IMG/VR virus record: IMGVR_UViG_3300030328_002978
Coordinates: 1 to 45,292 of that record
Direction: 5' to 3' (one strand)
DNA length: 45,292 bases
Origin: a virus
Made by a program: the position numbers and the translations under genes. Each line of letters starts with the position of its first letter. The first letter of the stretch is position 1. Shown in pieces: positions 1-45,292 of this stretch. A model generated the notes under the pieces. That model ran no database searches, had not been told where the DNA came from, and saw only the letters and a list, made by a program, of their open reading frames with translations.

Positions 1-180
1 CAGCTTGAAGGCGATGATTGGGAGCAGCGGTAATGTTTCCATTGGATCAACTAGCACCGCTTATGGGTGTTTGTTTGTTGATGCTACCAGCAATGTTAAT
101 TCTGCCGCAGCTTTAGCCGTTAGAGGACGAGACTCGTCTCCTAGTTATATTGCGTTGAACGTAATGAACAATGCTGACGG
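1..180 (+). repeat. fibre-gene direct repeat A, copy 1 (cut by window edge)
   Basis: Bases 1-180 match 1252-1431 with six mismatches that I count. The repeat encodes SLKAMIGSSGNVSIGS and the residues after it. The window begins exactly inside this repeat, so the left edge is likely an assembly break rather than a biological end. Confidence 0.9.
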
Positions 181-2740
181 TGCGCTGTTTACTGTTCTAA
201 ATGACGGTAAAGCAACACTCCATCAATCAAACTCATTTGAGCTGTATGCTGCCGAATTTAGGCGAAGCGGTTCTGGCCTATCACACTCTGACATTTGGGA
301 CGATGCTGGTCACGGCATAGTTATTGGACACAACAGCAGCACCCCAATGCTCAAGGTTAATTCCACGGGCGTAGGTGTAGGAGTAACCCCAGCAGTAACC
401 CTTCACGTTCAAGCCTCTTCTCCAGAATTTAGATTGGCTACTGCTAGTTCTGCTGTTGTCCGACTGCGAACGAGTGGTGACAACTATATAAACACGGGCC
501 AGAATTTGGGCATCGGGACGGCAAGTCCGTACGCATACGACACCACAGCGACCAAATTTGAGGTTTCCACAGGGACTACTACTGTTGGCGAGGTTGAGGT
601 CGCTAGGTTCAGAGGAGGCGATGATGCGGATACTGGTGCGGCTATAGTTCGCATAACCAACGACAATGATCGGGGGTTGGTATTAAAGGGTGGTAGAACA
701 GGAACAGCCGCCTTTGCCGATATAGGCGTTTCTAATTATGATGGTAGTTTTACAAGAGGCATTCGGATTGATGGGGCTGGTCGGTGTGGCATCGGAACGG
801 TATCGCCAGACACCAACTCAAAACTCCATGTAGAAGGTTCAGTTCTGATTGACGCTTGCAACGCTGGAGATGAGGAAGGCATTTATTTTAGGCAAGGATT
901 CACGGCAAGTACCAGCAAGTACAACTGCTCAATTCTGGTTAAGGATCACAATGGCAATTTCCCAGATGGCATTAGCATAAACGGATATGACGGCGTAAGC
1001 ATTTGTACGGGTTCCAGCACTAGGCAAGAGCGTTTGAGGGTGGATCAAAATGGCGGGGTGATAATCGGCAGTAATCGGCAACCCGATGGTCTGCTTGAAT
1101 TGCGAACTGATGGTGCTAACCCACGAATAGTAATGGGCTATCACACGGGAACCAATGCACATCGTATTTACTGGGATTCAAGCAAGCTGTATTTATCGGC
1201 GGATCATGAGGACGATGTAGCTAACAGCGAACTGCGCTTTCTTGTTGATGGCAGCTTGAAGGCGATGATTGGGAGCAGCGGTAATGTTTCCATTGGATCA
1301 ACTAGCACCGCTTATGGGCGTTTGTTTGTTGATGCTACCAGCAATGTTAATTCTGCCGCAGCATTAGCCGTTAGAGGACGGGATTCGTCTGCTAGTTACA
1401 TTGCGTTGAACGTAATGAACAATGCTGACGGGGAGTTGTTCAGTATTTTAAATAACGGCAGGGCGAAATTTACTGGGCTAGTAGGGATCAACAAAACTCC
1501 CGCTGGGTACGGTGACACAGAATTGGAAGTCAACGGCAACGTCAGCGGAAAACGGTTTCTGTCTGGTGGGGCAATAACCAATGGCACATACGCTTTTGAA
1601 GCCTACTCTAGTGCTTTTGAAACAGCCTCAATGAAGTTGATGGAGGCTGGGTCTGGTGAAAACGAAGATCCCGGCGTAGTGCTATCAAAGCAACAGTCTG
1701 CCAGCACGGGCGACCATGTTGGTGGCATATATTTCCAAGGCACAAACGATTTAAACTACGCAATCATAAGAGGCACTTGTGCGGGTAGTTCCAAGGGTCA
1801 GCTTAACATTCATATTGCTGGTCAACAGAATACTATAACCAGAACCTCCAACGACACTCCCGTGTTCCAATTGGGTGAGGGTGGTTTGGCTTTAGGGGGA
1901 ACTCCCAACGATGCCGTTCGGCTTCAAGTCACAGGAACAAATAACTCCCCGACTAATATACTCTCAACTGCCACCTCTTTAAATCTGACTTTAGGAAGCG
2001 CAACCCAGACTAACTACACCAACATACTGATGAACTCCAATAGTGGTAACGCACAGATTTGGAAGAACGGAGGATCAAGTAGTGGTTATGGGGGGACTAG
2101 TTCGTTAAACCTTTATTGCAGCAACGGAGCAATAGCATTCCACCCCGGTGCAAACACAAACGAGGTCATTATACACTCTGATGGCGACACCGACTTTGCT
2201 GCAAGGGTTGGCATAGGCGGCGCACACAGCGGGAGTCACAGTCTGTACGTTACTGGGTCAGCACTCGTCTCCACTAATCTGCGGCTTGGAACTGGTACTG
2301 CCGCTGGTAATGCTAACGACCCTGCTATTACTTGCGGAGGCTACACAAACGCTGGAGTTTATTTTGCGAGTAGTGGAGTCGGGTTGGGAGCCGGAACGGG
2401 CAAGTATTTGTTTTTGGACTCTACCGGAAACATTAACATCAATGGGGCTACTCATGCGGGTGAGGATTGGAATGGTGCAATCCATATCAAAAATTCAGCG
2501 ACTATTGGAAACGAGACATCCAATGAAGCTGTTATTTATGCGGAGGGAGGCGAGCTAAAGTGCATGGACGATGACCGCAACCGCACTACCCTTTCATCTC
2601 ACATTGATGGCAAGTGGGTGTATATGTCTAACAACACCAAGACAGGCAAGTCGGTCAAGATTCACATGGAGGATTTGGTTAAAGCGGTAGAGGAACACCT
2701 TGGGGTTAGTTTTTCAGAAATAGTGGAAGGCACAGAATGA
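2..2740 (+). CDS. tail fibre protein, C-terminal part (5' end missing)
   Basis: The frame is open from the window edge to the stop at 2738-2740, giving about 912 residues of a larger protein. It is Gly/Ser/Thr/Asn-rich and carries many irregular copies of a fibre module of the form GxVxIGxxxPxxxLxVxG, for example CGIGTVSPDTNSKLHVEG near residue 260 and RVGIGGAHSGSHSLYVTG near 738. Such modules are common in long beta-structured fibres of environmental phages. The last 60 residues lose the repeat and end in a helical acidic segment (VKIHMEDLVKAVEEHLG). No chaperone or peptidase domain is recognised at the C-terminus. It is probably the 3' part of the gene whose 5' part runs off the right window edge, because both share near-identical repeat sequence. 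The next gene starts at 2737 inside the stop codon (ATGA). Confidence 0.85.
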   Translation, partial: SLKAMIGSSGNVSIGSTSTAYGCLFVDATSNVNSAAALAVRGRDSSPSYIALNVMNNADGALFTVLNDGKATLHQSNSFELYAAEFRRSGSGLSHSDIWDDAGHGIVIGHNSSTPMLKVNSTGVGVGVTPAVTLHVQASSPEFRLATASSAVVRLRTSGDNYINTGQNLGIGTASPYAYDTTATKFEVSTGTTTVGEVEVARFRGGDDADTGAAIVRITNDNDRGLVLKGGRTGTAAFADIGVSNYDGSFTRGIRIDGAGRCGIGTVSPDTNSKLHVEGSVLIDACNAGDEEGIYFRQGFTASTSKYNCSILVKDHNGNFPDGISINGYDGVSICTGSSTRQERLRVDQNGGVIIGSNRQPDGLLELRTDGANPRIVMGYHTGTNAHRIYWDSSKLYLSADHEDDVANSELRFLVDGSLKAMIGSSGNVSIGSTSTAYGRLFVDATSNVNSAAALAVRGRDSSASYIALNVMNNADGELFSILNNGRAKFTGLVGINKTPAGYGDTELEVNGNVSGKRFLSGGAITNGTYAFEAYSSAFETASMKLMEAGSGENEDPGVVLSKQQSASTGDHVGGIYFQGTNDLNYAIIRGTCAGSSKGQLNIHIAGQQNTITRTSNDTPVFQLGEGGLALGGTPNDAVRLQVTGTNNSPTNILSTATSLNLTLGSATQTNYTNILMNSNSGNAQIWKNGGSSSGYGGTSSLNLYCSNGAIAFHPGANTNEVIIHSDGDTDFAARVGIGGAHSGSHSLYVTGSALVSTNLRLGTGTAAGNANDPAITCGGYTNAGVYFASSGVGLGAGTGKYLFLDSTGNININGATHAGEDWNGAIHIKNSATIGNETSNEAVIYAEGGELKCMDDDRNRTTLSSHIDGKWVYMSNNTKTGKSVKIHMEDLVKAVEEHLGVSFSEIVEGTE
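778..863 (+). repeat. fibre-gene direct repeat B, copy 1
   Basis: These 86 bases are found again at 45207-45292, the last bases of the window, with two mismatches. Both copies read CGIGTVxPDTNSKLHVEG in frame. Confidence 0.92.
1252..1431 (+). repeat. fibre-gene direct repeat A, copy 2
   Basis: This is the second copy of the 180-bp repeat found at 1-180, offset by 1251 bases and in the same reading frame. It makes the fibre gene a partial in-frame duplication. Confidence 0.9.
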
Positions 2741-2955
2741 AACCGAAACTAGGCAGAGTTTATAAAGTGACAAACGCCAACCCAAAGTGGGGTGCTAACA
2801 CCGACTACAAATATTTAAAAGTGCGGGACAGTTGGGGCGTGGAGATGGACTTAATGTTTACGGATCGGGAGTTACTGGCAGCGGAGAAACGGGCGGGGAA
2901 AAACCCAGAGGACAAGGTTAAGAAAATTTCTTTCAAGGAATGGCTTAAACGGTGA
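2737..2955 (+). CDS. small basic protein, unknown function (72 aa)
   Basis: It starts in the stop of the fibre gene (ATGA overlap) and overlaps the next gene by a GTGA junction, so it sits in the late operon and is likely translated by coupling. The protein is Lys-rich and soluble-looking (RVYKVTNANPKWGAN at the start), with no membrane segment or recognisable motif. The DSWGVEMDLMFTDREL stretch could form a small beta-alpha fold, but I do not recognise the family. Its position directly after the fibre gene leaves a role in fibre assembly possible, without evidence. Confidence 0.7.
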   Translation: MKPKLGRVYKVTNANPKWGANTDYKYLKVRDSWGVEMDLMFTDRELLAAEKRAGKNPEDKVKKISFKEWLKR

Positions 2956-3398
2956 ACACTAATGTAGTCCAACAACTATCTGATCCTGCCGTCCTTGAGG
3001 GGGTGGCTCAATCTCTTTTGGGTGATTGGATTTGGTTGTTTGTTGCTGGTGTTGCCGTCCTTTTGTTTAGAGAAATCATACAAGAGTTCGCCGCTGGGTT
3101 GGGAGTTTACTTTTCACGCCAATGGGCGGTGGATGAAATTGTATACCTTAACGGAAGGCAAGCGAGGATTGCTCGTATTGGTATGGTTGAGACTACGTTC
3201 TACATGGGTGATAGAGCGGTTGATTTAGGATTTGCAGGGACGGTGATGAAAGTTCGTAACACAGCATTGAGGGATATTACTTGCGAGAAAATTCTTACAA
3301 ACCATGCCCCGCCTTACCTTCCAAAAGGGGGAGAAGGTGGTGCGGTAAAAGTTGAGTTGGTAGAAAAAAAGAAACCATCCCCAAGGAGGAAGCCATGA
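2952..3398 (+). CDS. minimal MscS-like mechanosensitive-channel-type membrane protein
   Basis: This 148-residue protein has one strong hydrophobic helix (about residues 24-48, WIWLFVAGVAVLLFREII). It runs straight into a beta-rich stretch resembling the pore helix and beta domain of MscS. EFAAGLGVYFSRQWAVDEIVYL aligns by eye with the conserved NLAAG and RPFxxGDxV part of MscS, followed by IARIGMVETTFYM (family: VxxIxxxxTxxRT) and MKVRNTAL (family: VxIPNxxL). The first two MscS helices and the large C-terminal cage are absent, and the tail is basic (KKKPSPRRKP). It starts at GTG in a GTGA overlap with the upstream stop. Membrane location is well supported. Channel activity, a role in lysis or a response to turgor at DNA entry are inferences. 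It could instead be a derived scaffold protein that keeps only the fold. Confidence 0.6.
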   Translation: MNTNVVQQLSDPAVLEGVAQSLLGDWIWLFVAGVAVLLFREIIQEFAAGLGVYFSRQWAVDEIVYLNGRQARIARIGMVETTFYMGDRAVDLGFAGTVMKVRNTALRDITCEKILTNHAPPYLPKGGEGGAVKVELVEKKKPSPRRKP

Positions 3399-3694
3399 GC
3401 CAATTTGACTATGATCCAAACTCTATGTTCCCAAAGAAACCTAAACGAAAATCGGTGGACAAAGAAAAAGTTATTATGTGGTCGTTAGTTGTTTTTCTCG
3501 TCCTACTAATTTCTTGGCTCAGTAGTGGGTGTAGAAGTGCTTCTTACATAGAGGATGCGAGAATAGGTTTAACTGGTGTTGACCTTCGTTTTTATGAGCC
3601 GCCTCCTGTTACCATTGTTTACACCAATGCCCCTGTCGCAACCCCAACTAAATTTAAACTGTTTCCAACTTTGATGGAAATGAATCAAAAGTAA
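3395..3694 (+). CDS. single-pass membrane protein or lipoprotein-like protein (99 aa)
   Basis: A strong ribosome site (AAGGAGGAAGCC) lies just before the ATG and the start overlaps the previous stop (ATGA). Residues 1-26 are hydrophilic and basic (KKPKRKS). Residues 27-44 form one hydrophobic helix (VIMWSLVVFLVLLISWLSS) and are followed by Cys46 in a poor lipobox (LSSGC). The remainder is a Pro- and Thr-rich outer segment. It follows the MscS-like membrane gene, so both may act at the envelope. An o-spanin-like role is possible because of the Cys and Pro-rich tail, but the long N-terminus is atypical. The function is not recognised. Confidence 0.65.
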   Translation: MSQFDYDPNSMFPKKPKRKSVDKEKVIMWSLVVFLVLLISWLSSGCRSASYIEDARIGLTGVDLRFYEPPPVTIVYTNAPVATPTKFKLFPTLMEMNQK

Positions 3695-3695
3695 A

Positions 3696-4103
3696 ATGAG
3701 TAAAGAAATAAAAGTAGTTCGGCTTGAGCCGATGAGTAAGTTCGATAACACGGACTGCGTATGCCAAGTAGTTATTGGCGTAACAATGAGCGAGGGCGAA
3801 CATTCGGCCTATGTGGACGGCGTTTATTCTTACCCAATGGACTCAATGCCAACGGTTGCGGAATTTAATGCGGGAGCGAACGCATTGGTTTCGCAGTTTT
3901 ACGCTGACCAAGGTTGGGATAAACAACTGTCGGATCAATTGGAAGCCGCAAAGAAACGTGATGTTCCTGTTGCTGATTTTGAAGCACCGGAGGTAACGGT
4001 GGATACATCGGTTGAACCGGCTGTTGGCAGTCCAGCTAATCCTGCTCCGGTTGAGGAAGAGTCAAGCGAGGAGGAAGAAAGCGAAGAAGAATCTGGCGAG
4101 TAA
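3696..4103 (+). CDS. acidic-tailed hypothetical protein (135 aa)
   Basis: Residues 1-90 look like a small folded domain with strands around VVRLEPMSKF and CVCQVVIGVTM, then a helix (FNAGANALVSQFYADQGW). The C-terminus from about residue 95 is low-complexity and very acidic (EEESSEEEESEEESGE). Acidic tails of this kind occur in phage assembly chaperones and scaffold-like factors, so a chaperone for the fibre or the ejection proteins is a guess from position only. The stop overlaps the next start (TAATG). Confidence 0.7.
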   Translation: MSKEIKVVRLEPMSKFDNTDCVCQVVIGVTMSEGEHSAYVDGVYSYPMDSMPTVAEFNAGANALVSQFYADQGWDKQLSDQLEAAKKRDVPVADFEAPEVTVDTSVEPAVGSPANPAPVEEESSEEEESEEESGE

Positions 4104-4465
4104 TGCGTCCGGTCGATCTAGCACAACTTGAGTACGATGAAACTTCACCGCGAACCTTTGTCGAGGACTTCGCATTCTTTGCGAACTGCGGCTACATATA
4201 TTCCGGTGATGATGCGTTCATCATGGCCAGACCGATTGAGCGGAGGGCTGACAAATTTATACTCGACCGAGGAATCAAGTTCCGCAACCCGGATGCTTGG
4301 TTCGTATATCTCGCGGCGGGTGAAGGGGCATTGCGAAGGTTTACTGACCTTGCTCCGTTTAAAACTGAATGGGTCTGTTGGCACCGTAGGACGGACAACG
4401 TGTTGAGATACCACTCTTGGAATTTATACGAAAGAAAGACTAAAAAATGGGAAGTACAAAAATAA
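4103..4465 (+). CDS. hypothetical protein before the ejection-protein block (120 aa)
   Basis: This is a compact soluble protein rich in aromatic residues (FVEDFAFFANCGYIY, WFVYLAAGEGALRRF, EWVCWHRR). It sits where T7-like phages carry gp13, a small acetyltransferase-like internal virion protein, immediately before gp14, gp15 and gp16. The length is close to T7 gp13 and the late LxRYHSWNLYERK segment could match the C-terminal strand of that fold. I see no clear acetyl-CoA binding motif, so the assignment rests on position. It overlaps the next gene by 19 bases. Confidence 0.6.
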   Translation: MRPVDLAQLEYDETSPRTFVEDFAFFANCGYIYSGDDAFIMARPIERRADKFILDRGIKFRNPDAWFVYLAAGEGALRRFTDLAPFKTEWVCWHRRTDNVLRYHSWNLYERKTKKWEVQK

Positions 4466-5463
4466 AAATGCCAGCCGAGCGTTCGTCTAAAGGCGAGATG
4501 GCCGAGGTGCTGGCTTCACAGGCAGCATTTACGCCTAAATTCTTTGAGTTGGCGAAGCAGTATAATCCGCAATACGCCCAGCTCGAAATGGACACGTTGA
4601 AGCAGAATCTTCCGCAACTGATGCAGTTGTATGGTGACACTGTTTTCCCGGCCATGATGGATCAGGAACGTGCCAAGCTCGGTCAGGACATCAGCAATGT
4701 GGAGCAGTATGCCGGGAGGGCTAGGGAGGCGTTCAAGGCGGCTAACCCGGAGCAGGCGAAGCTGATGGCTACGCTATCTCAGCAGGCCCAAGAAGGTTTA
4801 GATGCGGGTGCTAGTTTGGATCCGTCGCTACGTCGCGAGGTGCAGCAAAACATTCGAGCTGGTCAGGCAGCGCGTGGCATGGGCATGGGAATGTCAGACT
4901 TGGCAGCAGAGTCAACCATGACCGGGTTGCGAGCTGAACAGCTACGTCGTCAGCGTCAGGCTTTTGCTGGCAATGTTGTCGGCTTGCAGAAGGCTACCGG
5001 GATGGATCCGTTCATGGCGATACTTGGTCGTCCGAGCCAGATGGCTGGCATGGCACCGGGCTTTGGTCAGCAAGGCATGGGAGTCAACCAAATGGCGGCA
5101 GCGCAAGCACCTCAGTTCGGAATGAACAGTTACTTCCAAGACCTGTTCAACACCAACTACAACGCGAGCGTGAATTCCGCTATGGCAAACGCAAGCAACC
5201 GTGCATCGATGATGGGTGCAGGCATTGGTGCGATAGGTCAGATAGGCGCGGCGGCTATACCTTTGTGTTGGGTAGCTAGAGAGGTTTACGGAGCAGACAA
5301 TCCGAGATGGTTAATGTTCCGCGAGTGGATGCTTAACGACTCACCGAGTTGGTTGTTTAAGTTGTACACAAAGTTTGGTGAGCGGTTTGCAAACTGGCTC
5401 AAAGGCAATAGTTGGCTGAAGCCTGCTATACGCAAGTTCATGGATTCAAAGATAGGAGAATAA
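4447..5463 (+). CDS. internal virion (ejection) protein, T7 gp14-like position
   Basis: This 338-residue protein is rich in Ala, Gln, Met and Gly. Residues 20-190 are helical with many Gln-rich segments. Residues 195-260 are Gly/Met-rich. A glycine-zipper-like hydrophobic stretch (MMGAGIGAIGQIGAAAIP, about 255-275) could insert in a membrane. It ends in a compact domain beginning CWVAREVYGADNPRWLMF, a C-terminal module I recognise from many phage structural proteins, where it follows hydrophobic regions. It is the first of three consecutive genes with ejection-protein character. The predicted role is release from the capsid at infection and formation of part of the DNA-entry channel. The start is the ATG at 4447 inside the preceding gene. 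Confidence 0.7.
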   Translation: MGSTKIKMPAERSSKGEMAEVLASQAAFTPKFFELAKQYNPQYAQLEMDTLKQNLPQLMQLYGDTVFPAMMDQERAKLGQDISNVEQYAGRAREAFKAANPEQAKLMATLSQQAQEGLDAGASLDPSLRREVQQNIRAGQAARGMGMGMSDLAAESTMTGLRAEQLRRQRQAFAGNVVGLQKATGMDPFMAILGRPSQMAGMAPGFGQQGMGVNQMAAAQAPQFGMNSYFQDLFNTNYNASVNSAMANASNRASMMGAGIGAIGQIGAAAIPLCWVAREVYGADNPRWLMFREWMLNDSPSWLFKLYTKFGERFANWLKGNSWLKPAIRKFMDSKIGE

Positions 5464-5467
5464 CAAG

Positions 5468-6556
5468 ATGGCATTTCAATTATTTGTAGACCCAACGGCT
5501 GGCGCGAGAAGCGCGGCGGATAACATTATGAAAGGTGCCGGTGCAATTGCGGACCGGCTCAAGGAAGAGAAGCAGAGAAGGAAGGACGAGAGTAAACTAT
5601 TCAAAGCCAATGTTACTAAAGCAGCCGCCTTGGGGTTGGGTAAAGGTGAATCGATGGCAGAAGCTGAAGCTGACCTTTCCGAGAATTACACGCCTGCAAC
5701 AATTCAAGGTCTACTTGAAGGCACCATGGCTGCAACACAACAGCAACAAAGGGAGGCAGCTATAGCGGCATCCAAAGCGCAAACAGACGCCACTATAAAA
5801 AGTACCGATTTCCGAACCGCGACAGAAGGTGTGCGTATGCAAGGTTTGCAATTAGGTGTTAAACAGCAGAAAGAGGGAATTAAAACAAGCGAGCTTAATC
5901 GCAAGCAAACTAAACAAGCTATAAAGCAGTCATCCCAGATGTTTGGCATAACTAAAAAGCAAGCCAAACGGAAAGTGAAACTGATCAACGAGCAGATTAA
6001 TTCCGCGATAGAAAACAGAAAGCAACAAGAACGTAATTTGGCTGTTATGGAGCAGAATGCTGCTGCTGCTGTTGGCAACGCTGAAGCCGCAAACATCAGA
6101 GCAAAAACTGCTGCCAAAGAGGAATCAAGAATTAGCAGGTTGAGTGCCTTGGATCCTTCCACGTTGAGTGAAGCCAAGTTGAAGGACGGCACAGTTATCC
6201 CCGGACTATATGTCCAACCTTCTACTAACAAGATTATCGAGCTTGGTGATGCTGCCAATGACGACCCTGTCACTGCGGAGCTTAACAGGTTGCGAGGTGC
6301 GTTGGTTAAACTTGAAGGGCAAGGCCAGCCCGGAGATGCAGACTACTTGCCTCCGCTTGCAGATGATCAGGAAGTAGATGTCGATGGTGACTTCGAGGAT
6401 TTGAGTCCAATAAGTTGGCCGATATTTTCGATAAAGAACGACACGGCTGGAAATGTTAGAAGACAGATAAGAGCAAAAATAGCTGAACTAGAAGGGAGCA
6501 GTGTTCCAAGGTTCAACCCAGATGCGCCTAGAGGTAGCAGAATAACATCACCATGA
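5468..6556 (+). CDS. internal virion (ejection) protein, gp15-like position, coiled coil
   Basis: This 362-residue protein starts 5 bases after the previous stop, behind the ribosome site AGGAGAATAACAAG. Residues 30-215 are almost entirely helical and charged, with Lys/Gln/Ala-rich heptads and repeated KQTK and KQAKRK segments, consistent with a long coiled coil. The C-terminal third is acidic with Pro and Asp (DDQEVDVDGDFEDLS). It sits between the gp14-like and giant gp16-like genes and overlaps the latter (ATGA at 6553). The role is inferred from order and composition, because no enzymatic motif is visible. Confidence 0.65.
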   Translation: MAFQLFVDPTAGARSAADNIMKGAGAIADRLKEEKQRRKDESKLFKANVTKAAALGLGKGESMAEAEADLSENYTPATIQGLLEGTMAATQQQQREAAIAASKAQTDATIKSTDFRTATEGVRMQGLQLGVKQQKEGIKTSELNRKQTKQAIKQSSQMFGITKKQAKRKVKLINEQINSAIENRKQQERNLAVMEQNAAAAVGNAEAANIRAKTAAKEESRISRLSALDPSTLSEAKLKDGTVIPGLYVQPSTNKIIELGDAANDDPVTAELNRLRGALVKLEGQGQPGDADYLPPLADDQEVDVDGDFEDLSPISWPIFSIKNDTAGNVRRQIRAKIAELEGSSVPRFNPDAPRGSRITSP

Positions 6557-9500
6557 ATTACAAACGAATCGAAGTTCCGGGTCATGGAATAATTGAATTC
6601 CCTGACTCTATGTCTGATATAGAAATTGAAGACGCAATTAAGGAAGAATTCTTTTCCGCCCCACAAGAGATTATTACCAAGCGCGATCAGTCTACCGTTC
6701 GCAAAGCGGAGCGTGAGATTCGTAAGCGTCAGCTCGCCCAGCAGGCAGAGCAGATGCACCAGCAAGATATTCAGCGTTATCTAGGAGAAGGAGGCACATT
6801 AGAAAAATCCTACTACGATATAGTTGGCGGGTTTGCCCACACGTTCGGAGAAATGCTATCTGGTGTGGATCGTATGGCCAGAAAGGTTTTGGGCGATGAT
6901 GCGGTCAACGATATTCAAACAAACCCGATATGGTTGCAAAACCCTGCTGGCCAATTTTTGGCAGGGGCAGGAGCTGGTAAGTGGATAAAAGGTTATAGTG
7001 GTGCAGCAAAGGAAGTCGCTAGTCATTTAGAGGGCAACGAGACTGTTGCGAAACTTGCAGGCGTTACTGGTCAGGTAGCCGCCTATGTTCCGCTCGCACT
7101 GACAGGACCGGCAGCTCCTTTCCTGACTGTTGGCGGTGCTGCTTCACAGTCGTTTGATAGTACATACGATCAATCCTTTGAGGCTTACAAGCGAATGGGC
7201 TTTGGAGACGATGAAGCTGATCGTGCGGCGTTTAAGGTTTCGACAGGTGCAGGCTTAATTACCGGAACCGTTACCGGCATGTTTAACAGGTATGGCGGTA
7301 AACTGCTTGGTTTAGGTAAAGGTGTTGAGAGAGGCTTGAGTGCTGGAGTTATAGCCGGTGCATTGTCTGAAGCCCGGAGAGGTACATTCAAGGTGATGGC
7401 TCAGAACGTCTTGAGAGAGGCAGGCGGTGAAGGCACCGAGGAGGCTACTGACCAGCTACTGCAAGCGGCGTTGTCTTACGTCAGCTACAGACCTGAACTA
7501 ACATTGCAGGAGGCAATGTATGAAGTGCTTGAGGCTGGTGTTCTTGGTGCTTACGGAGGAACGATTGGAGGCGGACCTTTCTCTGTTCGAGAAGATTTAA
7601 AGTACAGGAAGCAAAGAGCAGAGCAGGCACACGCTGCGGAGGTTATAGGTCGCACCAAACGTAGCCGCGACCGCATTGACGGTAAGCAATTAGAAACCCT
7701 GATCGAGGGCGGTGTAGATGCGGAAGGCAACAAGATTGAAGCTAATCCGTCACTTGCTCCGTTGAAGGGTGAGGCTGGCCGAGTGGTTGTGTTCAGCCAT
7801 CAGGACATTGATGCGGAAGGTAGACCCAGCGACGAGAAGCTCGGCTACATGAAGATCGAAGAGGGTGCTGACATCGATGCGGCTGTTGCTCATTACGAGA
7901 TGGAGAATCCGAATGCATATTTTCGAGGTGCGTTCGATCTGTCGAAGCGTGACGGCTCGAAGCATTTTGACGGAGGCATAGAGGAAACTGCCGGTGACAT
8001 GGATCCGGACAAGATGAACATCGAGGAACGTGTCGAGACAGAGGTGCAGGCTCTTGGCGATGAGGTGTTCGATCCTGTCAAGCTGGGCAAGCGTAGGATT
8101 CGGAAAACAGATTTGGAACAGTTGTATGGTGGCAGTGTTTCGGAAACCGACAACGGCTATACAGTCAAGCTGGACAACGGGATGCAGTTGGAATTGAGGT
8201 TTGATGAAAAGTTTTTCACGCCAACAACTCCTGAAGAAATAGATGCATTTGAAAGATCCATTGCAGCCAAGGCAGGCATCCCGGTCGAGCAGATACAAGC
8301 GATGGATCCTGAAGCTCGTCAGGCGTATCGCAATCAGTTCACAGGTGCTGGTGCCAACATGCAAATGGTTGTCGATGGCAGTCCGGTTCCGGGCCAGTAC
8401 GTCCAATACTTTTCTCGCAAGGCGGATCTTCAAACGGCAAAGCATGAAGCGATTCACTTCTTGCGGCAGAGCGGTTTGATTACCGAGGAAGAGTTTAACA
8501 CTTTGGCACAACGCTATGCTCCTGATGCCAAGAACGAGCAGGACAAAGAGGAAGCGGTTGCCTATGCGTTTGAGGCTTACCATGCAGAGGCTGAAGCTCG
8601 GCGTCAGGAAAACCGTGTCGGAGTTTTTGAGCGGATCCGAAACTTCTTCACCAAGGCCGAAGTTGTCAACGAAGTATCTGGAATTTTTAACGCAATAGAA
8701 AAGGGAGAGGTAGCCAAGCGCGAGGCACCTGTTGGTCCGCAACCAGTGCAAGACTTTATGGAGCGACCTGACTATTCCGTTCAGGAGTCAGGTACGCTTG
8801 AGCCTGTTGTCATTCCGCTACCTGAAGTGCCTGACTTCAAGGTCAAAGGATCCACGATACCGGAGATGGCAATTGCCAACTCGAAGTTCATGGAATCTAA
8901 CAAGACCAAGAAGGACCAACGCGAATGGGATAAGGTAGTTTCCAAGTACAAAAAGATACTCGCCCCGGATCGTCGAAAGCTCGAAAGCATTCCGGACATT
9001 GATCAGGTCAAGGATGCGCTGAACGAAACGCAAGCCAAACAGGTTGGTGACGAGGGCAACCTTGTCGTCGATCAGAAGCTGAAGAAGGGTGACGAGGTTG
9101 GGATGCGTCAGGACATCAATGCTCTGACCAACAACGGAGTGTTTGTAAACGCAATCCATGAGGGTAAGCCCGGTAGCGTTGGGAAGATTCAAGGCTACAC
9201 AAACATCAGTGCCGTCGAGGGTGATGTTAAGGTATTTATAAAGGAAGATAAGGCTACCGAGATTGCACAAGGCAAGCGTCCCAAAACTTGGATGGCGACC
9301 ATTAACGGCAAGTACATTCCTACACGCGAGATTAGTCTGGAAGAAATAGATCCGGAAGTTGGCAGCGATTGGACACCTGTCGGAATAGATCCTCACCGGC
9401 ACCAGTACGCTTACGATATGCGGAACCCGCACATACCAATCATCGGGGCGGAGAAAGCTATCCAGACCAACGGTGTTGTGTGGATGAAGAATGCAGTAAC

Positions 9501-12500
9501 GGACGAGCGAGGCACAAAGTATTCCGTCCAGTTTGCTGGTGCTGAATGGCCTTTTCAAACCGGAGTTCAGGAAGACAAAGAAGCAACATCCGCCGCCGGT
9601 CCTTTTGCTGTAATGCATGACGATCTACAAGCGGCGATTGAAAACTACAAAGATGCACTTGATGAAATAAACCCAATAGTTCTTAAACGTGTAAGCCCTA
9701 TTGCCTTTCGTAATTTAATAAACGAACTGGTCAACGCTCCAGTAGGTAGGGCTAACCGTGGGATGTTTGAAAAGATGCCCAGCAAAAAGTTGCTGGAGGT
9801 TGCAGACATATATCTGGGTCGGTTGCGTAAGAAGATGCGGAAAGCTAAAGGCAGCATTGCAGACACGATGCAACTGACCGAGGACCAGAAGCAGGCCAAG
9901 AAAGAGTTTGAGCAGATGGGATGGGAAGCTCCCCGATTTAAGAAGTGGTTCGGAAACGGAACCATGGTTGACGGTAATGGTAACCCAATAGTTCTTAATC
10001 ATGGCAGCGAGACGTTTGGCAGAATCACTAACCGCGACTTGGCTACTGCAATTCAGAAAGAAAATGCAGATGCAGAGTTAAGCAAACGATTTAGCTTTAG
10101 AGCGTTAGATAGTAACAGGGTTAGGGGAATTTTTCTTTCTCCTGATAAAAAGTTTTCCGAAGCATTTGGTGGACCCGATAACTTAACCTACCAGTTTGTC
10201 ACAAACGTAAAGAACACGTTCGATTATAAAGACCAAGGCCATGTTAAAAAATTAATTGATGCTCTTAAAATTGAGGAAAAAAAGCACCCTAAACAAACAA
10301 GGACGGATTACGAAAATTTGAGTGAAGTTTTAGAACGCGGGCATTGGATGGATGTAGAGAATTATGCTGGGCTAATTGACAGGTTAGGTTTCGACTCATA
10401 TTTGGTGAACGAAATGAGTGACGAGGTTGCCGGTTTTGATCCGGACACTCCGGAATACAGTGTCGAAAACATTGCGGTGTTTGATCCGTCCAACATCAAG
10501 ATACTTGGTGAGATGTCTGCCGGTACATTCGACGCATCAAACTACGATGTCCGTTATAGCGTTCAGGATTCGATCAGAGGCGTTAACGTAAACCAAGGCG
10601 GCACTACATTCGCTGATGCAATTGTTGATGGTGAGAAGATCATAGAGACGCGAGACAGTGACTCCTTGCGTCCCGTTGTTGGCGAACGGATACGAATCAT
10701 CCGGACCGGTCAACCCGGTGAGCCTGCCGCATACATTGGTGAGGTTACTGTTGGCGATCCGAAGATCTACAAGAACGAGGAAGAGTTCCGCGCTGATCAG
10801 GATCTGCACCGTGTTCCGCCGGGTAACAAGTTCGACATCAAGGAGGGCAAGATGAAGTTCGGCTATCCGTTGCAGGATCCGGTCCGTTACGAGAAAGAAA
10901 TCATTGCTCCCAAGTTGAGAGGCAGAGTGATGACTCGACCTGAACAGGTTCCGAGCTTCTCGGTTCAACTGAACGAAAGCACAGTCTACATTCCGACAGC
11001 ATCGGATCCGCATGTGTTGTTGCCGCACGGCAAGGTAGAGAAGGCATTGCACACATTGTTCAACCGTTCCGCAACACCGAGCAGTGCAGCCCTCTCGAAG
11101 ATTCCCGGTGCGCCTAAAAAACGGAAAGACAAAAACAAGCTGGACCGCAACGTAAAGCCTACCAGCTATGCCGAACTGAAGGGTATGCTGGAGTGGGCAA
11201 TCGAAAACAACGCCGAGGGTGATTGGTACGATAAGTTTGGCCGTGGATTCAGGGAGCTTGTCGGTGACGCCAACATGTGGGAGGCGACTGTTTTGTTTGG
11301 AATAACTTCCGCCCAGAACGCTGCCGAAATTAATTACGCCGACACGTTAACCATCATGGCACTGGCCAGAGAAAACGATCCGGTCAACGACCCGGCTGGA
11401 TTTGAGATGGCAGTCCGGAATGCGGTCAAACCCGGTGGACATGGTAAGCTAAAGATTGCAGGCAGACAGATTGACGACGTCATAAAGTTCTACCAGACCG
11501 GCATAAAGGAAGGCGGACTGAAGACGACAACCTACATGCAGATGACACGCGACCGTGGGTTCAATCAGTTCAACCCGTTCAGCGTTCAGGACGTACACAT
11601 GAGCCGTGCATTCGGCTACCGATACACTGACGTCGATAAGGACAGTGGTCAGGTTGTTGACTCTGCTAAATTTCCATCAGACCAAGCGTTGCGCTACGGC
11701 ATGTACATGACGACCAAGCTCGCCAACGAATACAACATGCGTCCTGATCAGGTTCAGGCGATGATTTGGTTTTATGCCAAGAGCAACCTTTCACCGAAAA
11801 AAGATTCAGGCGGAAAGAAGGCAGTTGGCGACGGCACGTTTGAGTCGGCAGTCAAGTATTCGCAACCTGAAATTCAGGTCATCGAAGACATGAAGGCGAA
11901 CGGCAAGTTCGATTCTGGAAACTCTTACAACAGCTCGACACTAGCCGCCGTGCGTCCGTCTTCGGTTGCGAAAACAAAGAGCGATCCATGGACCAACGGG
12001 AACGCCTTCCTTGAACCACTGCTTGAGACTGCGAGGAAACGTGCAGCCAACATGCTTGTGTCTACCTTGCCCGGAGTTGATCGTCAGTTCGCATTCCCTA
12101 CCGGAACGACTTACGACATGATGGTCAACCATCTCTACGATGTCATCGAGGGCATCACTGACGGGGCTGGCAAGATCAAGTTCTTTGAACGGATCGGTGC
12201 GCCGCATGAGATTTCGCCAACGTCCGGAACATTCGACATGCGCGAGCCTAGCTTGGAGATTAAGTTTCCGGGCATGGGTTTGAGTTTCGTTGACGACCTA
12301 GCTCCGCTGATGGGAGATGCGTTTCTTCAGGATGCGGTCATCACCGCACAACCAAAGTTTTCCGGTGTTCCGTTTGGCATTGCCCTATCAAAGCCTGACC
12401 AGACTCCTTTTACTGATGCTGAAATAGAAAATGTGTACGGCATTGTGAACCCGGAAAAGGAGAGGTATGGGCTAAACTTTACTATGACAGGATCCGGGTT

Positions 12501-15500
12501 GGACATGAAGTTCCTCGATGGCGTCTACTTCGGGCGGCAGGAGGAAGGCAAAGAATACACTTCCACTGACCGGGATAATTTCATAAAACAACTGAAGCCG
12601 GTTGCTGAAGCTGCCGGTTTAGACATTAAATCATTTAACCAAGAAGGAACCTACCATGACCATTCAGGATACAAAGAAGGCTTGCGAACGGCTTGGAGTA
12701 AAGTTCGCGGATCCGACAGATCGTATATACAACGAGCCGCCGTCGATGAACTTTACAAGCCGGTCTGGACTGCCTACCAAAACTTCTTCACAAAAAACAA
12801 GCTCCAGCCGGTCGGCCAAAAGCCAGCCCCGCACCTAGACGTTCAGTTCAGCGTCCAGCAGGACGCCCCTCTCTCTCCCGAAGTCGAGGCTCGTATCAAC
12901 AGCATCGAAGGTGCGCGGGAGATTCCGAAAGACCAACAACCTAAATTTGAACCCGACATGCGGGGCAAGTGGGCTGCTATTCTAGGCAAGCCCTCTGCCG
13001 CGCTAGGTTATGTTGGTAGTCCCGAACTACTCCGTAAAAAGCAGGAGCTGATTCTGGAGCAGGCTTACCAAGCCAAGGCGGTCAACACGATGATCAAGGA
13101 TCTTCAGGACCAGCTATTCAACCAAGCCTATGCGTCGGTCGAAGGCTGGAAACTTCCGAAGTGGATGCGGACCGGCAAGTGGTACAAACGGCTCAAGCAA
13201 TTCCAAGAGGATAGTCTGCCAATTGCGGCTCACCTAAACGCTACAGCACGGGACAGTGCTTCAGGCGAGTTCACGTTTACCGACTTCGACATGCGAGCAG
13301 GCATGATGCCGGTTGCCCAGTTTAAAAAGGGCGACCACAAAGTCGGAGACAACATCGAGGTTGCGAACCCGCTGACCGGTGACATTGAGTTCCTGACTAT
13401 TGGTGGATTCATCAACGCACAAGGTCGAGTTGGTTACCAGCTCACCCGGAAGATGACTGCCGACATGCAACAGGAGTTGTACAACCATTACCGCAAGGAA
13501 TACTCCGACATGATTTGGTTGGTGGAGATGTTCATCGACCCGAACCTGAAGGGCATGACCAAAGCGGTTGGCGGCGTAAAGGTTCCGCTCTTCAATCGAT
13601 TCTCTTTGGAGTCGATGATGAAAGAAACGGACAAGGACTTTGAAGGCATAGCAGCCTACACTCCGGACGTCCTCGCAACCCGGACTTTATCAGGTTTGGT
13701 GGACATGGTGATGAACCCAACGAAGGTTGGCAGAATTCCGGGCAGAAAATACAAGACCGGTAAGAGCCGGGAGTCTGGCAACGTCCGCGATCTGTTGACC
13801 GGCTTCAACATTCGGACATTCCAGCAAATGAACGAGCAGTCCAACAAAGCGTTTGCGGAATCTGTTTTTGATGTAGGTGCAATGTCCATTCCGGAGTCAG
13901 GAATTCCGAAGGGCTACGTCAAGTTGTCTACCGGCATCGACGACCTACTCGCAGCGGTCAAGGCTTACCGTTACTTTGAGAACCCACAAGAGGGCGAAGA
14001 GGGCTACAGTGAGGCGGCTGCTAGACTGTCAGAGCTGGACAACCCGGAAAACTATTCCAAGCTGTTGGGTGAGGCATATGCTCGCAAGGGTAAGGATTAC
14101 ATGATCCGCGAGGACTTGGTGAAATTGCTCACCAACAAGTACTCTCACTCCAGCCAACAGAACCGCATGATGCGGATGCTGAACTGGGGCATACGCAACT
14201 CTACTCAAGCGTTCCTGATCCACCCCTATTCCTATGTGGTTAACAGCCTCACAAACGATTACTTCGCAGTCGAGGCAGCGTTCCATCGAGGGTTCCGGGG
14301 AGCAGCCAACATACTCTCAAAAGAAACCCGCGAGATGGGCAAGGAAGACCTTGACCATTCCGCCCGGATCCTTGGCGGCATGATGATCCACCGCATGTCT
14401 GGCATCCGTCAGTTGCTCGGTTTCAAAACCCAGTACGACCGAGTGGTTGAAGAAATACTTCCGGACGAGGTGTTCGAGAATTCAACAGCCTTGGCAGATC
14501 TAAAAGTCAGCTATGATACTGGTTGGGTCGAGTACTTGAAGCAGGGCGAGATAGGTGCGGCTGGCTTGCAGATGATCGGCTACGGCAACATCGATCTTCG
14601 ACCGAAGCAACGGCTGGCTTATGCCTACCTGAAGAGTCAGGCAGTGCGTCGAGCCAAGCGGAAAGGGCTGAAGGGTAAAGACCTGAAAGATGCGGTTGAC
14701 AGTTACATGCTCAACCCGCCGAAAGAGGACCGTGTTGAGGCAGTCAACCAATCGCAATTTGAGTTCCTGAATTATGCCGACAGTCCGCAACTTTTGCAGG
14801 ACGCAACCAAGCACGATGTCAGTCGCCTGATTCTACAGTATCCTCGCTTTGGATATCACTACATGCACAAACAGGCCGACAGGCTCAAGGCAGTGAAGGA
14901 TGTTTTTGGCCGCAACATGCCAGCCGGTAAACGTGCTGACGCATTAGCTCACCTTGTGACGTTCGCCACATTCACTGGCGGACTTGGCGGCATGGCTTTG
15001 CACTACGCACTCAAGGCAGTGGCGGGAGACGACGACGATGATTCCGCTCAGTACATTGGCAACTATCAGATCAAGTACCGGGATCCGATAACCGGCGAGA
15101 TTAAGACCAAGAAGATCGACTACAGCATGATCACCAGCAACCGCATCAACTTGTCCAAATATTTTGAGGCACTTGGTATTGGTGACGGTGACGGTGAAGA
15201 CTTTTGGTGGAGGGTAAGAAACTACCCGATGATCGCCATGGCTGGTGCTGCGATTCAGGCAACGGAGGATACCAAGAAGTTCGGAATCCAGCACGGGGTT
15301 GCGACTTACCTTGGCATGGCTCGCGACCTGTCAGTTGACATGACGACAATCGGATCCGGGTTGAAGGTTGGATCAAAGGCACTGGCCAGCCTCAAGAGTG
15401 TAGACACTGGTCAACCGGAGCGTCCGTTCTTCGATCCTTATGGTGCAACTGTTCCGTTTTCGTTTTACCTGACCGAGGCGGCAATGAGTTCCTTCATTCC

Positions 15501-15972
15501 GGGCAAGCGTCAGTTCGACGAGTTCAGCCTAATGATCGACCCGGTCCATCGACGCCGCACGGCGAGTCGGAAGATCGAGTACCAGCCCGGACCTTGGGAG
15601 GCCATCAGGCAGGGACATGCTGGCGGCACCGTAGATCGCATTCTGACGGCTTTAGGTGCGGTTGACCCTCTGCCTCCCGGTGGAAAGGTTGAAGACGTCT
15701 CAGCGAGGTCGTCAGGGGCAAGCACGGCCAAGTCCCGGTCCGTCAGGAGAGAGGCAAGGTCCAAGCTCGATACCAGTGACGCCGGTCAGTACTACGACCA
15801 CCACGGCAACCTCCGTCTGGGAGTAGTTCCGGAGGCTAATGTTCGGAAGCAGGAATTATGGCAGACAGGTGCCAAGGCGGCAGGGTTCAACCTGAAGTCT
15901 GTTGACCGTCGTCTGTACCTTGACCAGCTCGGTCCGCCTAAACGTAAGAAGAAAAAGATAACCGTCCGATGA
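6553..15972 (+). CDS. giant polyvalent ejection protein (3139 aa) with HExxH, ART-like and ASCH-like parts
   Basis: The N-terminus (IEVPGHGIIEFPDSMSD) is a small module seen at the start of many phage internal proteins. Residues 165-345 hold Gly/Ala-rich hydrophobic segments suited to membrane insertion. HEAIH at 631-635 is a zinc-metallopeptidase-type motif. Residues 1129-1320 (FKKWFG, then HGS at 1150) resemble the ART-PolyVal ADP-ribosyltransferase-like domain of phage polyvalent proteins. Residues about 1350-1440 (IVDGEKIIETR, then GERIRIIRTG) resemble an ASCH RNA-binding-like fold. Residues about 1525-1740 form another conserved-looking domain (FGRGFRELVGD, FGITSAQNAAEIN). The C-terminal third is helical with a hydrophobic patch near 2799-2826. 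Position after gp14- and gp15-like genes suggests a gp16-like channel protein that also delivers enzymes at infection. Enzymatic activity is inferred from motifs only. It is far longer than T7 gp16 (about 1300 residues). Confidence 0.8.
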   Translation: MNYKRIEVPGHGIIEFPDSMSDIEIEDAIKEEFFSAPQEIITKRDQSTVRKAEREIRKRQLAQQAEQMHQQDIQRYLGEGGTLEKSYYDIVGGFAHTFGEMLSGVDRMARKVLGDDAVNDIQTNPIWLQNPAGQFLAGAGAGKWIKGYSGAAKEVASHLEGNETVAKLAGVTGQVAAYVPLALTGPAAPFLTVGGAASQSFDSTYDQSFEAYKRMGFGDDEADRAAFKVSTGAGLITGTVTGMFNRYGGKLLGLGKGVERGLSAGVIAGALSEARRGTFKVMAQNVLREAGGEGTEEATDQLLQAALSYVSYRPELTLQEAMYEVLEAGVLGAYGGTIGGGPFSVREDLKYRKQRAEQAHAAEVIGRTKRSRDRIDGKQLETLIEGGVDAEGNKIEANPSLAPLKGEAGRVVVFSHQDIDAEGRPSDEKLGYMKIEEGADIDAAVAHYEMENPNAYFRGAFDLSKRDGSKHFDGGIEETAGDMDPDKMNIEERVETEVQALGDEVFDPVKLGKRRIRKTDLEQLYGGSVSETDNGYTVKLDNGMQLELRFDEKFFTPTTPEEIDAFERSIAAKAGIPVEQIQAMDPEARQAYRNQFTGAGANMQMVVDGSPVPGQYVQYFSRKADLQTAKHEAIHFLRQSGLITEEEFNTLAQRYAPDAKNEQDKEEAVAYAFEAYHAEAEARRQENRVGVFERIRNFFTKAEVVNEVSGIFNAIEKGEVAKREAPVGPQPVQDFMERPDYSVQESGTLEPVVIPLPEVPDFKVKGSTIPEMAIANSKFMESNKTKKDQREWDKVVSKYKKILAPDRRKLESIPDIDQVKDALNETQAKQVGDEGNLVVDQKLKKGDEVGMRQDINALTNNGVFVNAIHEGKPGSVGKIQGYTNISAVEGDVKVFIKEDKATEIAQGKRPKTWMATINGKYIPTREISLEEIDPEVGSDWTPVGIDPHRHQYAYDMRNPHIPIIGAEKAIQTNGVVWMKNAVTDERGTKYSVQFAGAEWPFQTGVQEDKEATSAAGPFAVMHDDLQAAIENYKDALDEINPIVLKRVSPIAFRNLINELVNAPVGRANRGMFEKMPSKKLLEVADIYLGRLRKKMRKAKGSIADTMQLTEDQKQAKKEFEQMGWEAPRFKKWFGNGTMVDGNGNPIVLNHGSETFGRITNRDLATAIQKENADAELSKRFSFRALDSNRVRGIFLSPDKKFSEAFGGPDNLTYQFVTNVKNTFDYKDQGHVKKLIDALKIEEKKHPKQTRTDYENLSEVLERGHWMDVENYAGLIDRLGFDSYLVNEMSDEVAGFDPDTPEYSVENIAVFDPSNIKILGEMSAGTFDASNYDVRYSVQDSIRGVNVNQGGTTFADAIVDGEKIIETRDSDSLRPVVGERIRIIRTGQPGEPAAYIGEVTVGDPKIYKNEEEFRADQDLHRVPPGNKFDIKEGKMKFGYPLQDPVRYEKEIIAPKLRGRVMTRPEQVPSFSVQLNESTVYIPTASDPHVLLPHGKVEKALHTLFNRSATPSSAALSKIPGAPKKRKDKNKLDRNVKPTSYAELKGMLEWAIENNAEGDWYDKFGRGFRELVGDANMWEATVLFGITSAQNAAEINYADTLTIMALARENDPVNDPAGFEMAVRNAVKPGGHGKLKIAGRQIDDVIKFYQTGIKEGGLKTTTYMQMTRDRGFNQFNPFSVQDVHMSRAFGYRYTDVDKDSGQVVDSAKFPSDQALRYGMYMTTKLANEYNMRPDQVQAMIWFYAKSNLSPKKDSGGKKAVGDGTFESAVKYSQPEIQVIEDMKANGKFDSGNSYNSSTLAAVRPSSVAKTKSDPWTNGNAFLEPLLETARKRAANMLVSTLPGVDRQFAFPTGTTYDMMVNHLYDVIEGITDGAGKIKFFERIGAPHEISPTSGTFDMREPSLEIKFPGMGLSFVDDLAPLMGDAFLQDAVITAQPKFSGVPFGIALSKPDQTPFTDAEIENVYGIVNPEKERYGLNFTMTGSGLDMKFLDGVYFGRQEEGKEYTSTDRDNFIKQLKPVAEAAGLDIKSFNQEGTYHDHSGYKEGLRTAWSKVRGSDRSYIQRAAVDELYKPVWTAYQNFFTKNKLQPVGQKPAPHLDVQFSVQQDAPLSPEVEARINSIEGAREIPKDQQPKFEPDMRGKWAAILGKPSAALGYVGSPELLRKKQELILEQAYQAKAVNTMIKDLQDQLFNQAYASVEGWKLPKWMRTGKWYKRLKQFQEDSLPIAAHLNATARDSASGEFTFTDFDMRAGMMPVAQFKKGDHKVGDNIEVANPLTGDIEFLTIGGFINAQGRVGYQLTRKMTADMQQELYNHYRKEYSDMIWLVEMFIDPNLKGMTKAVGGVKVPLFNRFSLESMMKETDKDFEGIAAYTPDVLATRTLSGLVDMVMNPTKVGRIPGRKYKTGKSRESGNVRDLLTGFNIRTFQQMNEQSNKAFAESVFDVGAMSIPESGIPKGYVKLSTGIDDLLAAVKAYRYFENPQEGEEGYSEAAARLSELDNPENYSKLLGEAYARKGKDYMIREDLVKLLTNKYSHSSQQNRMMRMLNWGIRNSTQAFLIHPYSYVVNSLTNDYFAVEAAFHRGFRGAANILSKETREMGKEDLDHSARILGGMMIHRMSGIRQLLGFKTQYDRVVEEILPDEVFENSTALADLKVSYDTGWVEYLKQGEIGAAGLQMIGYGNIDLRPKQRLAYAYLKSQAVRRAKRKGLKGKDLKDAVDSYMLNPPKEDRVEAVNQSQFEFLNYADSPQLLQDATKHDVSRLILQYPRFGYHYMHKQADRLKAVKDVFGRNMPAGKRADALAHLVTFATFTGGLGGMALHYALKAVAGDDDDDSAQYIGNYQIKYRDPITGEIKTKKIDYSMITSNRINLSKYFEALGIGDGDGEDFWWRVRNYPMIAMAGAAIQATEDTKKFGIQHGVATYLGMARDLSVDMTTIGSGLKVGSKALASLKSVDTGQPERPFFDPYGATVPFSFYLTEAAMSSFIPGKRQFDEFSLMIDPVHRRRTASRKIEYQPGPWEAIRQGHAGGTVDRILTALGAVDPLPPGGKVEDVSARSSGASTAKSRSVRREARSKLDTSDAGQYYDHHGNLRLGVVPEANVRKQELWQTGAKAAGFNLKSVDRRLYLDQLGPPKRKKKKITVR

Positions 15973-16163
15973 TGCTGCAATCAGACAGGAGCGAAGAACA
16001 GAAACCATTTGCCGATGCGCTTGGCGACCTGATTGTTTCCTATTCCGGAAACATCACGATGGGCGAGATTGTGGGTGCAATGGAAATCCACAAGTTGCAA
16101 ATAGTTATCCAGAATTCAAGCGATGATACGCCTGATACACCGGGCCATACCTCTTTGGCGTAG
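15969..16163 (+). CDS. small hypothetical phage protein (64 aa)
   Basis: It starts by an ATGA overlap at the end of the giant gene, so it closes the late operon. The core (ALGDLIVSYSGNITMGEIVG) looks like a small helical protein, and proteins of this kind are common in phages without known function. The C-terminal codons run into the candidate attachment region and contain two copies of TGATAC, 9 bases apart (16124 and 16133). Confidence 0.6.
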   Translation: MMLQSDRSEEQKPFADALGDLIVSYSGNITMGEIVGAMEIHKLQIVIQNSSDDTPDTPGHTSLA

Positions 16164-16330
16164 CATTCTGTATCATTTTTGAATTTAACCTCTGTTTACT
16201 CAGTAAATTGTGCTGTTTTTCTTGGGCAGACAAAACCACAAGTTTTGGCGCTACAGTATTTTTACCCCTGTCACTGTTAAGGTTTAAATGCATTTGGCCC
16301 AATGTTTCCGGGGCTATTCACAACTTATGT

Positions 16331-16370
16331 GTAGAAGGCAGTAGAAGGCAGTAGAACGTAGCAGAACCCT
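16331..16370 (+). repeat. four tandem 10-bp repeats beside the tRNA
   Basis: Units are gtagaaggca, gtagaaggca, gtagaacgta and gcagaaccct. The first two are identical and the others diverge. A 10-bp period places each unit on the same helix face, as for protein-binding arrays such as integrase arm sites. Confidence 0.8.
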
Positions 16371-16394
16371 TTTCGTGTATCATCTGTATCAAAA

Positions 16395-16420
16395 CAAAAA
16401 AGCCCCCGGTCAGGGGGGCT
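16395..16420 (-). terminator. rho-independent terminator after tRNA-Arg
   Basis: On the minus strand AGCCCCC and GGGGGCT (16420-16414 and 16407-16401) pair over a short loop and are followed by a T run (16401-16396). It would end the transcript that carries the integrase cassette and the tRNA. Confidence 0.85.
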
Positions 16421-16426
16421 TGAAAG

Positions 16427-16503
16427 TGGTACACCGGGTGGGACTCGAACCCACAACTTACAGTTTAGAAGACTGTCGCTCTATCCAATTGAGCTACCGG
16501 TGC
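16427..16503 (-). tRNA. tRNA-Arg(UCU), CCA encoded
   Basis: A complete cloverleaf can be folded on the minus strand. The acceptor is GCACCGG with CCGGTGT (first pair G-T), the D arm is GCTC/GAGC, and the anticodon stem is ACAGT/ACTGT around CTTCTAA, giving anticodon TCT. The variable loop is AAGTT, the T arm is GTGGG/CCCAC with loop TTCGAGT, the discriminator is A, and CCA is encoded at 16429-16427. It decodes AGA. It stands next to the candidate attP and downstream of the integrase cassette on the same strand. It may be a phage-carried functional tRNA or the copy that restores a host tRNA gene after integration. A complete rather than 3'-partial gene leaves both open. Confidence 0.93.
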
Positions 16504-16508
16504 AAAAA

Positions 16509-16754
16509 TTAATCCGGGTACAGACGCTGCCAGCCTAGTGGCGAAATCTGGGTGATCAGAAACTCACGGTCCTGATTGCTGACGGACTTCATTGCGTCCT
16601 GAATCAGCTTGCCTTGCCGGTACTGAAACAACTCCTTCCCCGGCACCGCGACGGTCCACTGTTTTCCAGTGACCCGGCACGGCCCGGTGAAGTGGTAGAA
16701 GTGTCCCGCATCGGTGCGGGTTTCAGTGTAAGCCATGTTTTCGATAGCTGCCAT
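16509..16754 (-). CDS. hypothetical protein of integrase cassette (81 aa)
   Basis: It is the last protein gene of the minus-strand cassette, ending 6 bases before the tRNA. The start overlaps the preceding stop (TAATG). The sequence is soluble, with a strand-rich first half (HFYHFTGPCRVTGKQWTVAVP) and a helical second half (LFQYRQGKLIQDAMKSV) ending in FLITQISPLGW. Small phage proteins with this pattern exist, but I do not recognise a function. Confidence 0.65.
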   Translation of the reverse strand: MAAIENMAYTETRTDAGHFYHFTGPCRVTGKQWTVAVPGKELFQYRQGKLIQDAMKSVSNQDREFLITQISPLGWQRLYPD

Positions 16755-17125
16755 TATTCAGCCTCCACGGCGGACGACCAAGAGCCGTCCTTTTCAAGTG
16801 CCTTCAGGTAGACAGCCCCGGCGTTCGGAGTTCCGAAATCATCCAGTGGCTCGGTCAGGTCATACTCCCCGTCGATGTAGCCGACGTAGTACAGATTGCC
16901 ATCCGCATCGAGCATCTTGAACTTGGTCATGGTGCCGTTGAGGTCGGCAATATCACCGTCGTCAAAATTTTCATCCAGATCGATGCGAGCCTTCAATCGT
17001 TTTTCAAAAACCGGATCGATGTTGGATGGTCCAACCGTTCCAGCGTCAGACTCTGTTGGGTTGGGAGCAACGTGGTCATGGCTAATGATCCACCCGTATG
17101 AAGCATATTCATTTGGTTGCGACAT
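16754..17125 (-). CDS. acidic hypothetical protein of integrase cassette (123 aa)
   Basis: It is supported by a very good ribosome site on the minus strand (AAAGGAGGTGAATAATTACA before ATG). The protein is acidic (DENFDDGDIADLNG), starts with a segment that may form strands (YASYGWIISHDHV) and contains LYYVGYIDGEYD in the second half. There is no signal peptide or membrane segment. The function is unknown. Overlaps with both neighbours suggest one operon. Confidence 0.7.
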   Translation of the reverse strand: MSQPNEYASYGWIISHDHVAPNPTESDAGTVGPSNIDPVFEKRLKARIDLDENFDDGDIADLNGTMTKFKMLDADGNLYYVGYIDGEYDLTEPLDDFGTPNAGAVYLKALEKDGSWSSAVEAE

Positions 17126-17255
17126 TGTAATTATTCACCTCCTTTCGTTGTGGTAGTTTGTAAGTTAAGGATCCGTAAATCAGCATGGCTACGATGAACA
17201 CATAGCTGATTGCGGACGCCCAAAAGAAACACGATTCGAGCTTGTGGTTATGCAC
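17109..17255 (-). CDS. small single-pass membrane protein (48 aa)
   Basis: It starts at GTG (17255) behind a strong ribosome site (GAGGAGGCTCGCC) formed by the end of the upstream gene, and overlaps both neighbours. One hydrophobic helix covers about residues 9-30 (CFFWASAISYVFIVAMLIYG), with a short hydrophilic N-terminus and a basic C-terminus (KLPQRKEV). The ribosome site of the next gene is contained in its 3' end. A membrane protein co-transcribed with the integrase is a candidate for lysogenic conversion or superinfection exclusion, which is inference. Confidence 0.6.
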   Translation of the reverse strand: MHNHKLESCFFWASAISYVFIVAMLIYGSLTYKLPQRKEVNNYNVATK

Positions 17256-17544
17256 GGCGAGCCTCCTCGACATACGCCTTAATTCGGCGCGAGCTTTGAG
17301 CTACTTTGTAGGACGCATCCATTGCCGCTCCAAGCGATTTTACAAGGTCGGCCCGGTCATCTGCCACATAGGCATCCATAGCCTCTTGTAGGTACAACTG
17401 GACGGCTTTACGGTGCCGTTCCAGAACAGGTGACTCACTCCGCACGTTGTTGCGGTAGCGAGCAGTCATCTGGTCCAACTGAGCAGCCTTTGCGGCGTTG
17501 GCGGCGTTGATGGCCGCGAGCTGGGATTCGATCAGGTCAACCAT
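17248..17544 (-). CDS. helical hypothetical protein (98 aa)
   Basis: I chose ATG at 17544, one base after the upstream stop, because GGAG lies just before it inside the upstream gene. The frame is open further upstream but that extension only overlaps the better-supported gene there. The protein is Ala-rich and almost entirely helical (AAINAANAAKAAQLDQMTAR at the N-terminus) with a basic C-terminus (RRIKAYVEEARRA). It could be a DNA- or membrane-associated coiled-coil adaptor, but it is not recognised. Confidence 0.65.
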   Translation of the reverse strand: MVDLIESQLAAINAANAAKAAQLDQMTARYRNNVRSESPVLERHRKAVQLYLQEAMDAYVADDRADLVKSLGAAMDASYKVAQSSRRIKAYVEEARRA

Positions 17545-17545
17545 G

Positions 17546-17959
17546 TTATTCTCCAATCGATAAAACGGTGACGGTGTAATCATCCTGAACGTCAATCCGG
17601 ATGGCCTTTTCCTCCTTGGCTGTTTCGATGAACACCTCAAGGGGTATTTGTGGGCAAACTCCAAACTGGAATTCTTCCCAATCCAATCCACCCTTACGAG
17701 TGAACTTGCCAACGTCCTCACGAACCGTGCGGTAGTGGTCGTTGATGTCCTGCAAGTACAGTTTCCATGCGAACTGGAAACAGGACGTACCAACGTCCTT
17801 GCCTTGCTCCGTTTTCTCGCGAACCTTGTAGACATCGGCTGAACTGAAAATGTCCAACCACATGCCCAAGTCACTACCCTCCGTTCGATGATAGCGAATG
17901 CTGTCTGCAATCGCCTTCACCAACGTCCGACTGATCTTCAGTGATGCTGGTTTCTTCAT
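17546..17959 (-). CDS. hypothetical protein downstream of integrase (137 aa)
   Basis: ATG at 17959 is preferred because AGAAAGGATACT precedes it; an upstream in-frame ATG would put the start in the hairpin region. The sequence begins basic and helical (LKISRTLVKAIADSIRYHR) and the C-terminus is acidic with strands (IRIDVQDDYTVTVLSIGE). A middle portion is rich in Trp, Phe and Tyr. No known domain is visible. It is the first gene after the integrase and follows two hairpins that may separate its expression from that of int. Confidence 0.65.
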   Translation of the reverse strand: MKKPASLKISRTLVKAIADSIRYHRTEGSDLGMWLDIFSSADVYKVREKTEQGKDVGTSCFQFAWKLYLQDINDHYRTVREDVGKFTRKGGLDWEEFQFGVCPQIPLEVFIETAKEEKAIRIDVQDDYTVTVLSIGE

Positions 17960-17983
17960 AGTATCCTTTCTGTTTTGCTTTCT

Positions 17984-18018
17984 GGAGGACTTTCCTCCCA
18001 TCAACCCTCCCCGGAGGG
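17984..18018 (-). promoter_or_regulatory. two hairpins between integrase and downstream cassette
   Basis: GGAGGA and TCCTCC pair at 17984-17998 over a 3-base loop, and CCCTCC and GGAGGG flank CC at 18005-18018. There is no T run, so these are not classical terminators. They could stabilise mRNA ends or attenuate read-through from int. Their GGAGG parts resemble ribosome sites. Confidence 0.45.
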
Positions 18019-18041
18019 AGAGCTGAAGGGAAGAGCCTGAA

Positions 18042-19532
18042 TCAGGCTCCGAAGCACGTTACGAATACGTTGTCCGTTATGAGGTGAGCATAGTGCTGCT
18101 CGGTTGTGGTGATGCTCGAATGACCGAGCGCGATCTGGGCTTTGTGCAAGCTGCCAGTAGCCGTTACGATTTCGCAACCGTACAAGGCGCGAAGCTCATG
18201 TGACTGCTTTTTGAAATGATCCGCAGCATCGGTGCCGTAGATCAATTCATCGTTCCAGTACTCACGAATGTCCTCCTTACAACTCTTGGCAGACTTGTGC
18301 TGGTTGCGCCAGATCCGGTCATCACCGGAAGCACCGCGACGACGACGTTCTTCCTTCAGCCATTTAATAATGAATTCCGGAATCGTCACCTGACGCTCTT
18401 CCTTGCCCTTCGGACGCCAAGCCTTTTGAGCAAAGCCACGCTCTTTGTTTTTGCCAACTCCGCGCTTAAACGGGAACGACTGGCCATACTCGCCAGCAGT
18501 GACGAATTTAGGATCCTTGGACGATACGGCCACGACATAAACATCAACAATTTTTGGTTGCTGAGTTTGCGGATCAACAATCGTCTTGCGAGCTGCAAAG
18601 AACGAATTGAAGTTGAGGTGCATTAACTCGTCCAAACGCAACCCGGAGTTGCGGCAGATCTTGTACAGAGTCAATGTGTTCCACTTGACGTTAGTGGCGT
18701 CGTCCGTCTTGGACCAATCGCCCTCTTTCGATAGGCGGCTAACCTTGTCGTCGAGGTCGCGAATGACCTGAATTGGCGGCGGGTTGTAACCCTTCTTTTC
18801 GGAGCTACCTATGTTTTTCTCGGAACGGAAAACATTGATGGCGTTCAGGTCCAAGTTGGTTTTGGCAAAAGCCTGCTTGAGGAACCGGTCGCTGAACATC
18901 GACTGCGATTGCTTGCGGTTGGAGTTGTACGTCCGCAACTTGCGTTCGTAAGTCGGTCCGCAAGTCAACAATCCACCGTTGCCATCTGACAGGATCCGGT
19001 TGCGGTATTCTTCAAACACCTTGCTCTCGCCAGCCTCGTTAAGCTCGCCCAACTTGCTGCAACTAACGTGCGACAAGTCAGCTATGCCCTTGCGAGACTG
19101 TTGGTTTCCGTAGCCCAAAACGATCCGCAACGAAGCGGCGTAGTTACGAACCGACTTTGCGGTGATTGCCTCGTTCTTTTTTGTCTTGAGCTTGCCCTCT
19201 TCAGCAGCCTTCAGGAACGTGTCGATGATGGTCTGAATTGTGGCGAAACGAGTGTCCGAAAGAATTGCCTCTTCAGACTCCCACTGCACGTTAAGGTTGG
19301 CAGCTACCAGACGCGCACCCTCACGGGCAGCATCCTCAAGGTTAGGTCGCTTGGTTGACTTCAAAAAGCCGCCCTTACGAACCGAGTAAACTTTCGCCCC
19401 CGGTCGTTTCAGGAGCGAAAATTCAACCGTAGCTCCATTATGGTGCCGAGCCTTAACAGCAGTGCTACCACTGTTTTTGTGTAATTCAAATCGCGGTTTG
19501 CGATCTGCCGTCTGTTTAGTATCCATGGTCAT
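18042..19532 (-). CDS. int: tyrosine-family site-specific integrase
   Basis: This 496-residue protein has the tyrosine-recombinase active-site pattern: Arg299 in NSGLRLDELMHL, His445 and Arg448 in SHELRALYG, His471 in ALGHSSITTTEQHY and the nucleophile Tyr481. A Lys between the first Arg and the HxxR box is expected in the KEERQVTIP region (near 376-385). The N-terminal part (about 1-95) would be the arm-binding domain and about 100-270 the core-binding domain, with several unusual insertions making it longer than lambda Int (356 residues). It catalyses integration and, with an Xis, excision. The Xis-like gene at 21332 is a candidate partner. The start is ATG at 19532 or 19526; neither has a clear ribosome site. 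It diverges from the control region at 19533-19708. Confidence 0.93.
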   Translation of the reverse strand: MTMDTKQTADRKPRFELHKNSGSTAVKARHHNGATVEFSLLKRPGAKVYSVRKGGFLKSTKRPNLEDAAREGARLVAANLNVQWESEEAILSDTRFATIQTIIDTFLKAAEEGKLKTKKNEAITAKSVRNYAASLRIVLGYGNQQSRKGIADLSHVSCSKLGELNEAGESKVFEEYRNRILSDGNGGLLTCGPTYERKLRTYNSNRKQSQSMFSDRFLKQAFAKTNLDLNAINVFRSEKNIGSSEKKGYNPPPIQVIRDLDDKVSRLSKEGDWSKTDDATNVKWNTLTLYKICRNSGLRLDELMHLNFNSFFAARKTIVDPQTQQPKIVDVYVVAVSSKDPKFVTAGEYGQSFPFKRGVGKNKERGFAQKAWRPKGKEERQVTIPEFIIKWLKEERRRRGASGDDRIWRNQHKSAKSCKEDIREYWNDELIYGTDAADHFKKQSHELRALYGCEIVTATGSLHKAQIALGHSSITTTEQHYAHLITDNVFVTCFGA

Positions 19533-19568
19533 TTTGCTTATTTATTTAGTGTTTTGCGGTTTCTGGGC

Positions 19569-19592
19569 GGTGACTAGCAGGTGGCTATGCAC
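19569..19592 (+). promoter_or_regulatory. operator-like element O1 upstream of int
   Basis: GGTGACTAG followed 15 bases from its start by GCTATGCAC. The same two blocks with the same spacing occur at 20837-20860, and the first block occurs inverted at 19687-19695. It lies between the divergent int gene and the small regulator at 19709, so it is a candidate binding site for a lysogeny regulator. Confidence 0.6.
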
Positions 19593-19686
19593 CGCGAACG
19601 GGGTCAAACTGCAACAGGTGCCTGTATCATGTCAACCCACTTTTTTATTTTTTTTTAAAAGAAAGTTGTTGCAAAGATTTCACCGT

Positions 19687-19695
19687 CTAGTCACC
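19687..19695 (-). promoter_or_regulatory. operator-like half element, inverted copy
   Basis: CTAGTCACC is the reverse complement of GGTGACTAG from the elements at 19569 and 20837. It lies 13 bases upstream of the start of the small regulator gene at 19709. The GCTATRCAC block is not present here. Confidence 0.5.
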
Positions 19696-19708
19696 TCTTG
19701 TCCCAGCG

Positions 19709-19894
19709 ATGCCGAACAGCAGACATCAGGATAAGAAAGGGATTTGCATTTACGAATGGGAATGCAATTTAGATCTTCTCAAAAAACAAGCCGCCAAGGA
19801 GGGCTTGACCCTAGCTACACTGATTAAGAAGCTGACTCGCCATCATCTTGAAAAAACAAACCCCAAAGCAAAAATCCGAAAGGACTTAATATAA
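19709..19894 (+). CDS. small ribbon-helix-helix-type DNA-binding protein candidate (61 aa)
   Basis: Residues about 10-50 fit the Arc/MetJ ribbon-helix-helix layout: a short strand (KGICIYEWE) then two helices (LDLLKKQAAKEG and LATLIKKLTRHHLEK). The C-terminus is basic (NPKAKIRKDLI). Such proteins are dimeric transcription regulators. Its position directly downstream of the control region, with an operator-like half site just before the start, fits a switch regulator. It is the first gene of the rightward early operon. Confidence 0.6.
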   Translation: MPNSRHQDKKGICIYEWECNLDLLKKQAAKEGLTLATLIKKLTRHHLEKTNPKAKIRKDLI

Positions 19895-19896
19895 CT

Positions 19897-20571
19897 ATGA
19901 ACAAAGATAATAATAACGAAGGGGAACGTGCCGCACAAGAGTACGTTGATACTACACTTCGTTCTTCGCACTACAACCAGACTCAACGAATTGAAGATGC
20001 GACGGACGGGAACACGCGAAAACTATCCACAATTCACAAGATAGTTTTGTCATCGATTTTCTGCATCGTTGCCACTTGGTTATGCACTGGATATGTCATC
20101 TACAAGCACGGCAGTTTTTTGTTTAATGGAGACTCTATTGAGGGACTTCGTAAGCAAATTGAATCTTCCGAAACAAGTGCCGGGTTGCGTTATAACCACA
20201 ACCGCAAGGTGGCGGCTGCATTCCGACGTACCCGCGACGATGTTGAGACAGGGTTGCACGATCAGATAGACAAATTAAATGCTGAAATTGACAAGCTGAA
20301 GGCGGAGCGCGACCACCTCCATGAGGACACTCATATTTTGACAGACAAGTTCATCCGCGAACGGGCAAAGTTTGAATTTGCAGAATCGCAAGCCAAGGCA
20401 CTAAAACTGGAGGTTGGTGAATTTAAAAATTACCGCAGTCGAGTTGAGAAACAAATTACAGGCTTGCAACGCCAACTTGGTACTCTTGTTGATATCTTGC
20501 GAGCAAACGAGGATGAAGAAGTAGTCACCAAAAAAAAATTGGGTAAAGGCGCAATACCTGAAAGCAATTAA
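19897..20571 (+). CDS. membrane-anchored coiled-coil protein (224 aa)
   Basis: Residues 1-46 are hydrophilic, residues 48-70 form one strong transmembrane helix (IVLSSIFCIVATWLCTGYVIY), and residues 80-205 are a long charged coiled coil (DQIDKLNAEIDKLKAERDHL). The C-terminus is basic. It starts 2 bases after the previous stop and is in the early operon near the immunity region, not in the virion block. An early membrane coiled-coil protein could act in superinfection exclusion, in membrane attachment of replication or in lysis control. No family is recognised. Confidence 0.7.
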   Translation: MNKDNNNEGERAAQEYVDTTLRSSHYNQTQRIEDATDGNTRKLSTIHKIVLSSIFCIVATWLCTGYVIYKHGSFLFNGDSIEGLRKQIESSETSAGLRYNHNRKVAAAFRRTRDDVETGLHDQIDKLNAEIDKLKAERDHLHEDTHILTDKFIRERAKFEFAESQAKALKLEVGEFKNYRSRVEKQITGLQRQLGTLVDILRANEDEEVVTKKKLGKGAIPESN

Positions 20572-20582
20572 AAAAATTCATC

Positions 20583-20819
20583 ATGGATAACAATAACGAA
20601 ATATTCCTCAAGATGACGGAGCTGGTTCAGCAACACCACTCCCGTCTTGAGTTGCTCGAAAACCGAGTCGGAGAGTTGATTGAATTAACTCGAAAGATGA
20701 TGGACTCACTGCTGCCTGATGAACCGGACATGGATCCGGTCGAGGCAGATGCGGATGCCCTAGCAAGTGCAGGGTATGGAACTGACGAGGATTATGGTGG
20801 AGACGTTGAACGTCTCTGA
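20583..20819 (+). CDS. small acidic coiled-coil protein (78 aa)
   Basis: Residues 8-45 are a heptad-rich helix (LVQQHHSRLELLENRVGEL) and the C-terminal 30 residues are strongly acidic (EADADALASAGYGTDEDYGG). It follows the membrane coiled-coil gene after a short gap, and the terminator hairpin uses its last codons. It may pair with its neighbour through the coiled coil. The function is unknown. Confidence 0.65.
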   Translation: MDNNNEIFLKMTELVQQHHSRLELLENRVGELIELTRKMMDSLLPDEPDMDPVEADADALASAGYGTDEDYGGDVERL

Positions 20820-20830
20820 CCTTTTTTTTT
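20800..20830 (+). terminator. rho-independent terminator
   Basis: GAGACG (20800-20805) pairs with CGTCTC (20811-20816) over TTGAA, and a run of nine T follows at 20822-20830. It overlaps the end of the coiled-coil gene and sits just before the operator-like element at 20837, so a new transcription unit probably starts there. Confidence 0.75.
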
Positions 20831-20836
20831 GTCTGA

Positions 20837-20860
20837 GGTGACTAGTAACCAGCTATACAC
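20837..20860 (+). promoter_or_regulatory. operator-like element O2 overlapping a candidate promoter
   Basis: GGTGACTAG at 20837 and GCTATACAC at 20852 repeat the spacing of the element at 19569. The sequence GGTGACTAGTAACC (20837-20850) is itself nearly palindromic around ACTAGT (12 of 14 positions). TATACA at 20854-20859 could be a -10 box for the gene at 20870, with a poor -35. A protein bound here would block that promoter. Confidence 0.6.
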
Positions 20861-20869
20861 TGACTAAAC

Positions 20870-21010
20870 ATGAAAAAGATAAAAGCGATAGTAATCGATG
20901 AACGGATCCACAAACGGCTGAAAAAGTATTGTGCAATGCACGGCCTGAAGATGGGTGATGCTGCCAGTAAAATTATTAACCAAGCAATATGCCGACCGCT
21001 GACAAAGTAA
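20870..21010 (+). CDS. very small ribbon-helix-helix-type DNA-binding protein (46 aa)
   Basis: The protein has a basic strand (KKIKAIVIDERI), a first helix (HKRLKKYCAMHGL) and a second helix (MGDAASKIINQAI). This is the compact Arc/ParG-like layout with MGDAASKII in place of the usual helix-turn. It is encoded directly behind the operator-like element O2, so self-regulation is plausible. The 3' end overlaps the DnaA-like gene. It is short but has good composition, and the operator context supports it. Confidence 0.6.
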   Translation: MKKIKAIVIDERIHKRLKKYCAMHGLKMGDAASKIINQAICRPLTK

Positions 21011-21372
21011 GCATGAAACAAGTGCTGTCTTCGTTTCATGCATTGATTGAGGAAGACACTGCTCCACCAATCCAAGCCATCACAACGGTAAACCATTCAC
21101 GCTACAAGGTGACATGGGATGACATCGTGAAGCGCGACAGGGACAAGCCTCGCGTCGTTATGTTGCGGCGGATGGTGAGCAAGTTATTCCGCGACCTTGG
21201 CTACTCCTACACTTCAATTGGAAAGGTCATGCAGCGTGATCATGGAACGGTGATGCACAACGTCAAGGTGATGAACGGAATGCTGGATGTATATCCGGAA
21301 GTTCAACAGGAGTGGAGGGACTACAAAACTGATGTTTCCAACAAAATATCTAACAAGGAAAGAGGTGAGTGA
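20989..21372 (+). CDS. DnaA domain IV-like replication protein (127 aa)
   Basis: Residues 54-95 match the C-terminal DNA-binding domain of bacterial DnaA. A helix (RVVMLRRMVSKLFRDLGYSY) is followed by IGKVMQRDHGTVMHNV, where DHGTVMH (84-90) corresponds to the DnaA signature DHTTVxHA that contacts DnaA boxes. The AAA+ domain is absent. It probably binds DnaA-box-like sequences, either to recruit host replication factors to the phage origin or to compete with host DnaA. The start is ATG 20989 or the internal ATG 21013. It is co-transcribed with the Xis-like, nuclease and SSB-like genes. Confidence 0.75.
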   Translation: MPTADKVSMKQVLSSFHALIEEDTAPPIQAITTVNHSRYKVTWDDIVKRDRDKPRVVMLRRMVSKLFRDLGYSYTSIGKVMQRDHGTVMHNVKVMNGMLDVYPEVQQEWRDYKTDVSNKISNKERGE

Positions 21373-21526
21373 GCATCTCCGGGTAACGACTCGAACGGTG
21401 GACAAGTACATCCGTTCCGGAAAGCTCAAGGCCATCAAGATCGAGTCACTGGTACGCATCGAAGCAAAGAGTGTTTACCGGTTCATCAAGGACAACCCAC
21501 TCAACTGTTTACACTACCTACAATGA
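21332..21526 (+). CDS. excisionase/MerR-type helix-turn-helix protein (64 aa)
   Basis: ATG at 21332 is chosen because it has GGAGGG upstream and removes an N-terminal extension that is only overlap. Residues 6-50 are a winged helix-turn-helix of the HTH_17/Xis type: LTRKEVSEHLRVTTRTVDKY, then RSGKLKAIKIESLVRIEAK, then SVYRFI. Such proteins serve as excisionases or as small activators. An integrase is present and no other strong Xis candidate is found apart from the gene at 28818, so this is the best excisionase candidate. It overlaps the DnaA-like gene and the next gene (ATGA). Confidence 0.7.
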   Translation: MFPTKYLTRKEVSEHLRVTTRTVDKYIRSGKLKAIKIESLVRIEAKSVYRFIKDNPLNCLHYLQ

Positions 21527-21951
21527 GTCCACTACACGGCCAACACAAAGGAGCTAGAGGTGAGCGTGAGTTTGCCAGCTATCTACGCGACCAAGGATAC
21601 GAGGCAATTAGAGGTTGCCAGAATGCAGGACGCGACAAGTCAGGCCATGCTGCACCTGACGTTCTATGCCCGGATCTTCCGATTCACTTCGAGGTTAAGC
21701 GGGTCGAGAAATTACACATTCGCAATGCGATGGATCAGGCCAAGTACGATGCGGAACCCGGTCAGGTTCCAGTGGTTGCTTGGCGTCAGAATCATGCCGA
21801 GTGGGTCGCCATTTTGAGCATGAACGATTTAATGGATTTTGTGCGGGAGTTCATATCCTCCACAAAAGAAGAAGGGCCAGCCCAAGCCGAAGCCCAAGCT
21901 GACCCTCTTGCAAAACAGACGGATACTAAACGTCTGAACAACGGAGAGTAA
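21523..21951 (+). CDS. PD-(D/E)XK nuclease, Holliday-junction resolvase-like
   Basis: This 142-residue protein begins with the GARGEREFASYLRDQGY helix typical of Hjc/RecU-like and VRR-NUC nucleases. It has PDVLCPDLPIHFEVKR as the catalytic Asp and ExK pair, then QAKYDA and VPVVAWRQ as the family's Gln and Arg positions. The C-terminal 35 residues are low-complexity (AEAQAEAQADPLAKQ-like). It would resolve branched DNA during replication and recombination. It lies between the Xis-like and SSB-like genes. A restriction-like activity is less likely because no partner is present. Confidence 0.8.
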   Translation: MSPLHGQHKGARGEREFASYLRDQGYEAIRGCQNAGRDKSGHAAPDVLCPDLPIHFEVKRVEKLHIRNAMDQAKYDAEPGQVPVVAWRQNHAEWVAILSMNDLMDFVREFISSTKEEGPAQAEAQADPLAKQTDTKRLNNGE

Positions 21952-21961
21952 AAAAGACAAC

Positions 21962-22582
21962 ATGATACTAACAGAAAATAATCGAACGTATGATCGGGAG
22001 TATGTACTTGCAGATCAAGGGTTACATCGAGCCGTGTGCGTGGACCAGTTCCAAGGCGCAACGGAGTTCATCAATCGTGAGACAGGTGTTCGCCTGACTG
22101 ACGAGGAAATCGCTGCCGCTGGCATCATCGAAGGCAATGGTGTTTACACCAACGTCCCCGACGAAGTGAAGCAGCGTGAAACCATCTGGCTCGGCTTTGA
22201 GTTGGACCAGATGACGCCTGAAGGAGACAAGCCGTTGAGCATCCGCAAGAAGTTCACGGCGAGCATCCACGAACGTGCGACACTCCGGATCTTTTTGGAG
22301 CGTTGGCGCGGTCGTCCATTCACCGATGCGGAGAAACAAAAGTTCGACACTGAATCACTCGTCGGAGTGCCATGTCAGTTGAACATAGTTCACCGCGATT
22401 TCGGAAACGGTCCACGACAGTTAATTGATTTCGCAATCAAGGAAACTGGTGAGGCATTGAAGCCATCCGGATCTTACATTCGGAACAAGGACCGGGAGGA
22501 GAAAAAGGAAGAGGGTGTTGACCCTGCATCTCTCGCTAAAGAGGTGGCTGGTCAACTGACGGAGGAACAACCGCCGTTCTAA
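21962..22582 (+). CDS. single-stranded DNA-binding-like phage protein (206 aa)
   Basis: Residues 70-160 have the strand pattern of a phage OB-fold-like protein: WLGFELDQM, IRKKFTASIHERATLRIFL, GVPCQLNIVHR. The C-terminus is acidic and ends in EEQPPF, like the acidic PPF-type tip of SSB proteins that recruits partners. Related phage proteins occur beside recombination nucleases. It lies between two PD-(D/E)XK nucleases and is closed by a terminator. SSB function is inferred from the tip and context. Confidence 0.65.
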   Translation: MILTENNRTYDREYVLADQGLHRAVCVDQFQGATEFINRETGVRLTDEEIAAAGIIEGNGVYTNVPDEVKQRETIWLGFELDQMTPEGDKPLSIRKKFTASIHERATLRIFLERWRGRPFTDAEKQKFDTESLVGVPCQLNIVHRDFGNGPRQLIDFAIKETGEALKPSGSYIRNKDREEKKEEGVDPASLAKEVAGQLTEEQPPF

Positions 22583-22591
22583 ACGGCAACG

Positions 22592-22621
22592 AAAAGGGGA
22601 GGCGCAAGTCTCCCCTTTTTT
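22592..22621 (+). terminator. rho-independent terminator after SSB-like gene
   Basis: AAAAGGGGAG and CTCCCCTTTT (22592-22601 and 22610-22619) form a 10-bp stem with an 8-base loop, and the downstream arm runs into further T. It separates the SSB-like gene from the exonuclease gene at 22641. Confidence 0.9.
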
Positions 22622-22640
22622 ATTACCCAAGCAAAATAAT

Positions 22641-23420
22641 ATGATACTAAAACAAGAAGACAGCAGCCACTGGTATACAGTTGACGGTAGACCAGCCTAT
22701 GGCAAGACACTCAGGGACGCTCGCAAAGAGGTTCTACTACCATCACCCAGCTCAATTAATCAGATGCTATCAGCTCCCGGTTTGGAGCTATGGAAACAGC
22801 AACAGATTCTTGAGGCTGCACTGACCATGCCTGAAGAGGAACGTGCGAAGTATGGTGACGACATCGAGGCACTGGCCAACGCAATTATCGAAGACTCCAA
22901 AGCCGCCACAAAGAAGGCAGCGGACCGAGGCACCGACGTACATCACGGCGCGGAAGCGATGCTCAACAATGAGTACTGGGACAAGGAAGATCCGACACTG
23001 GTCAAGGTAAACGAATGGATACAAGCCAACGTCGTTAGCAAGCGATGGACGGAAGAGATTCTGATCAACAAGGATCTTGGCTACGGAGGCCGCGCTGACG
23101 CACTGCTTGAGCATCAGGAACACGGCTTGGTGCTGGTCGATTTTAAGACCCAAAAGTGTCGCAAGTTAAAGAAGGGTTTCCGACCTACTTACTACGATAA
23201 GTGGATCCTTCAATTAGCAGCATACAGTGAGTGCATCGACTACAAGCCACGATGCCTGTCTGTAGTCATTAACACCGTCGAGCCGACTGACTGTTACGAG
23301 AAGTTGTGGACCGATGAGGAACAAAAGAAAGGCTACGAGATGTTCATTAATCTTCACGCCTTGTGGTGCTGGACCAAGAACTATTACCCGGCACAAGAAT
23401 TGTCCACATTAGCGTTCTGA
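22641..23420 (+). CDS. PD-(D/E)XK exonuclease, RecB/Cas4-type
   Basis: This 259-residue protein has the motif order of this family: RGTDVHHGAEA (His101), GYGGRADALL (Asp153), LVLVDFKTQK (Asp167 and Lys169) and YDKWILQLAAY (Gln191, Tyr195). It probably degrades DNA ends for recombination, acting with the SSB-like and resolvase proteins. No Cas genes or CRISPR repeats are near, so a phage recombination role is preferred over adaptation. There is no cysteine cluster of the 4Fe-4S Cas4 type visible. Confidence 0.85.
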   Translation: MILKQEDSSHWYTVDGRPAYGKTLRDARKEVLLPSPSSINQMLSAPGLELWKQQQILEAALTMPEEERAKYGDDIEALANAIIEDSKAATKKAADRGTDVHHGAEAMLNNEYWDKEDPTLVKVNEWIQANVVSKRWTEEILINKDLGYGGRADALLEHQEHGLVLVDFKTQKCRKLKKGFRPTYYDKWILQLAAYSECIDYKPRCLSVVINTVEPTDCYEKLWTDEEQKKGYEMFINLHALWCWTKNYYPAQELSTLAF

Positions 23421-23423
23421 CTT

Positions 23424-23618
23424 ATGACCGAGCTGCCCAGACATACACCCGGAGCTTCAGGTCATTATTCACTAACCGAAACCAACTGGCATGAGGTTAA
23501 CAAAAAGATGACCAACAAGATCCGACACATGATCGCAATTGGCCGCATGGCGCCCAACACGCCAGCCGAGGTCGAGCTACGCCGCGAGTATCTTCGGAAT
23601 CAAAGAGGCAAGAAATGA
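23424..23618 (+). CDS. small basic hypothetical protein (64 aa)
   Basis: It starts 3 bases after the exonuclease stop and its stop overlaps the next start (ATGA), so it belongs to the same operon. The protein is basic (KKMTNKIRHMIAIGRM and RREYLRNQRGKK) and may bind nucleic acid. No motif is recognised. Confidence 0.6.
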   Translation: MTELPRHTPGASGHYSLTETNWHEVNKKMTNKIRHMIAIGRMAPNTPAEVELRREYLRNQRGKK

Positions 23619-24445
23619 ACTACATCGAGTTGGTCAACCAGTTTTGGCGGCTGGACATGGAACACACTTTTCCATGCAGCTCTACCCGTCTCTACTTTGG
23701 CCTGCTCAACCTCTCCAATAAGCTCGGATGGAAGAATCCATTCGGTGCAACAAACCAGCAACTTGCAGCCCTTGTGCAGTGCGATGAGAAGACACTCATA
23801 AGGTGCCGCAAAGTGTTGGTAAAAACGGGTCTAATTTCGGTAAAACGAGGGTGCAAGAATACCCCTAATTCTATTACCTTAAATGCCATTCACTGGAAAA
23901 TTTCCAGTGAAAACGCCAGTGAAAATGTCCCTATAAACGACAGGGAAAACGCCAGCCATCATAAAACAGAAACAGAAACTAAAACTGTTGTATATATGGA
24001 TCAAGTTGAAGAGGTGTTCAAACTGTACCCCAGACGAGTAGGTAAGAAGCCTGCAACTGACCCGATTAAGGAGGCTATCAGGAACCATGGCTACGAGTTC
24101 ATTCTGGATAAGACCAAAGCCTACGCTGAAGCCCGGAAAGATCTTGAGATGGAGTTCACGCCTCACCCGTCCACTTGGTTCAGGCAAGAGCGGTTTATGG
24201 ACGACCCTGCCACTTGGGTTATCGCCGGTTCGCAATCCAGATCCTCACAACCCACTACCCCATACGATGCGAGACAACAGCTCGAACTGGTCAACATCGA
24301 AATCAAGACCATCAAAGAACGACACGCTACACCTGAACCCGGAGGTGGATACCACTGGAACGGAGTACCTCAACACATAAAAGATAGCTACAAGAGGCTC
24401 GTAGCACGGCGCAAGGAGTTGAAGCCAATTGCTATGGGACTATGA
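23615..24445 (+). CDS. replication initiation protein, lambda-O/DnaT-like winged helix
   Basis: This protein has 276 residues. Residues 1-95 resemble the N-terminal winged helix of phage replication proteins: WRLDMEHTFPCSSTRLYFGL, then ATNQQLAALVQCDEKTLIRC (recognition helix), then LVKTGLISVKRGCKN (wing). Residues 130-210 carry the common C-terminal module VFKLYPRRVGKKPATDPI and FTPHPSTWFRQERF. Proteins of this layout bind the phage origin and load a helicase. No phage helicase is seen, so the host helicase would be loaded. No clear iterons are visible inside the gene. Confidence 0.75.
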   Translation: MNYIELVNQFWRLDMEHTFPCSSTRLYFGLLNLSNKLGWKNPFGATNQQLAALVQCDEKTLIRCRKVLVKTGLISVKRGCKNTPNSITLNAIHWKISSENASENVPINDRENASHHKTETETKTVVYMDQVEEVFKLYPRRVGKKPATDPIKEAIRNHGYEFILDKTKAYAEARKDLEMEFTPHPSTWFRQERFMDDPATWVIAGSQSRSSQPTTPYDARQQLELVNIEIKTIKERHATPEPGGGYHWNGVPQHIKDSYKRLVARRKELKPIAMGL

Positions 24446-24669
24446 CCCTCGGAGAAAATAAAAAGCCCTCAGAACGCAAATATGGGACGACTAAATACTG
24501 GATTTCCTACGCAAAACGCATTTTGGACCTTAAAAAGCCATGGTTGTCTGAAGTTAAGACTGCCGAGTATGGCCTCAGAACAGCCGCCAGAAAGGGCGAC
24601 AGGACCGCAATTGTCCTACTTGAAAGATTAAAGAACGCTAAAAGATATGCAAAAACCTACCAAACCTAA
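24442..24669 (+). CDS. small basic hypothetical protein (75 aa)
   Basis: It starts by an ATGA overlap with the replication gene and overlaps the next gene by 23 bases. It is Lys/Arg-rich (KKPSERKYGTTKYWISYAKR) and helical in the second half (TAARKGDRTAIVLLERLKNA). It probably binds nucleic acid. The family is not recognised. Confidence 0.6.
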   Translation: MTLGENKKPSERKYGTTKYWISYAKRILDLKKPWLSEVKTAEYGLRTAARKGDRTAIVLLERLKNAKRYAKTYQT

Positions 24670-25150
24670 ACCGGTTTCAAAAACACCCAACCAGCACCTC
24701 CCGGCTGACCTAGCAAATCTCCCCGGCCCACCTGATTCCGGGCGAGGTAAGAATGTGGACCCAGTGCTGTATCGTCAGTGCCTCCAGATGTTCCGCGACG
24801 GTGCCACAATATCAGCAGTGGCAGAGTATTCAGGAGTCGGATTCAATACACTTCAAGGCATCAGAGAGAGACACCTCAACCTGATACCAAACCACAAGAA
24901 ACGGATGGCTACCAAGCTGGACTACATCAGTGAGCAATGTGCCGATTCCCTGATAGAAGACCTAGAGAATGGTCGGGTGGATCCTAAAACTAAATCGATT
25001 GTTATGGGGATATCGGTGGAAAAGGCCAGCCACATCCGGGGAGAAACGCAAACTATTCGGCATGAACACGTTAAGTTGTCCCAAGAAAGTGTCGAGGATC
25101 TGCTGAACAAGCTACCAAAGGCTGACGTTATTGAAGTGAAAGAACAATGA
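24647..25150 (+). CDS. terminase small subunit candidate (HTH protein, 167 aa)
   Basis: Residues 38-75 contain a helix-turn-helix (LYRQCLQMFRDGATISAVAE, then SGVGFNTLQGIRERHLN) of the kind used by small terminases to recognise packaging sites. Residues 80-140 are helical (oligomerisation) and residues 140-167 acidic. It lies upstream of the large terminase but is separated from it by seven small genes and by a repeat-rich non-coding stretch just downstream. The assignment is from fold and position; a transcription regulator is the alternative. Confidence 0.55.
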   Translation: MQKPTKPKPVSKTPNQHLPADLANLPGPPDSGRGKNVDPVLYRQCLQMFRDGATISAVAEYSGVGFNTLQGIRERHLNLIPNHKKRMATKLDYISEQCADSLIEDLENGRVDPKTKSIVMGISVEKASHIRGETQTIRHEHVKLSQESVEDLLNKLPKADVIEVKEQ

Positions 25151-25363
25151 GTTGTGGCACTAACACCTGTTTCACCCAATGTTTATGGGGGTTTCCTGAA
25201 TTCAGCTCAAAATCAAAGTGATACAACCTGATACAACCAATTCCGCTAATTTGACCAACCACTACATATTGTGTTGCAATTGCTTTCCCACCACTACATC
25301 TAGTGGGGGAGGGGGGGGTCGGTTCGGACCCTTGCGGTCCTCCCCTTATATTCATTAGTCCAT
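25151..25363 (+). promoter_or_regulatory. repeat-rich non-coding region, packaging or origin candidate
   Basis: No gene is seen here. It holds a perfect tandem repeat of TGATACAACC (25219-25238), CCACTACAT twice 32 bases apart (25259 and 25291), a G-rich run (25303-25319), and a foldable stretch in which GGACC and GGTCC pair over CTTGC (25326-25340) within an outer GGGGAGG/CCTCCCC pairing. Its place next to the small terminase candidate fits a pac or cos site, while tandem repeats next to a replication gene also fit an origin. Confidence 0.45.
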
Positions 25364-25522
25364 ATGGAAAATTTTGACAAAAGCGCATTTGACCGGGCTG
25401 GCCAGTTGTTTCAAGTCCTCATCCACGGAGGCGTTCATAGTGTTGAGACAGTAAAATGGTTAAGGGCTGGCTGGCCCGGTTCTTTCCGCCCGGAAAATGG
25501 CGGAAACGGAAACGGAAAATAA
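25364..25522 (+). CDS. small hypothetical protein (52 aa)
   Basis: ATG at 25364 opens a short frame rich in Gly and aromatic residues (FDRAGQLFQVLIHGGVHSV), ending in GGNGNGK. It fills the gap before the next gene. The length is low, and support is from spacing and codon composition only. The function is unknown. Confidence 0.45.
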   Translation: MENFDKSAFDRAGQLFQVLIHGGVHSVETVKWLRAGWPGSFRPENGGNGNGK

Positions 25523-25534
25523 GGAAGGAGTGGA

Positions 25535-25936
25535 ATGACAGAAGTTGATTTGGCAGCAGACCTTGGAGTTGGCCGGGAGACGGTGAAGGAGATTCGGAAG
25601 CGGATCCTCAAGGTTGGTGACGACTACAAGCACGGCCAGCATAAGCGGGTGGAGTATTTACCCTCTGGGATTAGGAAAGTCTCTCAGGAGCTATTTCCGG
25701 ACGACTACGAGGTGGTTGTGGAGGAACCGGAGGTGGTTGAGGGCAAGGTGACGAATTGGAGATTTCGCAACCAGAAGATTGTCGAGGTTGACGGTGACAG
25801 GCTGGTTAGGGTTAAGGACGCGAAACTGTACATGCCAAATGGGCGGGGAGAGTTGTGTCCGATACGGTACAAGAAGAATTTGAATGGATGGATTGTGGAT
25901 GGACCGGCACCTAGACGACCGGGTTTTTGGAAATGA
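25535..25936 (+). CDS. HTH-containing hypothetical protein (133 aa)
   Basis: A good ribosome site (AAGGAAGGAGTGGA) precedes ATG 25535. The N-terminus reads as a short helix-turn-helix (EVDLAADLGVGRETVKEIRK) and the rest is strand-rich and basic (KVTNWRFRNQKIVEVDGDR), ending in a Pro-rich tail. It could be a second site-specific DNA-binding factor for packaging or late transcription. The next gene starts within its stop (ATGA). Confidence 0.6.
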   Translation: MTEVDLAADLGVGRETVKEIRKRILKVGDDYKHGQHKRVEYLPSGIRKVSQELFPDDYEVVVEEPEVVEGKVTNWRFRNQKIVEVDGDRLVRVKDAKLYMPNGRGELCPIRYKKNLNGWIVDGPAPRRPGFWK

Positions 25937-26199
25937 GTGATACGAGGTTTTGGTATTTTAAATTTGATAACGCACCGGACTTCACGTTGCGGATGTCGAT
26001 TGTGGGTCCGAAGGTGAGTTGTTCGTTGCGGTCAAAGGGGCAACCTAATCAGGAGGAGCGTGATGATTGGATTGAGGCCATATGGGATAGGGCAAGCCAT
26101 CACGGTGTTGATGGTCAGGAGGCGGAGTTTGCGGTCCTGAATGATTTGATGGAGAAGCTGGATCAGGGGTTCGAGGTCGAGTGTTTTTATGAAGATTAA
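25933..26199 (+). CDS. hypothetical protein (88 aa)
   Basis: ATG 25933 in an ATGA overlap is preferred to an upstream TTG. The sequence starts with strands (TRFWYFKFDNAPDFTLRMS) and continues with an acidic helix (AEFAVLNDLMEKLDQ). It overlaps the metallopeptidase-like gene by 11 bases. The family is not recognised. Confidence 0.6.
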   Translation: MSDTRFWYFKFDNAPDFTLRMSIVGPKVSCSLRSKGQPNQEERDDWIEAIWDRASHHGVDGQEAEFAVLNDLMEKLDQGFEVECFYED

Positions 26200-26506
26200 T
26201 CCGCCCAAAAGGATCCGGATCCTGAACCTGACGTACCGGGTGCAGTTCTGCTCCAAGACCGAGCATGTAGCAGCCGAGGCGGATGGCTGGTGCGATTTTG
26301 AGGGGCAGACGATTGTTATCTATCAGGGGTTGGCGGACGAGGCCAAGGCGGATGTTTTTTTGCATGAGTGCATCCATGCGGTCGGCAACCTGATGGGGGT
26401 TGAGTGGACCAAGGAGGAGCAAGTGAGCAGGCGGATTGCGACCGGGTTGTGTACGCTATGGAAGGCCAACCCTACAGCATTCCGTTGGTGGAAAAGTTTA
26501 TTATGA
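26189..26506 (+). CDS. small HExxH metallopeptidase-like protein (105 aa)
   Basis: Residues 59-63 are HECIH within VFLHECIHAVGNLMG, the zinc-binding helix of gluzincin-type metallopeptidases; ImmA/IrrE-like phage proteins have the same arrangement. Upstream strands (TIVIYQGL) precede the helix as in that family. ImmA-type proteins cleave repressors during induction, and here no CI-like repressor is adjacent, so the substrate is unknown. It is co-transcribed with small genes upstream of the large terminase. Confidence 0.65.
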   Translation: MKINPPKRIRILNLTYRVQFCSKTEHVAAEADGWCDFEGQTIVIYQGLADEAKADVFLHECIHAVGNLMGVEWTKEEQVSRRIATGLCTLWKANPTAFRWWKSLL

Positions 26507-26760
26507 AACCTGAAGATGTAGCGCATCATAGCGTGAACCGTTTCGTGGATCTGGCTTACGGAAAGTATATAGCTGGACAGGATGAACATGGCGGCTGTTT
26601 GGTAAAGAAGAGCAAGGATCTTTCCTTTGCCTTAACGCATATAGAGGAGGAGATAATTGATCTTTGGCACTATGTGCAGGCGGTCAGGATGGCGCACGGT
26701 GGTAAGCCTAAACGTGCGGACGTAGAGATGGTTGAGCAGATTATGAGCGATGGAGATTGA
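26503..26760 (+). CDS. MazG-like / phage pyrophosphohydrolase-fold candidate (85 aa)
   Basis: ATG 26503 (ATGA overlap) is preferred over upstream in-frame starts inside the previous gene. KYIAGQDEHGGCL followed by IEEEIIDLWHYVQAVR resembles a phage all-alpha family related to MazG, with the E-x-x-D part (EIID) of the metal-binding site visible. A canonical ExxE before it is not clear, so catalytic activity is doubtful. It could affect nucleotide pools. Confidence 0.5.
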   Translation: MKPEDVAHHSVNRFVDLAYGKYIAGQDEHGGCLVKKSKDLSFALTHIEEEIIDLWHYVQAVRMAHGGKPKRADVEMVEQIMSDGD

Positions 26761-27214
26761 ACTCGACAACGGAGAGGTTCTGATGGCGACCATGCTTGGC
26801 TTGATGCGTAACACTGTTGCGCGTTCGGCAGGCATTAAGGATGGCAGGCGCGGACCGTTGGACCAGCAGTCCATGGACATGGACGGGATGGGTGCCGAGG
26901 TTGCGTTCTGTAAGTATTTCAATCTGTATCCGGACTTCTCGTTGTCACCTCAATCGCTGACGTTTGATTGCCTCACACAACTGGGCGGCAAGGTGGACGT
27001 CAAACAGACTCATTACCCTGACGGCAGGCTGTTGGTGTTGCCTGAAAAAAAGAAGGCAGAGACGACCCACTACGTTTTGGTGACAGGCAAGATTCCGAAA
27101 TTCAAGATCGTTGGATATGCCGATAAGGATCAAGTGTTTCAGGACAAGAACCTGAAGGAGATGCGGGGCAAAAAAGTCTACATGATAGACCAACCTGAAT
27201 TGCAAAAGTTTTGA
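26750..27214 (+). CDS. PD-(D/E)XK-like hypothetical nuclease (154 aa)
   Basis: GMGAEVAFCKYFNLYPD followed by FDCLTQLGGKVDVKQTHY fits a nuclease core, with an acidic Glu in the first helix, Asp in KVDVK and the catalytic Lys two residues on. LPEKKKAETTHYVLVTG gives the next strand. Phages carry uncharacterised proteins of this type. It overlaps the previous gene by 11 bases and the terminase by TTGA. Substrate and role are unknown; a packaging-linked nuclease is possible. Confidence 0.6.
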   Translation: MEIELDNGEVLMATMLGLMRNTVARSAGIKDGRRGPLDQQSMDMDGMGAEVAFCKYFNLYPDFSLSPQSLTFDCLTQLGGKVDVKQTHYPDGRLLVLPEKKKAETTHYVLVTGKIPKFKIVGYADKDQVFQDKNLKEMRGKKVYMIDQPELQKF

Positions 27215-28818
27215 ACTGGGAGAAGTACGCATACGAACCGCATCCGGTGTATCGAATGATAACACGGGAGGATGCTAAACTTGTCTTGCGTCAGGATGGT
27301 GGTGAAAAAAAATTGCGCGAAGCCTTGCAGGCTAGAGGCACCAAGATAGGGCTTGAAAGGACAGATCCCTATAACCACGGCTACGAGCCGTTTCATTGGA
27401 AGGATGCAGAGGAGCTGGTAGAGAAGAACGATGCCGTTCTTATTTCCGGGGGCAACCGTTCCGGTAAGACAGAGTTTTGTGCAAAGTTTTGCATCAAGAA
27501 ACTGTTGGAAAAACCGGACACAAGAATAGTCGCTTTTCATACTACGCACCAAAGCTCACTCCAAACGCAACAGCCGGTTTTGTATAAGTATCTGCCTGAA
27601 GAATTTAAGGGCAGAAAGATCAGGTCAACGGTTGCGAATATATCCTACACTCAGAAGAATGGTTTTACAGAATCGACGTTCATCATGCCGAACCGTAGCC
27701 AGCTATGGTGTATGCATTACTCGCAGGATCCGAGGACGGTCGAGGGTTTGGAGCTGGACTATTGCTGGGCTGACGAGCTGATTCCGAAGGCACTGCTCGA
27801 CACGATCCGGTTCCGTTTGGTTACCCGTTCAGGTAAGTTGATTTTATCCTTCACGCCGGTCGAGGGCATGACTCCTGTCGTTAAGGATTTTGTTTCCGGG
27901 GGAGAGGTAACGGAGTGGAGTGATAGCGAGCTGTTGCCTGCCATCAACATACCGGCAGGCCCGAAGGGCAAGATGCCCTACACCATGCGATGCCATAAGG
28001 AGAAGACGGCAGCGATTTGGTTCTTCACAAAGTTCAATCCATATAACCCGTACAAGGAGCTGGTCAAGCGACTCGATGGCGCACACTCAAGCGACGTAAA
28101 GATCCGCGCATACGGTTGGGCTGACAGTTCGGTTGGCAATGCGTTTCCGAGGTTTGGTGACGGTCATATAATCGATCCAAAAGACATCCCTACGGGTGGA
28201 CAGAATTTCATGGTGACGGACCCAGCGGGTTCGCGTAACTGGTTTTTTCTTTGGGCTAGGGCTGTTGGTGGCAGGATATATTTTTACCGGGAGTGGCCTG
28301 ACTACAGCATGGGCGAATGGAGCTTGCCCGGAGTGAAGCCTGACGGACAACCCGGACCAGCCCAGCGAGCTGGTGGAGGTGCCAACAGTATATCTGAATA
28401 CAAGCGTCTCATTCTGGATCTGGAACAGGGCGAACCCATCTTTCAACGCCTGATAGATCCGCGAGCCGGGAGGGCAAAAAGCATGGACGGCAGGGAGATA
28501 CTGGACGAGCTAAAGCTGGGAGAGAATGGGCTTTGGTTTGATCAGGCTTCAGGTGCCAAGATTGAGGAAGGCGTCACGTTGATAAATGACATGCTGTACT
28601 ACGATCCGCACAAGCCAATGTTCGAGGACAACAAACCAAAAATGTTTGTCAGCAGTGACTGTAAAAATTTGATCTATTCGCTGCGCGAATGGACGGGGGC
28701 GGACAAGGAGCATGGTGCGAGCAAGGATCCGATTGACTGTTGCCGTTACGTTATACAAGAAGAGAATTTACTGGTGACGACCGACATGGTCGGCGTCAGC
28801 GGGGGAGGAGCTTACTAA
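27211..28818 (+). CDS. terL: terminase large subunit (packaging ATPase-nuclease)
   Basis: This 535-residue protein has a Walker A motif, SGGNRSGKT (79-87), a Walker B motif with catalytic Glu (LDYCWADE, 182-189), and a coupling segment (LILSFTPVEGM). The RNase H-like nuclease domain starts near MVTDPAG (Asp337) and continues with RLIDPRAG (Asp416) and DPIDC (Asp506, Asp509). It drives DNA into the procapsid through the portal and cuts the concatemer. The start is TTG at 27211 in a TTGA overlap with the previous stop; ATG 27256 is an alternative. A TAATG junction leads to the next gene. Confidence 0.93.
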   Translation: MNWEKYAYEPHPVYRMITREDAKLVLRQDGGEKKLREALQARGTKIGLERTDPYNHGYEPFHWKDAEELVEKNDAVLISGGNRSGKTEFCAKFCIKKLLEKPDTRIVAFHTTHQSSLQTQQPVLYKYLPEEFKGRKIRSTVANISYTQKNGFTESTFIMPNRSQLWCMHYSQDPRTVEGLELDYCWADELIPKALLDTIRFRLVTRSGKLILSFTPVEGMTPVVKDFVSGGEVTEWSDSELLPAINIPAGPKGKMPYTMRCHKEKTAAIWFFTKFNPYNPYKELVKRLDGAHSSDVKIRAYGWADSSVGNAFPRFGDGHIIDPKDIPTGGQNFMVTDPAGSRNWFFLWARAVGGRIYFYREWPDYSMGEWSLPGVKPDGQPGPAQRAGGGANSISEYKRLILDLEQGEPIFQRLIDPRAGRAKSMDGREILDELKLGENGLWFDQASGAKIEEGVTLINDMLYYDPHKPMFEDNKPKMFVSSDCKNLIYSLREWTGADKEHGASKDPIDCCRYVIQEENLLVTTDMVGVSGGGAY

Positions 28819-29003
28819 TGGAAACATTTCCAAAGTTATTATCGTTTAAGGATGCGTCAGAGTTTTCGGGCCTGACCATCAAGGAGCTTCAGTATCTAGC
28901 CGATGCTGGAAAGTTAAGGACCGTTGTTCCGGTCCACAGAAAAAGAAAATTTATAAAGCAGCAACTAGCTGACTACATGAAAGAATTACTATGTCAAAAC
29001 TAG
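28818..29003 (+). CDS. small helix-turn-helix protein between terminase and portal (61 aa)
   Basis: ATG 28818 follows the ribosome site GGGGGAGGAG and overlaps the terminase stop (TAATG). LSFKDASEFSGLTIKELQYL and AGKLRTVVPVHRKRKFI give a MerR/Xis-type helix-turn-helix and wing, with a basic end. It might regulate late genes or serve as a second excisionase-like factor. Its position inside the packaging operon is odd for a repressor. Confidence 0.6.
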   Translation: METFPKLLSFKDASEFSGLTIKELQYLADAGKLRTVVPVHRKRKFIKQQLADYMKELLCQN

Positions 29004-31054
29004 ACGTTAAACAAATCGCGTCGGAGTACAGTCGAGCCGGGGGTTTCAACAATACCTACACAAGTTGGTTCCGGGCTGACAGTATTCGATTTTGCCGATG
29101 GGACGGTCAGACCGACGATGGCCGTAAGCACCAATACGAGTATTCCAAGAAAAAGGTTTTTCCATGGGACGGGGCAAGTGATGTCCGGGTCCGATTGGCT
29201 GACGCTATATGCAGTGAAAACTCGGACATAATGACGACCGCATTCCAGCGCGGAATACTTCGTGCCAGCCCGACTGAATCGGGTGACGGATCGCAATCCA
29301 CGTTGGTAACCACCCTGCTCAAATACTATAAGGAGAATAAGCTGATGAACGAGCTTCGGCATGAAGCTCATCTGCTCGCCAACTATGGCCAGCAATACGG
29401 AACCGGCGTTCTACAGATAGGTTGGGAGAAGGAGGAAACCAAGGCCAACAAGCCTGTCACCATGGAGGACGTTGTTGCGTTTTCGCAGGAAGCGGATCCG
29501 CAATCTGCCGAGGCTCAACTTCCCCAGATGATTATGGATCCGGAGCAGGAAGATGCTGCCGTCGAAATTGTAGCCGCACTGATGGAAGTCAGACGCAACA
29601 CGGCTCGTCGCGGAATTAAGGAGTTGCGAAATAATGGAGTAACTGAAATCCCGGTTGCCGAAATTACCAAGAACACTCCGAACATAACTGCACTCCGTTT
29701 GGACGATGACTTCTTTGTTCCGCCAGAGACAATTGATTTGCAGGATGCGCGTTATTGTTTCCGCCGGGTATGGATGACCGAGATGCAATTGCGTCAGGGT
29801 GAGTTTGACGAGAAATGGGTCGAGCGTGTTATAGCAACCAAGAGCCAGCCCGGTATGGTGTACGAGGATACATATACTCAGTTCACAAACGACACTGGCC
29901 AACAGGAAGGATTGTATGAAATTGTATATGCTTATTATAGGGAGCTTGATGATGATGGTATGCCGGGAATTCACTGTTGTGTTTTTACGCCGCATATCAC
30001 CGACGCAAGCGGGAAAAAGGACATGCTTGACTACATGTCTGGAGTCTATCCGTTCGTGGCTTATAGACGGGAATCGGTAGCTCGCAAATTCCGCGACAGT
30101 CGAGGCGTTCCGGAAATATGCATGACATGGCAGGACGAGATTAAAACCCAGCGAGACATGTTGTCGGACCGGGCCAGCCTGATTATTAATCCGCCTATAG
30201 TTCACGCCGCGAGGTCAGGATCCAATTACGAATTCAAACCCGGCACCGCGATTGCGGAAATGCGTCAGGGCGAAGTTCGTTATCTGGATCCGCCCCGGTC
30301 CAACCCGGCAGAGAGTTTGCAGATCATCCAGTACGTCGAGCGTCAGGCTAACGAGTTTTTCGGTCGCATGGGTGAAGGCATAGATCCGAACACAAGCGCG
30401 ATGCGTAGGCAGTCCATGGTGGACACTTATATGTCCTGCTGGTCCGAAGCCTTTACGATGATGTTCAAGCTGATTCAGGAATTCGTAAGTGACGAGGAGC
30501 TTGCTCGAATTGCTGGCAAGGAAATGCAACTGCCAAAGTCTTCAGCCGAGATTCAAGGCAACTACGATTTCCGCACCGTGTTCGATGTCCGCGAGCTGGA
30601 TCAGGATTATATGTCCGCCAAGTTGCAGGCCATGAGTCAGTTCGTTCTTCCGGAGGATACGGCAGGCGTGATCGACCGTGCAGCCTATACCAAGTTCAAG
30701 GCGACACTGATCGACCCGGTACTTGCTGACATGGTTGTGCAGGACAAGACCGGAGCAACTCAACAAGCGTTTGATAAGGTTAATTCTGATATTGGGTTCA
30801 TGGCACTGGGCAATGAGCCGCAATATACCGAGAACGATCCCGCTGCCGAAATGAAGTTGCAGTTCATGCAACAGATCCTCGGCAACAATCCGAAGTATCA
30901 GGAGCTGATGCAGGAGGGCGGTGACGAACGGTTCACGGCACTAGTCGAGAACTACGCAAAGAATCTTCAGCATTCCGTACAGCAAAGACAGAATGCGGAA
31001 GTAGGGAGAGTCGGAGTCCAGCCTGTTGGTTCCGGGCAGGAGTCTGGCTATTAA
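28991..31054 (+). CDS. portal protein
   Basis: This 687-residue protein begins with SKLDVKQIASEYSRAGGFNN and continues as a long mixed domain. Its order (terminase, portal, scaffold, capsid), length and the segments VFPWDGASDVRV and YPFVAYRRESVARKFRDSRG match large podovirus portals of the P22/SU10 type. The C-terminus has Gln-rich helices (barrel-like) from about residue 600. It forms the ring through which DNA enters and the connector attaches. It overlaps the HTH gene by 13 bases. Confidence 0.85.
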   Translation: MSKLDVKQIASEYSRAGGFNNTYTSWFRADSIRFCRWDGQTDDGRKHQYEYSKKKVFPWDGASDVRVRLADAICSENSDIMTTAFQRGILRASPTESGDGSQSTLVTTLLKYYKENKLMNELRHEAHLLANYGQQYGTGVLQIGWEKEETKANKPVTMEDVVAFSQEADPQSAEAQLPQMIMDPEQEDAAVEIVAALMEVRRNTARRGIKELRNNGVTEIPVAEITKNTPNITALRLDDDFFVPPETIDLQDARYCFRRVWMTEMQLRQGEFDEKWVERVIATKSQPGMVYEDTYTQFTNDTGQQEGLYEIVYAYYRELDDDGMPGIHCCVFTPHITDASGKKDMLDYMSGVYPFVAYRRESVARKFRDSRGVPEICMTWQDEIKTQRDMLSDRASLIINPPIVHAARSGSNYEFKPGTAIAEMRQGEVRYLDPPRSNPAESLQIIQYVERQANEFFGRMGEGIDPNTSAMRRQSMVDTYMSCWSEAFTMMFKLIQEFVSDEELARIAGKEMQLPKSSAEIQGNYDFRTVFDVRELDQDYMSAKLQAMSQFVLPEDTAGVIDRAAYTKFKATLIDPVLADMVVQDKTGATQQAFDKVNSDIGFMALGNEPQYTENDPAAEMKLQFMQQILGNNPKYQELMQEGGDERFTALVENYAKNLQHSVQQRQNAEVGRVGVQPVGSGQESGY

Positions 31055-31057
31055 ACC

Positions 31058-31315
31058 ATGAGTGCAAAACTAGATACTAAACAACTGGTACATGCGCTGA
31101 AGAGCCTGACTGATGACAATGTTGTCTACATTGCCGTCAATCAGTTGTTCGAGGAATATATCGACAACGGTATAAACTCGGCAATCGCTTCACGCATTGG
31201 AGACGAGGACAGGCACTGGAGTGCTGGATATGTATACGCATTGAAACAACTCCAAGAGCATCTGGACAAGCTCCGCAAATCAACAGTTAACGAGACTACT
31301 GGCGAAGTAGTTTAA
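31058..31315 (+). CDS. small hypothetical protein after portal (85 aa)
   Basis: It starts 3 bases after the portal stop. The protein is helical (LVHALKSLTDDNVVYIAVNQL and YALKQLQEHLDKLRK) without motifs. It is the last plus-strand gene before the minus-strand insertion at 31317-31843. It may be a portal- or packaging-associated factor, by position only. Confidence 0.65.
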   Translation: MSAKLDTKQLVHALKSLTDDNVVYIAVNQLFEEYIDNGINSAIASRIGDEDRHWSAGYVYALKQLQEHLDKLRKSTVNETTGEVV

Positions 31316-31316
31316 A

Positions 31317-31349
31317 TTAAAAAACCCCGCGCACCGAAAGGTGCCGGGG
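31317..31349 (-). terminator. terminator of the minus-strand two-gene unit
   Basis: On the minus strand CCCCGGCACC pairs with GGTGCGCGGGG over TTTC (one bulge) and is followed by a T run (31324-31319). It ends the unit started at 31840. It could also act partly on the plus strand after the gene ending at 31315, but no T run follows there. Confidence 0.85.
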
Positions 31350-31373
31350 CTGTTGGTTTAGTATCCGTCTAGC

Positions 31374-31643
31374 TTACTTCCAATCTCCGGGGTTACCGGA
31401 ATAGTTGTGTCCAATTACCTCAAGAACTGGACACCATCCGAACATTGGCATTTGCACTGCCTCGCAACTGTACCGGACTATAACTATATCCTCCTTGCCT
31501 TTGCGTTTCTGCTTTCGGAATTGTCGAAACGCTTCGGCGGGGGAATGTCCGCACTTGATGTACTCGAAATTAGGATAGCCCTTTTTAGGCACTTCCCGCT
31601 TCCACTGAACATCAAACCGATCAGGTAGCTTTTTATTCTTCAT
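31374..31643 (-). CDS. moron protein of unknown function (89 aa)
   Basis: A near-ideal ribosome site (AAAGGAGGTGAAAAAAA) precedes ATG 31643. The protein starts basic (KNKKLPDRFDVQWKREVPKK), has a helix with SPAEAFRQFRKQKRKGK and then strands (DIVIVRYSCEAVQMPMFGW) with three Cys in all. It is strongly basic overall and may bind nucleic acid. It is antisense to the late operon and co-transcribed with the zinc-ribbon gene, whose end it overlaps by 11 bases. No family is recognised. The gene is well supported by its signals. Confidence 0.75.
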   Translation of the reverse strand: MKNKKLPDRFDVQWKREVPKKGYPNFEYIKCGHSPAEAFRQFRKQKRKGKEDIVIVRYSCEAVQMPMFGWCPVLEVIGHNYSGNPGDWK

Positions 31644-31785
31644 TTTTTTTCACCTCCTTTCGCTCACATGATTTACAAGTCATGTGTTTAGTTTTGTTTT
31701 TGCTTGTTAATGCCTTTCCGCATTCCAAGCAAACTTGGTTCGCGGAAAACACATTGCCCATCATTCGATTTAATAATGTACTCAT
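31633..31785 (-). CDS. small zinc-ribbon protein (50 aa)
   Basis: From ATG 31785 the frame reads to TAA 31633. Residues 19-40 hold two CxxC knuckles, CLECGKALTSK and MTCKSCERK, 17 residues apart, a classic zinc-ribbon pair. The C-terminus is charged (KEVKKNEE) and its last codons contain the start of the 89-residue gene. A zinc ribbon of this size typically binds nucleic acid or a host polymerase subunit. The promoter at 31835-31843 lies about 40 bases upstream. Confidence 0.7.
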   Translation of the reverse strand: MSTLLNRMMGNVFSANQVCLECGKALTSKNKTKHMTCKSCERKEVKKNEE

Positions 31786-31834
31786 GTTACTTTTTTAGTT
31801 TTCAAAGAACGCCTCAAGATCGAAGCGAACGACT

Positions 31835-31843
31835 ATTATATCA
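31835..31843 (-). promoter_or_regulatory. extended -10 promoter for the minus-strand unit
   Basis: On the minus strand TGA immediately precedes TATAAT, giving TGnTATAAT, an extended -10. No good -35 is present at 16-18 bases, which extended -10 promoters can do without. Transcription would start near 31827 and leave a leader of about 40 bases before ATG 31785. Confidence 0.75.
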
Positions 31844-31924
31844 TATTGAGTTTTTGAAATTCTCGAAATCGGGGGTTATTCGGGAAAAAATGTTTCTGTT
31901 TTCTAGGAAATAAAAAATTAAAAA

Positions 31925-32122
31925 AATCGGTTGACACGGTTTTTTGAGTTTCGGTCAACACCATTATGTCCAACTAAATAACTCTTATTATTCATATTAT
32001 ACTTATCATCCCAATACCCAGGTAATTGTTATAACTACACGCTTGATTCGGCGTTATAACTCGGACGGGTTCTTCGCACCTTACGCGATGTCTACCTTAC
32101 TTGCAGGGTATTAATAATTAGC
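31925..32122 (+). promoter_or_regulatory. non-coding leader before the capsid operon with repeated palindromes
   Basis: No gene of convincing size is seen. It contains the palindrome GTTATAAC twice, 25 bases apart (32028-32035 and 32053-32060, both followed by T), an inverted pair GTTGAC/GTCAAC (31930-31935 and 31954-31959), and TTGACA at 31931 without a well-spaced -10. The gene at 32123 has no clear ribosome site (attagc before ATG). This is the likely control region for scaffold and capsid expression. Confidence 0.5.
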
Positions 32123-33139
32123 ATGGCAAATAACGAAAGTGACGTTACGGAAAGCGTCGAAAAAGAAACCGGAACCGCATCAGGTCAAGATGCAGAGATG
32201 CCTAGTTTGGATCAGTTACTGGTTCAGGGATTAGGTGGAGAAGATGGATCAGAACTCCCTTCGAGTGAAGAGGAGGCAGAACCGGAGGTGACTGACCAAG
32301 AAGAACCGTCAGAAGCCGAAGAGGAAGATCAGGTTCTTTCACAGGATGATGAAGTAGATGGTAATGCGCCTGATTGGTATCAGAAGCGTATAGACCGATT
32401 TACTCGAAAATTACGCACGGCTGAAGAGGAACGTGACAACTTGCAGGATCGTGTTGAGGAGCTGGAGGCGAAAGCTACCGCACCACAACCAGTTCAGCAG
32501 GGAGCTAATCCCCTCGGACATATCAACTCCAATAAGGAGCTAGATGACTTGGTTACGCTTGAGGAAGCGCGACTTGATTTTGTCGAGGATCAAAAGGACA
32601 TGCTGCTTGATGATGGTCTTGAACAGGTTATAGCAAACCTCAAGGAGCAGGGATTGCAGATTGATGAAGATGCTTCAGAGACGGAGGTCCGTAAGGAAAT
32701 CCGGAACATCGAACGGAACAGTTCAAAAAATCTATCTAGGAATATCCCGAAACGAAAAACGGAGCTTCAACATAAGGAGCAATTCGATGCCCATGCCGAG
32801 CAAGTATATCCATGGCTAACGGATGATAAGTCCGCAGAGATGGAGATTTTCGGGGAAGTCGTTAAGGCATCACCAGCTTTGGCCAGCGTACCTACAAGTA
32901 AACTGGAAATTGCTCGGTACGTCACGGGAGTGATGATTGAACAGCAACGTGGTAAGGTAAAAGCAACAGCTAAAACCAAAACCAAAAAGCAACCAATAAG
33001 TCCCGGCAAACCGAAGGCGGCACCAGCCGCGAGTGATGATGTAGCCGCAACCTATGAGTCTTCCCGTGATCGTCTGTTCTCGGATCCTTCAAAAGATTCG
33101 TTAGATGACATGCTAGTGAATGCAGGGGTTCTTCAGTGA
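32123..33139 (+). CDS. capsid scaffolding protein
   Basis: This 338-residue protein is very acidic over residues 1-85 (SSEEEAEPEVTDQEEPSEAE). A coiled coil (TRKLRTAEEERDNLQDRVEE, near 92-115) follows, and the C-terminal half is helical with a basic stretch (KVKATAKTKTKKQP near 275). An acidic N-terminus, a coiled coil and a basic C-terminal capsid-binding end directly before the major capsid gene are characteristic of scaffolds in podoviruses. No protease motif is seen, so maturation would not use an internal protease here. Confidence 0.85.
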   Translation: MANNESDVTESVEKETGTASGQDAEMPSLDQLLVQGLGGEDGSELPSSEEEAEPEVTDQEEPSEAEEEDQVLSQDDEVDGNAPDWYQKRIDRFTRKLRTAEEERDNLQDRVEELEAKATAPQPVQQGANPLGHINSNKELDDLVTLEEARLDFVEDQKDMLLDDGLEQVIANLKEQGLQIDEDASETEVRKEIRNIERNSSKNLSRNIPKRKTELQHKEQFDAHAEQVYPWLTDDKSAEMEIFGEVVKASPALASVPTSKLEIARYVTGVMIEQQRGKVKATAKTKTKKQPISPGKPKAAPAASDDVAATYESSRDRLFSDPSKDSLDDMLVNAGVLQ

Positions 33140-33152
33140 ATGAAGAATAAAA

Positions 33153-34421
33153 ATGTCGAACAAATCGTCTTTATATAGTTACACACAAAACGATGAAAGC
33201 GGATCTAATGCCGCTATATTTGGTCCAGCACCGGGCGGTTCTAACCGCGACTTACTCAACGCAATCACATTGGTAGACGCCAAGGAGTGTCCGCTGATGG
33301 CAATGATTCCGAAAGCTGGGGGAGTTACTAACCTCAACTTTGAATGGCCTGTCGATAAGGAATTAGCGGCAGAGGATAATGCGGCAATTGATGGACGCGA
33401 TCTACAGCACGGGTTCACCTCTGTTAATGTTGACGGAGATAACGAATCTGACTTCGGCCATGTACTCGATGAGTACGCCATAATGAACAACCGTGTTCAG
33501 TGGTTCCGCCGTGCTGCATTGGTTTCCAAACTGACCGAGTCCGCTACTAACTTGGCTGGCGTTGCTAACCAAAGAGCGTATGCAGTTCGTAAGCAGTTGC
33601 TTGCCTTAAAGCGCGACATGGAAGTCCGCCTTTGTGCTGATCATATTCCAAAAACAGGTGCTGCGAAAAATGGTTGGTATAATGCTGGCGCGGTTACCGG
33701 TAGTTCAACGGCAGGAAACAAGACAGCGTCTCTTGGTGCGTTTATTGATGACCATGATACTGCTGGAATTGTTCCTGCTGGTTACACAACCCCGGCTGCT
33801 AGTGTGTTTGATTCGGATGCAACCGATAACGACGCAGCTACGGTTACTAACTCTTCCGATGCTGCTCATGTTCTTACCACTACATCTACTATTACAGAAG
33901 ATGAGGTTAACGGAGTTCTGCAAAGTATCTACGAGCAAACTGGTAAGATTAACACCAAGACATTGCTTTGTGGTCCTAACTTTAAAAAGAGGTTTAAGGA
34001 CTTCACGGCTGTTACGGTCGGATCTAACGCCGCCGCTACAGTGGCTCGAAGCTACAATGCTCCTCTCGCTGACAAGAAGGTCATCTCGACCGTCGATGTT
34101 TACGAGGGCGACTTTGGTACGCTTCAGTTAGTGCCGACTTTGTGGAATGCGTTTAACTTCCCAGTTAGCTCGGAAGGTGAAGCGGCAGGCAATAAAGCTG
34201 TTAGCTGGTCTGGTTCTGGTGCCACTGGTGCTGGTGCTAACCCTAACCTGTCTTACGGTTACGTTCTGGACATGGATCTTTTGGAGCTTCGCTTCCATCA
34301 GTTGCCACAGGTTCAACCGCTGCCTAACCAAGGTGCTGGTGAGCGTTTCGCAGTCGATGCAATTGCTGGCTTGTGCGTTAAGAACCCGCTTGGGCTTGGT
34401 GCGTTTAAGCTGATCAAATAA
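33153..34421 (+). CDS. major capsid protein, SU10-type (DUF5309-like)
   Basis: This 422-residue protein has the marks of the SU10-like HK97-fold capsid family. The N-terminus has DLLNAITLVDAKECPLMAMI followed by FEWPVDKELAAEDNAAIDG. The helix MNNRVQWFRRAALVSKLTES and ALKRDMEVRLCAD come next. Later VNGVLQSIYEQTGKINTKTL and LCGPNFKKRFKDF are followed by DFGTLQLVPT. Residues 195-240 hold an Ala/Thr/Asp-rich insertion (VFDSDATDNDAATVTN). It follows the scaffold after 13 bases and its stop overlaps the next start. It forms the icosahedral shell. Confidence 0.9.
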   Translation: MSNKSSLYSYTQNDESGSNAAIFGPAPGGSNRDLLNAITLVDAKECPLMAMIPKAGGVTNLNFEWPVDKELAAEDNAAIDGRDLQHGFTSVNVDGDNESDFGHVLDEYAIMNNRVQWFRRAALVSKLTESATNLAGVANQRAYAVRKQLLALKRDMEVRLCADHIPKTGAAKNGWYNAGAVTGSSTAGNKTASLGAFIDDHDTAGIVPAGYTTPAASVFDSDATDNDAATVTNSSDAAHVLTTTSTITEDEVNGVLQSIYEQTGKINTKTLLCGPNFKKRFKDFTAVTVGSNAAATVARSYNAPLADKKVISTVDVYEGDFGTLQLVPTLWNAFNFPVSSEGEAAGNKAVSWSGSGATGAGANPNLSYGYVLDMDLLELRFHQLPQVQPLPNQGAGERFAVDAIAGLCVKNPLGLGAFKLIK

Positions 34422-34771
34422 TGTCAGACCTTGACGTTAATCTCGATTGTTTTTCGCCTTCTGAAAAGAATGCCATCATCAAGGAATTGGTGACAGGTCA
34501 TCAGATGCGAATGGTTCAATCCGAAATCAATCAAAAGAATATCGCCAAGGAGAATCAACGCGACCACCGGTCAAGCAATGGGTTTGGCCGGTTGGTCGCT
34601 AGATTTGATTACGATGGATATATTTCTAACTTTGTTCGCAAAGGGGAATCTGTCCAAGACAACGATTATCTTAACTGGGTAATAAAGCGTCATCCCGAAG
34701 TAGCCGTTAACTCTGTAGGGACAAAGACGCAAGTGGGACACGGCAGTAAATCGAGCAACCGTAAAAAGTGA
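34421..34771 (+). CDS. hypothetical head-associated protein (116 aa)
   Basis: It starts in the capsid stop (TAATG) and overlaps the next gene by GTGA. The N-terminal half is helical (SEKNAIIKELVTGHQMRMVQ) and the C-terminus is basic and disordered-looking (TQVGHGSKSSNRKK). Position between capsid and adaptor suggests head completion. No motif is recognised. Confidence 0.65.
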   Translation: MSDLDVNLDCFSPSEKNAIIKELVTGHQMRMVQSEINQKNIAKENQRDHRSSNGFGRLVARFDYDGYISNFVRKGESVQDNDYLNWVIKRHPEVAVNSVGTKTQVGHGSKSSNRKK

Positions 34772-35661
34772 GAACGGTTTCTGCCAAAAATGTTCTACAA
34801 GGGGCGGTCGAGTCAACAGGCCGCCTCTACTCCAATTTAACCAATGACGAATTTGTGCTGTTTCGCGGTGCAATGAATCGTCGTCTCAGGGAGGCATACG
34901 AAATGGAATTCTGGCCTGACCTGATGACTATAGAAAAAAGATTCTGGAGAGACGATTGGAATGCGACAGCAACCTACACCTATCCGATCAACTCCGAAGT
35001 CTATCATTCCGGAACCGAAAAGTATTGGACTAATACTTCGAGCGTTCAAGGCGGTGTACCCGGAACCGCATCTGAATGGACCGAGCTGAAAGACTACATC
35101 AAGTATGTGGGCTTTGAGCAGAAAACCATGAAGACAGAAATCGGGTCAGTATACAGAGGCACCTCAAAGGATCCTCGGCTCAGTCTGGATTACGAAACAT
35201 TCCCGTATGAGATTAAGGACATCGGGGTTGTTTTTCCGTATGTGGACAAGAGTTGCATCTATCTGGAATTCAGGAAACGCGCACCGCAAATAAACGGAGA
35301 CAAGTTTGATTCCAGTAAGACATATTATTCCGGTCAGCAAGTTTACCATGAAGGAGCTGACAGCCGGGACGTTGGTGAATTCTACGAGGTCAAGTATGCG
35401 ACCAGTGGTTTAAGTCAAACGACTACCGACACGCCCAGCACAAACGGAACAATTCATGTCAAGTGGGAGAAGGTAGAAATTCCTTACATCTTCGGAGCTT
35501 ATCTGGAGAAGGCTATTGCGGCAGACATTTTGTTGCTGGATGAAAAGACAGATCTGGCAAGCGTACAATTCAACGAGGCGAACCGGTTGTTGAGTTGTGA
35601 GGTTAAGAAAGCAACCAACCAACAGGGCGACACGGTTCAACCAAAATTTCAAGGTTACTAA
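34768..35661 (+). CDS. head-tail adaptor candidate with beta modules (297 aa)
   Basis: The GTG start at 34768 overlaps the preceding stop. The first 55 residues are helical (NDEFVLFRGAMNRRLREAYE), suiting a portal-binding adaptor. Two later segments, YWTNTSSVQGGVPGTASEWT (about 88-107) and FDSSKTYYSGQQVYHEG (about 182-198) with FYEVKYATSG, have the W/Y-G-x-x-V-Y pattern of carbohydrate-binding-like small beta modules. The C-terminus returns to helix (EKAIAADILLLDEKTDL). The order after capsid and before the gp10-like tail gene matches adaptor proteins of P22/SU10 phages. Confidence 0.6.
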   Translation: MRTVSAKNVLQGAVESTGRLYSNLTNDEFVLFRGAMNRRLREAYEMEFWPDLMTIEKRFWRDDWNATATYTYPINSEVYHSGTEKYWTNTSSVQGGVPGTASEWTELKDYIKYVGFEQKTMKTEIGSVYRGTSKDPRLSLDYETFPYEIKDIGVVFPYVDKSCIYLEFRKRAPQINGDKFDSSKTYYSGQQVYHEGADSRDVGEFYEVKYATSGLSQTTTDTPSTNGTIHVKWEKVEIPYIFGAYLEKAIAADILLLDEKTDLASVQFNEANRLLSCEVKKATNQQGDTVQPKFQGY

Positions 35662-35662
35662 A

Positions 35663-35914
35663 ATGAACACTGTAAGACAGGCACCTAGTTCTGGTGCCAC
35701 AAAGGTAAATCAAATTCTTGTGTCAAATAACGCAAGACGTCAGTTGCTTATCTCAAACAGCACGGCTGGAGTTGCGTATGTCAACTTTACTACCGCAACG
35801 CCTTCTTCTAGCAGCCATCAGTTAAAATTGGCGGCAGGAGAAAATATGCTCATTAACGCATATGACGGTCCAGCTACGTCTGACGTATCTGTTGTCTTTA
35901 CCGAATTTATTTAG
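35663..35914 (+). CDS. small beta-rich virion protein candidate (83 aa)
   Basis: ATG 35663, just after the adaptor stop, is chosen over upstream in-frame codons that overlap it. The protein is Ser/Thr/Asn-rich and beta-like (RQLLISNSTAGVAYVNFT and VSVVFTEFI). It may be a decoration or tail accessory protein. Proteins of this pattern, with a short hydrophobic-polar barrel, occur in phage structural operons. The exact role is unknown. Confidence 0.6.
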   Translation: MNTVRQAPSSGATKVNQILVSNNARRQLLISNSTAGVAYVNFTTATPSSSSHQLKLAAGENMLINAYDGPATSDVSVVFTEFI

Positions 35915-35922
35915 TTAGTCAC

Positions 35923-36099
35923 ATGAATGCAAAACAGGCACTAAACATACTGTATCAGGCTGCTGGAATGGCAGCACTGCAACGTGAAGCACATGAGCAA
36001 GTTAACAAGGCTGGACAGGTCTTGGCTGAACTTGTGAAAGACATTCCGGACGACGAGCCAGAGGCTCCGGAACCGGAAAAAGAGGGTGAACTGGATTGA
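35923..36099 (+). CDS. small helical acidic-tailed protein (58 aa)
   Basis: The ATG at 35923 lies 8 bases after the previous stop. The first 40 residues form one helix (ALNILYQAAGMAALQREAHE) and the end is acidic and Pro-rich (DDEPEAPEPEKEGELD). The 3' end overlaps the next small membrane gene by 14 bases in another frame. Similar short proteins precede lysis genes in some phages. The function is not known. Confidence 0.6.
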   Translation: MNAKQALNILYQAAGMAALQREAHEQVNKAGQVLAELVKDIPDDEPEAPEPEKEGELD

Positions 36100-36250
36100 C
36101 GACGCCAAAGTAGTTTTAGCATCGACAGCAGGCGTTGGTAACCTGTTGTTGAACATAGACCTTTGGTTGAAGATTTCGGTCAGCCTCCTGACTTTGGTAT
36201 ACCTTGGATATAAGGTGTACCAGATACATTGTAATATAAATAAGAAGTAA
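36086..36250 (+). CDS. small single-pass membrane protein, holin-like (54 aa)
   Basis: It starts at GTG 36086 inside the previous gene, behind GAAAAAGAGG. The sequence begins NWIDDAKVVLASTAGVGN, continues with a transmembrane helix (WLKISVSLLTLVYLGYKVYQ, about 27-46) and ends basic (NINKK). It is adjacent to another membrane protein and a lipoprotein-like frame, suggesting a lysis cassette. A single helix with a periplasmic or cytoplasmic N-terminus would fit a class III holin or pinholin, which is an inference. Confidence 0.65.
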   Translation: MNWIDDAKVVLASTAGVGNLLLNIDLWLKISVSLLTLVYLGYKVYQIHCNINKK

Positions 36251-36251
36251 G

Positions 36252-36434
36252 ATGTTATCAGGAAAGAAAACCTACTCGACCGGGGTCGGAGCCATTGCTG
36301 TTTGTATCGGCATGTTCCTTCAAGACCCAGATGCGATGCCTCTCGGCACAATGATATCGACAGTTGTCACAGCACTGCTGGCGATGTTCGTTCGGAGCGG
36401 AGTAAAGTCCGAAGCTAAAAAGATAGCCCAATGA
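36252..36434 (+). CDS. two-helix membrane protein, holin candidate (60 aa)
   Basis: Residues about 10-22 (VGAIAVCIGMFLQ) and 33-47 (TMISTVVTALLAMFV) form two short hydrophobic helices linked by DPDAMPLG. The N-terminus is basic (SGKKTY) and the end basic (RSGVKSEAKKIAQ). This is a class II holin-like layout, and phages often carry such genes next to lysis functions. It starts two bases after the previous stop and overlaps the next gene by ATGA. Confidence 0.7.
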   Translation: MLSGKKTYSTGVGAIAVCIGMFLQDPDAMPLGTMISTVVTALLAMFVRSGVKSEAKKIAQ

Positions 36435-36718
36435 TTCAGGGTATCATTGCCCTGTTCAAGGCGGTGCCATACTTGGCCAAGATCTTTGAGCAGGCAGTGG
36501 ATGCTTATCGAATTCAGAAAGCTAATGCTCGGTACGCTGAAAAGGTCTTGGGGATTGATGATGCCATTGACGGCATTATTGGCCGTGGGATGTCAGTCGG
36601 TTCCGTTGAACAACACGAACCGGTTGATGACGGGCGTGAACGAGAAGGGCTTCAGGAAGGCAGCACTGGCGAGTCCAGATTGGTGCCGGGAAACACTGAA
36701 GACGATAGCAAAACTTGA
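36431..36718 (+). CDS. small amphipathic protein, i-spanin position (95 aa)
   Basis: It starts by an ATGA overlap with the holin candidate. The first 25 residues are hydrophobic-amphipathic (IQGIIALFKAVPYLAKIFEQ), then a charged helix (YRIQKANARYAEKVLG) and an acidic low-complexity end. A second frame for a lipoprotein-like protein is nested in it (36525). This arrangement recalls Rz and Rz1, but the hydrophobic N-terminus is short for a true anchor, so spanin function is tentative. Confidence 0.55.
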   Translation: MIQGIIALFKAVPYLAKIFEQAVDAYRIQKANARYAEKVLGIDDAIDGIIGRGMSVGSVEQHEPVDDGREREGLQEGSTGESRLVPGNTEDDSKT

Positions 36719-36752
36719 ACGTGAAATTGAGTCATGCCCCAACCACCAATAA
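36525..36752 (+). CDS. lipoprotein-like protein nested out of frame, o-spanin candidate (75 aa)
   Basis: From ATG 36525 the product begins LGTLKRSWGLMMPLTALLAV with Cys23 in LAVGCQS, a signal-peptide-like stretch with a positive n-region and an imperfect lipobox (Ala rather than Leu at -3). The mature part is 52 residues, helical near the end (RETLKTIAKLEREIES). It overlaps the 36431 gene in another frame for 194 bases and the tail gene by 19. Such nesting is typical of Rz1-type outer-membrane spanins. Confidence 0.55.
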   Translation: MLGTLKRSWGLMMPLTALLAVGCQSVPLNNTNRLMTGVNEKGFRKAALASPDWCRETLKTIAKLEREIESCPNHQ

Positions 36753-38824
36753 CGGATGTCGATCTTGGATTCGTAGGAGTAAACGGTCGGACTGACCCTG
36801 CCCTGACAAAACAGGGTCTTGTGTCTTCAGCCAAGAACCGTCGATTCGTTAATGGTGTAGCTACTACGCGCAAAGGGGTAAAGATTCTGCCTTGGTCAAA
36901 CAAGGCTTCAGGCTATTACGAAAACAAGGCTTACAGTAACGGAGACATAGTCCGCTACTCTGGTCTTAAAATAAACAACGCTTCAGGAGGCGATGGCAAC
37001 ACTGTAGTTGTTACAGCGACAGAAGCGTATAACGGTGTAACACCGGCAGCTAATGCTGGCCCCAGTAGCAACAGGCTTGCTGGTCCTTACTTTCAGCGAA
37101 CAGCAAGCAACTCAGACTCAACGCAATTGCCTGTCACGGCATACAATAGTTCTGGTCCTTCCGTTACAGTCAACACGGCTAACTGGACCGATAAAGGTTC
37201 TTTAGTTTTTAAATACGGATCTGTTCTTGGTGCAGGAGTGTTCCGGACACCAAACGATATTGAGTACCTGATTGTTGCGACTACTACCGGCGTGTTCCTG
37301 AATCAGGAAAACAACGCCAGTGAAGAACTGAAAGTTGACGGGAAGCTGTACAAGGCGGCAACCGATGATGCAACGCACTACAGTAGCCTGATATCTGGGT
37401 CGCACGATGCGGTTGCGTTTGTTCAGTGCTTTGACAAGCTGATCATGTTCCGGGGGGTTGACGATGAGCCTTTGCAGTTGGAAGAAAATTTATCTGGCTT
37501 CTCCCGTGTCGGAAAAACAAACAGTGAAGATGTAGATGAAAACCCAAACGGCACCGGGCTTGAAAGCATACCAAATGCAGAGACAGGAGTTTACTTTGGT
37601 AACCGCTTAATCATTCCGCACGGCAAAGACGAGCTGGCAGTCAGTGATTACCTAAATTACACGGCTTACGAACCCACTAGGTCCAGCCTTCGTGTGAATG
37701 TCGGATCGTCTGATAAGCTGAATGCAGTGTTCAAGTTCGACCCGCAAACACTGTTGGTATTTAAAACTGGATCAATATATGCAGTCCGAAATCTTTATGG
37801 TGATTTGTCCGGTAGTTTTTTGGATTTGGTTACAGACCAATACGGACTTAAAGCTCCCAAAAGTTTGGCGGCGGCGGGAAAGGATCTTATCTTCCTGTCA
37901 GACCAAAGAGGAGTAGTCAGCCTACAGATGACCGAGTCTGGTCAGACTCAAGGTGTAGACGTTCCGCTATCTGAACCAATAAGCAACATCATCAAGAACA
38001 TCAACTGGCCATACGCTCACCGGGCCGTAGGTGTTTACCATGATAACAAATATTATTTGGCAGTCCCTTTGAAGGGTCTTAACGGTGACAACCCAAAAGA
38101 GAATAATGCCGTACTGGTGTATGACTTTATTAACAAGGCTTGGGCTGGCATTGACCATGGTGATGCGATTGGAAAACTAACAGGCAACACATGGTCAGGT
38201 ATTCGTGAGTGGATCCTGAAAGAGTATCGTGGAGCGAAGCGTTTGTTTTTCGTTTCGAGTGACGGAACGCTTGGGTTGTATGACGACCCAATGTTTGGTG
38301 GCTACTTGGACGAGGTTATAAACACCACAACCAACAAGGTAGAGGAGAAGACAATTAGCACCGAGCTGGTGACTCGCGGATACACCGGAAGTACTCCGGA
38401 CATGAAACGGTTTCAGGCTGTTTCGATTGGGATAGAAACTTGGAATCCTAACCTATCAATTTCGGTTTTGGTTGATGGTGTTGAGGAGAGCATAGACTTG
38501 GTGACTAACAAGAAATTTGACCGCACCAAATACCAGACCTTTGCGGATTCCGATTATGTGGCTACCAATGCCAACAACGACTTTCACAAAGCCAACCGTC
38601 AGGACTACAGCATTGCTATTCCGTTTGTGACAGGAAGCAACGGCTTCACTCCTGACTTAAAGCAATCTTGGATGGACCGTTACCGATTTACAAAGGAGGG
38701 ACGGTTCGCTCAAGTAAAGATAACAACACAAGCCGACACTAATCAGTACGGAGTTGTGGATGTTAAAGAGATAACACTTTTAGGAAATCAAAGATCCAGA
38801 ACAATAACTTCTGAAGCAGTATGA
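36734..38824 (+). CDS. tail protein, P22 gp10-like (packaged DNA stabilisation / nozzle)
   Basis: This 696-residue protein starts with DLGFVGVNGRTDPALTKQGL, then NRRFVNGVATTRKGVKILPW, a signature region shared with tail tube and gp10-like proteins. Mid-sequence RLIIPHGKDELAVSDYLNY and VFKFDPQTLLVFKTGSIYAV recall beta-propeller blades of that family. It follows the adaptor and precedes fibres, so it would form the lower tail (nozzle) that closes the channel. The start ATG 36734 overlaps the nested lipoprotein-like frame. Confidence 0.75.
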   Translation: MPQPPITDVDLGFVGVNGRTDPALTKQGLVSSAKNRRFVNGVATTRKGVKILPWSNKASGYYENKAYSNGDIVRYSGLKINNASGGDGNTVVVTATEAYNGVTPAANAGPSSNRLAGPYFQRTASNSDSTQLPVTAYNSSGPSVTVNTANWTDKGSLVFKYGSVLGAGVFRTPNDIEYLIVATTTGVFLNQENNASEELKVDGKLYKAATDDATHYSSLISGSHDAVAFVQCFDKLIMFRGVDDEPLQLEENLSGFSRVGKTNSEDVDENPNGTGLESIPNAETGVYFGNRLIIPHGKDELAVSDYLNYTAYEPTRSSLRVNVGSSDKLNAVFKFDPQTLLVFKTGSIYAVRNLYGDLSGSFLDLVTDQYGLKAPKSLAAAGKDLIFLSDQRGVVSLQMTESGQTQGVDVPLSEPISNIIKNINWPYAHRAVGVYHDNKYYLAVPLKGLNGDNPKENNAVLVYDFINKAWAGIDHGDAIGKLTGNTWSGIREWILKEYRGAKRLFFVSSDGTLGLYDDPMFGGYLDEVINTTTNKVEEKTISTELVTRGYTGSTPDMKRFQAVSIGIETWNPNLSISVLVDGVEESIDLVTNKKFDRTKYQTFADSDYVATNANNDFHKANRQDYSIAIPFVTGSNGFTPDLKQSWMDRYRFTKEGRFAQVKITTQADTNQYGVVDVKEITLLGNQRSRTITSEAV

Positions 38825-39969
38825 GTTTAAACGTAACAGTAACACCGGGACATTCATTCACTGACAATGAAACGGTGACAACAGGGAAGCTGAATGCTGC
38901 GGCAACGCCGACAGTTGCGGTCAGTGGATCCATCGATGCTAGCGAGCTTGGGGCCAGTTCAGTTGGGACAACGCAATTAGCAAACGAAGCGGTAACAGCT
39001 ACAAAGATGGGCGTTGCAGCATTGCAGGCGTCTGCTCCCGGCGGCTTCACAATGAACCCACAAACTCACTCCAATAAGAAAGGAGTAATCCTTGCGAGTG
39101 GTGCAATTGACGGAGGGACGGCAGGGCAATTTGATGAACTATGGGCTGGTTCGCCTAACAGCTTTTTGATTGGACACGCAACAAGAACGGACAGCACATG
39201 GACAGGTGATTGGTCTGTAAGGAGTAAAGTTCTATCAAGTAGTTCTTCGATATTTGTTGATCAGCAAGATGCCAGTTCTATTACAATGCTGATTAAAGAA
39301 AATGCCATCACACAATCAATGATGCAGGGACAGTCTGTTGGCAATGAGGAGCTTGGCGTTTACTCAGTGACACTGGACAAGATAACACCGGGAGGTGGTG
39401 CAGCATCCAACAACAGTGGGGGCATAGCTAAAGACAGTAATGATTTCTGGGGAGGGATAATAGGGTTTAACCCGGCTGCTGAAGCAGGGTCCACAGGTTG
39501 GAACGGGAAAGCAGAGGCACTGCAAGCGTCCGAAAAAAACCAAGTTGTATATTCACAAGCCAAGCAGGCTGCTCTTGTTTTTGGTCATCACCCATGCATT
39601 CCAAAAGCGTTTGCTTCTATACACGCTAATGCAGCACACAGTAAAGACACTAATTATACAAACAGTAATTTTACTTTTTTAGCAAAGCACGGCATTGAGG
39701 AAATAAGAAAAGTCAACGCTCCATCACAAGAAGGCGAATATAAAATAAAACTCGAGAGCGGTTACGAAGATTTGTGGACAGGTGACGCTCCAACTATTTT
39801 TGGATGGGGAAGCACTGGAACTAGCACGGTAAATAATGCATATCCGGTTATTGTAAAATATCAGGCAGCAATAGACGGCAACAGGGAGTTTACAATTAGA
39901 GTACACGCTTCAGTAAGCGGGGTTGGTGATCAGATATCATTTAACAGTCTGCATTTTTATCTTTATTAA
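38821..39969 (+). CDS. tail fibre-type protein 1 (382 aa)
   Basis: The N-terminus (VTPGHSFTDNETVTTGKLNA) and TPTVAVSGSIDASELGASSV form a short attachment module common in environmental phage fibres, repeated as NEAVTATKMG and NAITQSMMQGQSVGNEELGV. The C-terminal part is beta-rich (FTFLAKHGIEEIRKV and GYEDLWTGDAPTIFGWG). It starts in the gp10-like stop (ATGA). It is probably a fibre or tip protein attached to the nozzle. The receptor is unknown. Confidence 0.75.
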   Translation: MSLNVTVTPGHSFTDNETVTTGKLNAAATPTVAVSGSIDASELGASSVGTTQLANEAVTATKMGVAALQASAPGGFTMNPQTHSNKKGVILASGAIDGGTAGQFDELWAGSPNSFLIGHATRTDSTWTGDWSVRSKVLSSSSSIFVDQQDASSITMLIKENAITQSMMQGQSVGNEELGVYSVTLDKITPGGGAASNNSGGIAKDSNDFWGGIIGFNPAAEAGSTGWNGKAEALQASEKNQVVYSQAKQAALVFGHHPCIPKAFASIHANAAHSKDTNYTNSNFTFLAKHGIEEIRKVNAPSQEGEYKIKLESGYEDLWTGDAPTIFGWGSTGTSTVNNAYPVIVKYQAAIDGNREFTIRVHASVSGVGDQISFNSLHFYLY

Positions 39970-40670
39970 TGATTACTGCCGCCCAGATTGCACAAGGGGC
40001 GATTACCGACACCAAGGTAGGTAAGAACGCCAACATCAAACACTCCAAGCTGGAGAAGGCTGGAGAGGGTGAGGTGCTGGTAGCGCAAGAGGATGGCAGG
40101 CTCAAGGCGGTTCGAGTGACAGGTGATGCAAGGCTATCCCGTAGCGGGAAGCTGACAATCAATCTGCCAGAATCAGGCGAGCAATCGATAGTCGATACCA
40201 GCAAGCTGGTTCAGAAGTCTGACCTGAAAGAAGGCAAGACCCTAGTCGGTGGAGCAACAAGACCGGAAGAGGTAGCAGTCGGATCCGGATCAAACGCAAT
40301 TCCGCAACGCGACTCCAGCGGAAATCTAAAAGCCGAAACAGCAGACAACGCCGACAAGCTAGATAACCAAGAAGGGGCTTATTATACAAACGTAGACAAT
40401 CACGTTTATCCAACCCCGACAACGACTACGAGCAATGGTAATTCAACGACGACCACTAGTTCCGCTCCGAAGGTTATAGAGTTTGTCCCTAATACGAGTA
40501 ACTACCCGTGCAGTTTTTCACATACATTTGGGTACATTCCAGATGTTACGGTATTTAAAAATAATAGCGGAACTTATGAGATGATCGACGCGCAAGTAAC
40601 GGCAACGTCAAGTAATGTAACGGTGAATGTTAGCGACCCAAGTATTTCAACAAGAATAGTGGCGAAGTAA
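39969..40670 (+). CDS. tail fibre-type protein 2 (233 aa)
   Basis: It starts at a TAATG junction. ITAAQIAQGAITDTKVGKNA and ADNADKLDNQEGAYYTNVDN are the standard modules linking a fibre shaft to the next segment; the latter occurs in many fibres before a knob. A Ser/Thr/Asn-rich linker (TTTTSNGNSTTTTSS) follows and a beta domain (SFSHTFGYIPDVTVF) ends the protein, the family H-x-x-G-Y-x-P pattern typical of fibre tips. Confidence 0.75.
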   Translation: MITAAQIAQGAITDTKVGKNANIKHSKLEKAGEGEVLVAQEDGRLKAVRVTGDARLSRSGKLTINLPESGEQSIVDTSKLVQKSDLKEGKTLVGGATRPEEVAVGSGSNAIPQRDSSGNLKAETADNADKLDNQEGAYYTNVDNHVYPTPTTTTSNGNSTTTTSSAPKVIEFVPNTSNYPCSFSHTFGYIPDVTVFKNNSGTYEMIDAQVTATSSNVTVNVSDPSISTRIVAK

Positions 40671-40882
40671 TGGCATCAAAAAAAATATACGTTACGCATG
40701 AATTTCAGCAAGGGGCGAAGATAAAGCTAACCAATGAAGGCAGCGTTCCTGCCGTTGCTGACGGCACTTTAGTTTATGATGGCGATTTAAGAATTTCAGA
40801 TAGTTCAGAGTACAAAAGAGTTGTTGCTGGATCGGTAGACTCAGACGGACACACAGTAATAGAATGTGAGGAGTTTAACTAA
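40670..40882 (+). CDS. small fibre-associated protein (70 aa)
   Basis: It starts at a TAATG junction and ends in one. The sequence is beta-like with YVTHEFQQGAKIKLTNEGSV and GTLVYDGDLRISDSSEYKRV, the latter resembling the N-terminal module of the two following fibres (GELAxNxxDxxLYxG). It may be a cap or connector for the fibre. No function is recognised. Confidence 0.6.
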   Translation: MASKKIYVTHEFQQGAKIKLTNEGSVPAVADGTLVYDGDLRISDSSEYKRVVAGSVDSDGHTVIECEEFN

Positions 40883-42024
40883 TGGCAAATGTTTTAAAGA
40901 TTAAGAAAAATTCAACTTGGGACAGCACAAGCAACCCAAGTAATTCAGACGTTGTTTATGGCGAGTTAGCTTGGGCTAACGGAACCAAGCGTTTGTATAT
41001 CGGGCGGCAGTCAACATCTGGAGGTGCTGTTACCGCAACCCGTATTGGCGGTGAGGTCGGTTTAGCAAATGACAATATAGTTAAGCTGGATGAAGCGTGT
41101 AGTTCCGGTGAGGTAGCAGTTTACGGATCAACGGGGTTGACCGGACGGACAATAAATGAATTTAAGTCTGACCTTTCAATTAACAATGTTGAAAACACCG
41201 CATTGTCCACATGGGCTGGATCAACAAACATCACCACGCTTGGAACAATTGGAACCGGAACTTGGAACGGTACAGCAATAGCAGTCGCTAAAGGTGGAAC
41301 GGGGGCAACTGACGCAGGGACGGCTAGGACAAATTTAGGATTAGGTACAAGCGACAATGTTCAGTTTGCAAATGCTACGGTTACAAATCTGACTGTTAAC
41401 GGGACTACTACTACCGTTAATACAAATGACCTTGTTGTTAAAGATAGCCTTATATTTTTAGCCAAAGATCAATCTGGGACACCCACTTTAGATTCAGGAT
41501 TTATTATAGAAAGAGGATCGTCTGACAATGTTGGTTTAATTTGGGACGAGTCTGTTAATGAGTTTAGTTTTATTGCAACGTCTGAAACAGGGGGAACAGA
41601 TGGCGATGTTACCATATCTTCTCAGACCAATGTCAGAGCGTCTACTTTTTACGGAGCGTTAAGCGGTAATGTAACAGGCAATGTTACTGGCGATGTTGAT
41701 GGTGATTGTACTGGCAATGCTAATACGGCAACGCTAGCAGGAAACGTAACAGGAACAGTTGCGCTTGCTAATGGAGGAACTGGGGCAACAACAGTCAGCG
41801 GGGCTAGGTCAGCGTTGGGTTTAACTATTGGTGGCGATGTCCAAGCCTTTGATGCGGACTTAACCGCACTTGCTACCCTGTCAAAAACAGACGGCAATTT
41901 CATTGTGGGAAACGGTTCAACATGGGTTGCCGAATCTGGTTCTACTGCTCGCACCTCTTTGGGTTTGGGCAACGTAGAAAACACAGCATTAAGTACAGCA
42001 ACAATAGACGGCGGCACTTTCTAA
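40882..42024 (+). CDS. tail fibre-type protein 3 (380 aa)
   Basis: Residues 1-45 carry the fibre attachment module (VLKIKKNSTWDSTSNPSNSD then YGELAWANGTKRLYIGRQ). Shaft repeats of the GGTGATDAGTARTNLGLG kind follow, twice complete and once partial (SGSTARTSLGLGNVENTALS), with VENTALST occurring twice. A beta segment LVVKDSLIFLAKDQSGTPTL fits the pattern of marine phage fibres. It ends without a knob, so the next gene probably continues the fibre. Confidence 0.8.
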   Translation: MANVLKIKKNSTWDSTSNPSNSDVVYGELAWANGTKRLYIGRQSTSGGAVTATRIGGEVGLANDNIVKLDEACSSGEVAVYGSTGLTGRTINEFKSDLSINNVENTALSTWAGSTNITTLGTIGTGTWNGTAIAVAKGGTGATDAGTARTNLGLGTSDNVQFANATVTNLTVNGTTTTVNTNDLVVKDSLIFLAKDQSGTPTLDSGFIIERGSSDNVGLIWDESVNEFSFIATSETGGTDGDVTISSQTNVRASTFYGALSGNVTGNVTGDVDGDCTGNANTATLAGNVTGTVALANGGTGATTVSGARSALGLTIGGDVQAFDADLTALATLSKTDGNFIVGNGSTWVAESGSTARTSLGLGNVENTALSTATIDGGTF

Positions 42025-45000
42025 ATGGCTAACACCATACAGATAAAGAGGCGAACTTCTGCTGGTACACCTAGTGGGTTAGCTGCTGGGGAGTTAGCGG
42101 TCAATCTTTCTGATAACAAGTTGTATGTCGGCAACGCTGCCGAGGACGATGTAATCCATCTTAACCCCTCTGCCTCCACCAGTTACCTCCCCCTTGCTGG
42201 CGGTGAGCTAACAGGAGCAGTAGACTCCCATGTAAATGACGTTGGTGTTATATTAAAGTCCGGCAACACTTCAGCCACAGGAACACCTGACCAGTTCTTT
42301 CTCAAGCACAACTACGGAAATGTAGACATTGGCAACAGCAGGGGTTATGTGAATTTTTCTGCTGGCACATTACAGTATGGGGGTAACGAGGTATTCACCG
42401 TAGCTGGCGGCACACTCACGGGCAACCTGACAATAAATTCTGACAATGCTACCCTGCGACTAAACGACAGCACCAGCGGTTCCAATTTTAACATTTTCAG
42501 CAACGGCAGCGAGTTGCGAATGGCGCAGCACAACGCCACGTTTCCTAGTGCATATTTAAATCTAACGACTGGAGGCAACCTTGGGCTGGGGGTAACTGGT
42601 GCTTCAGAAAGGTTGGAGGTTTCTGGTAAAGCTATTTTTACTGATGCAGTTTCAGTGGGGCAAAGTTCTGCTCCTTCTGCCAATATCAAGTTTGAGGTTT
42701 ACAACACTAGCGGAAACTACAACGCAGTATTTAAGAATAGCGGCCAAGCCACAGTAGAGGTTAAAGGCGGCGAAAATTCTTCAGCTAGGATTCGTTTGAT
42801 TCCAGATGAGGGTGACGATGTAAATAACAAAGATCATTTCCAACTAATACATGAAACCTCTAACAATTTTGAGCTTCAAAGATTTAACACCACTTCTGGT
42901 TGGGTATGGAAATGGAAACTGGATTCAAGTAACAACGTCCACCAGACAGGCGACCTGACAGTCAGCGGCACTACCAGCACGTTCGGAACAAATGGTTCAA
43001 TTATCTTAAAAGACCCTTATGCTGCCAACGATGCTGCTCTTGAAATAAAAAGAGATGCTGGAGCTAACAGTTCAATTCTCTTACACGGCGAGGGCGACTC
43101 ATATATAGCTAATGGAATTACTGGTGGCTTGGCAGTAGGGTCAACGTCCCCAAGTGGCTTCAAATTTCAAGTAGCTGGAACGGCTAAAATAACAAGCGAC
43201 CTGACAGTCGGTGGCAACTTGGGTATTAACGGGAGTTCAGCAACTGACCCATTAAGTGTCAAGGGGGAGTCAGCAAATGATTATGTAGCACGGTTTTATC
43301 GTTCGGATAACGGCAACACTCTGGTAGATGTTTTTCAAGACTCCAGCAATCATGGTCATTTGTTTGTTCGTAATTCGGCTGGACTTACAAAAGTAAAATT
43401 ATTTTCAGACGGGGTTTCTTATTTTAGAGGCGGGAACCTAGAGGTAGACACTCGCACGGACAGCAATAATGCTTCTGCTGAATTTACGGTCAGGAGTGAC
43501 GTTCATGCGAGCGTAGTAGCTGACAGAAATGCTAATACAAACTCGGCCAATTTCATGCTGCGAACTGCTGGCGTTAATAAGTGGCGAATGTCACTTGGCA
43601 TGGCTGGATCGGGCAATGAGACGTTTAGCATATACGATGAGGCAAACACGGCAAATGTGTTAACCATAGCTCAAGGGGGAGCAACAACACTTACGGGCAA
43701 CCTGACAGTCGGTGGCGATGCTACAATTGGCGGTGCTGCAACTAAATTAAAAACATACAGCGACATAACCTACTCTGGAATATACAACGGAAGTTCTTTA
43801 TTTAGTGACGAGGCGATTTATTTTGGAGCGGGAAGTACCTATTTTAAAAACGATGGAGCAACTTCATTAACTATTTCTGCGGCTGGAACTGTTACCGTTG
43901 ACAACAACCTGACCGTAGTTGGGTCAGCATCGCTGTCTACTGACGGTAGTTGGGTGAACATTGGAGGCGCAAATGTATTTCGCAAGAGCAACAATTTTCT
44001 TTATTTTGGCAACGCAAATTTCAGCAGCGGATTATACACTAGAATAAATGTCCGATTAGAAAGCGGTTATAATATTAGCCCTTATTCCTCTAGCCCATCT
44101 TCTTCTACAACTTTAGGAACTTCTGCAAATAGGTGGCCGACTATTTATGGGGGGGCTGGAGATTTTAGGTCTGCTTCTGGGTCAGTCGGTTTAACTGTAG
44201 GCAATATCTCTGGAGATACTAGACTGCAAATTACAGCAACAGAGAACTCGGATGTTACTTTTAATGTCGGTGACACATCTGGCATGGGTACTAGCAGATC
44301 AATCATTTTTGAAACTGGTAGTAGTCAACGAATGCGTATAGATGGAGGCAATGTTGGCATAAACTGCACAGCTAGCACAAAGTTAGACGTTTATCACGCT
44401 ACCGACAGCCAAATAACAGTCTCATCTGATAGCGATTCCTCTGGCGATAGTTCATTAGCTTTAATTAAAAGAGATGCAAACTCAGCATTTGGATCGGCAA
44501 ACACATACGGGTTTCAATGGAGGTATGATGGAGGCGATAATAAGTTATATCTTACCTCTGGCAATCAAACGTCTATAGCAAACAGACTCACAGTAGAGCG
44601 TGACACGGGAAATGTTGGCATTGGGGTTACTGCCCCCAGCGCAAAGCTAGAAATATATTCTACGAACGTAAACGAAGGCGTAGACATAGTCGGCCAGATA
44701 AGTAGTGCTAACCAAAACTCCGACAGTCCAAAGTTGCGGTTCCAAGGGTACGCCCAAACAAACGGCCCGTTTATCCAAGCACTTAACTCATCTGCCTATG
44801 GCAAAAAGCGATTAGGTTTCTTTGTTAAGCGATCTGCAAATGACTACACAACCGCACCTACTGAAAGTTTAAGCATATACAATAGTGGCTATGTAAATGT
44901 CCATGAGCGGTTAGGAATTGGGTGCGATCCCAGCGCAAGGCTCCACATTAACAATGGCTCATCTGCTGGTGCTGGTGCTGTATATCCGCTCAGACTGTCT

Positions 45001-45292
45001 GGTGGCGATCAATTAAGCACCGCTGGTGACGCTACTGGTATTCAATTCGTTCAACGGAACCAGTACAACGATTACGGTGGGTATATAAGGTTAACGAACA
45101 CTCAAAGCAACCCTAACTATTTAAACCCAAGGCTGGAATTTGGCGTTCAGAATACAGATACAAATGTATTAGGTAGCGTCTCCACCAAAATGGTGCTTGA
45201 TGGCAATGGTCGGTGTGGCATCGGAACGGTAGCACCAGACACCAACTCAAAACTCCATGTAGAAGGTTCAGTTCTGATTGACGCTTGCAACG
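42025..45292 (+). CDS. long tail fibre, N-terminal part (3' end outside the window)
   Basis: From ATG 42025, directly after the upstream stop, the frame is open to the window edge (1089 codons). The N-terminus IQIKRRTSAGTPSGLAAGEL then NLSDNKLYVGN is the same attachment module as in the preceding gene. The body repeats units of the form GNLTVGG or GNVGIGxTxPxxKLxV dozens of times, and the last 86 bases duplicate 778-863. It is therefore very probably the 5' part of the gene ending at 2740, giving a protein of at least about 2000 residues. Confidence 0.85.
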   Translation, partial: MANTIQIKRRTSAGTPSGLAAGELAVNLSDNKLYVGNAAEDDVIHLNPSASTSYLPLAGGELTGAVDSHVNDVGVILKSGNTSATGTPDQFFLKHNYGNVDIGNSRGYVNFSAGTLQYGGNEVFTVAGGTLTGNLTINSDNATLRLNDSTSGSNFNIFSNGSELRMAQHNATFPSAYLNLTTGGNLGLGVTGASERLEVSGKAIFTDAVSVGQSSAPSANIKFEVYNTSGNYNAVFKNSGQATVEVKGGENSSARIRLIPDEGDDVNNKDHFQLIHETSNNFELQRFNTTSGWVWKWKLDSSNNVHQTGDLTVSGTTSTFGTNGSIILKDPYAANDAALEIKRDAGANSSILLHGEGDSYIANGITGGLAVGSTSPSGFKFQVAGTAKITSDLTVGGNLGINGSSATDPLSVKGESANDYVARFYRSDNGNTLVDVFQDSSNHGHLFVRNSAGLTKVKLFSDGVSYFRGGNLEVDTRTDSNNASAEFTVRSDVHASVVADRNANTNSANFMLRTAGVNKWRMSLGMAGSGNETFSIYDEANTANVLTIAQGGATTLTGNLTVGGDATIGGAATKLKTYSDITYSGIYNGSSLFSDEAIYFGAGSTYFKNDGATSLTISAAGTVTVDNNLTVVGSASLSTDGSWVNIGGANVFRKSNNFLYFGNANFSSGLYTRINVRLESGYNISPYSSSPSSSTTLGTSANRWPTIYGGAGDFRSASGSVGLTVGNISGDTRLQITATENSDVTFNVGDTSGMGTSRSIIFETGSSQRMRIDGGNVGINCTASTKLDVYHATDSQITVSSDSDSSGDSSLALIKRDANSAFGSANTYGFQWRYDGGDNKLYLTSGNQTSIANRLTVERDTGNVGIGVTAPSAKLEIYSTNVNEGVDIVGQISSANQNSDSPKLRFQGYAQTNGPFIQALNSSAYGKKRLGFFVKRSANDYTTAPTESLSIYNSGYVNVHERLGIGCDPSARLHINNGSSAGAGAVYPLRLSGGDQLSTAGDATGIQFVQRNQYNDYGGYIRLTNTQSNPNYLNPRLEFGVQNTDTNVLGSVSTKMVLDGNGRCGIGTVAPDTNSKLHVEGSVLIDACN
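45207..45292 (+). repeat. fibre-gene direct repeat B, copy 2 (cut by window edge)
   Basis: This is the second copy of the repeat at 778-863. The window ends inside it, so the right edge also breaks at a repeat. Continuation past this point cannot be read here. Confidence 0.92.

Follow-up and report, generated by a model that had tools for sequence, protein, structure and literature searches.

The usual view of morons is that of isolated insertions, each of which brings a promoter of its own. The closest described case to the locus reported here is pid of Salmonella phage P22, a moron consisting of an 86-residue antisense ORFan in the late region with its own 3' terminator, at a site where related phages carry either no insert or another insert (PMC3573128). 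Small loci of high turnover located between two conserved genes are also known from the P2 and P4 hotspots, with the P2 locus adjoining the portal gene (PMC9122126). Accessory loci of Salmonella prophages, for example STMMW_20121, are independently transcribed antisense to lytic genes, as determined by RNA-seq (PMC7067206). Lastly, the SAS/ESAS of cluster K mycobacteriophages represent a conserved upstream element found before different gene families and present in many copies per genome (PMC3203893).

The cassette analyzed here is part of a 45,292-base record of an uncultured virus, from now on referred to as the window. Like pid, it is small, lies antisense in the late region, has its own terminator and occupies a site that is variable in relatives. 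It differs from pid in that a long promoter module is common to unrelated cargos in phages whose portals are down to ~35% identical, and in that the cargo itself has moved between these phages. As in P2 and P4, the slot is a small site of high turnover flanked by two conserved phage genes; however, the cargo proteins are only 50-225 residues long, contain no recognised defence domain, are encoded antisense and share a dedicated promoter. The antisense orientation relative to lytic genes is shared with STMMW_20121-type loci, whose transcription was established by RNA-seq whereas the cassette is known from sequence alone. With SAS/ESAS it has in common a conserved upstream element preceding varied gene families, the difference being that the cassette module is present once per genome, in one slot, and combines promoter architecture with a terminator. 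In the literature on comparable loci, coverage of which was incomplete and leaves novelty unproven, no shared promoter module with exchangeable antisense cargo across distant phages was found.

Genome setting and extent of the cassette

The gene order around the cassette is as follows.

27211-28818, terminase large subunit gene
28991-31054, SU10-like portal gene
31058-31315, plus strand, p85, a small late gene following the portal gene and forming the left border of the slot
31316-31963, minus strand, whole cassette, corresponding by alignment to the insert relative to the empty slot of relative L013
32123-33139, plus strand, scaffold gene forming the right border of the slot, with homologues at the same place in relatives
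33153-34421, SU10-like major capsid gene directly following the scaffold gene

The scaffold gene is named based on its position and acidic composition, with no profile naming it. Homologues of p85, or a small gene at the same place, can be found in relatives down to ~35% portal identity. The extent of the cassette was determined by alignment with L007, L008, L009, L010, L011, L013, L014 and L015, which places its beginning at the p85 stop codon, and no plus-strand gene of note is located within 31316-32122. The original prediction had positioned a self-contained two-gene moron at 31317-31843 between the portal and scaffold genes. A cassette is indeed found there, but its end was set too short, with the promoter module reaching ~31950 and the whole insert spanning 31316-31963. 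Similarly, the border on the scaffold side holds, but p85 intervenes on the portal side, making this a p85/scaffold slot. A plus-strand terminator-like hairpin is present in the slot of L013, and the scaffold gene is preceded by conserved non-coding sequence that includes a structured leader. The slot is probably the boundary between two late transcription units, which would explain why inserts are tolerated at this position.

A small RNA hairpin with a near-invariant CUUG(C/A) loop is located shortly upstream of the scaffold start codon (32085-32110, plus strand) and is also found in L044, L047, L048, L051-L057, L068-L073 and L084-L100. Its stems covary (UACC/GGUA, AGCC/GGCU, GGCC/GGCC, GGUC/GACC and AAGG/CCUU), it is mostly not accompanied by a ribosome site, and 16 of 18 scaffold leaders contain a stem of at least 4, compared with 3.8 leaders on average in shuffles. 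Translational control of the scaffold gene by this hairpin is possible. Further downstream, the major capsid proteins of L013 (7001-8260) and the window (33153-34421) are only 77% identical, compared with 98% for the scaffold and 99% for the portal, an abrupt drop that marks a recombination boundary at the capsid gene. With respect to the contig itself, a 1089-codon open frame (42025-45292, plus strand) runs off its end while its start opens inside another long frame (5-2740), and the contig may represent a circularly permuted or cut genome.

Cassette architecture

The order of elements on the minus strand is extended -10, hairpin, p50, p89 and a strong hairpin followed by TTTTTT.

31894-31950, minus strand, distal promoter element with GTGTCAA, T-tracts and TTTCCTAGAAAAC, at a fixed distance from the -10
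31845-31834, minus strand, extended -10 TATGATATAATA, with TG at 31843-31842 and TATAAT at 31840-31835
31810-31827, minus strand, leader hairpin of the cassette mRNA, a hairpin following the -10 in most carriers
31785-31633, minus strand, p50, an optional zinc-ribbon-like protein of 50 residues, CX2C-X14-CX2C, CLEC...CKSC
31643-31374, minus strand, p89, a basic protein of 89 residues, pI 9.6
~31352-31319, minus strand, intrinsic terminator, hairpin and TTTTTT, about -22 kcal/mol

The extended -10 sequence proposed for the minus strand is present, and TATGNTATAATR occurs a single time in 45,292 bases, with 0 occurrences expected from shuffles. Extended -10 promoters are read by the host RNA polymerase and its main sigma factor and do not need phage factors. 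We infer that the host polymerase would read the cassette promoter independently of the phage late programme. That the cassette has its own promoter is supported by sequence and by conservation, the extended -10 and distal element being present in 22 distinct forms. The terminator with a T run was likewise found as proposed, and a strong hairpin plus T-run is characteristic of the window and most carriers, with an automatic scan detecting this arrangement after the cargo in 12 of 18 carriers and the cargo terminator of L100 being recognised by eye. The terminator would keep the transcript from entering p85 and the portal gene. An Rfam search of the slot returned no match.

A hairpin is located directly behind the -10 in 17 of 18 distinct leaders, its sequence differing between lineages, while L011 has a leader without one. 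These hairpins show a mean z of -2.7 versus -0.9 in control stretches taken 100 nt downstream of them; that of the window is weaker (z -1.4). A terminator-like match at 31827-31810 is better read as this leader hairpin. It should be noted that the leader hairpin of L008, L014 and L015 covers the ribosome site, with CUCCUUU pairing with the AAAGGAG of p89, and that translation of p89 could be switchable in these genomes.

Slot content in relatives

A capsid search of IMG/VR identified twelve relatives and a portal-alignment scan added more. L013 is 99.1% identical to the window in its portal, 100% in p85 and 97.9% in its scaffold protein; its slot is empty, spanning only 210 bp and containing neither the cassette genes nor the promoter. 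Both p50 and p89 are encoded in L007, while L008, L014 and L015 encode p89 without p50, directly behind the same promoter. Other cargo consists of a 122-residue acidic protein (L011, L016 and L018), two genes encoding 116- and 123-residue proteins (L009) and an 83-residue basic protein together with a 225-residue papain-like protein (L010). In all of these genomes (L007-L011, L014-L016 and L018) the cargo is antisense to the late genes. Two portal-scan relatives carry other inserts, specifically, an antisense ankyrin-repeat gene in L044 (55% portal identity) and a plus-strand cytosine DNA methyltransferase gene in L045, both without the shared promoter, and other portal-scan relatives have empty slots. 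Among deposited phages the nearest is C75C1 (27% portal identity), in which the gene order is retained but the slot is a 55-bp gap with no cassette.

Turnover between these two conserved genes is high, the slot being empty in some relatives and otherwise filled by one of six or more cargo families or by other p85/scaffold inserts. The interpretation as a moron is upheld by clean presence and absence (empty in L013, the same in L007), by unrelated antisense cargo elsewhere and by the cassette's own promoter and terminator; the two genes are not syntenic late genes in all relatives. The idea of a fixed gene pair had to be abandoned, with p89 found alone in three contigs and p50 confined to the window and L007. 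Toxin-antitoxin function was discarded as an overall explanation, since only one gene is present in many cassettes. Overall, we consider it likely that the insert is a moron in the sense of a portable cargo cassette, placed where two late transcription units meet.

The architecture of a small high-turnover hotspot between conserved genes is the same as in P2 and P4 (PMC9122126) and raises the alternative that the cargo consists of superinfection-exclusion or anti-phage defence genes proper. The methyltransferase of L045, which may be protective, and the ankyrin protein of L044, both found in the slot of near relatives, are in line with this. However, these two cases do not have the shared promoter, seven cargo proteins had no convincing PADLOC match and cassette cargo is much smaller than typical defence systems, which makes dedicated defence cargo possible yet rather doubtful. 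We lean somewhat towards the broader reading in which the portable cassettes would carry swappable host-modifying or competitor-excluding/anti-defence proteins.

Recurrence of the promoter module

The promoter layout comprises a T-tract, TTTCCTA, a fixed gap and TGnTATAAT. In right-side alignments of the slot, every relative with cargo has conserved the promoter together with ~110 bases upstream of it, all of which L013 lacks. L052 and L053 (34-35% portal identity to the window) have the same module in front of unrelated cargo. A first scan of the IMG/VR collection with the pattern TTCCTANNAA-N44-46-AAA-N7-ATGNTATAAT identified 17 contigs, all belonging to the window's phage family and all with the match in the p85/scaffold slot, a result that is partly selected for because the pattern was built from family members. 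A relaxed scan yielded 43 contigs, 25 with and 18 without phage-family genes. The gap from TTTCCTANNAA to TGNTATAAT is exactly 56 nt in all 25 phage-family contigs, while gaps of 54-58 are found in the other 18, which look like chance matches. Including the window and L053, the latter being missed by the relaxed pattern, the number of carriers rises to 27 and that of distinct promoter sequences to 22. Every one of these carriers is a metagenome contig and several are near-duplicates, and as the scan patterns were derived from family members, these counts describe this family rather than all phages.

Portals of carriers are as little as 34-38% identical, yet the module always keeps its spacing and is always antisense to the late genes. 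The cassette is located in the p85/scaffold slot in 25 of 27 carriers; in L085 and L093 it lies ~5-6 kb upstream of the terminase gene, again on the strand opposite the late genes. A search of 22 complete records found the -10 word in one copy in 10/10 cassette carriers and in none of the 12 others. The promoter block was not found in deposited phages. Judged by these alignments and scans, the promoter is one long rigid module common to unrelated cargos.

The invariant spacing between the -10 and the distal TTTCCTA/T-tract element hints that an activator binds, or the DNA bends, at the latter, and we hypothesize that this would assist the polymerase. The combination of TGTCAACC and a T-tract occurs in the window only at 31919-31936 (minus strand) and at 19630-19660 (plus strand), the latter being the intergenic region between the integrase gene and a small gene of ribbon-helix-helix-like type. 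In relatives, the integrase gene is preceded by comparable, though looser, T-rich blocks. A bolder and so far tentative proposal, which we would sooner doubt than adopt, is that divergent phages use a universal socket for interchangeable small-protein genes in antisense orientation, the socket being a dedicated single-copy promoter (TTTCCTANNAA, 56 nt, extended -10) that a specific activator of host or phage origin would recognise. Since the distal element shares TGTCAACC and the T-tract with the integrase/regulator intergenic region, this socket may be switched together with lysogeny.

Exchange of cargo between phages

Cargo identity exceeds backbone identity in several pairs of carriers: 94% over 65 residues for L010/L100 (portal 43%), 83% for L011/L085 (portal 43%), 68% for L011/L073 (portal 39%) and 46% for L010/L068 (portal 38%). 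For this reason, we conclude that cassettes or their genes have been exchanged between distant phages with the socket being retained.

The last of these pairs encodes papain/C39-like cargo (L010 4700-5377, minus strand; L068 2849-3334, minus strand), in phages with 38% identical portals, and the Cys-His-Asp motif CGPS..GNHWMVE..DN is conserved. The match to Pfam Tox-PL-2 is weak (E 0.02). A structural model reached a pLDDT of 63 with staphopain as the top, non-significant structure match, and a papain fold is possible.

Cargo proteins of the window

The p89 gene overlaps p50 by 11 nt and is preceded by a perfect ribosome site, GAAAGGAGGTGA, placed inside the end of p50, in agreement with the basic 89-residue protein and overlapping ribosome site originally described. 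Homologues that are 65-66% identical occupy the same place in L008, L014 and L015. Compared with these three, pN is 0.21-0.22 and pS ~0.78 (saturated), with 50-53 of ~87 base changes falling on codon position 3. Based on these substitution patterns, p89 is a real gene under purifying selection at the protein level.

Antisense orientation, a strong-looking promoter and a leader hairpin would also be expected of an element acting on the late operon by antisense transcription or RNA, with the open reading frames being secondary. Given the protein-level selection on p89, a terminator ending the transcript before p85 and the portal gene, and cargo that varies while promoter and terminator stay, we regard this as highly improbable.

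No family had been recognised for p89 in the original prediction, and searches of Pfam, PHROGs, PADLOC and NCBIfam gave no match either, so that no profile library names it or links it to defence. It is also absent from deposited phages and plasmids. An AlphaFold2 model based on four sequences was unusable (mean pLDDT 38). A profile built from the same number of sequences gave eL30 ribosomal proteins as best PDB matches (E 0.03, residues 30-83) while the reversed profile, used as a control, returned nothing up to E 10, and p89 could accordingly be imagined as a trimmed L7Ae/eL30-type RNA-binding protein. This is very unlikely, however, as the match is not significant, Pfam L7Ae is not matched, p89 ends before the last third of the L7Ae/eL30 fold and the unusable model offers no support. 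A strand-helix-strand likeness between p89 and the 123-residue cargo protein of L009 was suspected by eye, but hhalign shows no relation.

The zinc-ribbon character proposed for p50 stands with respect to its two CxxC knuckles (C19, C22, C37 and C40), though not as a family match above curated cut-offs, with the best Pfam hit at 22.2 bits (cut-off 25.8) and the best NCBIfam hit at 17.2 (cut-off 61); weak sub-threshold matches extend to several zinc-ribbon families. p50 is the weaker gene of the two because a Shine-Dalgarno sequence is missing and the gene recurs solely in L007, a near-identical genome (one amino-acid change). Within the portable cassette, p89 would be the effector, a small basic protein that perhaps binds nucleic acid, and p50 an optional zinc-ribbon accessory.

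Carrier lifestyle and host

The integrase gene of the window is the following feature.

18042-19532, minus strand, tyrosine integrase (Pfam Phage_integrase 2e-10, PHROG integrase 4e-13)

Its presence supports a temperate lifestyle and agrees with the interpretation as a moron. An integrase is found in the window and in six cassette-bearing relatives (five long relatives and G030), and from gene content a temperate lifestyle is probable for the carrier group. In G029, a 44-kb carrier, neither a tyrosine nor a serine integrase was detected; lysogeny may therefore not be the setting in every carrier. Production of the small proteins would be possible in lysogens or right at the onset of infection.

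G029 also bears on a different explanation, early-lytic host takeover, where the host polymerase reads the promoter after DNA entry, the proteins redirect the host and lysogeny is incidental. Besides this carrier, the small and often basic cargo proteins and a sigma70-like promoter that needs no phage factor are compatible with such a role. Clean loss in L013 and unrelated cargo swaps suggest dispensability, however, the slot is located in the late region away from early genes, and an integrase is present in the five long-enough relatives of the window's group. Takeover early in the lytic cycle is conceivable but on this evidence less than probable.

The contigs are presumably of marine origin. 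Searches of GTDB genomes for a host, using capsid alignment and the 3' half of a tRNA-Arg, were both empty. This tRNA-Arg(TCT) is complete (16427-16503, minus strand); its CCA is encoded, a terminator-like hairpin follows it, and it shares the strand of the integrase gene. GTDB genomes contain no exact match to its 3' half, and it is possible that the tRNA represents an attachment site or a phage tRNA. Adjoining the integrase region, a 123-residue acidic protein (16754-17125, minus strand; phrog_12268, E 2.5e-13) is encoded behind a strong GAAAGGAGGTGA ribosome site like that of the cassette genes. A giant polyvalent-protein-like ORF of 3139 residues (6553-15972, plus strand) shows weak ART-PolyVal and ASCH matches.

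Implications

In the phages described here, one long promoter module with invariant spacing is retained while the genes behind it are exchanged. This raises the question of what recognises the distal TTTCCTA element, and of a possible tie between cargo expression and lysogeny. The promoter pattern further provides a sequence handle that may be used to harvest small phage effectors from metagenomes independently of protein similarity, as illustrated by the at least six cargo families found with one pattern.
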